Shown here piece after piece: positions 1 to 46,002 of a DNA stretch of 46,002 nucleotides (within the stretch, counting starts at the first letter, position 1; each line of letters starts with the position of its first letter). The notes beneath the pieces are model-generated. The model was not told the DNA's origin. It ran no database searches and saw only the letters and a list, made by a program, of their open reading frames with translations. This stretch comes from Planctomyces sp. SH-PL62 (lineage in GTDB: Bacteria; Planctomycetota; Planctomycetia; Planctomycetales; Planctomycetaceae), in contig CAMDPX010000028.1 in assembly GCA_945905295.1 (NCBI GenBank), forward strand, positions 1 to 46,002, written 5' to 3'. The position numbers were made by a program, and so were the translations under genes.

Positions 1-46
1 CGAGGCAATTTTGAAATTTGAACGCTCGACCCCGGAGTCACCTGTC

Positions 47-1480
47 ATGTCACTTCCCACTTCGATTGCTCGACGTGCATTTCTGCAAACCACGGGAGTC
101 AGCTTGGGCTCGATGGCCCTGAGTTCTTTGCTGACGCAGGACGGGATCGCCGCCGATCCATCTGGGAAACTCGCGCCGAAGTGGACTGGTGCGTTGAATC
201 CGTTGCACTTCGCTCCGAAGGCCAAGCGCGTCATTTGGCTCTACATGGCCGGAGGAATGACGCATATCGACACGTTTGACAATAAGCCCAAGCTGGCCGA
301 ACTGCATGGGCAGCCGATGCCGGAGTCGATCACGAAGGGACAACAAATCGCTCAGTTGCAGGGGCAGAAGCTGAATTGCTTCGCGCCGCAGCATCCCTTC
401 AAGAAGTGGGGTCAGTCGGGTCAGTCAATGGCCGAGATTTGGCCGCATCTCGGCGCGAAGTGCGCGGATGAGATGTGTATTGTGCGATCGCTCTCGACGG
501 ACGCGATCAATCACGATCCGGCTCACACGTTTATGAATACCGGCACGATGAACCCCGGCCGGCCGGCGATGGGCTCGTGGCTGCTGTACGGACTCGGAGC
601 GGAATCCGAGAGCTTGCCCGGCTTCGTGGTGATGGTCTCGACCGGCAAGTTTGGACAGAAGCAGCCGATCGCGGCGCGGCAGTGGCATTCGGGGTTTCTT
701 CCCGGACAGTTTCAAGGGGTTGAGTTCCGAGGCACCGGCGATCCGGTCTTGTATGTCGGCAATCCCAAGGGAGTGACGCCGAAGCGGCAGCGCGATGTGG
801 TGGATGCCGTGCAGGCGCTAAATGGTCTCGCCAATGAAACGCTCGACGATCCTGAAATTGCCACGCGAGTCAGTCAGTACGAACTCGCGTTCCGGATGCA
901 GTCCAGCGTCCCGGAACTGATGGACGTCAAAAACGAACCGCAGCACATCTTCGACTTGTACGGGACGAAGGGGGGCGACGGTTCGTTCGCGTCGAATTGC
1001 TTGCTGGCTCGGCGACTGGCCGAGCGGGGCACACGTTTCATTCAGCTATATCACCGCGACTGGGACCATCACGGTTCGGTGAAAGATCATGTCGCCGGCA
1101 CGGCCAAAGAGGTTGATCAAGCGATCGCCGCACTGATCACCGATCTCAAGCAGCGTGACATGCTCAAGGACACGATCATCGTGTTCGGTTCCGAGTTCGG
1201 CCGTACGCCGATGGCTCAGGGCAACGGCCGCGATCATCACCTGGCCGGGTTCACGATGTGGTTCGCTGGCGGCGGCTTTAAGCCGGGTATGAGCTACGGG
1301 GCCACCGACGAATTCGGCTATCACGCCGTCGAGAATCGTGTCTCGGTGCATGACGTTCACGCCACGCTGTTGTCTCTGCTGGGGATCGACCACGCGCGAT
1401 TCAGCATGAAGTTCCAGGGATTGGATTCACGTCTCACGGGAGTCGAAGGCGCGCGTGTCGTGAAAGAGTTGCTGGCATAA
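47..1480 (+). CDS. DUF1501 family secreted protein with Tat signal
   Basis: Planctomycete DUF1501 protein, distantly related to the alkaline phosphatase/sulfatase fold. An in-frame ATG lies at 11, but the ATG at 47 is preferred because GGAG lies 9 nt before it and the protein then begins directly with a twin-arginine signal (ARRAFLQTTG). Visible family blocks are WLYMAGGMTHIDTFD near the N-terminus, DEMCIVRSLSTDAINHDPAH, and a C-terminal FGSEFGRTP...GRDHH block. Length (about 477 aa) is normal for the family. DUF1501 genes usually sit directly downstream of a DUF1549/DUF1553 cytochrome gene, so the partner probably lies just left of the window. The biochemical role is not established; export through Tat and action in the periplasm are inferred. 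Confidence 0.9.
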   Translation: MSLPTSIARRAFLQTTGVSLGSMALSSLLTQDGIAADPSGKLAPKWTGALNPLHFAPKAKRVIWLYMAGGMTHIDTFDNKPKLAELHGQPMPESITKGQQIAQLQGQKLNCFAPQHPFKKWGQSGQSMAEIWPHLGAKCADEMCIVRSLSTDAINHDPAHTFMNTGTMNPGRPAMGSWLLYGLGAESESLPGFVVMVSTGKFGQKQPIAARQWHSGFLPGQFQGVEFRGTGDPVLYVGNPKGVTPKRQRDVVDAVQALNGLANETLDDPEIATRVSQYELAFRMQSSVPELMDVKNEPQHIFDLYGTKGGDGSFASNCLLARRLAERGTRFIQLYHRDWDHHGSVKDHVAGTAKEVDQAIAALITDLKQRDMLKDTIIVFGSEFGRTPMAQGNGRDHHLAGFTMWFAGGGFKPGMSYGATDEFGYHAVENRVSVHDVHATLLSLLGIDHARFSMKFQGLDSRLTGVEGARVVKELLA

Positions 1481-2031
1481 CGGGATCGCTCGGCACGACC
1501 GGCAAACTCCCTTGGCCGTTGTTTGGGACTCTCGGGCTGGTTGACGGCAATCGCGTTGGACCGCGGTGTGGTTCTCCACGTCGGGAGTGATGTGCGTTAA
1601 AGCGCTGGGGAAATCGCGATTCGGCAAGCTTGGCTGATCGCGGTCCCTGAATGGCATCTGCCGAGGGGGTCGGTCGCACTTTCTGCCGCACCTCGTGCGT
1701 GGCGTACTCACGGCGTTGAGCTTGCGGGTCGCGGAAACTTCGCCAGTCGAAGGAGTGCTGATAACTCCGAAGGTTCTGACAAGTCGGGGCGACTGCGTGG
1801 AATCGCGATCTAACGATTCCGATATGAGGTCACGGAAGACCTGTCCTAACGGCGCTCACTTGAAGGACTAGTCGGAGTTCGTGGAGTTCGTGGAGTTCGC
1901 ATGGTTTCCCAATTCTCAGGGAACGGCGGAGTGACATGGCTCAAATCGTGGAGGCGATCTTTACCGGTTGTTCCGGCGGATCGTCGCAATTGGAATTACC
2001 CGCACTCGGACAATGATCTAAGGAGAGGACC
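1481..2031. other. Intergenic region with 9-bp tandem triplet
   Basis: A 551-bp gap before the porin gene. It holds three consecutive copies of GGAGTTCG(T/C) at 1874-1900 and no ORF with family similarity apart from a possible short leader at 1936-2016. No convincing sigma-70 promoter or terminator was identified. As a long upstream region of a presumably highly expressed outer-membrane protein, it probably contains the promoter. Confidence 0.4.
1936..2016 (+). CDS. Possible 26-codon leader ORF upstream of porin
   Basis: ATG at 1936 is preceded by GGAG with 4-nt spacing, and the frame stays open for 26 codons (begins MAQIVEAIFTGC), stopping 15 nt before the porin ATG. Placement just ahead of an outer-membrane protein gene would fit a leader or translationally coupled peptide, but its length and composition do not exclude chance. 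It matches no family I recognise. Confidence 0.2.
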   Translation: MAQIVEAIFTGCSGGSSQLELPALGQ

Positions 2032-3477
2032 ATGCGACACGGCCGGATTTCGGACCTGATTCGTCGATCCGCCGGAGCCCTGCTGCTGCTCGGTAGCCTG
2101 GGGGTTTCGTCGGACACACTGACCAAAGCAGAAGACGCGAACTGCGCGACGCCTGCTCCCGCTTGCACTCCGCAGTGCAACGATGACGTCTACAAACGAG
2201 CTGGCGAGCGACTCGCTCAACAGCTTCAGCAAATGGGCAGCCAGCCCTGCGGCCAAACCGGCTGCGCCACCGCTGCTCCCGGCTGTGCCAATGCTGGCCA
2301 ACCCGGCTGCCTGAGTGATGGCTGTGCGAAGGGGAGCTGCCTCTTCGGTGGTCTGTTCTCACACGGCGATGGCTGTGCGGAAGAGAAAAAAGATCCTTGG
2401 ACGCTCATGTCGGTCTTCGACGATGAATGCGGGCAAAACTGCTTCAAGGATAAAGGCATCACCATCGCCGGCTGGTTGGCGATGGGTTATTCGACCGATC
2501 CGGACGGGGCCTTCACAGGCAACGGTGCGGCGTTGAATCAACGCGAGCACAACAATCTCAACATCAACCAACTGTATATGTACATCGCCAAAGTGGCGGA
2601 TGGCAGCAATGGAGTTGGTTGGGGTTATCGCGCCGACCTGATGTACGGTGTGGACGGCAACGACACGCAGTCGTTCGGCAATCGAGCCGGCAAGTTTGAC
2701 TTCCTCAACGGTTGGGGCGGACCCGGCGACCCGAACACTCACGGTCCTTACGAATGGGCGATGCCGCAGTTGTACGGTGAAGTGGCGATGGGCAACCTCT
2801 CGGTCAAAGCCGGTCACTTCTACACGCCGGTTGGATACGAAGTCGTGACGACGCCGGACAACTTCTTCTTCAGTAAACAGCTCACCTTCTACAACAGCGA
2901 ACCGTTCACTCACACCGGTGCGTTGGCGACCTATAAGGCCAGCGACAAGCTGACCCTGATCGGCGGCTGGACACTCGGTTGGGATACCGGCTTCGACCAA
3001 AACATGAAGGGCAGCAACGCCATCATCGGTGCGACGTATGCCGCCAGCGACAAGACAACGCTGGTTTACTCGGCCGCCATTGGCGAGTTCGGCCTGCGTG
3101 GCAACGGCGCGATCAACAGCTTCATCCTGTCTCAGAAATGGGGCGAGAAGCTGATGACGGTTCACCAATTCGACGTGCTGCATACCAACAACCCGGTGGA
3201 CTTCAACACGGTTGGTGCGGCTGGTACCGCCAGTGATTCAACCGGCTTCATCAACTACGTCTTCTACCAAGTCACCGACAAGGCGAAAGCCGGAGCTCGT
3301 TACGAGTGGTACAAGGCGGACGGCACCTCGCACAACACGTTCACCTACGGTGTGAACTACCAGGCGACGCCAAACGTCATTGTGCGGCCCGAAATGCGGC
3401 ACAACTGGGCTCCGGGCAACGATGTCTCGCCGTTCAACGAAGATATCTTCGGCATCGACGCCATCCTCAAGTTCTAA
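2032..3477 (+). CDS. Outer-membrane beta-barrel porin-like protein, Cys-rich N-terminus
   Basis: A 481-aa exported protein resembling the OmpL-like putative beta-barrel porin-2 group common in planctomycetes. AAGGAGAGG precedes the ATG. A signal peptide (residues 1 to about 33) is followed by a segment (about 38-137) with twelve cysteines, many in GC-x or PxC contexts. The rest is alternating-strand beta-barrel sequence (for example WGYRADLMYGVDGND and VKAGHFYTPVGYE), ending in ILKF with the C-terminal aromatic residue typical of BAM substrates. It is monocistronic, with a strong terminator after it. The likely role is passive uptake across the outer membrane; the substrate cannot be inferred. 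The Cys-rich stretch may form disulfides anchoring the barrel to the envelope (inference). Confidence 0.85.
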   Translation: MRHGRISDLIRRSAGALLLLGSLGVSSDTLTKAEDANCATPAPACTPQCNDDVYKRAGERLAQQLQQMGSQPCGQTGCATAAPGCANAGQPGCLSDGCAKGSCLFGGLFSHGDGCAEEKKDPWTLMSVFDDECGQNCFKDKGITIAGWLAMGYSTDPDGAFTGNGAALNQREHNNLNINQLYMYIAKVADGSNGVGWGYRADLMYGVDGNDTQSFGNRAGKFDFLNGWGGPGDPNTHGPYEWAMPQLYGEVAMGNLSVKAGHFYTPVGYEVVTTPDNFFFSKQLTFYNSEPFTHTGALATYKASDKLTLIGGWTLGWDTGFDQNMKGSNAIIGATYAASDKTTLVYSAAIGEFGLRGNGAINSFILSQKWGEKLMTVHQFDVLHTNNPVDFNTVGAAGTASDSTGFINYVFYQVTDKAKAGARYEWYKADGTSHNTFTYGVNYQATPNVIVRPEMRHNWAPGNDVSPFNEDIFGIDAILKF

Positions 3478-3505
3478 CGGTCTGATCCGTATCTGACAGA
3501 AAACC

Positions 3506-3543
3506 AACGGCCGTGGTCGGCTCTCCGACCACGGCCGTTTTTT
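3506..3543. terminator. Rho-independent terminator after porin
   Basis: A 15-bp perfect stem (AACGGCCGTGGTCGG and its complement) with a CTCT loop and a run of T residues, beginning 28 nt after the porin stop. The converging gene ends at 3617, so the structure may serve both strands, although the T-run favours the + strand. Confidence 0.9.
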
Positions 3544-3616
3544 GCTTTGTGATCGCTCGCCTGACAGTGAGCCGCGAGGCTCGAGCTGAACTCCGATGTT
3601 TGCCTGCGGCCCGGCA

Positions 3617-6600
3617 TCAATGATGGTGATGCTCGTCGAAGAGCGTGTGCTTCTTGTCGCCGCGGGCGAACACATACGCGATCAAGTCGAGAATCTCCTC
3701 GCGCGTCAGCTTGCTCAGCAGACCTTGCGGCATGATCGAGACGGGCGACTTCTTGCGCTCTTCGATCTCCGACTTCTGCAACACGGCGGGTTCCCCTTTC
3801 GAGAGGGGATCGACGAGGACTTTGATCTCCGTCGGCGTTTCCGAAACGATCATGCCCGTGACCACCTTGCCGGAATCGAGCACGAAGATGTGCGACTGAA
3901 ACTTCTCGGCGATCTCCTTGGAGGGCTCCAAGATCGAGCGCAGCAGTTCCTCGGTCGTGTGCTTCTTCGGGTCGATCTTGGTCAGGTCTGGGCCGAGTTC
4001 GCGGCCTTCGTTGTTGAGCTTGTGGCAGCCGACGCAGTTAGCCACTTTGAAGAGATTCTTGCCGACATCGAACGAGCGACCATGCGGCAACTTCTTGACG
4101 TCCCCAATCAAGTCGTCGAACTTCCATTCGGTGTTGCGACCGATTGACTTCATGAGTTCGTCGCGAACCGGCAACGGATTCGCCGCGAGGTATTTCTCCG
4201 GGTTGCTTTGATACTCCTCCAGATTGGCGACGACGTACAACGCGCCGTACATCCGCCGCCAGTGGCCGGGGTAGGTGCAGACATACGGATAAACGCCGGG
4301 TTGCTTCGGCACGTCGTAACTCAGAGCTTGCTTCTCTCCCGGCCCTAATAAACGACTCCCCAGCAGCACCTTGTCGGACTTGGGGATGTAGTGTCGGTCT
4401 TTGGCGTCCGGATCGCGGCCGGTCGCTTCGGCCAGTTGGCCGATCTCTTCCAACGAGCCGGGCTGCACGATCGCGAAGTTGTGCGGCATGTTGTCCGTGT
4501 TCGCAAAGCGGAACTCGACCGGCTTGCCGGCCTGCACCACGATCGTCTCTTTGTCGTAGATCATCCGCTCGACGACGGTGCCGATCGCGATCACGCGGAC
4601 GTCGAGATTTTCGAGACGATCGGCGATCGCCTTCGCTTGATCGGCGGGCAACTTGGTGGAGAGCGACTTCGCCAGTGCGACCGCTTCCAACGCCGGCCCC
4701 GCCGTGCGGAAGCGTGCGGGAATGCCGCTGAGATAGCCAACGAGATTGTCGACCAAGCCGGGGACTTCCTTCGCGGCCCAGTGCTGTTCGGGGATCGTGC
4801 GCAGCGCGCTGATCGCCGCCGAACGATGACGATCGGCTTTCACGAGCGTTGCGAGGTCGAGGAACTTTTCGGCTTCGTGTCCGGGGATCGCGGTCAGCGA
4901 GTGGATCGCGACATCGTGCAGTGTTTCTCCACCGCCGCTCACGGTGAGATTGGTTACGGCGATTTTCTGTTTCGCGAAACCGGGACCAGCCCAAGCGACT
5001 TCCAATCCGTCACCGCCGCCGTTGTCGAAGTACGTCACGACGATCGGATGCGAACCCGCCGTGAGATCGACGGCCGCGCTCTGTTCGGTCATGCCCTGCA
5101 AGCGATCGTTGTTGATCAGCAGCTTGTCGTCGACGTAGACCCGCGAGCCGTCGTCCGACGCGATGAAGAACGTGTACTTGCCGGTCTTCGGGATCTGAAT
5201 CATGCCGGTGAAGCGGAGCGCGAACGCATCGGATTCCTTCTTCTGCGGCACGTTCATCACGATCTGTGGCACGATGCCGCTGGCTTGCGGCTTGAGCTTC
5301 GCCAGCGTTTCGACCGCAACGTTCGGCGGGTTCGGATGGAAGTAGTCGACTTGAATGCCGCTTTGCAGCAACGCCGAGCTCCCCGCTTCCGCCTGAAGAT
5401 TCGGCGGCAGCTCGAACATCAGCGAGCGGACCTCGCTGTAGAGGCTGCCGCGGAGTTTGTCGTCGGTGATTTGCGGCACGGCGGCGAGCAGATCGCGCAG
5501 GCTCTCTTTGCTCTTCGACGCCGCGAAGAACGCCGCATCGCCCGACCCGTCGGTGGTGATCCAAGCGACGTAACCGAGCTGCCGAATCGGAGCTGTCTTG
5601 GATTTCGTCGCGAGGTTCTCGATTCGGCCACGCGCCTTCTTCAGTTCGGCGGCCGGCTGCTCCGCCAGGAGTTGGCTCAGCCCTCCGACGGCATCGACTT
5701 GGCCGTTTGCGTCGCGCTCTTCGATCAACGCGAAGAGGACCGGCAGCGAACTCACTTTCCGCAGCTCCGCGAGGCCCCGCAACGATTCGCGCAGCGCGGT
5801 CGCCGAAGCGTTCGGACGTTTCAGGATCGCCTCGTAAAACGCTTCGGTGCGAGGCAGTTTCAGCAGGTCGTCGACGCTGGCGTTACGCAGCGCGTAGGAC
5901 TGAGCCGCCTTCGACAACGGTTTCTTGGAAGCCACGGCATCTTGCACGAGCTTGTCGACGTTGATCTTGCCGCGCGCGAAATTCAGGACCGTATCGAGTT
6001 CCGGATCGGTCGGTCGCGTGGCCGCCTCGAAGATCGCTTCGGCGGCAGTCAGTCCCTCGAACGAGACCGCCGACTTGACCGCTTCCGCGCGCACGAGTGC
6101 CGAGTCATCACGCGCCGCCGCAAGCAGCGTCGGCTCCCAATTCGTGAGACGTGTGCCCCAATGGCCGAGCGTGCGAATGGCCGCCGCGCGGACCCGCGGT
6201 TCCGCCGCCGTGAAGACTCGCTGAAGCAATTCGAGATTCGGGACGCGATGTTCCTCGAACACCCACAGGCATTCGAGCAACGCTTGCGCGTCGTCAGGCT
6301 TCGCAGGATTCAACGCGGAAGTCCACTTGCCGACGGCGGCGGTGACTTCCTTGGTCTCGCGTCCGCTGAGTTCCAAGCGAGCGCGATAGCGGTTGCTGTT
6401 CTCCTTGGTGAAGAACGCCTGGCAGACTTCCGCGATCGGTTTGTCCTTGAGCTTGAGCGGCTTCAAGAGCGGTCGGTCTTTGGCAGTCACTCGATAGATG
6501 CGGCCATGCTCGTGGTCGCGATTCGGGTCGCGCATGTTGTGCTGCATGTGGCCGATGATCGCATTGCTCCAGTCGGAGACATACAGCGCACCGTCACCGC

Positions 6601-8548
6601 CAATCTCCACATCGGTCGGACGGAAGTTCGGATCGCTGGAAACGAGGATCGGCTCGACTTCCGTCGCGGTGATCTCGGCCCCGTTGTATTTCACCTCGTG
6701 CTGCAACACGCCGAGGAAACCGATGCAGTTGCAGATCAGGAAATTGCCCTGGTTCTGATCGGGGAAGTGACTGCTGGAGAGAATGCCGGTCGCGGCGACG
6801 GGCCGCACGCGCATCTTGAACCACGGTTTCGCTCCGACTCCCTTGCCGATGCTGACGTACGAGCCGCTCCCTCCCGTGCCGTCATTGGCGAACTGATAGC
6901 CCCACTGATCGAAGACGTCGCCGTGCGGGTTCGGGCCGATCGGGAAATGGAATTCCATCTCAAACGTGCGCGGGTTGAAGCGATGCACGCCGCTGGCTCC
7001 CGAGCGAACGGTCTGCGTCGGCGTTTCCATCGCCGCGACGTTGAAGATGCCGCGCGACCAATAGGCCCAACCGTCCGGCCCGATCAGCATGGCGTTGGCC
7101 GAGTGATGCGAGTCGGCACTGCTCATCCCTTGCAACATGCGAATCTTGACGTCGGCCTTGTCGTCGCCATCGGTGTCTTTGAGAAACCAGAGTTCCGGCA
7201 ACGCGGCGACCAACATGCCCCCGCCCCAGAATTCAAAACCGGTCACGCTGTTGAGTTCATCCGCGAAGACAACGCAGCGATCGGCCACGCCGTCGCCGTC
7301 GTCGTCGGGCAAGCAGACGATGCGATCGCGACGAGGCTCCGTCGGATTCCAGTGCGGGTAGGACGGCCAGACCGACGCGAACAAGCGGCCGTTCGTATCG
7401 ACCGCCATCTGCACGGGATTGACGATCTCCGGAAACATCTCTTCGGAGGCGAAGAGATTGACCTGCATCCCTTCGGCGATCTTCATCTTCTCGATCGCTT
7501 CTTTGCCGCCGAGATACAGGTGCTTGCCCCCATCCAGCTTGCCAGGGATGTTCGTTTTGACTTCGAGTTCCTTCGGCAGGTTGATGTCCGAGACCGCTCG
7601 GTCGCTGCCGCGAGCCACCGCCCAAATCCGCTCGTCGCGGTTGGCGGTCTTGACGTCGAAGATCTCCATCTCACGCATCATGACGTCGGCGTTCGATTGC
7701 CCGAACCAGGCGAGCTTCGAGCGTCCGCCGAACACGTTGTACCCATCGACGACGCGATACCGGCTGAACCAGTGATAGTTCTTGTCGAGCACCGCCTGCC
7801 GCAGGTGTTCGAGTTCCTTCTCACCCTTTTCGATCTTCGTGACGCCGAACAATTCCTTCACGATGACGTTGGCGACCGTTCGATCGCCGTGATCGAGTAG
7901 ATGAATGCCGTTCATCGTCAGCGGTTTATCGGCGGCGGCGTACAGCTTTTTTGTGGGCGTGAAGAGATCCACAAACAAAACGCGTTTCGTCTGGCAAACT
8001 TCCTGCATGGCCTGCGTGTAGATCGCCAGCTTCTCGTTGTTCGCCGACCCATCGGGCAGGTTCGGGTTCTTGAGGTTCTCGTGAGCGATCGGCGAGAAGA
8101 ACACCAACCGGGGCGCAGCTTCTCCGTCGTACTTCTGCGCGAGCATCCCGTCGATCGTCTCCGCGAGATCCTTGCGGAAGCCATCGAGTCCCGGCGCGCC
8201 ACGCAGGGCCTCGTTGTAACCAAAGAAGCAGAAGACGACGGTCGCTTTGGTTTTGGTCAGCCATTGATCCGGGCTACCAAAATTCTCTTCACGCTGGCGG
8301 AGCTTCAGCTCGTCCCCCGAATAGCCGAGGTTGCGAAAGGTCAGATCCAGTTCGGGAGACAGCGCATGGAGGTAGGTCTCCAGCCACGCCGAATGCTGCA
8401 TACGATCGGCCAGCGTATTGCCGATGTAGGAGATGCGATCTCCCTTCTTCAATGGCAGCGCCGGCTCGGCGGACTGAGCCGAATTCTGCCAGGGAGCAAT
8501 CAGAGTCATCAGCAGGGTCGTCATTCCCAAGAATTGTCTACGCATCAT
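3617..8548 (-). CDS. PVC-type haem-binding multidomain protein: SGNH-like, propeller, HEAT, PA14, cupredoxin, cytochrome c
   Basis: About 1643 aa from the ATG at 8548, where a signal peptide begins (MMRRQFLGMTTLLMTL). Approximate order: SGNH-hydrolase-like fold 35-235, with GNTLADR in place of the usual GDS block, so the Ser nucleophile is absent; PVC-type beta-propeller 355-700 with Asp-rich DDDGDGVAD and DTDGDDKAD loops; HEAT-like helices 760-1040; PA14 1063-1190; cupredoxin about 1334-1443 with PHNF and CTYPGHW supplying His, Cys and His copper ligands; cytochrome c with haem motif CVGCH near 1503. The protein ends in DEHHHH, a natural His tail. It probably works in the periplasm in electron transfer linked to carbohydrate processing (family inference). 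The similar gene at 8678 lies 129 bp upstream on the same strand. Confidence 0.85.
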   Translation of the reverse strand: MMRRQFLGMTTLLMTLIAPWQNSAQSAEPALPLKKGDRISYIGNTLADRMQHSAWLETYLHALSPELDLTFRNLGYSGDELKLRQREENFGSPDQWLTKTKATVVFCFFGYNEALRGAPGLDGFRKDLAETIDGMLAQKYDGEAAPRLVFFSPIAHENLKNPNLPDGSANNEKLAIYTQAMQEVCQTKRVLFVDLFTPTKKLYAAADKPLTMNGIHLLDHGDRTVANVIVKELFGVTKIEKGEKELEHLRQAVLDKNYHWFSRYRVVDGYNVFGGRSKLAWFGQSNADVMMREMEIFDVKTANRDERIWAVARGSDRAVSDINLPKELEVKTNIPGKLDGGKHLYLGGKEAIEKMKIAEGMQVNLFASEEMFPEIVNPVQMAVDTNGRLFASVWPSYPHWNPTEPRRDRIVCLPDDDGDGVADRCVVFADELNSVTGFEFWGGGMLVAALPELWFLKDTDGDDKADVKIRMLQGMSSADSHHSANAMLIGPDGWAYWSRGIFNVAAMETPTQTVRSGASGVHRFNPRTFEMEFHFPIGPNPHGDVFDQWGYQFANDGTGGSGSYVSIGKGVGAKPWFKMRVRPVAATGILSSSHFPDQNQGNFLICNCIGFLGVLQHEVKYNGAEITATEVEPILVSSDPNFRPTDVEIGGDGALYVSDWSNAIIGHMQHNMRDPNRDHEHGRIYRVTAKDRPLLKPLKLKDKPIAEVCQAFFTKENSNRYRARLELSGRETKEVTAAVGKWTSALNPAKPDDAQALLECLWVFEEHRVPNLELLQRVFTAAEPRVRAAAIRTLGHWGTRLTNWEPTLLAAARDDSALVRAEAVKSAVSFEGLTAAEAIFEAATRPTDPELDTVLNFARGKINVDKLVQDAVASKKPLSKAAQSYALRNASVDDLLKLPRTEAFYEAILKRPNASATALRESLRGLAELRKVSSLPVLFALIEERDANGQVDAVGGLSQLLAEQPAAELKKARGRIENLATKSKTAPIRQLGYVAWITTDGSGDAAFFAASKSKESLRDLLAAVPQITDDKLRGSLYSEVRSLMFELPPNLQAEAGSSALLQSGIQVDYFHPNPPNVAVETLAKLKPQASGIVPQIVMNVPQKKESDAFALRFTGMIQIPKTGKYTFFIASDDGSRVYVDDKLLINNDRLQGMTEQSAAVDLTAGSHPIVVTYFDNGGGDGLEVAWAGPGFAKQKIAVTNLTVSGGGETLHDVAIHSLTAIPGHEAEKFLDLATLVKADRHRSAAISALRTIPEQHWAAKEVPGLVDNLVGYLSGIPARFRTAGPALEAVALAKSLSTKLPADQAKAIADRLENLDVRVIAIGTVVERMIYDKETIVVQAGKPVEFRFANTDNMPHNFAIVQPGSLEEIGQLAEATGRDPDAKDRHYIPKSDKVLLGSRLLGPGEKQALSYDVPKQPGVYPYVCTYPGHWRRMYGALYVVANLEEYQSNPEKYLAANPLPVRDELMKSIGRNTEWKFDDLIGDVKKLPHGRSFDVGKNLFKVANCVGCHKLNNEGRELGPDLTKIDPKKHTTEELLRSILEPSKEIAEKFQSHIFVLDSGKVVTGMIVSETPTEIKVLVDPLSKGEPAVLQKSEIEERKKSPVSIMPQGLLSKLTREEILDLIAYVFARGDKKHTLFDEHHHH

Positions 8549-8677
8549 TGATGGTCTTTCTGCGTTGTGTCGCAAGATCCAATGGAGTTGTCCGGAACAA
8601 AAGGGAGCGCGGCTCATGGCGAGCAGTTGCGCGTTCGCGGGTCGCATCGGCGAGATCGGGAAATGCAGGCGGGTGGA

Positions 8678-11600
8678 TCAATCGGCCAACTCGTGAATGG
8701 TGTTGTGGATCGTGCCTTGGACCGGTGTGCCTGTGGCCGAGCGGAGCGAGAATTTGATTTCCATACACCACGTCGATCGTAGGTCGGCGACATCGAGTGT
8801 GACGGTCTTGGAGTCAGCCGACAACTTCGCGCCGCGGACTTCCAGAGGCTTCTCGCCGTAGTGCTTCGATCCGTAATCCGCAGTCCGCTTGAGCGACCAC
8901 GTTTTGACTTGCAGATTCTTGACGTCGAGCGATGCCGGATCGAGAGGCTCGGTGAAGGTGAGCTTCAGTCCGGACTTGGTGGCGTGCAGACCGACCGGCA
9001 AGTGCATGGGCTGGCCCGTGGCGCGGAGGCGATACAGGCCGCCGGGATAGGTCGCGTTGCCGGCCCAGGCGAACATGCCGCACAGATAGAGTTGCCCGTC
9101 CGTCGGATGAAAGCGGCCGCGCATCACGCCGGTCGGAAACAGCGGCAACGGCAACTCGATCATGCCTCCTTGCATCGTGCCGCGCACGTTTTCGTGTGGC
9201 ACGAGAAACACTTTGCCGTAACCGTAAGACAGATTCAGCAGCGATCCCTTGAGCGGTCCCCAGCGATCGCTGTCGACCCACAACAGCTCGGCGGGCGAGC
9301 GGTCGAAGGCGTTGGTGATCCAGCACAGCGGCGGGACCATCGCGGAATCCGACGAGTCGCTCACGTCGTGATAGCCCAGCATGTTGCCATAAAACTTGGG
9401 TTTGCCGGACGGGTCCACCGTGACCCAGTTGATGCGATTCTTCGGATTCCAAAAGCCTTCCTGATCGGTGACGACAAACGAGCCATCGGGATTGAGGCAG
9501 ACTCCGTTCGCCGCACGAAAACCATTCGCCAGGATGTCGGTGCGCGAACCGTCTTTGCTCACGCGCAACAGCGTCCCGTGATGCGGCACGACGGCCGCCT
9601 TTCCGTGGCAGCCCGACTTGGCATAGTAAAAATTGCCGGCCGCATCGGTTTGCAGTCCCATCGCGAATTCGTGGAAGTGCTCGGTGACCTGATGGTCGTT
9701 ATTGAGGCACTGGTAGAAGTCGATCTCGCCGTCGCCGTTGAGGTCATGCAGAACGGTGAGTTGATCGCGACACGTCACATGAATCTTGCCATCGACGATC
9801 TTGAGCCCCAGCGGCTGGAACATTCCCGAGGCGATCCGCTGCCATTGGAGTGGGGGGGGGAGGGGAGGAGTGGAGGCGGGGAGGAGGGAAACACTTGAGC
9901 CTTTACTCCTCCCCTCCTCTCCTCCTCCCCTCCCCCCCTCGACAATCCACACATCGCCGTCCCACGAGCAGACGGCGATGCGGCCATCGGGAAAGAAATC
10001 GAGCCCGGTGAATCGAGTCTGAGCGAGCCACGGATTCGATTCGGGAGCCGTCAGCACATCGGCCGCAAACGGCCCGTTGTCGGCACCCAGCACCGCATGA
10101 GTTTCCAACTTTTGCGGCCAGCGCGGCGGGCCGCCGTTGGTCAGCGCGGTCAGATCGCGATCGGCGTCCGAAATCGGCTGATCGGCAAGATCGTCGATCC
10201 GTGCGAGAGAGTTGTCAGTCTTCGTGAGCGGCACGGCGCTAGCCGCCGGTGTTTGCCGAGGACCGGCGGCTAGCGCCTTGCCGCTCACTGAATCGGACGG
10301 CTGCCAGATGGTGAATCGCAGCGGTTCCTTGCCAGCGGGGATTCGCAGTCTCAATCGTCCGTCAGCAGCCGTCCATTCGGCAGCGATGTTGCGCGGTGCG
10401 AATCCGGCAACAAGCGGACCAGAAGGCGAACTGACGGGAACCATGCCGCGCCGGACTTCGGCATCGTGTCGATGATTCGTCGCGTCGGCGATCTTCGTTC
10501 CTGACGCTTCGCCGAGCAGCCATTGCGCGACGAGCGATTTGTCGTCGGTCGTCGGCTTCGCGAAATCATCCAGCCCCTCGGTCAGACGCCGCTGATAGAA
10601 ACGGACCTGCGAGATGTCTCCTTGGAAGAACGTCGCCGGGCGCGGGAAATCGGGAGTCGTGAATCCAATCCGCACGACGCTCTTGGGCAATGCAGCCTTC
10701 GCAGCCAGCGCGCCCTCGCCATCCAGCTTGCCATCGACGTACAGCCGCACGCGATGCTCGGACCGCTGCCAGGTCAGCGCGACGTGATGCCAGCGGTCGT
10801 CGTTGATCTTCGACTTCGCCGAGACCGCACCGACCCAGCCGATATCGAAGGCGAGCCGTCCATCGCGAAGGAAAAACGTCTGCCCGTCGGGAGTCCACTT
10901 CGGCCCGGATTGGCTCAACGACCAAATCGTTCCGTCCGCTTTCGTCTTGATGCGGGCGACGATCGTGAAGTCCCGCGCCGTGAGGTCAAATGCCTCCCCT
11001 TTGGGGATCTCCAAATAGGTGTTCCCATCGAAGGTCAGTCGTTGGTCGCGAGGGGAGGTCGCTTCGGAACTCGGCGGAGCGAACTGCACGACCGATTTGT
11101 CCGAGCGGCTGATGATTGTCGGTCGCGCGTCGTGCGCCGGATGCTCGGCCACTTGCAGCAGCAGGTCGCGATCGCGCGGCCCGATGTTGAACGTTCGCAG
11201 AAACAGCGGTGCTTGGTCAGAGCCCGTAGCCACGCTCGCCGTAGCCACGCTCGCCAGAGCGTGGGACGTCGCGGAAGAACCCACGCTCTGGCGAGCGTGG
11301 CTACGATCCGCGACCACCGCCTCGCGCGTCAGCAGCCGCGGCGACTCCAGCACCTCGGTCGTGCCGATCGAGTACGAGAAGACCACCTGCTGACCGTGGT
11401 GATACAGCCCACGATAGTTGGCCCACTCGCGCGGCAACGGGCCGTAGCGTTTGCCGTCGCGGCCTTTCACACGCAGGTCATCGAGAAACTCACCGCTGGC
11501 CGGATTCGCCCAGCCTGGCCCGGTCGAGTTGGCGAATGCCGTCTGCCCGACGATTCGCGGATGCACGCCGTGCGCGCCGTTGAATTGAATCCCCTGCCAG

Positions 11601-12919
11601 TCGATGAAATTCGTATCAGCGTTACGGAGCGACGTTGCTACGTTCCACGCGGCCGCCGCGCGAAGCGTGTCGGTGTCGAAGATCATCCAATGCCGGCCGC
11701 GTGAGACGCCCCCCGCACCGGGATCGAGCCGCACCGCGACTCCCTTGTACGCGAGGTTGTGCTCCAGGCCCGGCACTTCAAACGTGTGAGCCAGACTCGG
11801 CCCGTAATCCATCGCCGACCAAGGGACGATCTTGCTCGGTTCCGGGCCGCGCGTGTCCCCCTTCGGCAGCCGCGACAACAACGCCCGATCGACCGCCACG
11901 AACTGCGTCGGGTTGTGCGGCTTGAGGTACGTCTCGCGGACGTAATGAACGACGTCGTATTTCTGCGACGGAACCATCCAGGTCTGCGGAGCCATCAGCC
12001 CGAAGCCGTGCGTCAGCGTGCGGTACATCGACAGCGGATCGCTGCCGTTCTTGAATTTCCCCTCCGCGAAACGGAGCGATGTTGGCAGCGATCCCGGCTT
12101 GTCCTTCGTCCCGTGACAGTTGGCACAGACTCGCTGATAAATCGCCTCGCCCCGTTGGAGCGAATCGTCATTCCAATCGCCGATGAGCGCGGCGTGATCC
12201 AAATGCTGTTCGTACTCGGGAACGGTAAACGTCAGCAGTGAGGCGGCAGGCTGAAGCTGCATGGCTTTGGCCGCGCCGCCGTCGCGGATTTCGATCAAGT
12301 ACCGGATCAAATCGAGAAACTGCTGGCGGCTATTCAACTGGTTGACCTGCCCCGCCGGCATGATCGACGTCGCGTTGACTTTGATTTCCTCAAGATCGGT
12401 CGCGGCGATCGTCGTCGGCTCGCCACCGCGCGAAAGATCACGCACGACAACCTTGTCCTTCGTCCGTTCGACCAGCAGCGCCGCCAGCGATTTCCCATCG
12501 GCCGTGATCACCGTCACCGATTCAAACCCTTTGCGGATCACTTTCGACGGCAGCAAAACCGCTTCGACCAGCGACTCATCCGAGACTTCTTTGCCGAGCG
12601 TCGTCAGGTCCGGCCCCAGCGAATTCAGCGGAGCCTTCCCCACCGCATGGCACTTTGAGCAAGCCATGTGCTGCTGAAAGAAAAGGACTGCCCCGCGAAT
12701 CGCGTCCCCCTCGGTCTTCGCGAGCGCCGCCAACTCTGCCGCCGGGACTCGCCGCAGATCCTCATCGAGCGTCTGTGCCCCGCTCGTCGAAACCAGCACG
12801 ACGAACACGAGTAGAAGTGGTTTTAGGACCGTAGCCACGTTCGCCAGAACGTGGGAAACGTGGGAAACGTGGCGGAACCCCCACGTTCTGGCGAACGTGG
12901 CGACGTTGAGGCGATTCAT
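8678..12919 (-). CDS. PVC-type haem-binding protein: two cytochrome c domains, LamG, beta-propeller
   Basis: A 1413-aa exported protein. Haem motifs CSKCH (87-91) and CANCH (about 265) define two cytochrome c domains. A region resembling planctomycete DUF6797 follows, then a LamG/concanavalin-like domain (about 633-786, LYVDGKLDGEGAL) and a PVC-type propeller (about 970-1340, LDFFPDGRIAVCSWDGDVWI). The hydrophobic signal core (LKPLLLVFVVLV) begins only at residue 32; residues 5-30 are encoded by an inverted-repeat element, so the true start could be GTG at 12838. Three further hairpin repeats are translated as linkers at about 539-564, 878-898 and 994-1024. Likely a periplasmic redox protein acting on glycans; the substrate is unknown. 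Confidence 0.82.
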   Translation of the reverse strand: MNRLNVATFARTWGFRHVSHVSHVLANVATVLKPLLLVFVVLVSTSGAQTLDEDLRRVPAAELAALAKTEGDAIRGAVLFFQQHMACSKCHAVGKAPLNSLGPDLTTLGKEVSDESLVEAVLLPSKVIRKGFESVTVITADGKSLAALLVERTKDKVVVRDLSRGGEPTTIAATDLEEIKVNATSIMPAGQVNQLNSRQQFLDLIRYLIEIRDGGAAKAMQLQPAASLLTFTVPEYEQHLDHAALIGDWNDDSLQRGEAIYQRVCANCHGTKDKPGSLPTSLRFAEGKFKNGSDPLSMYRTLTHGFGLMAPQTWMVPSQKYDVVHYVRETYLKPHNPTQFVAVDRALLSRLPKGDTRGPEPSKIVPWSAMDYGPSLAHTFEVPGLEHNLAYKGVAVRLDPGAGGVSRGRHWMIFDTDTLRAAAAWNVATSLRNADTNFIDWQGIQFNGAHGVHPRIVGQTAFANSTGPGWANPASGEFLDDLRVKGRDGKRYGPLPREWANYRGLYHHGQQVVFSYSIGTTEVLESPRLLTREAVVADRSHARQSVGSSATSHALASVATASVATGSDQAPLFLRTFNIGPRDRDLLLQVAEHPAHDARPTIISRSDKSVVQFAPPSSEATSPRDQRLTFDGNTYLEIPKGEAFDLTARDFTIVARIKTKADGTIWSLSQSGPKWTPDGQTFFLRDGRLAFDIGWVGAVSAKSKINDDRWHHVALTWQRSEHRVRLYVDGKLDGEGALAAKAALPKSVVRIGFTTPDFPRPATFFQGDISQVRFYQRRLTEGLDDFAKPTTDDKSLVAQWLLGEASGTKIADATNHRHDAEVRRGMVPVSSPSGPLVAGFAPRNIAAEWTAADGRLRLRIPAGKEPLRFTIWQPSDSVSGKALAAGPRQTPAASAVPLTKTDNSLARIDDLADQPISDADRDLTALTNGGPPRWPQKLETHAVLGADNGPFAADVLTAPESNPWLAQTRFTGLDFFPDGRIAVCSWDGDVWIVEGGRGGGEEGRSKGSSVSLLPASTPPLPPPLQWQRIASGMFQPLGLKIVDGKIHVTCRDQLTVLHDLNGDGEIDFYQCLNNDHQVTEHFHEFAMGLQTDAAGNFYYAKSGCHGKAAVVPHHGTLLRVSKDGSRTDILANGFRAANGVCLNPDGSFVVTDQEGFWNPKNRINWVTVDPSGKPKFYGNMLGYHDVSDSSDSAMVPPLCWITNAFDRSPAELLWVDSDRWGPLKGSLLNLSYGYGKVFLVPHENVRGTMQGGMIELPLPLFPTGVMRGRFHPTDGQLYLCGMFAWAGNATYPGGLYRLRATGQPMHLPVGLHATKSGLKLTFTEPLDPASLDVKNLQVKTWSLKRTADYGSKHYGEKPLEVRGAKLSADSKTVTLDVADLRSTWCMEIKFSLRSATGTPVQGTIHNTIHELAD
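9846..9939. repeat. G-rich/C-rich inverted repeat inside CDS
   Basis: A purine tract (runs of up to ten G with AGG and GAGG units, 9846-9889) faces a pyrimidine tract (9906-9939) that is nearly its reverse complement. It is translated in frame as a Gly/Glu-rich then Pro-rich linker ahead of the propeller. Strong hairpin or G-quadruplex potential. Confidence 0.7.
10224..10288. repeat. REPIN-like doublet, GCTAGC family, in CDS
   Basis: Inverted arms of 27 nt at 10224-10250 and 10262-10288 match at 26 positions. Each arm contains GGCGCTAGCCGCC, which folds on itself. It is read in frame as a short Ala/Pro-rich linker. A lone arm of the same family is at 37881-37905. Confidence 0.8.
11226..11304. 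repeat. REPIN-like doublet with GTAG head, in CDS
   Basis: Perfect 25-bp inverted arms at 11241-11265 and 11280-11304. Each arm is GTAG followed by stem CCACGCTC / GAGCGTGG with loop GCCA. The first 15 nt of the left arm are also repeated in tandem at 11226-11240. It is translated in frame as a linker containing VADRSHARQSV and ALASVATASVA. Confidence 0.85.
12831..12902. repeat. REPIN-like doublet at gene 5' end
   Basis: Same family as the element at 11226, but the stem is CCACGTTC / GAACGTGG: both sides of one base pair have changed together. The left arm with GTAG is 12831-12855; the right arm, about 12878-12902, has GTCG in place of GTAG. It encodes residues 5-30 ahead of the hydrophobic signal core, which makes the annotated start doubtful. 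Confidence 0.8.
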
Positions 12920-12980
12920 GGACGCGAGTTCCTATTTCACGATGGGTGCGATTCGGAGATCGCGTTGTGGGAGATCATGA

Positions 12981-13881
12981 TCAAATCACTTCGACCACCG
13001 GTTTGCCGAGCACGTTCATTTTCGGTTCGATACCCAGCCCCGGCGAAGTGCTGGCGGCCATGAAGCCCTGCTCGCGTTGCGGTGCGCCCTCCGCCGTGCT
13101 GACGGTGACGTAGCTGTTGAAGTCGGTGCTCGTGAAACGGAACTCTTCCGGCGTGCTGTGAGCCAGATGCGCAATCGCGACCGTCGTGATGTCGCCCCCC
13201 CCAACTGTCTTCTAGAGTCATGGCGATCCCCATGCTCACACAGAGATCGCGAACCTGTTTGGTTTTCGTCAGGCCGCCGAGCTTGCTGATCTTCAGGTTG
13301 GCGTCAGCCACGAGCCGATCGGTTGGCAGCAGCATTGCGCGGACGGCTCGGATGCGTTCGATGTCCGTGTCCGGATCGCCGCCGACCTTGAGCTGAAATC
13401 GCGTGTATCCGGCGGCTCGATAACCGGCGACCTTCCGCGCCATCACGTCGGGCGACTCTTGCGAGATGGCTCGGTACAGCCGCACGCTTTCGCCGAAGCG
13501 ACCACCCATCAGCACGCAGACCGGCAAGCCCGTCGCCTGACCCAGGATGTCCCAGCACGCGATGTCGATCCCCGACTTCACATACGGATGCCCCTTGAGC
13601 GCCGCGTCCATCCGCTGATTCAACTTCGCCAACTCGCGAGGATCGCAGCCGATGAGATGCGGTGCGAGTTCGCGCAACCCCGCGCGCACCCCCTCGGCAT
13701 AAGCCGGCAGATAGAACGGCCCCAGCGGACAGACCTCGCCGTAGCCGGTGATTCCGGCGTCGGTCTCGACACCGACGATCGTGCTGTCGAACACCGAAAC
13801 CGACTTGCCGCCGGACCACTTGTAGCTCCCCTCGTGCAACGGCAGTTCCACGCGATGAGCAAAGATGCGAGTGATTTTCAT
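12981..13881 (-). pseudogene. Mandelate racemase/muconate lactonising enzyme family gene, degraded
   Basis: N-terminal and barrel sequence are clearly enolase superfamily ([44 protein letters not shown]), resembling hydroxyproline-type dehydratases or epimerases. There are two defects. First, VADAN is joined directly to [10 protein letters not shown], so about 70 residues carrying the second and third metal ligands are missing; an Asn codon at each edge suggests deletion by microhomology. Second, the run of eight C at 13195-13202 puts the rest out of frame; with seven, translation continues [18 protein letters not shown] to a stop at 12981. Read without correction, the frame ends at 12937 with unrelated residues. 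The frameshift could be a sequencing error, but the internal deletion alone should abolish activity. Confidence 0.8.
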
Positions 13882-14073
13882 GGGCGGATTCTCTCAGGTT
13901 GCGAGCGAGATGGTGCTAATCATCAGCCGCCGGGGTTCGCCCAATGGTACTGACTTTCGGGAGCGCGAATGATGAACTCATAACCGATGAGCGGAGTCAT
14001 GATAACTCGTGCCCTCCGTCCCGCCGCGCGAGACCGATCAATCCACATTATTCATGAACGGCAATTATCACGA

Positions 14074-17000
14074 CTAAGGGTTTGCTGGACCTTTTTTTGT
14101 GGGCGACCCCAGGGGAGGAATCAAGACTGACGGGTCGTCGAGCAAGCGACGTCGCAGCTTCTCATGTCCATCCTCCGTGGAGACGACGTAGACGTTGTAG
14201 GGCCGCAGCCACTTCAGGATGTGCCGCTCATCGGCTTGGTCGAAGAGGATCGGGATAAACTTGTCGTTGAGCATTCCGGCATCGTAGAGGTCGTTGAGAA
14301 TCAGCACGCTTTCAAAACGAACGCCGGACTTCCGCGGCTCGCGAGCCCGCGTGGCGTAGCGCTCGGTGAAGAGAATCAGGACGAAGTCGGCCGCTTCCAC
14401 TTCGGCGTCCATCCACAGCGGCCAGCCTTGCGAGGGGTTGGTGACGTACTGGTCGATGCGGCAATCTACCCCGTCGCCACGAAGCCGCTCAGCCAGTTTG
14501 CGAACCTGAGCGGCGTGCGCATCGGAGTCATGGCTGTAACTGATGAGAACTCGAGGCAGCGTTCTGTCGCCATCATCGACGGGATCAGCAACTGGCTTGG
14601 CCGCTTTTGCCCAGTCGGGAAGGTGTTCCAGTTTCAGGCCGTCCAAGAGCTCCAGCACGCTCACGTCTTCATAGCTCTTGCGGCATTCGATGGTCAGCTT
14701 GTGCTTCCCCTTGCGTTCGACCAATTCCTTCTGGCGGAACATGTCCGGGTCGGTCGTCGCGCGGCACTTCGGACAAATGCACGGCACCCATTTTTCGACT
14801 TTGCCTTTCAAGCCTTTGAAGGTGTCGTTCAAGGCTTCCAGTTCGGTGGCCAGCACGCTCAGCAGCGCTTTGTTCTCCGGGCCGCGAGCGCGGATTTCGA
14901 TTTCGTTTCCTTTCGTGGTTTCTTCGACCAGCACGGCGGTCCCGTCGTGTTCGAAGAAGGCCCCGTGAGCCCACGACAAATCCAATTGTTTGGCGAAGCG
15001 ATGCTGACGCACCATCAAGCGGCTCACCAAGCCGCGTGGCAGGAACGTGTAGCGAAAGCTGACGACGAGGTCCGACGGCGCGGCCCACTTGTCCAACTCC
15101 TGCGGCTTCGACGGCGACAACAACTGCGGAGCCAGCCACCGGCATTCCCCGTAGGCGACGTCGCTCCCGCGACTCGCATTCCCAACGACCGACTTAAATT
15201 CCCCCGCACCACCCAGCGGATAACACAGCTCAAACTTCACCATCAGTCCCAACAGCTCGGCGTGCATGTCGGCGTATTGCGAATCGAGCCAGATGCGTTC
15301 GCAATCCGCCTGAGAGAACCGGCCGCGCTGCTGTTTGACGAGTTCGTCATCCAGGATGCGGAACACCGCTTCGGTCGCCCATTGGTTTTGCAGGATCACG
15401 GTCTTGCGGAGCAGCGGGTCGTCTTGAAAGTGCAGGAACACTCCCAAGTCATGCAGATAGCGGCTGAGGTGCAGCGCCTTGGTCCGATCGAATTCCAGAT
15501 GCCGGCTGTAAATCTGGAAGTACTCCTCTTGGGTGATGAAGGGCTTCTGCTGAGCGACCTCTTCGACCGCCTGGCGGATGGGAATCCATTTGGCCGGGAC
15601 TTCGTCGCCGACATGGGGGAGTTGTTGCACGAAGTACTCGATCGCCTGGCGGATCTTGGTCGCCGAGTCTGGGTCATCGAGATTGCCGGCAAACTTCTGC
15701 TGAAAATTGGGAAACCGGCCTTTGATCCCCGGCTCGTCGATCGACTTGCTGCGTCCTCCCTTTTCGTTTTGGAAGATCAGCAGCGGACTGGAATCGCTGA
15801 GCGTTTCCACCACTTCCAGCCAGAATTTGAAGGCTTCATCGTGGATCGACTTGTCGTCCTTGCGCGTGTCGTCCACGAGGATGTAGAGCGAACTCTTGGT
15901 GAGAAAGAACTGATGCGTGGCGTGATAGATCTGCTGCCCGCCGAAGTCCCAGACATTGAGCCGAAACGGTTTCCCGTTGTCCGCCGTGAAGTCCTGACGA
16001 TGAATGTCGATGCCGCGCGTGGTCTGGTCTTCGGTCGGCAACGGCTGATCCGTTTGATAAAGCCGCCGCAACAGACTCGTCTTCCCCGCTCCCCCTCCCC
16101 CCAGGATCAGCACCTTGGCTTCGTAGAGCCGATCGACTCCTTGGGTTTCGATCTCACGGAAATAGTTGCGAACCGCTTCCGGCCCCTGATTGGCAATCTC
16201 CACCGTCGGCCGCACGAGCGGGCACTCTTCGACGAACAGGCCGTTGCCACCTGCGTATCGGTCCCAGCGAACCGGCCAACCCGACAGCACCTGCTTCGCA
16301 AACGGCGATAGGTCTGACACCGATGTCTCTGAGGCATTCAAATGCGAAATCGCGGGGAGTTGCGCCAAGGGGCTGATGTCGCTGACCAGATCGTTCTCTG
16401 CGACCGACAACTTCGTCAACGCGTGCAGATTTTGGCCAATGGCGTCGATCGTTCCCTGGCCAATGGAATTGTTGTTAAGCCAAAGGCTCTTGAGATGCCG
16501 GAGATTCGTCGCAATGGCTCGCGCACCCGCGTCTCCGATGTTGTTCCGGCTAACATAGAGCGAGTTGAGTTGTTGGAGATGCTCGGCAATGGCTCGCGCA
16601 CCCGCGTCTCCGATCTTGTTGCCGCAAATACTGAGCGACTTGAGCTGTGGGAGATGCTCGGCAATGGCCCGCACACCCGCGTCTTCAATGTTGTTGTAGT
16701 CAATATTCAGGGAGCTGAGCTGTTGGAGATGCTCGGCAATGGCTCGCGCACCCGCATCTCCGATTTGGTTGAAGCCAATATCCAGCGAGTTGAGCGGTGT
16801 GAGATGCTCGGCAATGGCCCGCGCACCCGCGTCTCCGATGTTGTTGTAGTCAATACTCAGCGAGTTGAGCTGTGTGAGATGTTCGGCAATGGCCTGCGCA
16901 CCCGCGTCTCCAATGTAGTTGTAGTCAATACTCAGCGAGTTGAGCTGTGTGAGATGCTCGGCAATGGCCCGCGCACCCGCGTCTCCAATCTTGTTGCTGC

Positions 17001-17541
17001 GAATACTGAGCGAGTTGAGCTGTGTGAGATGCTCGGCAATGGCTCGCACACCCGCATCTCCGATCTCGTTGCTGCCAATACTGAGCGAGTTGAGATGTTG
17101 GAGATGCTCGGCAATGGCTCGCGCACCCGCATCTCCGATTTTGTTGGAGCCAACATCCAGCGAGTTGAGCTGTGGGAGATGCTCGGCGATAGCCAGCGCA
17201 CCCGCGTCTCCGATCTTGTTGCCGCTAATACTGAGCGAGTTGAGCTGTGGGAGATCCTCGGCAATGGCTCGCGCACCCAACTCGTTCAATTCAAGAGACC
17301 ACAGCAACAAGTGCCTCAACTGAGAAAGTCGAGCCACTCGTTCAGCGACGGAATCCCATTGCTTGTCGAGCTGATAGGAATGCTCGCCAAGCAAATCTTC
17401 TGGCCAATCTGTCGGGTCGTCACTTAGACGGATGCCCGGCCCGATGATGGCGAGTATGGTGACGTTCTCAGTCCGGCACCGATCGAGAATGGCGGCCAAT
17501 TCTTCGGGAGTCACCCGAATCAACTTGCCTGTTGTTTCCAT
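14074..17541 (-). CDS. LRR-Roc-COR-SEFIR protein (bacterial ROCO, NLR-like)
   Basis: A 1155-aa cytoplasmic multidomain protein. ATG at 17541 (METTGKLIRVTPEELA) is chosen because AAGG lies upstream and the longer N-terminus looks non-coding. Order: LRR of 25-residue units (about 60-385); Roc GTPase with P-loop GGGGAGKTSL (about 480), DFGGQ (about 530) and NEKGG in the G4 position (about 590); COR (about 660-900); a Cys cluster CICPKC with a later Cys (about 918-960), probably zinc binding; and a C-terminal SEFIR domain (about 995-1130; VLISYSHDSDAHAAQV, IDQYVTNPSQGWPLWM, ADFVLILFTERY). SEFIR is TIR-related, so a ligand-gated GTPase switch driving a death or signalling effector is plausible, as in bacterial defence proteins. 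That is inference; no defence partner gene is adjacent apart from the nucleotidyltransferase cassette upstream. Confidence 0.88.
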   Translation of the reverse strand: METTGKLIRVTPEELAAILDRCRTENVTILAIIGPGIRLSDDPTDWPEDLLGEHSYQLDKQWDSVAERVARLSQLRHLLLWSLELNELGARAIAEDLPQLNSLSISGNKIGDAGALAIAEHLPQLNSLDVGSNKIGDAGARAIAEHLQHLNSLSIGSNEIGDAGVRAIAEHLTQLNSLSIRSNKIGDAGARAIAEHLTQLNSLSIDYNYIGDAGAQAIAEHLTQLNSLSIDYNNIGDAGARAIAEHLTPLNSLDIGFNQIGDAGARAIAEHLQQLSSLNIDYNNIEDAGVRAIAEHLPQLKSLSICGNKIGDAGARAIAEHLQQLNSLYVSRNNIGDAGARAIATNLRHLKSLWLNNNSIGQGTIDAIGQNLHALTKLSVAENDLVSDISPLAQLPAISHLNASETSVSDLSPFAKQVLSGWPVRWDRYAGGNGLFVEECPLVRPTVEIANQGPEAVRNYFREIETQGVDRLYEAKVLILGGGGAGKTSLLRRLYQTDQPLPTEDQTTRGIDIHRQDFTADNGKPFRLNVWDFGGQQIYHATHQFFLTKSSLYILVDDTRKDDKSIHDEAFKFWLEVVETLSDSSPLLIFQNEKGGRSKSIDEPGIKGRFPNFQQKFAGNLDDPDSATKIRQAIEYFVQQLPHVGDEVPAKWIPIRQAVEEVAQQKPFITQEEYFQIYSRHLEFDRTKALHLSRYLHDLGVFLHFQDDPLLRKTVILQNQWATEAVFRILDDELVKQQRGRFSQADCERIWLDSQYADMHAELLGLMVKFELCYPLGGAGEFKSVVGNASRGSDVAYGECRWLAPQLLSPSKPQELDKWAAPSDLVVSFRYTFLPRGLVSRLMVRQHRFAKQLDLSWAHGAFFEHDGTAVLVEETTKGNEIEIRARGPENKALLSVLATELEALNDTFKGLKGKVEKWVPCICPKCRATTDPDMFRQKELVERKGKHKLTIECRKSYEDVSVLELLDGLKLEHLPDWAKAAKPVADPVDDGDRTLPRVLISYSHDSDAHAAQVRKLAERLRGDGVDCRIDQYVTNPSQGWPLWMDAEVEAADFVLILFTERYATRAREPRKSGVRFESVLILNDLYDAGMLNDKFIPILFDQADERHILKWLRPYNVYVVSTEDGHEKLRRRLLDDPSVLIPPLGSPTKKGPANP
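16510..17275. repeat. 75-bp tandem repeats encoding LRR units
   Basis: About ten near-identical 75-bp units, for example from 16861 to 16936 and from 17161 to 17236. Each encodes IGDAGARAIAEHL followed by xxLNSLSIxxNx. Differences concentrate at residues 20, 22, 23 and 25 of the unit (GN-K, GSNK, RSNK, DYNY, GFNQ, SRNN), the exposed strand face of an LRR. Confidence 0.85.
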
Positions 17542-17582
17542 GATGCGCCTTGTTGATGAAATGCAGAACGGAGCAGTCGCCG

Positions 17583-17653
17583 CTATTCCTCGATCGTCAC
17601 TTCGCAGAACGTCAGCGCGGCGAGGCCGTTCTTTCCGTAGAGCAGGTTGTCGG
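17583..17653 (-). pseudogene. Relic of esterase-gene 3' end
   Basis: 69 nt (17585-17653) match the 3' end of the SGNH esterase gene (18981-19049) at 66 positions, in the same orientation. The relic reads LLYGKNGLAALTFCEVTIEE and stops with TAG. Similarity ends abruptly 3 nt before the inverted repeat at 17657. It is either a duplication made when the cassette between the copies arrived or the remains of a paralogous gene. Confidence 0.75.
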
Positions 17654-17656
17654 AGA

Positions 17657-17754
17657 GGGGTCAGGCACCGCAAAATTCAAAATTGGCGGGACGGAGCTTA
17701 TTCGGCTCACCAAACTTTCTCCCGCCAATTTTGAATTTTGCGGTGCCTGACCCC
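17657..17754. repeat. 35-bp perfect inverted repeat (GGGGTCAGGCACC type)
   Basis: Perfect arms at 17657-17691 and 17720-17754 around a 28-nt spacer. Each arm starts GGGGTCAGGCACCGC and continues through an AT-rich AAATTCAAAATT core. It sits between the esterase relic and the nucleotidyltransferase cassette, upstream of the ROCO gene. Confidence 0.9.
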
Positions 17755-17757
17755 GGT

Positions 17758-17940
17758 CTATTGCAGTTGTTGGAGGATCGCCTGGAACTCGCTCGATGGA
17801 GGTTGCTGGAGACGAGATTGAGTTCGCTTCAGCGATTCACGAATGGAACTGGTGGTGACTCCGCCAAAGGCTTGGGCGATGACTTCGTGGGTTTGATGGA
17901 GTTTCTCGAACGCCAGCCAAATCGCGGCATCGCGCGGCAT
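17758..17940 (-). CDS. Small hypothetical protein downstream of nucleotidyltransferase
   Basis: 60 aa, beginning MPRDAAIWLAFEKLHQTHEV and ending in a Gln/Leu helix. It lies in the same frame as the nucleotidyltransferase, only 15 nt after its stop, and no good ribosome site was seen, so it could be translated by coupling or represent a separated C-terminal extension. It ends 4 nt from the 35-bp inverted repeat. Amphipathic helical content suggests a real peptide, but I recognise no family. Confidence 0.45.
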   Translation of the reverse strand: MPRDAAIWLAFEKLHQTHEVIAQAFGGVTTSSIRESLKRTQSRLQQPPSSEFQAILQQLQ

Positions 17941-17955
17941 TGGAGGATTCTTCAG

Positions 17956-18549
17956 TCATGGCGATTGGGATGGATCGAATTCGCTATCCAAGCTGCTCAG
18001 GTTGGGCAACTCGCGACAGAGCTGATTCAACAGTTCGAGCGTTCCGTGTGCCGTCGTCCAAAGATGGATGTAGTCCCAATCGAGCCTCTTCCAGCAAACG
18101 GCCAAGACATTCTGGGCATCATCGAGATCCTTGCGTCGCCCCCATCTCAGCTTCTGAATGACGACATCCTCTCCGGTGGGAATCCACGCTTCTCGGTTGA
18201 TGTCGCCAATCAGCTTCCGAACTCGGCGAGCAAATCGGGACTGGTGATGTGAGTCATCGGTCAACCGGAAGAATTCGATTTCAAACCGCGTCGGCAAGTA
18301 AGTGACGACGTTTCTCACCGAGTGAGTAATCGTCTCGAAACGCATTTGGGGATCGAGACGAAAGTCAGTGCCCAGCCGGTCGACAATCTTTCGCAAGTCT
18401 CCGCTGGCCAGATTCACGACAAAGTCCGCGTCGTTCGTCGTTCGGGGAATCGCATAGGCGTTGCTCGAAAACGCGCCGACAAGCATGTAGGGAATTGCCA
18501 ACCCTTCCAGTGCTTCGACGACTGCGGCCGTGGCTTGCAAGCTATTCAT
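17956..18549 (-). CDS. AbiEii/MNT-like nucleotidyltransferase
   Basis: 197 aa. The motif LVGAFSSNAYAIPRTTNDAD is the nucleotidyltransferase signature of small MNT/AbiEii-type proteins: a G-rich loop followed by R-x-T-x-D-A-D carrying the metal-binding acidic residues. The ATG overlaps the stop of the upstream 91-aa gene, showing translational coupling. Such pairs can act as toxin-antitoxin or phage-defence modules, but this subfamily is common and uncharacterised, so a toxin role is inference. The whole cassette lies between two copies of the esterase 3' end and abuts an inverted repeat, consistent with acquisition. Confidence 0.75.
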   Translation of the reverse strand: MNSLQATAAVVEALEGLAIPYMLVGAFSSNAYAIPRTTNDADFVVNLASGDLRKIVDRLGTDFRLDPQMRFETITHSVRNVVTYLPTRFEIEFFRLTDDSHHQSRFARRVRKLIGDINREAWIPTGEDVVIQKLRWGRRKDLDDAQNVLAVCWKRLDWDYIHLWTTAHGTLELLNQLCRELPNLSSLDSEFDPSQSP

Positions 18550-18814
18550 CCAGCACCCCGGCGTCGCGATAGAGGTTGCCTTCGTCGAGCAGCCTGCGGA
18601 TTTTCAGTCGCCGAGTGACTTCGCGTTCGACCTGCTCAGCGGTGAAACTCGGATTGTCCGATCGGATCGCGGCCCGCATCTGCTGCATCCCTTCATCAAA
18701 GAGATGAGCGCCCGTCGCCAGCTTCTCCGACATCGGCGTCCGCCTCGCACGAGCGACCTTCGACAAGAAGATCGCATCCTGCAATGCCTTCGTTTGCGCA
18801 TCGACTTGTGGCAT
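18542..18814 (-). CDS. Conserved small helical protein paired with nucleotidyltransferase
   Basis: 90 aa from ATG at 18814 (MPQVDAQTKALQDAIFLSK), chosen over an upstream in-frame ATG at 18967 because AAGGGTG lies before it and the earlier sequence is Arg-rich and non-coding in character. The C-terminal half (LFDEGMQQMRAAIRSDNPSF then EVTRRLKIRRLLDEG) is helical and resembles small proteins often encoded immediately upstream of AbiEii-like nucleotidyltransferases. Stop and next start overlap. It is probably the binding partner or antitoxin (inference). Confidence 0.65.
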   Translation of the reverse strand: MPQVDAQTKALQDAIFLSKVARARRTPMSEKLATGAHLFDEGMQQMRAAIRSDNPSFTAEQVEREVTRRLKIRRLLDEGNLYRDAGVLDE

Positions 18815-18978
18815 GTGGATCACCCTTGATGTTGATCGTTGTGGAATCTCATCCCTTGCGTCATCGCTCAAGGTCACTCTCCGCCGAACACTCACACGGA
18901 TCGCCGCAAGTTTAGCGACCTTCCCCAACCGACGGCGAACGCGAATCGGCGAGCCGGGCTTATCCATGACCCCGGCGC

Positions 18979-21900
18979 TTATTCCTCAATCGGCACTTCG
19001 CAGAACGTCAGCGCGGCGAGGCCGTTCTTGCCGTAGAGCAGGTTGTCGGGATTCCAATTCGCGCTATCGAGATAGGTCACGGTCTTGGATTTCGCTGGTC
19101 CCTTCAACTTCAGGGTGATCTTGTTGGCGATCGCAGAGCCCGAAGCGACTGGCTTGGGTTCGCCGTCGAGGTGGAACTGACTCACCAGTGAGTCGGACCA
19201 GGCGATCGGTTGATCGAACTCCAGCACGAGTTCGTCCCGTTCCTGGTTGGCGAAGAGCGCTCGCTTTAGGTTCGGCGGTGTGATCGGTTGGTTGATCTTT
19301 CGATGATAGAGATCGAGTTCGATGAGCGGCTCGATCAGTCTCGCGAACTCGGCGTAACCGGCGGCGGGGAAGTGGCAGCCACCGGGTGGCTTGATGCCCA
19401 GCGTCGACATCACTCGCAAGTTCGAAAACAGATTTGGCAGCGTGCGTTGCACTTCACGCAGGCGATTGTCCGAACCGTTGATCCCCATCGAACAAGACTT
19501 CGGCCAGATTTGAAACACGTAATAGTTTTGGACGTTGGGAAAGTCCTGCTTCCACGACGCGGCGAGATCGACGAAGAACTGGCGATAGGTTTCGTAGCCA
19601 TAGCCGCCGGTCGGGCCGTCGGCTCCTTGATCGTTCTCGCCTTGATGCCAGAGGACGGCGCGGATGCCGTGAGTCAGCTTGGCTTGTTGGACTCGCCACA
19701 GCAGCCGGCCGTAGATGGTCGACACGTCGGTCGGGTCGAGCGGGTTGCGTTGATGCTGGTCGATCCGCGTGCCGCCGACCGCTCCGTTGATGAGGCAGAT
19801 CGGAATCTGGTGTTGCTCGGACAGGCGGCGTCCGAGTTCCATCCCCCAATAACCGATCTCCGACTTGCCGCCGGGACTGCGAGCTTCCGCATTGGCCCAC
19901 AGCTTCAATCGCGATCCGTTTGGATCGCCCGCCGTCGCTCCGAACGTGCGGACCCACTCGCTGGGGACGAGCGGATTCTCTTTGCCGAAGTCGGTCGCGA
20001 CGGCATTCGACTGACCGATGATGAGGAACGCATCGCCGCAGACGATGTTCTTCGCCGTGTGCAGAACAGTCTCTTTGTCGCCGGTCTTCGTGCCGAACTC
20101 GGTGCGATATTTTGTGAGTTGGGCCTTGAGCTTCACCGACAACGAATAACTTTTGTCACTTGGCGAGCCGGAGGGCGTTAGCCCCCGGACGTTTGGCGTT
20201 GTCCGAGGGCTAACGCCCTCCGGCTCGCCTGGTTTCGATTGGTTAATTTTTGGCGCAGGTTTCAGCGGACTCGTCTCAGTCGCAAAGAGTTTGTCGTCCG
20301 CGAAGACGCGCACGAAGACGGAGTCCGCTGCTTCGGTGAGCGTGCCGGCATAGACCAGCGTTCCTTCGCGCTTGCCGTCTCGGCCGGTTCCCTCGCGCGC
20401 GATGAACTGGTTGTCTTCCGGTTGTTCGTTCGCAGTGAGCGGTCGTGGAATCCATTCATCTTGGCTCGGAGGCGGTTCTTTCACGGCGATCGTGATCGAC
20501 TGAACGATCTTCGCGCCGCCGTTGTCGATCGCCGCTGTCACTTGCAGAGTGCCGCTCCCTTGAGCGCGTTTCAGGATCAGTTTGCCGGGTTCGATCTGCT
20601 TGATGACCGCGATGTCGTCGATGGTCCAACGGACGTTCAACGTCCCTGCCCCTTTGGCCTGCATCGCCGCGAGGTTCGTGATTTGCGGCACGACTTCGAT
20701 CGTCTGCCGTCCGTCCCAATTCTTGGGTGCGGCGAGCGTGAAGACCGGTTCGGGGATGTCGTCGCTGATCGTGATCTTGATCTCTTTGGATTTCACTCCG
20801 TTGGGGTAGATGGCTTTGACGGCCAGCGTTGCTGTGTCGCTCCGCGACTCCGAATCCGAGTTGCGGAGCAACTCGGCTACGTGGGGCACACGCCCGGCGT
20901 TGAACGTGTACGAGAACCGATCCGTGGCCACGACCGATTCGTGTCCGTCGCGTTTCAGAATCCACACGACCTTCTGAGCGCCGCCTGCTTTCGCTGACAC
21001 AGTCGTGCTCTGACCTTCTCCTACCACAAGCTGCTGCTGCGATACCGAGAACTCGTCCCCCGGCTGCACCAGCGGGCCGACCAGTGTTTGGTTTGGCTTC
21101 TGGTTCGCGTACTGCAGCTTGATCCAATCCGCCGAGCGAACGACTTGCGAGACGCGCACTTCGTCGAGGTCTCCCACGAAATCAAAATTGTTGTACCAGC
21201 CGCCGATCCACAGCCGAGCCGGCGTTCTGATGTTGAGCGTCGGGCCTTGCTTGAGATTGGTTCCTTCCAGCACGCCGTTGACATAGATCTTCGATTCCCC
21301 CTCGCGATAGGTGTGAACGACGTGCGTCCAATCGCCGAGCGGCACACGGCTCTCGCTCCCCACGTTGCCGCCGGAGAAGTAGCAGTCCATGCGGATGTGC
21401 GGCGGGCTGCGGAACTGCATCACGACTTTCCCTTGAGCTTGCTCGTTGCCCCAGGCGATGAGCGTCGTGTTCGGTCGCTCGGGACGGAACCAGGCTTCGG
21501 TACTGTGAGGGCTCGCGCCGGTCGGATAGTTCGCGATCTTCTCGCCGCCGAAGAGGCCCTTGCCGCCGGGAAGATGCCGAGCCGTTCCGATCATGCCTGC
21601 GGTCGGCGTCGTGCCGTTGTCGGTGCTGGTGAGCGTTCCGACTTCGTCCCGCGCGTCGTTGCTCATGTGCCAGACGCTGAGGTATCCGTTCGACTCATTG
21701 AAGACGGCTTTGCCAGCGGACTCGCTGCTCGCGTTCGGGTTTCCCCAATGCAGCTTGATCTCCTGCCGCGAGTTTCCCGTGATCTTGGGGACGCGCACCC
21801 AAACGCTCGCGACCCCCTTGTCCGCGTCCCAGTCCTCCACTTGATAAGCCAGCGGCTCACCGGTGCTCGACGAGAACCGCACGTCGTCGCCATTGGGTTT

Positions 21901-22791
21901 CGCCTGGCGGAAGTCGAAGAAGTCGCCGTGCAGTCTCACGAGTAACGGAAATCCTGCGATGGTCGCCTCGGCCGATAGATCGGCCCCCTCGGGCGTCGTC
22001 AGCAACCAGATCGAGCCGGAATGCTTCCAGTCCGGATCACTCGCCGCAGCCTTCACTGGCTTGTCATCTGCGGCGGCTGACCAGAGCGTTTTCAACAATG
22101 CGAACATCTCCGGATCGTGCTTCGCCAGTTGCTCGCGAGTGAACGGGAAGAAGTCGTTCGTGGAGAAGAACGCCTCGCTGCATTCGGCGAAGTACTCCAT
22201 CGGATTCGTGATGGCATAGGCGCGGACATTGGCCGAGCGTCCGTCGCCGAAGCGTTGCTCGACGCGATCGTACAGGCCGGCCGTTTTGGCTTTCTCGAAA
22301 GCGGCTTTGATCTCTGCGTTGCCGAAACCTTTGGGAAGGACTCGGTCGTGATACGCGTGAGCCAGTTCGTGCAGCGCGAAATTCGGCATCCGTTTTGTCT
22401 CACGCTCGAAGATGCGGACGTTGGTGAATTCAATCCCCTTCTCCATGGCCGGATCGCGTTTGTTCTCACGCAACCAACCGGCACCGGGGTGATACTCGGC
22501 GCGCGGCTGCACGTCGGGATATTCGGGAGAAAACCACAGCGGCACCTTCCGCAGTTCCGCGACCGCAGCGGCGGGAACAACGCGAGTGATCTCCTGAAGC
22601 TGAACCGTCAGCAGCTCCAAGGCGCGTCCGGTCGCCGCCTTGTCCTTCTCCAGTAACTCATCGCTGACGTGGACCGTCCAGCCTTCGAGGCTCTTCGTTT
22701 GACGTCCGGCAACGGCGACGGGGTCTGCCGACAGGAGGGCATTCATGTGGGCAAACAGCACGAGCCAAGCAGCGACCAAGTACGATTTCAT
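18979..22791 (-). CDS. Secreted metallopeptidase-like/LamG/SGNH (sialate O-acetylesterase-like) protein
   Basis: 1270 aa with signal peptide (MKSYLVAAWLVLFAHMNALL). Approximate order: N-terminal domain with zinc-binding HELAHAYH (142-149); DUF2341-like beta domain (264-365, FPLLVRLHGDFFDF); LamG (397-547); Ig/PKD-like region (about 590-800); and an SGNH esterase (919-1154) with block I IIGQSNAV, NGAVGGTRID and LWHQGENDQG, as in the carbohydrate acetyl-esterase/sialate O-acetylesterase group. The combination suggests attack on acetylated complex glycans or glycoproteins outside the cell. A hairpin repeat is translated at about 855-877 (GVSPRT...VRGLTPSGSP) between the Ig-like and esterase parts. 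The last 23 codons are duplicated at 17583-17653. Confidence 0.85.
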   Translation of the reverse strand: MKSYLVAAWLVLFAHMNALLSADPVAVAGRQTKSLEGWTVHVSDELLEKDKAATGRALELLTVQLQEITRVVPAAAVAELRKVPLWFSPEYPDVQPRAEYHPGAGWLRENKRDPAMEKGIEFTNVRIFERETKRMPNFALHELAHAYHDRVLPKGFGNAEIKAAFEKAKTAGLYDRVEQRFGDGRSANVRAYAITNPMEYFAECSEAFFSTNDFFPFTREQLAKHDPEMFALLKTLWSAAADDKPVKAAASDPDWKHSGSIWLLTTPEGADLSAEATIAGFPLLVRLHGDFFDFRQAKPNGDDVRFSSSTGEPLAYQVEDWDADKGVASVWVRVPKITGNSRQEIKLHWGNPNASSESAGKAVFNESNGYLSVWHMSNDARDEVGTLTSTDNGTTPTAGMIGTARHLPGGKGLFGGEKIANYPTGASPHSTEAWFRPERPNTTLIAWGNEQAQGKVVMQFRSPPHIRMDCYFSGGNVGSESRVPLGDWTHVVHTYREGESKIYVNGVLEGTNLKQGPTLNIRTPARLWIGGWYNNFDFVGDLDEVRVSQVVRSADWIKLQYANQKPNQTLVGPLVQPGDEFSVSQQQLVVGEGQSTTVSAKAGGAQKVVWILKRDGHESVVATDRFSYTFNAGRVPHVAELLRNSDSESRSDTATLAVKAIYPNGVKSKEIKITISDDIPEPVFTLAAPKNWDGRQTIEVVPQITNLAAMQAKGAGTLNVRWTIDDIAVIKQIEPGKLILKRAQGSGTLQVTAAIDNGGAKIVQSITIAVKEPPPSQDEWIPRPLTANEQPEDNQFIAREGTGRDGKREGTLVYAGTLTEAADSVFVRVFADDKLFATETSPLKPAPKINQSKPGEPEGVSPRTTPNVRGLTPSGSPSDKSYSLSVKLKAQLTKYRTEFGTKTGDKETVLHTAKNIVCGDAFLIIGQSNAVATDFGKENPLVPSEWVRTFGATAGDPNGSRLKLWANAEARSPGGKSEIGYWGMELGRRLSEQHQIPICLINGAVGGTRIDQHQRNPLDPTDVSTIYGRLLWRVQQAKLTHGIRAVLWHQGENDQGADGPTGGYGYETYRQFFVDLAASWKQDFPNVQNYYVFQIWPKSCSMGINGSDNRLREVQRTLPNLFSNLRVMSTLGIKPPGGCHFPAAGYAEFARLIEPLIELDLYHRKINQPITPPNLKRALFANQERDELVLEFDQPIAWSDSLVSQFHLDGEPKPVASGSAIANKITLKLKGPAKSKTVTYLDSANWNPDNLLYGKNGLAALTFCEVPIEE
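20162..20229. repeat. REPIN-like doublet, GGCGAGC head, in CDS
   Basis: 29-nt inverted arms at 20162-20190 and 20201-20229 with one mismatch. Each arm has head GGCGAGC and a self-folding GGAGGGC / GCCCCC stem around loop GTTA. Translated in frame. The same family occurs at 36902-36980. Confidence 0.85.
20856..20880 (-). repeat. Solitary GTAG hairpin repeat in CDS
   Basis: Read on the - strand, GTAG is followed by stem CCGAGTTGC / GCAACTCGG with a TCC loop. It is translated within VAELLRNSDSESRSD. Unlike most others it has no inverted partner nearby. Confidence 0.65.
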
Positions 22792-22892
22792 GGTGCGATT
22801 TCCAAGGGAGATGATGCTTCAATAGTTCCAATCACATCCGCCGAAACGCGCTCGCGGCCGGTTTGTCTGTCACCGGGGCGAGCGCCGCGCGG

Positions 22893-24365
22893 TCACGCCA
22901 AAATATCGTGGATGACATGGCCATGCACGTCGGTCAGGCGGCGGGCGATGCCGTTGTGATAGAAGCTGAGCTGCTCGTGATCGAGGCCCAGCAGATGCAA
23001 CGCCGTCGCGTGCAGGTCGTAGCTGTAGCTGGGATTCTCGGCCGCATGCCAGCCGAGGTCGTCGCTGGTGCCGTAACTGCTGCCACCCTTGATGCCCCCT
23101 CCGGCGAGCCACGCGGTGAAGACGCCGGGGTTGTGATCGCGTCCCTTTTGCGAGCCTTGCATGAACGGCTGCCGGCCGAACTCGGACGTGCAGATGATGA
23201 GTGTCGAATCGAGCAGCCCGCGTTGCTTCAAATCGGCGATGAGCGCGCTGGCTCCCGTGTCGAGCACTCGGCCCCAGTAGCCGTGATCGCGGACGATGTC
23301 TTCGTGACTGTCCCAATTCGGGCGAATCTTCTTCGACGACGTGTTCTCCGCGCCGCAAAAGATCTGGACGAATCGGACACCCCGCTCGACCAACCGTCGC
23401 GCGAGCAGGCACTGTCGCCCGAACGGCCCGACGTCGGGATCGTCGAGTTCATAAGGCTTGAGCGTTGCCGCACTCTCGCTCGACAGATCGACCGCTTCGG
23501 GAGCACTCATCTGCAATCGCGCGGCCAACTCGTAGGCCGCGATGCGAGCTTCCAGCAACGAATCCCCTCGCCGATCCGCATGAGCAACGTTGAGCGTTCG
23601 CAAGAACTCGCGGCCGTCTCGTTCCGAGTCCGGTGACACGGATCGATTTGCTGGCGGAAAGAGGTCCGCAATAGGAGGCCGCTCGGTGGACGTCTCGATG
23701 ACGGTTCCTTGATGCACGGCTGGAAGAAACCCCGCCGCCCAATTCGCCAATCCGCCCGGAGGCAGCCCGCGCGTGTCGGGCAACACGACGAACGCCGGCA
23801 AGTTTTCGCTCTCGCTGCCCAGTCCGTAGGTGACCCACGCACCCATGCTCGGAAAGCCGGGCCGAATGAACCCGCTGTTGGCCATGAACATCGCCGGTCC
23901 ATGCAACGCTGACTTGCTCTGCATTGAGTGAATGAACGCCATCTCATCGACGTGACTCGCGAGTCTCGGAAACAGATCGCTCAACCAGCGACCGCACTCG
24001 CCGTGCTGACGGAACTTCCAAAAACTCTTGGCGTAGTTGCCGCCGACTCCGGCAAACGTCTGCTTTCCCAACTCCGCATCAAACGCTTCGCCATGCCGCC
24101 GCTCCAGCTCTGGCCGGTAATCCCAGGTGTCGACGTGACTCAAACCTCCAGGGCAAAAAATCTGCACGACGTTAGTCGCCTTCGCGGCGAAGTGAGCCTT
24201 CCGATTCGCCAGCGGGTTCTTCGACGACATCTTGTCGGCTGAGAGCAACTGATCGTTGTGCAGCATCGCCGCGAGTGCGACGCCACCAATTCCGCCAGCG
24301 GCGTCCCAGAGGAATTGACGACGGGAGCGCGGAACAAATCGTCGATCAAGAACTTCCTGAAACAT
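22893..24365 (-). CDS. DUF1501 family secreted protein
   Basis: 490 aa from ATG at 24365 (MFQEVLDRRFVPRSRRQFLW), preceded by GGGAG. Longer in-frame starts run into the hairpin repeat at 24389-24463 and are rejected. Twin-arginine signal SRRQFLWDAAGG, family blocks FCPGGLSHVDTWDYRPELE and CTSEFGRQPF, and the usual C-terminal DLHATALHLLGLDHEQL. It lies just downstream of a PSD1 cytochrome gene, the standard planctomycete pair. Probable Tat-exported periplasmic protein; the enzymatic activity of the family is not known. Confidence 0.9.
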   Translation of the reverse strand: MFQEVLDRRFVPRSRRQFLWDAAGGIGGVALAAMLHNDQLLSADKMSSKNPLANRKAHFAAKATNVVQIFCPGGLSHVDTWDYRPELERRHGEAFDAELGKQTFAGVGGNYAKSFWKFRQHGECGRWLSDLFPRLASHVDEMAFIHSMQSKSALHGPAMFMANSGFIRPGFPSMGAWVTYGLGSESENLPAFVVLPDTRGLPPGGLANWAAGFLPAVHQGTVIETSTERPPIADLFPPANRSVSPDSERDGREFLRTLNVAHADRRGDSLLEARIAAYELAARLQMSAPEAVDLSSESAATLKPYELDDPDVGPFGRQCLLARRLVERGVRFVQIFCGAENTSSKKIRPNWDSHEDIVRDHGYWGRVLDTGASALIADLKQRGLLDSTLIICTSEFGRQPFMQGSQKGRDHNPGVFTAWLAGGGIKGGSSYGTSDDLGWHAAENPSYSYDLHATALHLLGLDHEQLSFYHNGIARRLTDVHGHVIHDILA

Positions 24366-24388
24366 GAACTCACACTCCCACCTGAAGT

Positions 24389-24463
24389 CTCTTTTTTCTG
24401 TCCCCATTTTTCTGTCAGCTTCCGTCAAGCGACTGACAGAAAAATGGGGACAGAAAAAAAGAG
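24389..24463. repeat. Inverted repeat, CTGTCCCC type, between PSD1 and DUF1501 genes
   Basis: Arms at 24389-24418 and 24433-24463 are complementary except for one extra base in a T/A run. The core is CTGTCCCCATTTTTCTGTCAG on the left arm's last 21 bases less one. It lies in the 132-bp gap between the two genes, so it could attenuate or process their shared transcript. Confidence 0.85.
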
Positions 24464-24497
24464 GCTCAAGTCGATCGGCCCCACTCGTCTTTCGGCA

Positions 24498-27400
24498 TCA
24501 ATCCACATACACGAATTCGTTGGCATTCAGAAGCATTCTGCAGAGTTGGTTCAAGCCACGACTTCGCAGCAGTGTCATAGCCGCGGCGGCTTCCATTGGT
24601 GCTGGCTGGCGACCGAAGGCGAGTTGGAATGTGCGAGTCACTTGCGCGACCGGGTCTGTTCCCGCATCGGCCTTCACTCGGCTGGCGAAGTAGCCGCTTT
24701 GGCGCAACATGAAATCGTTGTTGAGCAACGTTAGCGATTGCAGCGCGGTGGTCGTCGTGTTGCGAGCAGGGACCAAGTTCGCGGGACTCGGACAATCGAG
24801 CGTTGTCATGAATTGGTGAGTCGTTGTCCGCACAGCAAAACGATAGACACTGCGTCGCCACAGGTCGGGCGAGTCGGGCGTGATGTAGCGATAGACTGGG
24901 GCGTATTCCTCTTGGTACTCGAAGTCGCGATAGCCGGGGCCGAACATCGTGGCGTTGAGCTTGCCGCTCACGGAGAGGACCGAGTCTCGCAAGGACTCGG
25001 CATCCAACCGGCGCGGGTTCATTCGCCAGAGGAGGCGGTTGTTGGCGTCGATGGCGAGGGCTTGCTGGGAGGGCGAGGCTCCCGCCGAGCCGGTGTTCTT
25101 GGCGGCGCGACTGCCGAACGGCTCGGCGGGAGCCTCGCCCTCCCGTCGCGGGGCATTGTACGACACGGATTGCTGCCGATACGCGGCACTCGTGCAGATC
25201 AGGCGATGGATGGCTTTCAGCGACCAGCGCTGTGCGAGCAACTCATCGGCCAGCCAATCAAGCAACTCTGGATGCGATGGCAGACCACCGCCGAGTCCGA
25301 AGTCGCTGGGTGTTTCCACGAGGCCGGCACCGAAGTGGTAATGCCACAGCCGATTCACAATGACTCGGCGAGTCAGCGGATTCGCGGGGGAGGTGATCCA
25401 ATCGGCGAGTGCTTTGCGACGGTCTCCATCGGAGGACTGCGACGTGCCGAGCTCCGGCTTTAGACCGCTGACGCACGACAGCGACGTTGGCGAAACCTCA
25501 TCGGCCGGTTGTTCGGGGTCGCCACGTTTCAGCAGCTTCACCGGCGGCGGAGTTTCGGTGATCACGGCATAGACTTTCGTCGGCATGGGAAACGCCGCGA
25601 GTTCCTTCTCCAACACTGCACGACGTTGTTGCAGTCGCGCAATCTCAGCTTTGTCGGCTTCAGACATTGCGGGGGGCTGAGCGGCGGCCAGCCACGGATC
25701 GGCGAAACAAATCTGGTCGTGCCCGATGCCGTTGCCACCGTCGGTGGACATCAGCGTGAGAAACCGCGCGGTGGCTGGAAGCATCACTTCGACCGCGAGG
25801 CCGCCATCGTCTCGGCCGATGTTTTTCTGGTTGGCCTTCAGTTCGCCATCGACGTACACGAAGTAGCTCGCGCCGTTCTTCGGCGTTTGACCGAAGTACC
25901 CGGCGGTCGCGGTGAACTTCATTTCTGCGGAGGCACCCGCTTCGCGCGTTGCCCGTGCTTGAATAGGCGAGCGGGGCGGCGTTAGCCCCCCGGTTGTTTC
26001 GATTTCCGGTGAAGACCGGGGGGCTGACGCCGCCCCGCTCGCCGAAGCGTCCGCGTTGAATGACGCTCGGATTGCGGCGAGATCGAAGGTGATCGCGGCG
26101 TTGGCGTGCAGCGACAGCAGTGTGTGACCATCGGCCGCGTAATCGACGCCGTCGAGCTTCGTCGAGAAGTGCGAGTTGACCGGTCCGAAGCGGATCGCAT
26201 CCCACGCTTGTCCCGAAGTGCGTGGCGGCTTCATCACCTTCAGGCCGGTCGATGTGATCTGCGTTCCTTCTGGCGAGAGATCGGGGATGACGACCCCATC
26301 CACGAACTTCACGGTCGAGCGGGCAAACACATTCGGCTTCGCTCCTTCGAGGAACCCGCGCTTGGGTGCATGAGGCTGACCGGTGACTAGGTCAATCCCC
26401 TCGCCCAGCTTGCCGGTGCCGAGTCCATCGCCGCCCCCCACGATGTCTGCCAGATCGAATTGCCGGCCGCTGAGCTTCGCCTGTTCGATGCGGACCTGTT
26501 GCAGTTCGGCGTTCAACGCTTGCTTGCGAGCGGCGAGGTCTCGGACCTCGGCCGCGCTGACGTCACGCTCGCCGCGCTTCACTCCCGCGAAGACGGCCGA
26601 CAGACCGTAATACTCGCGCTGCGAAATCGGATCGAGCTTGTGGTCATGACACCGAGCACAATTGATCGTGACTCCGCAAGCCGCCGTCATCACCTGCGTC
26701 AGCATGTCGTCGAGATCGTCCGCGCGAGCCAATCGCTTCAGCACCGGACTGGGAGTCTCCGCCTGCCCGACGAAATCCCACGGACCCGCCGCGAGAAATC
26801 CGGTGGCGATGACGGCCTCGGGATCGTCGGGCCGCAGCACGTCGCCGGCGATTTGGTCTCGCAAGAAGTCGTTGTATGGCTTGTCGGCGTTGAGCGCCCG
26901 AATCACCCAGTCGCGATAACGCCACGCGTTGTCGCGCCGCTGGTCACGCTCAAAGCCATGCGTGTCGGCGTAATGAGCGATGTCCAACCAATGCCGCGCC
27001 CACCGCTCGCCGTAATGCGGCGAATCGAGCAACCGATCGACGAGTTTTTCGTAAGCCTGCGGATCGGGATCGCTCGCAAATGCTTCGACCTCTTCCGGCG
27101 TCGGCGGCAGTCCGAGCAAATCGAACGTCAGCCGCCGAATCAGCGTTCGCCGATCGGCCTCTGGCGACATCGTCAATTCTTTCGCGATGAGCTTTGCTTT
27201 GAGAAACGCATCAATCGGATGTTCGTGACTTGGCGGCGTCACTCGTTTGATCGGCTGCCACGCCCAATGCTCGCGGCGCTTGTCATTCGCCGCCGCTCGA
27301 TCCGCATCCGATTCCGGCCAGACCGCTCCCGCATCAATCCACGCTTTCAGCGCCACAAGTTGCTCGGGCGTGAGCGGCTTCCCGTTCGGAGGCATCCGCT

Positions 27401-27668
27401 CGTCATCGTTCATGCTGGTGACTCGCCGCCACAACAGACTCTCGCCGCTCTTCCCAGGGACGATGACCGCACCACTCTCGCCGCCACGCAGAGCCAAGCT
27501 CTTCGCATCCAGTCGCAATTCCCCCTTCTGCTTGTTCGCACCGTGACAGGCGACACAGCGCGAGGTGAGGATCGGTCGAATGTCTCGTTCAAACGAAATC
27601 TCATCCGCCCGTGCCGACGACACGACCACCGCCGCAACAGAAAACAGAACGAAGCCAGCGCGCTTCAT
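24498..27668 (-). CDS. PSD1 protein: cytochrome c, DUF1549, DUF1553
   Basis: 1056 aa from ATG at 27668 (MKRAGFVLFSVAAVVVSSARA), where a signal peptide starts; upstream in-frame codons are not signal-like. A planctomycete cytochrome domain carries CVACH at 37-41. DUF1549 covers about 146-360 (LIRRLTFDLLGLPPTPEEV). A carbohydrate-binding-like insert follows, then DUF1553 at about 743-1036 (PLTRRVIVNRLWHYHFG, with the late LTLLNNDFMLRQS block). Family length is about 900-1100. Two hairpin doublets are translated as linkers near 542-568 and 842-867 (EGEAPAEP...GSAGASPS). It forms a pair with the DUF1501 gene at 22893. Presumed periplasmic redox role; the exact reaction is unknown. Confidence 0.9.
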   Translation of the reverse strand: MKRAGFVLFSVAAVVVSSARADEISFERDIRPILTSRCVACHGANKQKGELRLDAKSLALRGGESGAVIVPGKSGESLLWRRVTSMNDDERMPPNGKPLTPEQLVALKAWIDAGAVWPESDADRAAANDKRREHWAWQPIKRVTPPSHEHPIDAFLKAKLIAKELTMSPEADRRTLIRRLTFDLLGLPPTPEEVEAFASDPDPQAYEKLVDRLLDSPHYGERWARHWLDIAHYADTHGFERDQRRDNAWRYRDWVIRALNADKPYNDFLRDQIAGDVLRPDDPEAVIATGFLAAGPWDFVGQAETPSPVLKRLARADDLDDMLTQVMTAACGVTINCARCHDHKLDPISQREYYGLSAVFAGVKRGERDVSAAEVRDLAARKQALNAELQQVRIEQAKLSGRQFDLADIVGGGDGLGTGKLGEGIDLVTGQPHAPKRGFLEGAKPNVFARSTVKFVDGVVIPDLSPEGTQITSTGLKVMKPPRTSGQAWDAIRFGPVNSHFSTKLDGVDYAADGHTLLSLHANAAITFDLAAIRASFNADASASGAASAPRSSPEIETTGGLTPPRSPIQARATREAGASAEMKFTATAGYFGQTPKNGASYFVYVDGELKANQKNIGRDDGGLAVEVMLPATARFLTLMSTDGGNGIGHDQICFADPWLAAAQPPAMSEADKAEIARLQQRRAVLEKELAAFPMPTKVYAVITETPPPVKLLKRGDPEQPADEVSPTSLSCVSGLKPELGTSQSSDGDRRKALADWITSPANPLTRRVIVNRLWHYHFGAGLVETPSDFGLGGGLPSHPELLDWLADELLAQRWSLKAIHRLICTSAAYRQQSVSYNAPRREGEAPAEPFGSRAAKNTGSAGASPSQQALAIDANNRLLWRMNPRRLDAESLRDSVLSVSGKLNATMFGPGYRDFEYQEEYAPVYRYITPDSPDLWRRSVYRFAVRTTTHQFMTTLDCPSPANLVPARNTTTTALQSLTLLNNDFMLRQSGYFASRVKADAGTDPVAQVTRTFQLAFGRQPAPMEAAAAMTLLRSRGLNQLCRMLLNANEFVYVD
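25068..25143. repeat. REPIN-like doublet, GAGGCTCCCGCCGAGCC family, in CDS
   Basis: Perfect 24-bp inverted arms at 25068-25091 and 25120-25143. Each arm carries a GGCTC / GAGCC stem. It is translated as EGEAPAEP and GSAGASPS in the DUF1553 region. Confidence 0.85.
25966..26043. repeat. REPIN-like doublet, GGCGAGC head, in CDS
   Basis: 29-nt arms at 25966-25994 and 26015-26043 with one mismatch (GTTA versus GTCA loop). Translated in frame between DUF1549 and DUF1553 of the PSD1 gene, ending TGGLTPPRSP. Related to the element at 36769-36852. Confidence 0.85.
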
Positions 27669-27864
27669 GACCGTCACTCGGTTTCTGCCACTCTGCATGG
27701 AAGTGTCTCGTGCGCTAGTCCTCAAACAAGCGATACCGCCCCACTCACCGAGACAAGCTGATTGCTCTCGACACAACTCAACGACCGAGTCCCTGGTCGA
27801 TGCTTGTCTCTTGGAGTGCTTCTCTGATTCTTGTATTCGCTGTCGATCTCTCATTCCAGGAAAA

Positions 27865-27926
27865 GAGGGCGATGCCGACTGCGGTGAGCAGGCCGACTGC
27901 AGCGAACGCGAAGGCAGACACAATGG
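27865..27926 (-). pseudogene. Relic A of a small hydrophobic protein
   Basis: Within the 346-bp gap 27669-28014. Read on the - strand it gives IVSAFAFAAVGLLTAVGIAL, continuing FSWNERS to a stop near 27780. No ATG is in frame upstream. The 62-nt core matches 30440-30501 at about 53 positions. It is either a short membrane peptide with a non-standard start or a remnant. Nothing else was seen in the gap. Confidence 0.45.
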
Positions 27927-28014
27927 TTCTCAGTTTCTGAGTCGTTGTTGCCTTCGTTGGATCAAGAGAAACGGTGTGGTGCTCGGCAAGGTTTAGTCGT
28001 CGAAGCGGAGGCGA

Positions 28015-29820
28015 TCAACCGGACGTCGTTTTGAGAGGATCATGATCCTCTTCCGGGGCGATCGGTTTCAGTTTTGGAGAACAGACCGTCGCGTAGAAAC
28101 ACAGCCCCACCAGAACCGCCGCTGCGAGCAGACTGCGTTCGTAGTACAAGAACTCCAGCCAGGTCGGTGGCATCACGCCGGGCAAATGATTCAGGCGGTC
28201 GAGTGTGGCGGCGGCCACCCACTTGTCGTTGAACCGCAAGGCCGTCGGCTTCAGGAACGATCGAACCCAATTGAGATCCAGGTCGTCGGGAACGCCATAG
28301 ATCTCCATCAACTCGACGGCGTACGCCGTGGGTTCCAATGACCCTGTCTGCGCAATCCCTGACCCTGCCGGCCAAATTAGATAGGTCTTGAAACCGCCGG
28401 CCAATTGGAAGCCGCCTCCGTTCTTGGTGTGAAACTTTCGGAGCAGATTTTGAACCCTCTCGCGGTATTGATCGCGGTTGACGGGACGATCTAGAACCTC
28501 CAGCAGTTGCGTCGCACGCAGCAGTTCGTCGAGGGTCACATAGGAGGTTTCCAACAGATACTCCAACGTGGCGTGCAGCCGCTGCTCCAAGAGGTCTCGT
28601 TCCTGGGGCGAAAAGTCCTGGCGCAACACCGCCGCGCGGATGACCCAGTCCATCTGATTGAGGCTGGTGATCACTTGCGGCTTCAAACCGCTGGGCGGAG
28701 CATCGACCAAGGAATGCCGCCTCTGTTGGTATTCTTTCAGTTGGCTGAGTTGATCGGCCGGCAGCAGTCCGACTCGCAGCGCACTGCTCAGGATGAATCG
28801 GTTCTGACCACCAGAGATTTCTTTGGCCAGCAGCCGACGCGGGTTGGACAGATCGGGGTCAAGCTTGGAGTCGATGGCCCACTGCGCCGCGATTTCCCAG
28901 TGCTGCCAACTGACCAATTGATGGGGGGCTTGGTCGAAAGATTCGACGTGGTGCTTGATCCGAGACGGAGTGGCCGGCCAAAGAATCGGATTCATCATCC
29001 GGGCCATCAGCGAAACCACGATGATCGGGTATATGACGGCCAGCATCCATCGACGCACTGTTCCCATTTGTTGACCGGAAATGTTGGCAACCGGCGAGCC
29101 GACCAGAATGAAGGGGAGCAGAACCAATGTCCCACCGTAGAAGACGGCGACCACCAGCGACTGATCGAGGAAATGAATCTCCTGTTCACCGATCCCGGAA
29201 AAGCCGGCTATCTGCCCGAGAAACATCAGCCCCATCGCACAGGACGAGCCGACCACCTCACGATTCCCCATCCCGAGCTTGGCGAAGGCGGCGAGGACGT
29301 AGAGCAAGATTCCGAAAGAAACGACGTAGGACAGAAACAGCAACCACGTCGCCCCGTTAGCCGCCAACGTCAGGGTGGCCGCAAACACTCCCGCAGCGCC
29401 CCACTTATGCCGGCTCCACCATTGGCGAGCGACCTCGTTGATCGCCTGCTGGTCGGCCAACTCCGAGTCATTTCGCTCGCGAATGCCACGGATTTTCACA
29501 ACGCTGAAAATCGTCGCGCCGAGCAGGACGAACAAACTGATCGCCGGAAAGGCCAAATAGCTGAGCAGCTTGTAGCCGCCGGCCGCCGGAGCCAATTTCG
29601 ATTCGGCGGGCGATGCCTTGCAACCGGCGAGGATCGCCAACGGCAGAAAGGCCGCAGCGCTGCGCAGGAAGGGCGAGCGTCCCGCCAGAGGATCATCGGC
29701 ACGCAGCCGTTGAGCGGCTTCCAGTCGAGTCCGCACGCCAACTTCAAACGTCGCGGGATCGACTCGGTAGGGACGTAAGGCCGCTCGCAGTTCATCGTCG
29801 GAGACCAAGTTCACAGGCAT
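28015..29820 (-). CDS. Polytopic membrane protein coupled to ECF sigma factor
   Basis: 601 aa. The N-terminal 70 residues (SDDELRAALRPYRVDPATFE) are cytoplasmic and could hold the sigma factor. Several hydrophobic segments follow, between about 50 and 290, then a soluble helical part (about 300-555), including a GSLEPTAYAVELMEIYG stretch like that of alpha-toroid/prenyltransferase-type repeats, and a final membrane helix (AAAVLVGLCFYATVC). Its ATG lies inside the 3' end of the sigma-factor gene (overlap 29811-29820), the classic arrangement of a sigma factor and its regulator. A role as anti-sigma factor or sensor is inferred from this coupling; no zinc-binding anti-sigma motif was seen. Confidence 0.7.
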   Translation of the reverse strand: MPVNLVSDDELRAALRPYRVDPATFEVGVRTRLEAAQRLRADDPLAGRSPFLRSAAAFLPLAILAGCKASPAESKLAPAAGGYKLLSYLAFPAISLFVLLGATIFSVVKIRGIRERNDSELADQQAINEVARQWWSRHKWGAAGVFAATLTLAANGATWLLFLSYVVSFGILLYVLAAFAKLGMGNREVVGSSCAMGLMFLGQIAGFSGIGEQEIHFLDQSLVVAVFYGGTLVLLPFILVGSPVANISGQQMGTVRRWMLAVIYPIIVVSLMARMMNPILWPATPSRIKHHVESFDQAPHQLVSWQHWEIAAQWAIDSKLDPDLSNPRRLLAKEISGGQNRFILSSALRVGLLPADQLSQLKEYQQRRHSLVDAPPSGLKPQVITSLNQMDWVIRAAVLRQDFSPQERDLLEQRLHATLEYLLETSYVTLDELLRATQLLEVLDRPVNRDQYRERVQNLLRKFHTKNGGGFQLAGGFKTYLIWPAGSGIAQTGSLEPTAYAVELMEIYGVPDDLDLNWVRSFLKPTALRFNDKWVAAATLDRLNHLPGVMPPTWLEFLYYERSLLAAAVLVGLCFYATVCSPKLKPIAPEEDHDPLKTTSG

Positions 29821-30344
29821 AGCAACATCCTTCCGATCTGTGCGACGGAAAGCTCACCATCGAGCAACCGCCGCAAGTTGCGACGGGCTTGATAGAGTCG
29901 CCCCTCCACCGTTTTGGCCGAGACCGACAACAACGCCGCCACTTCTTTCACACTGGTCTCTTCGAGGTAGTGCATGAGAACCACCTCCCGCTGTTTGACC
30001 GGCAGCCGCCCGATCGCCTGCCGCAACGCATCCAGTTGTTGATCGGGTTCTGGATCAACCGCGCTGACGGCTTGCTCCAGAACAGCCGGCGCAAGCGTCA
30101 TCGTCCGTGCTCGACGACGGCGACTCCTTGCCCAATTGCGGTATTGGTTCAGCGCCACGCCGCGCAACCAGCGTCCAAACACTTCCGGATCGTTCCAGTC
30201 ACCCCGGCAAGCTTCGCGGTTCAACCAGGCTTCCGAAAAACTGTCCTGAGCAATCTCGACCGCGTCACCCCACGGAGCTCCCCACGAGGCGATCAGCCCG
30301 ATCAGCGGCCCGCGATAGGCGTTAACGAAAGTAGTCAGGTCCAA
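29811..30344 (-). CDS. ECF-type RNA polymerase sigma factor
   Basis: 177 aa from TTG at 30344, chosen because GAGGAGAG stands 6 nt before it; the longer frame would use another TTG at 30395 without a good ribosome site. Region 2 covers about 8-75 (DAVEIAQDSFSEAWLN, FGRWLRGVALNQYRNWARSR) and region 4 about 105-160 (LPVKQREVVLMHYLEETSVK and the helix-turn-helix VAALLSVSAKTVEGRLYQAR). It overlaps the membrane protein gene by 10 nt, so the two are translated together and probably form a sigma/anti-sigma pair. Target promoters cannot be named from the window. Confidence 0.9.
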   Translation of the reverse strand: MDLTTFVNAYRGPLIGLIASWGAPWGDAVEIAQDSFSEAWLNREACRGDWNDPEVFGRWLRGVALNQYRNWARSRRRRARTMTLAPAVLEQAVSAVDPEPDQQLDALRQAIGRLPVKQREVVLMHYLEETSVKEVAALLSVSAKTVEGRLYQARRNLRRLLDGELSVAQIGRMLLCL

Positions 30345-30439
30345 GTTGGTCTCTCCTCGACCCTGGAGTGTCCGGAGCACAGCCCAATCACACAATCTTT
30401 TGGAGAAATTGTGCGAACAGCCCCGAAAGCATTTTCAAG

Positions 30440-30501
30440 GAGAGCGATGCTAACCGCGGTGAGCAGGCCGAGTGTGGCGAACGCGAACGCCGACACAATG
30501 G
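30440..30501 (-). pseudogene. Relic B of a small hydrophobic protein
   Basis: On the - strand it reads SIVSAFAFATLGLLTAVSIAL, matching relic A at 27865-27926 in DNA and protein. The upstream side is replaced by the hairpin repeat at 30504, which directly abuts it. The two relics bracket the sigma/membrane-protein operon in the same orientation. Confidence 0.45.
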
Positions 30502-30503
30502 AT

Positions 30504-30603
30504 GTAGGGTGGGACAAGCTCGCTTCGAGCGCCGGCCCACCAGAAGCCCCGCTGGAATTACTTGGTGGGACGGCGCGGCGAAGCGCCGCTTGTCCCACCC
30601 TAC
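30504..30603. repeat. REPIN-like doublet with GTAG heads
   Basis: The outer 16 bp (GTAGGGTGGGACAAGC) are perfectly inverted at 30504-30519 and 30588-30603. Each half folds alone: the left stem uses GCTCG / CGAGC, the right GCGGCG / CGCCGC, with the same CTT loop, so the inner stem changed on both sides. It lies between the M56 gene end and the sigma-factor gene. Confidence 0.88.
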
Positions 30604-30622
30604 GGCAAGTCAGACTGTCGAA

Positions 30623-33600
30623 TTAGCGAGCGGCACGTTTCTTCCGCTTCGGTTCCGTAAACAATCCCCCGCCGCCGGTTGCGGAGGTAATCCGAGTGTT
30701 CGGCAGAGCCTCTTCGAGGATCGAGAAGTCGGTGCTGCTCAGGTCTGCCATCATGAAGGTCAACTCGGTGAGTTGCTTGAGTTCCTTGAGTGCGGAGTAG
30801 CCACCGCTCGACGAGAAGTTGGTGAGCCACAACGTGCGCAGGTTTGGAAGAACCTTCAACTTCAGCAGGCCGGAGACGGTGAAGCTCGCTTGGGGAAGAT
30901 TGCCCGGAATGACAAATCCCGGACGGCCGCTCCCGTTGATGTCGAGGCGCGTCAGTGACTTAATCTCGGCGATGTGCGCCAACGATTCGTCGGTGAGTTT
31001 TGAGGCTCGCAGGCTGAGATGATCCAACTTCGGCAGCGTTTTGACGTGTCCGATGCCGGTGTCGGTGATGATGTGGCTGTCGATGTTCAATCGCTTGAGC
31101 TCGGTGAGCCCGGAGATCGCTTTCAGACCATCGTCGGTGATGCTCGTGAAGACCAACTGCAACGATTGCAGTTGACGGCACTCCGCGATGCGCGCCGCAC
31201 AGGCGTCGTCGGCTTCGATGCCCAAGCTCAACGACTTGAGCCGGGAGAATTGCAGCGTCTCCGACGAAATGCCTTGTCCGACGAGATGCAGGTGCTCCAA
31301 TTCCTGAAGCCCCGCCAGCGACTTGGTCGCTTCTTTCGAGAATCGCATCCATCCCAATTCCTGAGAGCCGACGTAGGCATTGAGTCCGAGATGTTTGAGA
31401 CGTTTCAGCTTCGCAATCGAGGCGATCGCCGCGTCGGTCAGCCGGCCTTCCTGATACACATCCAGGTGCGTGAGCTGCGGCATCTGTTCGAGCAATCGGA
31501 TGCCGGCGTCGGTTGTCCCGCATTCGTGCAGATGAAGTTCTCGCAGCGACTTCAATCCGACGATGTGCTTGAGCGCCTCGTCACCGAGTCGCTCTCCGGC
31601 GGCGCTGAGGCTCGACAGCGTGAGCTTTTCCAACGCCGTCAATTGGGCGAGGTGAGCCAACCCGGCGGCCGTGATCGTCTTGGTGTAGCCGATATCGAGT
31701 TCTCGCAGTTTTGGAAGCGTCTTGAAACGCGCGAGCAACTCATCCGTCAGAGCCCCACTCGCGTAGATCGAGAACACTTGGTTGTCATCGTCGATATTGG
31801 CGAGCAGGCCGTGGTTGTAGGGCGGTTTTAACCAATCCGGCAGCGCTTGCTCCGTTCGCTCCTGCTTCGCCTCGATTGTCGAGAGAGACAACGCTCCGCC
31901 ACGCAGTTCACGAAACACGCCTGGATGAGAATTCCAATCGATCAACAGTCCTAACGCAGAACTCAGCGGCTCGTCCTTGAACGCGACTGTGACCGGCTCC
32001 TCCAAATCGAGTTCGGCCTTCTTCAGCGCCGGCTCATCGAGCTTCAACGGCACTCGCGCCGCTTGAGCCAACTTGGCCAACGCCTCGCGCAGCGGCAGCT
32101 CCTTCACGTCGAGCGAGACTTTTCGTTCAAACACTTCCTCGCTTCGAGCCGTTTGATCGGCGAGCGATTCATTTCCCTTCTGCGGCTCTGCGGGTTTTGA
32201 TTCGACTTTGGCCTGAGCGTCGTTCGCTTTGTCCGCTTCCAGTGCGACGTCGATCATGCGGTCTTCACCCTCGGTGACTTTGACCGTGGATTGCCAAGGC
32301 TTGAAGCCGGGGACATTGAGCTTCAGCAGAAGGTCGATGTCCGGATGCACGTCGAACCAGAGTTGGCCAACTTCTTTCTGCAGGAATTGATTGGATGGCA
32401 GGCGAGCACCGGCTTCGTCAGCGGCTTTCTGATCGGCGAATTGCGGTGTCGACAACGCTCCCGCGATTTTCACGGGCTGTCCGTTGTGTGTCGCACGCAG
32501 CGTGATCGAAGTGGCTTTCAGCGAGCGAACGTGAAACGAGACGCCGTCCTTGTCGAACTTCGTGGTGGACCACGCCGAGGTCGGTGATGAGTTCGGTCCT
32601 TCGCGAATGATGCGCAGGAAACCGCCCAAATCGGCGTTCTGGTCAATGCGGCCTTCAAAACCGCGAGGGACTCGCAGTTCATAGAGGCCGGGTTGGTCAG
32701 TCACTTCGCGAAGTCGGCCCCACCAGCTCGCTTTACCGGCGGCTCCGTTCACCGACAGGGTGCGACCGCTCACCGGTTGATCGTCGCTCGTCGTGTAGCG
32801 AGCGGTCATGCGCACGGACTCGGTTGGCTTGAAGTCGAGTTGTTGTTCGGCCAGCGCGGTCTTGGGGAGATCCACCAGTTGATGAAGATAGACGTCGGGA
32901 AGTCGCACACCGTCTTTAGGGAGATCGGGGAAGCGGCCTTCGTCAAAGAGTTCCACGACGTATTGTCCGTACTGACACGGCGGGAGCGAATACCGCCCAT
33001 CGGCATCCGTCATCGCGTATCGCGGGGGCACTCGACTGCTGCCGTTGGCTCGGATGGCGACCCCCGCGACGCCGCGGCCTTTCGCATCGGTCACTCGCCC
33101 AAAGAACCGAGTGCCGCGCTGCAGTTGGAACACCGGCTGCTCGCCGATTTCCGGAGTGATCCCTCGCGACACCGCCGCCGCATGATTCGGGATCACAAAG
33201 ATTCGACCGCGATCCCCATCCGGAACAACCAGCCGATAGCGGCCGTTCGCATCGGTCGTCGTCTTGTGAGCGGAATCGGTCTGCCAACTTTGCGGATTCC
33301 GGCCGGTGAAGATCGCGATTCCTTTCGCCGGTCGTCCGTCGATGTCCAACACTTGCCCGCTGACGATTTTTCCGGGGACCAACTCCACCTTGCGAATGAA
33401 GGCGTGAGCGTGGTTCGGTTCCTTGTTGAACAAGAGATGCAGCGGCACGGCACCCGGCCGGGATATCTGATAGTCCGGATGCTCCGCAATCCGTTCGACG
33501 AACAAGTCATTTGTTTGACCCTTGACCGCCTCCGGCAGCTTAAACGTGAATCGCCCGACATTGCGAAAGACCAGTTCCGCCAGCCGCTCGTTGTTCCCCA

Positions 33601-36600
33601 GACCATCACGCAAAGTGCCGAACCGAAATCGAACGGTCGCCCCTGCGATCGGCTTGCCGGTGACGGAGTCGATGACTTCGCCTTCGATGGGTGCCAGCGA
33701 CTCGGCTTTGCTCGCTGGGGTCTGAGCCGCTTCGTTCGGTGCCTGCGCTCGGCGCGGGTCTCCCGACCCCGCCGCTGGGTTGGACCGCTGGTCTCCGTTT
33801 GTGTTGTTCGTCTCTTTCGTTGCTTGCTCCGAATCCGGGAGACCTGCGGTCGGGTTGAGGGCGGGGTCAGGAGACCCGCGCCCAGCGCGCGCGCCCACCT
33901 GAGTCGCCGCGGCCACTTCAACCGTCAGCACGTTGGAGTTGGGGGTGAGCGACTTGCCATCGTCCGACTTCTCTCCTGGGCGGTCTTGAGTCCATTGGAC
34001 AAGGTATGTTCCCGGTTGCTTGATCGAATATTCGGCAGCCAGATCGAGTTCTTCGATGAGCACGACGGGCTTGTGCTGTTCGGCGGTGACGATGGTCTCA
34101 GAGGGTTTTCGTTCGCGGTTGATCGGCGACATCTCGCGGCCGTCGGGACCGATCACCACCAGCGAACATCGAGCGGGTTGCGCGAACGTGAACTGCATTG
34201 GCTCCGGTTTCGCCGCGTTGAGCAATTCGAGCTTCAGTTTGAGCGGCTCGCCGACCTGCGGCTTTTCGGTGAGCGAAGTCAGCCGTGTTTGCCAGACGCC
34301 GCGAATCGGACCCCAGATGATGACGTGGTCCGAGCGTGTGAGTTGATAATTCCGGCAAATGACTGCGAGCGTCTGGCGTGCCGCATTGCGAGTCGCCTCG
34401 GATTCCGAGCGGCACGGTTCGTCAAAATGTCCGTGGCCAACAGCAAACAGAAAGCGTGTGGACGCCACGCAACGACGCAGCACGTCTCGTCCCGGCTCAT
34501 GCGACGCCTCGGCGAGAATCGTGTTGACGGCGGTATCGAAGGAGTGATTGAGGCTCAGCAAGTGGCCCGCCGCGAGCACTCGACATTCGGCGTCCGCGTC
34601 CTTCAATCGCGGCACGAGTGCCGTCTCGAATTCTTTCTGCTGCGCGACCGTCAACCGCGACGTGTCAATCAAAGTTCTTCGCAGCGCGCGACGGCGCGTT
34701 TCGACATCAGAATCGGACATCGCCAAGACCACAAAGCCGAGCGAATCGCCGAGGTCACGAATCATCGTCGACGCCACTGTTCGCCGAGCGGGGACCGAGA
34801 GCTTGGGATATTTCGCGACCAGTTCTTGCCACACGCCAGCGTCAAAACCCCAGAACAAGTTCAACCAATGATTCGTCAGCGTTTCGTCCTTGCGATCCAA
34901 TGCCGACAGCAAGAACGGCAACGTGCTGAAATCCTTGCGGCCGATCGCAATCAACGCTTGCCATGCCGGGTACGCGACACGTCCATCGCTTGAGCGCGTC
35001 AATTTCTCCAATCCGGACTGTGCGACTCGCGCATCGCTTCCGAAGGTAACCAACGCTCGCGCCGTCAGACGCTGGACGACGACGTCATCGCTGCCAAGCA
35101 ACTCCGCCAATCTGGGGATCGCTGTCAGATCCGACTTCTCCGGGCTGCCGTTCAGCAGAGCCATCCATCGCACGGACGCATCGGCCTTCTGCAACTTGGC
35201 GAAGTCATCATCGAAGCTGCGCGGAATCGGCCCGCCTCGTTTGCGAATCTCGTCCGGAGTCGCAATCAGCAACACTCCCTGGTCGATGCGCGAACTCAAC
35301 TTGGCCTGATGCAAAATCAACGGCAGAGCATCCGCGTGTTCGACCCCGAACATTCTGCTCGTGATCGGCGTCTCGGCCGCCTCTTGAGCGGACGGATGCA
35401 ACTGAATCGTGATATCGTGGTAATCGCTCAGATAGCTCACGACGTCCGACAACGGCAGGTTCTCAAACGCAATTTCCGTCTTTTCACGCAGTGCCGCTTC
35501 GATTCGCCGGTTCGCCTGTTTGATCTTCTCGGCCGCTTCCGGGCTTTTGTCCGCCGTGATCTTCAAAACGTCGTCTTCGATAACCAGTGCGAGCTTCTTT
35601 TCGCCGAAGTCTTCCAGAATGATTTTCAGCGCGTTGCGAAGTTTGACGTCCTTAAAAGTGCGCGAGATGGCGAGGTCTTGCCTCACGTTCAATTCCGACA
35701 ACGCTGCAACATCAATGATGATGGGAATGTGGTGTTGTTTGGCGACGAGCACGATCACGTCACTCAACGTCAGAGCTTTAATGGTCAGCGACGTGGTCCG
35801 TTCCAATTCCTCCAGAATCCGAGCCTCAACAGCACTAACCTGCGCTCGGCGCGGGTCTCCCGACCCCGCCGCTGGCTTGGACCGAAGGTCTCCGTTCGTA
35901 TCGTTGGCCGACTTCGTGTCTTGCTCCGCATTAGGGAGACCTGCGGTCGGGTCGAGGGCGGGGTCGGGAGACCCGCGCCCAGCGCTGTCGCCGTCTTCCG
36001 CGAGCTGCATTTGCAGCTCGGCTTGCGACGACGCGGAAGATATGAACGTGCCGAGAGCGATCGTCAGCAGACAGCCAAGCGTCACGAATGCGACGAGCCA
36101 CCGGTCGCTCAGTCGGACGACCGCATGTTCGGGAGCGATTCCCACGATCCGCCGAATGCGCGCGAGCAGCGAACCATCCGCCACTCCAAGTGCCAACACC
36201 GTGCTGCGACCACGCAATTCTTCGATTGCCAACAACGCGCGGCCGTACTCGATGCGATTCCCGAACGACGCCACCACGAGGTCATCGCAGCAGTGCTCCC
36301 GTTCGACCCGAATTTGATGCGACAGCCACCACACCGCCGGGTGATAAAAGAAAAACGTCTCGACCAGCGTCTGCAACAGGTTCACCACGAAATCATGCCG
36401 CCGCACATGAGCCAACTCGTGAGCCAAGATCGCTTCCAACTGCTCAGCCGGAAGACTCGTCATCAAGCTGACCGGCAGCAAAACCACCGGCCGCAGATAA
36501 CCGACGACGATCGGAACTTGAGCCAATGTCGATTGCAACACGGTCACCGCCCGACGCAATTGCAATCGCTCGGCCACGCGCCGCAGCGTCGCGAGTACCT

Positions 36601-37180
36601 CCTCCGAAGCTGGCGACACACCGACCCGCTTCAGCCGCCACAGCATGTGCCAACCGAACAACGGCCTCAGCGAGCAGACCGCCACACCGATGCACCAGAC
36701 CGCGACGATCCACATCAGCCACGGATGCAGCGCCGTCTTCGCGCGCTGAGACCAAGACAACGCCTCATGGCGAGCGGGGGGCGTCAGCCCCCTGGTTGTC
36801 TCGGAGTCGAGCGACGTCTCCATCACCAGGGGGCTAACGCCCCCCGCTCGCCTGGTGTTTGTGGCAGCGTCCGGGGTCGGGTCTTCAAATTTCGTTGTGC
36901 TGGTGAGCCGGAGGGCGTCAGCCCCCGGACTGGTCGCGTGAACCACGTCAGGTCCGGGGGCTAACGCCCTCCGGCTCGCCAAGTCATCGCGCGTGATCAA
37001 CCACGTCACCAGCGGCACAACAACCATCACTCCCATCGCCACGACATGGACGCCGTATCGAGCCGCCGATGAACTTCGCCGCATCGCGCGAGAGATCGCT
37101 CCCGCCAGCAGCGCGACGAGCGCGAACTGCCACAACGAATGCACCAACACCCAACCGAGTCGCTCAACAAGCGGATTCAT
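30623..37180 (-). CDS. BlaR1/MecR1-type M56 peptidase fused to STN, HEAT, Ig-like and LRR domains
   Basis: 2185 aa. Residues 1-380 are an M56 sensor peptidase: membrane helices near 10-30, 43-62, 153-171 and 362-380, zinc motif HELAH at 254-258 followed by RRHD, and a downstream REREHCCDD block. Then come secretin/TonB short N-terminal-like domains (about 455-650), HEAT-like repeats (about 680-950), carboxypeptidase-regulatory Ig-like domains (about 1165-1500), a further STN-like domain (about 1655-1740) and LRRs (about 1770-2150). The start overlaps the BlaI stop by 4 nt. In characterised relatives an outside signal activates the peptidase, which inactivates BlaI. The large C-terminal part is probably the sensor. 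Four hairpin doublets are translated as linkers (about 67-93, 110-137, 399-446 and 1098-1145). Confidence 0.85.
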   Translation of the reverse strand: MNPLVERLGWVLVHSLWQFALVALLAGAISRAMRRSSSAARYGVHVVAMGVMVVVPLVTWLITRDDLASRRALAPGPDVVHATSPGADALRLTSTTKFEDPTPDAATNTRRAGGVSPLVMETSLDSETTRGLTPPARHEALSWSQRAKTALHPWLMWIVAVWCIGVAVCSLRPLFGWHMLWRLKRVGVSPASEEVLATLRRVAERLQLRRAVTVLQSTLAQVPIVVGYLRPVVLLPVSLMTSLPAEQLEAILAHELAHVRRHDFVVNLLQTLVETFFFYHPAVWWLSHQIRVEREHCCDDLVVASFGNRIEYGRALLAIEELRGRSTVLALGVADGSLLARIRRIVGIAPEHAVVRLSDRWLVAFVTLGCLLTIALGTFISSASSQAELQMQLAEDGDSAGRGSPDPALDPTAGLPNAEQDTKSANDTNGDLRSKPAAGSGDPRRAQVSAVEARILEELERTTSLTIKALTLSDVIVLVAKQHHIPIIIDVAALSELNVRQDLAISRTFKDVKLRNALKIILEDFGEKKLALVIEDDVLKITADKSPEAAEKIKQANRRIEAALREKTEIAFENLPLSDVVSYLSDYHDITIQLHPSAQEAAETPITSRMFGVEHADALPLILHQAKLSSRIDQGVLLIATPDEIRKRGGPIPRSFDDDFAKLQKADASVRWMALLNGSPEKSDLTAIPRLAELLGSDDVVVQRLTARALVTFGSDARVAQSGLEKLTRSSDGRVAYPAWQALIAIGRKDFSTLPFLLSALDRKDETLTNHWLNLFWGFDAGVWQELVAKYPKLSVPARRTVASTMIRDLGDSLGFVVLAMSDSDVETRRRALRRTLIDTSRLTVAQQKEFETALVPRLKDADAECRVLAAGHLLSLNHSFDTAVNTILAEASHEPGRDVLRRCVASTRFLFAVGHGHFDEPCRSESEATRNAARQTLAVICRNYQLTRSDHVIIWGPIRGVWQTRLTSLTEKPQVGEPLKLKLELLNAAKPEPMQFTFAQPARCSLVVIGPDGREMSPINRERKPSETIVTAEQHKPVVLIEELDLAAEYSIKQPGTYLVQWTQDRPGEKSDDGKSLTPNSNVLTVEVAAATQVGARAGRGSPDPALNPTAGLPDSEQATKETNNTNGDQRSNPAAGSGDPRRAQAPNEAAQTPASKAESLAPIEGEVIDSVTGKPIAGATVRFRFGTLRDGLGNNERLAELVFRNVGRFTFKLPEAVKGQTNDLFVERIAEHPDYQISRPGAVPLHLLFNKEPNHAHAFIRKVELVPGKIVSGQVLDIDGRPAKGIAIFTGRNPQSWQTDSAHKTTTDANGRYRLVVPDGDRGRIFVIPNHAAAVSRGITPEIGEQPVFQLQRGTRFFGRVTDAKGRGVAGVAIRANGSSRVPPRYAMTDADGRYSLPPCQYGQYVVELFDEGRFPDLPKDGVRLPDVYLHQLVDLPKTALAEQQLDFKPTESVRMTARYTTSDDQPVSGRTLSVNGAAGKASWWGRLREVTDQPGLYELRVPRGFEGRIDQNADLGGFLRIIREGPNSSPTSAWSTTKFDKDGVSFHVRSLKATSITLRATHNGQPVKIAGALSTPQFADQKAADEAGARLPSNQFLQKEVGQLWFDVHPDIDLLLKLNVPGFKPWQSTVKVTEGEDRMIDVALEADKANDAQAKVESKPAEPQKGNESLADQTARSEEVFERKVSLDVKELPLREALAKLAQAARVPLKLDEPALKKAELDLEEPVTVAFKDEPLSSALGLLIDWNSHPGVFRELRGGALSLSTIEAKQERTEQALPDWLKPPYNHGLLANIDDDNQVFSIYASGALTDELLARFKTLPKLRELDIGYTKTITAAGLAHLAQLTALEKLTLSSLSAAGERLGDEALKHIVGLKSLRELHLHECGTTDAGIRLLEQMPQLTHLDVYQEGRLTDAAIASIAKLKRLKHLGLNAYVGSQELGWMRFSKEATKSLAGLQELEHLHLVGQGISSETLQFSRLKSLSLGIEADDACAARIAECRQLQSLQLVFTSITDDGLKAISGLTELKRLNIDSHIITDTGIGHVKTLPKLDHLSLRASKLTDESLAHIAEIKSLTRLDINGSGRPGFVIPGNLPQASFTVSGLLKLKVLPNLRTLWLTNFSSSGGYSALKELKQLTELTFMMADLSSTDFSILEEALPNTRITSATGGGGLFTEPKRKKRAAR
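33744..33888. repeat. Long hairpin repeat, GGCGCGGGTCTCCCGACC family, copy 1
   Basis: Outer arms at about 33746-33774 and 33860-33888 match at 27 of 29 positions. The element shares nearly all of its roughly 145 bp with 35842-35985 and is translated in the same frame: AGRGSPDPALNPTAGLP ... PAAGSGDPRRAQ. Confidence 0.85.
35842..35985. repeat. Long hairpin repeat, GGCGCGGGTCTCCCGACC family, copy 2
   Basis: Arms at 35842-35870 and 35957-35985 differ at one position. It is inserted between the M56 part and the first STN-like domain, and is read as AGRGSPDPALDPTAGLP ... PAAGSGDPRRAQ. It is the sister of the copy at 33744. Confidence 0.88.
36769..36852. repeat. REPIN-like doublet, GGCGAGC head, in M56 loop
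   Basis: 28-nt arms at 36769-36796 and 36825-36852, one mismatch (GTCA versus GTTA loop). It encodes AGGVSPLV ... RGLTPPARHE in the loop between the second and third membrane helices. Confidence 0.88.
36902..36980. repeat. REPIN-like doublet, GAGCCGGAGGGC family, in M56 loop
   Basis: 29-nt arms at 36902-36930 and 36952-36980. Same family as 20162-20229. It is translated in the loop just after the second membrane helix and lies 49 bp from the previous doublet. Confidence 0.88.
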
Positions 37181-37563
37181 GCTTTCCCCTCCATCTCATC
37201 GAGCAACTTCCGAGCTTCCTCAATCTCGTCCTTCGACGCCTTCCCCGACGCCAGCGCTTGCAGCACGAGGCTCATCGCCGAGCCGTCATAGACTTTCTCA
37301 ATCAGTTCAGTGAGAAACTTCTTGGCCGCCCGCTCACGAGTCATCGCCGCGCGATAGACCAACGGCGTCGCCTTCTCGTCCCGCTTGACCAGCCCCTTGG
37401 TCAGCATCACCGAGAGCATCTTCACGGTCGTCGAATAATTCGTCCCCTTGGCCTCATTGAGCCGCGCGTGAATGTCGCGCACCGGGCTCGGCCCCAGCTC
37501 CCAGAGGATTCGCAGAATTTCCAACTCAACCGCCGTCGGCTGAGATGATCCCAATTCCCGCAT
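37177..37563 (-). CDS. BlaI/MecI/CopY family transcriptional repressor
   Basis: 128 aa, typical length. An N-terminal winged helix (TAVELEILRILWELGPSPVR, then GTNYSTTVKMLSVMLTKGLV with the recognition helix) is followed by a dimerisation tail (FLTELIEKVYDG). The stop overlaps the start of the M56 gene as ATGA, so both are co-translated. Relatives repress their own operon until the M56 partner signals. No palindromic BlaI-type operator was recognised in the 440 bp upstream, which is instead full of hairpin repeats. No beta-lactamase gene is nearby, so the regulon is probably envelope or carbohydrate related (inference). Confidence 0.92.
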   Translation of the reverse strand: MRELGSSQPTAVELEILRILWELGPSPVRDIHARLNEAKGTNYSTTVKMLSVMLTKGLVKRDEKATPLVYRAAMTRERAAKKFLTELIEKVYDGSAMSLVLQALASGKASKDEIEEARKLLDEMEGKA

Positions 37564-37589
37564 GACACAACCTCCGCAATTCGTGGCCT

Positions 37590-37905
37590 GACTCTCCGAG
37601 GCTGTGAACTTTTTGGTAGCTGAAGTCGCCAGACTTCAGAATTCGCCGAGAAAACTGAGCTCTGGCGAGTTCAGCTACCAATTCTTTCACAGCCTCTCCG
37701 AGTCGGGAGCTTTCCAGAAAGAGCCGACTCGGAGAGTCGGCCTACGTCTAGCGAAACCTTTCGCCACGCGGACTGTAGCGAAGCCTTTCGCTGTCGCAAG
37801 CCCGATAACAATGGATTGTTGGCGTGAAAGATTTCGACGTCGGCGGAGTTACTTTTTGTGCGGCGACGTGAAATCTGGATGAGCGGCTGGGCGCTAGCCG
37901 CCGGT
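37590..37905. repeat. Cluster of four hairpin-repeat families
   Basis: This fills most of the 439-bp gap 37564-38002. It holds an inverted repeat 37598-37696 with inner GTAG arms (37614-37639 and 37655-37680; stem CTGAAGTC / GACTTCAG, loop GCCA); a doublet 37694-37745 (stem GCCGACTC / GAGTCGGC, loop TCC, GTAG head at the right end on the - strand); two AGCGAA-type hairpins at 37748-37765 and 37774-37792, the latter with GTAG; and a lone GGCGCTAGCCGCC arm at 37881-37905. The divergent genes on both sides must have promoters in or beside it. Confidence 0.8.
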
Positions 37906-38002
37906 CTTATCGTCGAAGTCTTGTGAAGCGTTCGCTCTCTCTGACATTTTGGGTTAACGTGAGGCGGTCGTCTCTGGCACGTAACAATTCCAGGAGTCCA
38001 TC

Positions 38003-39334
38003 ATGAACCACGATACGAATCGGCGGCAGTTCATGCAGCAATCCACGGGGGCTGCGGCAATCGTTGCGGCGGCCGCGGCACTTGGGGGAGTGCAGCTCTT
38101 CGCTGACGAGAAGCCGGCGAAGATTCGGCTGGGGATCATCGGTTGCGGCGGGATTATGACGCACCATGTCAAAGGGCTGGTCAGCCGGCGCGAAGCGGTG
38201 TCGATCGCGTGGCTGTGTGATGTCGATCCGGCGCAGATCGACAAGATGAATGCTCACGTGACGCGCGAGTTTCAGGCGGCGCCGCCGAAGCGGACGGCTC
38301 GCTTTGAAGACCTGATCGAGGACAAGGACGTCGACGCGGTCATCATCGCGACGCCGCATCACTGGCACGCTCCGATCGCACTGGCCGCCATGCGGGCGGG
38401 CAAGGACGTCTACATCGAGAAGCCGATCTCGCACGTATTCAACGAAGGACCGCTGATCATCGCGGCCGCGAAGAAGTACGGTCGCGTCGTGCAACAGGGA
38501 AGTCAGATGCGAAGCAGTCCCGTCACCGAGAAGGCCGGTCGGCTGCTGAAGGAAGGGATCATCGGGAAAGTGAAGGTGGCTCGCGCTTGGACGGCGGAAA
38601 CTCGGACGGTCGAAAAGCCGCTGCCGGATGGGATGCCTCCGGCGGGAGTCGATTACGACCGCTGGCTGGGCCCCGCGCCGAAACGTCCTTTCAACCCGCA
38701 TCGCTTTCATCAGACGTGGCGAATGTTCGCGGACTACGGCAACGGCGAGATCGGTGACGACGGGATTCATGATCTCGACATGGCCGCGTGGGGGCTCGGC
38801 ATCGACACACTCCCCAAACAGATCACGGCTCGCGGCGGCCGCATGATGCTCGACGGTCACGCCAGCGAGTACCCGGACAACATGAACGTGACCTACGAGT
38901 ACCCCGACGGCCGACTGCTGATCTACGAGAATTATCCCTTCACCGCTTATGGGCTGCACGGTTTCGACAACGGCAATGTGTTCTACGGCACCGAGGGCTA
39001 CATGGTCTTCTCGCGTCGCGGAGCCTTCAGTGTGTTTCAAGGTCCGAAGGGAATACCGGGGCCGACCGAAGGGAAAGAACTGCGCGGCGAGCGCGGCTAT
39101 GCCGAGCACATGGCCGAGTTTCTGAATGCGGTTCGCCGACGCACGCCGACTCGCGCGGCGGCGGAGGTCGCTCATCGCAGTTGCGCGTTGGTGCATCTGG
39201 CTGAGATCGCGTTCCGCACGCGCGGCCGGCTCGACTTCGATCCGAAGACCGAGCGATTCACCGACTGCGACGAAGCGAATCAACTGCTGAGCAAAAAGTA
39301 TCGTGCGCCGTTTGGCCTGCCGGATGTCGCCTGA
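38003..39334 (+). CDS. Gfo/Idh/MocA family oxidoreductase, Tat-exported
   Basis: 443 aa with AGGAG before the ATG and a twin-arginine signal (TNRRQFMQQSTGAAAIVAAA). The Rossmann nucleotide-binding motif IRLGIIGCGGI follows at about 45-60. The EKPISH block, with its catalytic-type Lys, lies near 145; the substrate domain includes GEIGDDGIHDLDMAAWGLG. Family members oxidise or isomerise sugars with NAD(P); export with bound cofactor is common in planctomycetes. It heads a + strand run with DUF1501, YhcH-like and MFS genes, which suggests sugar or sugar-acid metabolism. Confidence 0.92.
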   Translation: MNHDTNRRQFMQQSTGAAAIVAAAAALGGVQLFADEKPAKIRLGIIGCGGIMTHHVKGLVSRREAVSIAWLCDVDPAQIDKMNAHVTREFQAAPPKRTARFEDLIEDKDVDAVIIATPHHWHAPIALAAMRAGKDVYIEKPISHVFNEGPLIIAAAKKYGRVVQQGSQMRSSPVTEKAGRLLKEGIIGKVKVARAWTAETRTVEKPLPDGMPPAGVDYDRWLGPAPKRPFNPHRFHQTWRMFADYGNGEIGDDGIHDLDMAAWGLGIDTLPKQITARGGRMMLDGHASEYPDNMNVTYEYPDGRLLIYENYPFTAYGLHGFDNGNVFYGTEGYMVFSRRGAFSVFQGPKGIPGPTEGKELRGERGYAEHMAEFLNAVRRRTPTRAAAEVAHRSCALVHLAEIAFRTRGRLDFDPKTERFTDCDEANQLLSKKYRAPFGLPDVA

Positions 39335-39379
39335 CGCAGCGCTGACCTGCGATTCCGCTTCAACGATTGAGAGCCATTC

Positions 39380-40768
39380 ATGAACAGTCCCTCCGCGACG
39401 TCTCGACGACGCTTCTTGCAGGCCAGCTTGTCGGCCGGTGGAGCTGGCCTTTCATTGGCGGACATTCTGCGTCAGCAAGCGTTCGCCGAGTCGTCCGAGA
39501 GATCGACGGCCGATACGTCCGTGATTCAGATTTGGCTGGGTGGTGGCCCTAGTCAATTCGAAACGCTGGATCCAAAACCGGAAGCTCCCGTCGAAATTCG
39601 GGGGCCGTACTCGGCGATCCAGACCAAGCTGCCGGGGATCTTGTGCTGCGAGAAGTTGCCGCGCACGGCGATGGTTCTCGACCGCGCGGCCGTCATTCGC
39701 ACGGTCAGGCACGCCACGAACGGACATTTTGTCGGAGCCCATTGGTGCTCGACCGGCTATTCCGGAGACCTCAATCGCAGCACGCATCCGTCGTCGGGTG
39801 CGATCGCTTCGCGGTTCCGAGGTGCGGTGAATCTCGGTGTGCCCGCTTATGTGTTGCTCTCGGAAGAGCAGACTCGGAATCCGGAGATTGCGACGGTGAT
39901 GGGAGCCGCGTATCTCGGATCTCAACATGCTCCGTTCATGATTCTGCAAGACCCGTTTCAAAAGAGTTTTCAGCAGGACAAAGTTCGGCACGCGGCATCC
40001 AGTTTGAAACTCGCGGACGATTTCACGCTATCGCGCGTCGCGGATCGGCGGTCGCTGCTCCGAGGTCTGGATCGTTTCGCACGTCAGGCGGATGCGACCC
40101 GTGCGATGGACGGGATCGACAGCTTCACGCAATCGGCATTCGACATGTTGACCAGCGGTGCCGCCCGCCGAGCGTTCGATCTCAATGAAGAATCGCCAGC
40201 CACTCGCGACCGCTATGGGCGACATCGTTGGGGACAGATGGGGCTGCTGGCTCGGAGGTTGGTGGAGGCAGGCGTGACCTTCGTCACGCTCAACACCGCA
40301 CCGGATTCGCTCTGCTGGGACTGGCACCGCAACATCGTCAATGACAACCGGCCGACCGACGGTTCCGACGGCCCGACCCGCGGCATGGACATCTCCGGTC
40401 CGCCGCTCGATCAGATGCTCTCGACCTTGATCACGGATCTCTACGAACGGGGCCTCGATCGCAAAGTCCTGCTGGTCGTCTGGGGAGAATTCGGCCGAAC
40501 TCCGCGCGTGAACGCAACCGGCGGCCGCGATCACTGGGGCTCGCTGATGAGCATTCTGATGGCCGGCGGCGGACTGAAGGTCGGCCAGGTGATCGGCACC
40601 TCCAGCCCCAACGGCGAGGTTCCCACCAGTCGCCCGGTCTCGCCGACGGATGTGCTGGCCACCATCTACCGCCACTTGGGAATCGACTTGACCCGGCACA
40701 CCGTGACCAACGCCGGCCGCCCGATTCCACTCCTTCCCGACGGAACACCGATTACCGAATTGCTGTGA
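39380..40768 (+). CDS. DUF1501 family secreted protein (without PSD1 partner)
   Basis: 462 aa. ATG at 39380 with a GAGAG-like ribosome site; Tat signal SRRRFLQASLSAGGAGLSLA. Family blocks: VIQIWLGGGPSQFETLDPKP, DRAAVIRTVRHATNGH, VVWGEFGRTPRVN and GGRDHWG. It differs from the other three DUF1501 genes here in being linked to a Gfo/Idh/MocA gene (45-bp gap) rather than a DUF1549/DUF1553 gene, and belongs to a more divergent subgroup. Function unknown; periplasmic location inferred. Confidence 0.9.
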   Translation: MNSPSATSRRRFLQASLSAGGAGLSLADILRQQAFAESSERSTADTSVIQIWLGGGPSQFETLDPKPEAPVEIRGPYSAIQTKLPGILCCEKLPRTAMVLDRAAVIRTVRHATNGHFVGAHWCSTGYSGDLNRSTHPSSGAIASRFRGAVNLGVPAYVLLSEEQTRNPEIATVMGAAYLGSQHAPFMILQDPFQKSFQQDKVRHAASSLKLADDFTLSRVADRRSLLRGLDRFARQADATRAMDGIDSFTQSAFDMLTSGAARRAFDLNEESPATRDRYGRHRWGQMGLLARRLVEAGVTFVTLNTAPDSLCWDWHRNIVNDNRPTDGSDGPTRGMDISGPPLDQMLSTLITDLYERGLDRKVLLVVWGEFGRTPRVNATGGRDHWGSLMSILMAGGGLKVGQVIGTSSPNGEVPTSRPVSPTDVLATIYRHLGIDLTRHTVTNAGRPIPLLPDGTPITELL

Positions 40769-40815
40769 CCGGAATCGTCGGGTGCTCTCCAAACCGCATG
40801 AGAAAGGTTCATCGA

Positions 40816-41268
40816 ATGATTCTCGACACGTTGGACAACGCGGCTCGTTACTTCGTGCTCGGCGAACGGATCGCGACGGCGCTGAAGTATCTGCGAGAAA
40901 ACGACTGCACCAAATTGCCAGTGGGGAAGTTCCCCATTCAGGGCGAGCAGATTTACGCGCTCGTGCAGGACAACACGACCAAGACTCGCGACCAAGGGGT
41001 CTGGGAGGCTCATCGAAAATACATCGACGTGCAATTCGTCGCCGCCGGTGTCGAGGAGATGGGCTACGCCAACATCCAGACGCTGACGGTCAAGAAGCCG
41101 TACGATGAGCAAGCCGACTACGCGCTGTTTGAGGGGAGTGGCAGTTTCGTAACGGTCCCAGCCGGGAGTTTCACGATTTTCTTTCCCGAAGATGGGCATA
41201 TCCCAGGCTCTGCCGTGGATGGCAAACCAGCGGCGGTCCGTAAGGTCGTCATCAAGGTCGCGGTCTAG
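40816..41268 (+). CDS. YhcH/YjgK/YiaL (DUF386) family protein
   Basis: 150 aa from ATG at 40816 (MILDTLDNAARYFVLGERI), preceded by GAAAGG; an earlier in-frame GTG at 40765 overlaps the previous gene and has no homologous residues. The cupin-like fold is shown by WEAHRKYIDVQFVAAGVEEM, with a conserved HxxxxD metal site, and by FFPEDGHIPGSA. Relatives occur in sialic-acid and keto-sugar catabolic operons, possibly as anomerases or isomerases. The following MFS gene is consistent with such a pathway. Confidence 0.92.
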   Translation: MILDTLDNAARYFVLGERIATALKYLRENDCTKLPVGKFPIQGEQIYALVQDNTTKTRDQGVWEAHRKYIDVQFVAAGVEEMGYANIQTLTVKKPYDEQADYALFEGSGSFVTVPAGSFTIFFPEDGHIPGSAVDGKPAAVRKVVIKVAV

Positions 41269-41366
41269 AACGGAGCCCCCGGCCCGTTCGGCTGACTCCT
41301 TGGGTCGGACAGGATTGGATTCCCCTCTTTCGCCACGAGCGAAACGGCCATGGAAAACTCGCGCTG

Positions 41367-42593
41367 ATGAATTCTCGATTCAAACGGCTGCTGTATTTGA
41401 TCTGCGGTCTGACCGATTTCGCCGCGTTCGTCGTGATCTTCGCGGTGTCGCGCGGGTTGGCGGAGGGAAAGGCGGAGTCGTGGTATCTCGGCGTCGTAGG
41501 GGCCGGACTGTCGTTGAGCGCGGGAGTCGGCAGCATCCTCGGCGGCTGGTTGGCTCACCGGTTTGATGGTCGAGTTGTGTTTGTCACTGGAGCGATCACC
41601 CTCGGTTCGAGCATTGCCGCGTGCGCGCTCGGCGATCCGACACGTCTTTGGTTCCTGCCGGGCTATTGGCTGTTGGGGATCGGGTTGGGATTTATTTACC
41701 CGCCGCTGATCGGCTGGCTGAATCAGGGCGAAGATGCTCACGCGAATCGTCGCGGAGTCAGCCGCACGCTGATTTTGTTTTGCGTGGCGTGGAACTTCGG
41801 CATGATGTGCGGTCAGTTGACGGCCGGCTCGCTGTTTTCCTTCGGGGCGCATTGGACGTACGGCGCGGCGTTCGGGGTCTCGATGTTGAATTTGATTCTG
41901 GCAATCGCTGCTGTGCGGCGAGTCGTCCCGTTGTCTTCAGTGTCGAACGATCGAACGCCGGAGGAACACCAGGCCGTGGAATTGGCGTCCGCCTTCAAGC
42001 GACTGAGTTGGATCGCAAATCTCGGCGGCATGTTTGGCGGCAGCATGGTGGTTCACTTGCTCCCCGATCTCGCGGTGACGATCGGCATTGCCGCCGCCGA
42101 TCATGGCAAACTGTTGGCGAGCTGGCGGGCGGTCATCATCGCGACTTATCTGGTCATGCACCGCGCGGCATTTTGGCATTACCGGCTCAGTGCAGCGTTG
42201 ACATCGCAGGTGCTCGCGGCCGTTGGCCTGATCGTGATCGCGCGAGCCGAATCGGCCGTCACGCTGTGGATCGGACTGACTTTGTTAGGACAGCTTGTCG
42301 GCTACAACTATTTCTCTGGCTTGTTCTACAGCACGGCCGGAAGTTCGCACGAACGTCGCGCGCTGGCCGCGGGCATTCATGAGGCGACACTGGCCGTCGG
42401 CATGGCGGTTGGCACCATCGTGGGTGGCGTGCTGGGTACGCTGGTGAATCAGCGCGTGCCATACCTTTTGGCATCGGCTGTGTTACTTGTGATGATCGTC
42501 GTGCAGATCGTGGCTTGGTGGCGCTGGGTGCGGTCACTGCGTCAAACAAGTCCGGTCGCCGCGGTCGAACCGGAGGGACTCCGTGTTCAATGA
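41367..42593 (+). CDS. MFS family permease
   Basis: 408 aa, about twelve hydrophobic segments in two halves. The first half contains GVGSILGGWLAHRFDGRVVF, the loop 2-3 G-x-x-x-D-R/K-like MFS signature in relaxed form (AHRFDGR). The central hydrophilic loop is at about 195-215. An upstream ATG at 41350 is out of frame and stops at once. It is the last gene of the + strand run (98 bp after the YhcH-like gene). The substrate is probably a sugar or sugar acid by context; not shown by sequence. Confidence 0.85.
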   Translation: MNSRFKRLLYLICGLTDFAAFVVIFAVSRGLAEGKAESWYLGVVGAGLSLSAGVGSILGGWLAHRFDGRVVFVTGAITLGSSIAACALGDPTRLWFLPGYWLLGIGLGFIYPPLIGWLNQGEDAHANRRGVSRTLILFCVAWNFGMMCGQLTAGSLFSFGAHWTYGAAFGVSMLNLILAIAAVRRVVPLSSVSNDRTPEEHQAVELASAFKRLSWIANLGGMFGGSMVVHLLPDLAVTIGIAAADHGKLLASWRAVIIATYLVMHRAAFWHYRLSAALTSQVLAAVGLIVIARAESAVTLWIGLTLLGQLVGYNYFSGLFYSTAGSSHERRALAAGIHEATLAVGMAVGTIVGGVLGTLVNQRVPYLLASAVLLVMIVVQIVAWWRWVRSLRQTSPVAAVEPEGLRVQ

Positions 42594-42673
42594 AACTTCA
42601 GCCTCCGGTTGGCAGGCTGCGGAGGTCCGGTTCGTCGCGATCAACTCGCTTGCCTTGAGCATGCCAGATTCGA

Positions 42674-44095
42674 TTACGCCAGAATCCCCTGCACGACTTC
42701 TCCATGCACGTCGGTGAGTCGGTAGTCGCGGCCTTGGACGCGGTAGGTGAGCTTGGTGTGGTCGATGCCGAGCAGATGCAGCGCGGTGGCGTTGAGATCG
42801 TGAATATGCACGGGGTCTTTGACAATGTTGTAGCTGAAGTCATCCGTCTCGCCGTGGACGTGGCCCCGTTTCACACCGGCACCGGCCATCCAGACGCTAT
42901 AGCAGCGCGGGTGATGGTCGCGACCGTAGTTGTCTGGAGTGAGTGCGCCTTGGGAATAGACCGTGCGACCAAACTCGCCGCCCCAGATGACGAGCGTGTC
43001 GTCCAACAGGCCGCGTTCCTGAAGGTCGGTGAGCAGCGCGGCGGTGGGCTGGTCGGTGTCGTAGCACTGGCTCTTGATCCCCTTGGGCAGGTCGCCGTGC
43101 TGGTCCCAGCCTCGGTGATAAAGCTGAATGAATCGCACACCACGCTCTGCCAGCCGGCGCGCCAAGATGCAGTTGGCCGCGTAGGTGCCGGGCTTCTTGG
43201 ATTCGGGACCATAGCGTTCGAAGATGCTCGCGGGTTCCTTCGACAGGTCCGCGAGTTCCGGGACCGCGGTCTGCATGCGGAACGCCATTTCGTACTGGTC
43301 GATGCGAGCCTGCGTTTCGGGATCTTGAGACTCGTCAAACTTCAAGCGATTCAGCGCGGCGACATCATCGAGCATCGCGCGGCGGCGATCGGTGGTGATG
43401 CCGGGTGGGTTCGACAGAAACAGCACCGGATCCTTTCCCGAACTGAACCGCACCCCCTGATGGCGCGAAGGCAGAAAGCCGGAGCTCCACATGCGCTCGT
43501 GCAGCGGCTGGGCGTTGGTCGGGCCGCTGGGTCGCGAGATCATCGCCACGAACGCGGGCAGGTCGGCGTTTTCCGAACCGAGTCCGTAAGCCACCCACGA
43601 ACCGAACGCGGGCCGGCCGCCGATCTGATGGCCGGTTTGCAACAGCGTCATCGCCGGGTCGTGATTGATCGCCTCCGCGTGCAGCGAGCGAATGACGCAC
43701 ATCTCGTCCGCGAACTTCGCCGTGTGCGGCAGCAGTTCGCTCAACCACATTCCCGAGTCCCCGTGCTGCTGAAATTTGTAGACCGACGGCGCGACGGGAA
43801 ATCGCTTCTGCCCGGCGGTCATCCCGGTGAGCCGCTGCTCGCCCCGAATGGACGCGGGAAGATCTTTGTCGAACTGCGTGACGAGCCCCGGCTTGTAATC
43901 GAGCAGCTCCAATTGCGAAGTCGCGCCAGCTTGCGTGAGCCAAATGATCCGCCGCGCCTTCGGCGTGAAATGCGGAGCGCGCGTGTCGGCGAACAGTTGC
44001 GGGTTCATCAACGACGCAAGCGCCGCGGCACCGATTCCCGTGCTGCTCAAGAAGTGACGACGAGAGAGTCCGGTCTGAAATGTGTCCGAGGTCAT
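42674..44095 (-). CDS. DUF1501 family secreted protein
   Basis: 473 aa from the ATG at 44095; another in-frame ATG at 44104 directly abuts AAGGA, leaving no spacer, whereas the second ATG has the same site at 9 nt. Tat-like signal (LSRRHFLSSTGIGAAALASL). Blocks: IIWLTQAGATSQLELLDYKP, DEMCVIRSLHAEAINHDPA, WGGEFGRTVYSQG and the terminal DLNATALHLLGIDHTKL. The upstream partner is the truncated PSD1 gene at 44181. The gap was enlarged by the hairpin doublet at 44111-44171, which duplicated the ribosome site region. Confidence 0.9.
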   Translation of the reverse strand: MTSDTFQTGLSRRHFLSSTGIGAAALASLMNPQLFADTRAPHFTPKARRIIWLTQAGATSQLELLDYKPGLVTQFDKDLPASIRGEQRLTGMTAGQKRFPVAPSVYKFQQHGDSGMWLSELLPHTAKFADEMCVIRSLHAEAINHDPAMTLLQTGHQIGGRPAFGSWVAYGLGSENADLPAFVAMISRPSGPTNAQPLHERMWSSGFLPSRHQGVRFSSGKDPVLFLSNPPGITTDRRRAMLDDVAALNRLKFDESQDPETQARIDQYEMAFRMQTAVPELADLSKEPASIFERYGPESKKPGTYAANCILARRLAERGVRFIQLYHRGWDQHGDLPKGIKSQCYDTDQPTAALLTDLQERGLLDDTLVIWGGEFGRTVYSQGALTPDNYGRDHHPRCYSVWMAGAGVKRGHVHGETDDFSYNIVKDPVHIHDLNATALHLLGIDHTKLTYRVQGRDYRLTDVHGEVVQGILA

Positions 44096-44097
44096 GA

Positions 44098-44192
44098 GGT
44101 TCATTCCTTCGTAGGTTGGGACTCCGTCCCGACTCTTCCGCGATGAGGGTCGGGACGGAGTCCCTACCTACTTTTCGGGTTCATTCCTTCGT
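44098..44192. repeat. GTAG doublet flanked by 15-bp direct repeats
   Basis: Arms at 44111-44133 and 44149-44171 (23 nt, one mismatch) start with GTAG and contain GGGAC-TCC-GTCCC hairpins. A perfect direct repeat, GGTTCATTCCTTCGT, stands at 44098-44112 and 44178-44192. The right copy holds the PSD1 stop, the left copy the ribosome site and first ATG of DUF1501, so the original junction was probably an overlapping stop/start that the insertion duplicated. Confidence 0.88.
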
Positions 44193-44892
44193 GACCACTT
44201 CATCGAGATTGAGCAGCGTGCTGGCGACGGCCGTGAACGGGGCGAGTTCTGCGGGATTCAATGTCGCATCGGCAGCCGAATCGCCAACGGCGAGGAACGC
44301 CTTGGCCGCTTCGCGATCCCTTTCGAAATCAACACGGGCACGCTCATAAGCGGCGCGCAGTACCGTCAACTCGGCGGGCCTCGGCGGTCGCGACAGCAGC
44401 AGGCGGAAGCCGTGAGTGAGGCGCGACTCCACCGTATCACCTCCCTCGCGCAGCATGCGTTGCGCGAGGAAACGCGCGGCCTCGACATAGGTCGTGTCGT
44501 TCATCAGGTTGAGCGCCTGAAGCGGCGTGTTCGTGCGCGGACGCCGCAGCGTGCAGGCTTCTCGGAACGGCGCGTCGAACAACAGCATCGCCGGATTCGG
44601 CACCGAGCGTTTCCAATAGGTGTAGAGACTGCGGCGGTGGAGATCGTCCCCTTTGCCGGGGACATAAACGTTGTAGCCGTTGCCCGCAGTGACTTGTTCG
44701 TAGAGGCCCGGCGGATGATAGGGCTTCACCGAGGGGCCGCCGATTTTCTCGACCAACAGACCGCTCGCGGCGAGTGCCTGATCGCGAACGAACTCGCCCG
44801 CCAGTCGATACCGAGCACCGCGGGCGAGGAGCCGATTCTCAGGATCACGCTCGCGCAGCAACGGCGTGAAGTGCGACTGCTGGCGGTAGGTG
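44181..44892 (-). pseudogene. PSD1 (DUF1553) gene, 3' part only
   Basis: About 237 codons of a DUF1553 C-terminus: TYRQQSHFTPLLRERDPENR, VKPYHPPGLYEQVT, RRSLYTYWKRSVPNP, TNTPLQALNLMNDTTYVEAA. The first methionine in frame is at 44861, but homology continues upstream to about 44892 and then stops exactly where the dispersed repeat at 44890 begins. The cytochrome, DUF1549 and first half of DUF1553 are absent from the window; they may lie beyond 46002 if the MNT/HEPN module was inserted. Non-functional as it stands unless fused elsewhere. Confidence 0.82.
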
Positions 44893-44975
44893 TGGCGACG
44901 GTTCGATCGTCGGTCCGCGACGAGATGGTTTGGCGGGATGGCTCCGCCGAGGCGGATGGGTTGAAACCCACGGCG
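44890..44975. repeat. Dispersed repeat at PSD1 breakpoint
   Basis: 52 nt (44890-44941) match 45926-45977 at 50 positions in direct orientation, with core GGTTCGATCGTC and CCGCGACGAGATGG. Both copies are followed by a GGGTTGAAACCC-type hairpin ending ACGGC. It forms the left edge of the MNT/HEPN segment. Confidence 0.8.
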
Positions 44976-45045
44976 ACCTTCGGTCCGCCGCGGCGGACTC
45001 TGCGACTAAGGACAAGAACCAATGAGTCGCGTGTGGGTTCACGCC

Positions 45046-45411
45046 TCATCCTTCCGTCTCTTCTCTATCTGTTTTCGGCGCACTTGCTTCGTCGATGCGT
45101 TTCACGAGCAACGGTAAATGGTTTTGGATGATGTCTCAAACGACGGCATCGTCAACGATGTCGTAACCATGCACCAAAATGTTTCGGAACGCGATGATTT
45201 GCCGTTTCTCTGGAAACTGATCGGTCAGTTCAGGAGCAGCTTTTGAGAGGCGCGTCATTGCCTCACCCACAATCATCAACTCTCGCTCGATGGCGGAGTG
45301 CAACATTTCATCGGAACGATAATCGTCGAATGTTCGGCCATTGACGAACTTCGCAATCAGTGCCGCCGCATGACGAATGTCTTCCAGACTCTTTCGCGGG
45401 TCAGGCGGCAT
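45046..45411 (-). pseudogene. HepT-like HEPN (DUF86) gene with internal stop
   Basis: The open frame is 45136-45411 (91 aa: MPPDPRKSLEDIRHAAALIA), with the HEPN motif RNILVHGYD intact. It stops at TGA (45136-45138) right after VDDAVV. Beyond it the same frame continues DIIQNHLPLLVKRIDEAS to a stop at 45046, giving the normal HepT length of about 121 residues; family members have Trp at this position, so a single TGG to TGA change is likely. The product may be a shortened toxin or inactive. It overlaps the nucleotidyltransferase gene by 11 nt, as in MntA/HepT operons. Confidence 0.8.
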
Positions 45412-45709
45412 AAATCACCTGCCGGCTCTGATCCACGCCGGCTCGGAAGTACGGATTGCGAATGGCGCGATCCATGACGAGATCGACTTTCCGCTGAAAC
45501 AAATCTTCGAGATCAAACAGCAAGCCAAAGTAGGCATCAGCGGGCTTCTGGTCCGCGTCAGGCAGGTATTCGACGAGGAAATCGAGATCGCTGCTCTCCG
45601 ACTTGAACGAGCCATCCGACGCCGAACCAAACACTTCCAGCCGCCGCACAAGATGCTTGCGGCACAGCCGGTCGAGGTCCGAGTGATGTTGTTCTAAAAG
45701 TGGGATCAT
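45401..45709 (-). CDS. MntA-like minimal nucleotidyltransferase
   Basis: 102 aa from ATG at 45709 (MIPLLEQHHSDLDRLCRKHL), with GGAG in good position; the longer upstream frame is repeat DNA. Nucleotidyltransferase motif FGSASDGSFKSESSDLDFLV (GS, then eleven residues, then DxD). In characterised MntA/HepT systems the nucleotidyltransferase AMPylates and neutralises the HEPN RNase. Here it would be the antitoxin to the gene at 45046-45411, whose frame is broken. Confidence 0.88.
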   Translation of the reverse strand: MIPLLEQHHSDLDRLCRKHLVRRLEVFGSASDGSFKSESSDLDFLVEYLPDADQKPADAYFGLLFDLEDLFQRKVDLVMDRAIRNPYFRAGVDQSRQVIYAA

Positions 45710-45793
45710 GGTCGTCTCCGCAAAAGAGTCTAACCAACGCCTGCACGACCATCCAACACGTTTTCGCGGCAGTGATTGATTGCGTTGGAGCAC

Positions 45794-46002
45794 ACCTGTC
45801 GCGGAGCGACATTTGATGGTCGCCGTGGGTTTCAACCCACGGATGACGATGACACAGGAATGATTCGTCGCGGAGCGACGATGGAAGGCGGGGGGCATCG
45901 GCGCGAAGGAAATTGATCGCTGATCGTGTGGCGATGGTTCGATCGTCGCTCCGCGACGAGATGGTTTGGCGGGATGGCCGACCGTGGGTGGAAACCCACG
46001 GC
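45794..46002. repeat. Repeat-filled region at window end
   Basis: No gene in 45710-46002. It contains hairpin GTCGCGGAGCGAC at 45798-45810, CCGTGGG/CCCACGG around TTTCAA at 45823-45842, CGTCGCGGAGCGACG at 45866-45880, and the second copy (45926-45977) of the repeat at 44890, followed by another GTGGG...CCCAC hairpin. Confidence 0.75.

Follow-up and report, generated by a model that had tools for sequence, protein, structure and literature searches.

The window, a 46,002-nt stretch of contig C28 of a planctomycete genome (8.6 Mb in 476 contigs), contains a giant gene for an M56 (BlaR1-type) peptidase in which four inverted doublets, two of a long family (L) and two short ones (S1 and S2), are read in frame (Table 1). 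Assignment of its product to the M56 (BlaR1) family rests on a match to Peptidase_M56 (PF05569) of 117.9 bits against a cut-off of 31; CarboxypepD_reg and LRR also scored above their cut-offs and HEAT_2 slightly below, and none of the four doublets overlaps any of the best Pfam stretches listed for the gene. The arms of L copies B and A are 29 nt long (93 and 97% complementary), and those of S2 and S1 are 28 and 30 nt long (96 and 93% complementary). The two L copies, 86% identical in DNA over 154 nt and spaced by 2097 nt (3 x 699), share one reading frame and 39 of 48 residues. Thus, the preliminary description was right to place four doublets in frame in this gene and to read nearly the same peptide from both long copies. 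It had also reported in-frame doublets in three other genes, where we found six, including the peptides GVSP..RGLTP and GEAPAEP..GSAGASPS.

In named genomes, the M56 protein identified one relative, a MAG contig (SYJG01000442.1, 'Planctomyces sp. isolate F1-80-MAGs005'). A structure prediction for residues 1-460, made from two input sequences with a mean pLDDT of 38, was set aside. The window carries other repeats as well: near its two ends, the stretches 455-640 and 43535-43720 form an inverted pair (186 nt, 72% complementary); a 75-nt unit is tandemly repeated over about 975 nt (16385-17359) within the gene at 14074-17673; and a 70-nt stretch is present twice in direct orientation at 96% identity (17584-17653 and 18980-19049), which is also found in eight compared loci.

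Table 1. Positions of the M56 gene and of the doublets discussed in the text, numbered from the first nucleotide of the window.
Feature	Position	Strand	Details
M56 (BlaR1-type) peptidase gene, giant	30623..37180	-	2185 aa, open throughout; best Pfam stretches M56 154-325, HEAT 689-767, CarboxypepD_reg 1361-1410, LRR about 1870-2080
Long doublet L, copy B	33745..33888	-	Encodes RAGRGSPDPALNPTAGLPDSEQATKETNNTNGDQRSNPAAGSGDPRRAQ in frame (aa 1096-1144)
Long doublet L, copy A	35842..35985	-	aa 397-445
Short doublet S2 (family 0)	36769..36852	-	Peptide RRAGGVSPLVMETSLDSETTRGLTPPAR; in frame in G005 and G008 too
Short doublet S1 (family 0)	36901..36981	-	Peptide LASRRALAPGPDVVHATSPGADALRLT; in frame in G005 and G008 too
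Purine/pyrimidine inverted repeat, in frame	9854..9938	-	Gene 8678-12919
Family-12 doublet VSGKALAAG..PAASAVPL, in frame	10224..10288	-	Gene 8678-12919
GTAG-tagged doublet, in frame	11240..11305	-	Gene 8678-12919
Family-0 doublet, in frame	20162..20229	-	Gene 18979-22791
Non-coding doublet, outside genes	24392..24459		Sole non-coding length comparison obtained
Family-23 doublet GEAPAEP..GSAGASPS, in frame	25067..25144	-	Gene 24498-27923, inside PSD1
Family-0 doublet, in frame	25966..26043	-	Gene 24498-27923 (PSCyt1/PSCyt2/PSD1 protein)

Doublet families and the position of in-frame copies

The window and 100 further stretches of its genome, chosen by place (2.036 Mb in all), contain 531 inverted doublets belonging to many families, the largest with 67, 32, 31 and 29 members; the inverted form was also the search criterion. 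The doublets were classed with a purpose-made frame-tracking gene finder, run with their sequence masked to keep it from influencing the frame. Outside the window, 437 doublets fall into families of at least three members: 113 are in frame within one gene, 29 lie in one gene with a stop, 46 show a change of frame, 24 fall between opposite genes, 48 at gene edges, 172 are intergenic and 5 are at stretch ends. Another 78 belong to no family of three, and 15 of these are in frame. Since 82% of the sampled sequence is coding, as called by the gene finder, genes are avoided, yet about one quarter of the family members are in-frame inserts. Extrapolation by length from the sample suggests about 490, perhaps 500, in-frame palindrome inserts in the whole genome.

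Two in-frame family-0 doublets lie in a UvrA-type protein (L108:17792-19999:-, with UvrA_inter and UvrA_DNA-bind), and one in-frame family-2 doublet lies in an Mfd/TRCF-type protein (L096:1536-5081). Doublets also cluster, three families being present in a BatA/VWA protein and three inserts of one family in a YHS/Fer4_5 protein (L119:2427-4826, L145:3546-5720).

The preliminary description placed all of the window's inserts in loops or at domain boundaries, and this stands in part. The four M56 doublets are clear of Pfam stretches, but the doublet at 25067 is inside PSD1 and some inserts elsewhere appear to split domains. Of the proteins of 150-1400 aa that hold 81 candidate inserts, 30 were scanned against Pfam, and 27 of these gave a match. 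Insert midpoints fell inside a listed Pfam stretch in 3 of 36 cases, one of them in a below-cut-off match, against 12.6 expected; avoidance is exaggerated by this count, since a match split by an insert is listed only by its best piece. On visual inspection, about five further inserts seem to split domains, namely an ArgZ-like domain (L091), PSD4 (L065), PSD5 (L174), SQHop_N (L159) and Pkinase (L104). We are accordingly unsure that inserts avoid domains. Distance to domain borders showed no significant difference (medians 53.5 vs 60, p 0.38; outside domains only, 53 vs 78, p 0.09). Inserts occupy loops inside domains as well as domain borders.

Translation, turnover and frame use of the inserts

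Eight coding doublets of the window could be compared in length with relatives of the genus (at one site also with a paralog); L copies A and B and the doublets at 12830 and 17657 yielded no comparison. All 36 coding differences are multiples of three; three are zero and the others represent 19 distinct non-zero states, or 18 if the state common to both S doublets is counted once. In contrast, at the non-coding doublet at 24392 the length differences from two relatives are 83 and 80 nt, and three divides neither. The earlier claim that the repeats are translated is borne out by this comparison, and sequence evidence of this kind supports reading them as translated in-frame inserts. The open frame does hold very stable hairpins, as might be expected if inserts were bypassed by a translational hop, removed from the RNA, or housed in dead genes; however, the divisibility of all 36 differences by three excludes these as general explanations, and the M56 domain of the same gene evolves with an omega of only 0.08-0.10, making this alternative exceedingly improbable.

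Comparison with relatives also reveals turnover at the insertion sites. All nine sequences compared at 20162 lack the doublet and are 99 nt shorter (they come from six other genomes, one of which contributes three, and from a paralog in the host genome). At 25966, the site is likewise empty in all four relatives compared, which are 123 nt shorter and have flanks 79-92% identical. These inserts are longer than the doublets themselves (68 and 78 nt), which leaves the moved unit undefined. The doublet at 10224 is present in G007 and absent from G003 and G005. At 9854, where the window has a purine/pyrimidine-run repeat that is no typical REP, G005, G007 and G004 have another hairpin, a single one, in the same place. 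The loop at 11240 lacks a doublet in G003, holds a similar doublet in G005 and one of another family in G007 and G010, and the loop at 25067 holds another hairpin in G010 and G007. Paralogs within the host genome likewise have differing families at one place, as judged by flank comparison (e.g., families 3, 12 and 6; families 23 and 8). Together, the other families found at the 9854, 11240 and 25067 loops in relatives, and those in paralogs, indicate that unrelated elements repeatedly strike the same loops. Unlike these sites, the S doublets of the M56 gene are common to the window, G005 and G008. For either L copy, no clean empty site was seen in relatives, where the flanks are rearranged.

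The gene-strand RNA of the four M56 doublets is predicted to fold with energies of -97.3, -103.6, -78.5 and -75.1 kcal/mol (z -10 to -13). Among the three orthologs of the S hairpins, 56, 52 and 49 of 57 pairs are standard; four base pairs changed on both sides, but two orthologs have 13 broken cells between them and the window copy has one, too many for covariation to be claimed. The strength of the folds and the two-sided changes could point to a role of the hairpins as RNA inside the frame, through ribosome pausing between modules or as RNase III sites. However, any inverted repeat folds strongly, S pairing decays in the orthologs while the frame is kept, and in relatives the same loops of other genes hold unrelated repeats or none; we regard such a role as quite unlikely.

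The rate of protein change differs between the inserts and the domain that they accompany. In comparisons of the window with G005 and G008, omega was 1.45 and 1.39 for S1, 0.44 and 0.25 for S2 and 0.73 for L copy A (G008 only), values that rest on short stretches with few changes, against 0.10 and 0.08 for 200 codons of the M56 domain. The label 'domesticated' that the linkers had been given is thus not borne out, and our main reading of these sequence comparisons is that the insert peptides are probably tolerated, with constraint relaxed in part of the inserts. Synonymous change in S1 (36901-36981; orthologs L121 and L122) looks low, with pS of 0.09 and 0.20 against 0.36 for the M56 domain over only 27 codons, possibly reflecting homogenisation of the arms.

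Frame use proved non-random beyond the avoidance of stops, although no one frame is general. Across ten families, the frames of upstream arms departed from a uniform distribution over the stop-free frames (total G 54.9, whereas 20,000 simulations reached at most 47.0). Most of the signal is due to families 1 (0:10:1, p 0.0006), 2 (9:2:0, p 0.002) and 23 (0:0:4, p 0.04); family 12 gave 5:0 (p 0.06), and family 0 (12:8:4, p 0.15), family 3 (6:6) and the remaining four families were non-significant. The set tested includes the window copies. Paralogy was rejected as the source of the bias, which stayed after six entries with shared flanks had been dropped by hand (five with homologous flanks within a family and one neighbouring S doublet); the count of 4/4 in family 8 is itself largely due to paralogs. 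For L, with loci gathered regardless of frame, 69 of 88 unique arms are open and genic, with frames of 19:13:0 for upstream and 27:8:2 for downstream arms, counts that are not independent because many sit in related M56 proteins. Codon typicality explains only part of the bias (2dLL 24.9; best-codon frame used by 50% of copies against 39% expected, with arms not independent). A target motif that fixes the phase was sought in nine families and rejected: flanks are little informative in families 3, 6, 8 and 12, modestly informative in the last bases in families 0 and 1, and the strong flank columns of families 2, 5 and 7 look like arm extension.

Two explanations for the in-frame copies had been offered, either that the elements evolved a stop-free frame or that only in-frame insertions at linkers survive. 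The first is contradicted by the openness of the elements, which falls slightly short of that of Markov-resampled sequence, with a mean of 2.95 open frames of six against 3.40 for intergenic copies and 3.37 against 3.78 for genic ones; in S1, the single open frame of six is the one used. A survival filter acting on stops, codons and residues suffices for the frame use seen, and an evolved open frame is unneeded. The second explanation fits best of those offered, with the amendment that loops inside domains are used too, and the frame bias was presumably caused by survival under purifying selection.

Selection may act on the encoded peptide itself, e.g., as a spacer of fixed composition; the biases of families 1, 2 and 23, which arise despite three open consensus frames, are in favor of this, as are the omega values of S2. 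Nevertheless, S1 has omega values above one, relatives have unrelated peptides in the same loop or empty sites, and the frame bias in part tracks codon typicality, so that we judge such domestication unlikely. In-frame insertion tolerated in permissive linkers fits best and is our main reading.

Family L and the module joints of M56 proteins

In the host genome, 14 of the 21 L elements examined lie within one gene, so the family is not mostly extragenic. Among the other doublets, 113 of 432 are in frame in one gene and 142 of 432 are in frame or with a stop (Fisher test against L, p 0.0002 and 0.003, respectively); single arms count among the L elements here, and the set was collected through its likeness to a genic copy, a procedure that may favor genic ones. 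L copy A is located behind a hydrophobic stretch (judged from sequence) downstream of the M56 domain and is common to the window and G008 (L122), with a different module following it in G008; for copy B, the module breakpoint relative to G005b falls 8 aa past its end.

With the L-bearing protein of the window as query, 12 M56-related proteins and fragments were retrieved; nine of these contain 26 L elements, called with up to five mismatches per arm, and three have none. With all doublets masked, 18 of the 26 were within 10 aa of a module breakpoint, against 8.1 for random placement (0 of 2000 as high), and at a limit of 20 aa the count was 20 (random 10.5, p 0.0005). In these proteins, with equal masking, other doublets were near breakpoints in 1 of 11 cases at 10 aa (random 2.7) and 4 of 11 at 20 aa (random 3.8), a weak control since the S pair of three orthologs makes up five of the 11 and some could be repeats by chance. 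A previous directed count was in agreement: 64 of 288 breakpoints lay no more than 10 aa from L, while shifts gave 16.3 on average and 42 at most. Counted as unique sites, 22 of 140 breakpoints are this close to L; therefore, a joint does not require L.

Both partners carry L at nine junctions, drawn from seven protein pairs. At eight of them the two copies align at 86-96% identity, and the ninth alignment covers only 9 nt. At two of these junctions, L is 91-96% identical while the shared flank is only 24-36% identical in protein, indicating that the modules had already diverged when L arrived there or was homogenised. The clearest case is a three-way pattern: G000c18 (at 789) and G002a (768) share the N-module and differ in the C-module after L, whereas G000c18 (820) and G005c (921) share the C-module and differ in the N-module before L, with L remnants 95-96% identical over 52-57 nt in both pairs. 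These junction patterns fit exchange at L and also repeated insertion at permissive joints.

The first of these possibilities would make L an in-frame recombination port, at which homologous recombination between L copies exchanges modules of giant M56 proteins and leaves the spacer at the joint. The proximity of L to breakpoints compared with that of other doublets, the three-way module pattern and the near-identity of L beside diverged flanks are all consistent with this proposal, as is the fact that many L copies are similar, genic and read in the same frame. On the other hand, linkers tolerate insertion and module change alike, so the two could coincide without cause, and most breakpoint sites are not near L. 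In addition, breakpoints in related proteins are non-independent, many of them representing one joint downstream of the M56 domain; the control is weak; the mismatches allowed make a few of the 26 L calls doubtful; L is read in two frame classes; and the protein set was retrieved with an L-bearing query. Chimeric assembly is a real caution, since the genomes compared are MAG-like and 145-nt repeats could yield false joins. On balance, module exchange at L is plausible, and the recombination port is a tentative proposal that we hold to be possible, though not probable. More doubtful still is the broader idea of L as a mobile translated joint, in which any two copies of a selfish palindrome, nearly identical in DNA and read in one frame, would recombine to an intact fusion, so that the giant proteins would exchange modules through ports derived from mobile elements.

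Mobilisation and relation to known systems

Candidate transposases were found for some of the families. Of 13 Y1_Tnp matches in the genome, ten loci were examined, and two of these contain an ORF with a doublet at each end, of family 2 at L238 and of family 26 at L240:1342-2403 (G000:C288). Both ORFs exceed the Y1_Tnp cut-off and match the REP-associated tyrosine transposase model NF047646 at 70.0 and 57.6 bits, below its cut-off of 80; the L240 ORF combines Y1_Tnp (28.4 bits) with Bac_DnaA_C (32.8 bits), both above cut-off. None of the ten loci places a transposase beside L or S. The GTAG or CGTC tag is absent from the L and S arms, and GTAG occurs in families 3, 8, 9, 10 and 19. L-like sequence is present in 19 of 120 genomes of the taxonomic family (E 1e-8), five of the 19 in this genus, and phage records searched with L gave no match.

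We propose that several families of small mobile palindromes (REP doublets or TIR elements), moved by RAYT-type HUH transposases, would insert genome-wide and that most intragenic insertions would be lost. Insertions that keep the frame in a loop or an inter-module linker would persist and be translated as a spacer of roughly 20-50 residues, and in giant M56 proteins the long family L would tend also to mark module joints. As a whole, this account appears highly probable to us; within it, the movement of the L and S families by RAYT-type transposases is presumed. The density of inserts allows measurement of how mobile DNA turns into protein, in terms of the frames and loops that are tolerated and the speed of insert turnover, and the planctomycete inserts could show whether one family helps to make new domain combinations. 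If L does so, bacterial domain shuffling would gain a concrete, searchable DNA seed.

REPINs are REP doublets that occur with a RAYT. The planctomycete families resemble them in being inverted doublets in many copies, with a doublet-flanked RAYT-like transposase for families 2 and 26, and L differs in its 86-nt spacer and its often genic location. TIRYT elements (TnpA-REP subclass 2.1) have a tyrosine transposase with Bac_DnaA_C between inverted repeats of consensus GGGG[AT][CG]A[CG] (PMC6006769). The L240 ORF, with Y1_Tnp and Bac_DnaA_C between doublets, shares this organization for family 26 only; family 5 matches the consensus (GGGGTCAG), whereas families 2, 26 and L deviate from it by one base (GGGGTCGG), and no transposase was found by L. 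Enterobacterial RU elements are small mobile sequences retained as protein segments in annotated genes (PMC2759123); they involve other sequences and other hosts, and a link to module exchange is absent from the portion of that account considered here. Rickettsia palindromic elements, palindromes of 100-150 bp fused in frame, include a translated insert in Gmk reported to yield an active product (PMC2229807). Our inserts likewise lie in frame in protein genes and differ in belonging to another phylum, with many families coexisting in the planctomycete.

The closest precedent is provided by intragenic GTAG/CGTC REPs, which are described as in-frame palindromes of 20-30 aa, over half of them dimers or groups, in unrelated proteins including UvrA (PMC3733652). 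The same work singles out DNA-repair genes among the REP-bearing genes, proposes flexible linkers and loops as neutral REP sites, reports REPs from Planctomycetes and notes different REPs at about the same site in recB of two Xanthomonas species (PMC3733652). Thus, in-frame REP inserts, their dimers, their neutral linker and loop sites, planctomycete REPs and REPs in uvrA are already known from this work, as are in-frame Rickettsia palindromic elements (PMC2229807). Our inserts share with GTAG/CGTC REPs the in-frame palindromic form, the dimers, the loop and linker sites and a UvrA host. They differ, relative to the sections considered, in the lack of a GTAG or CGTC tag in L and S, in their density in the planctomycete, in the proximity of L to module breakpoints and in single loops that have been occupied time and again, by a different family in one relative or paralog than in another (PMC3733652). 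A search of one open-access library listed no paper on REP-type elements or palindrome family at module joints of planctomycete proteins and, apart from the recB case (PMC3733652, as far as covered), no large-scale turnover of families at one loop across relatives or paralogs. Relative to these known systems, the less expected features are that relatives and paralogs can carry different families at the same loop and that L is located near the module breakpoints of giant M56 proteins.
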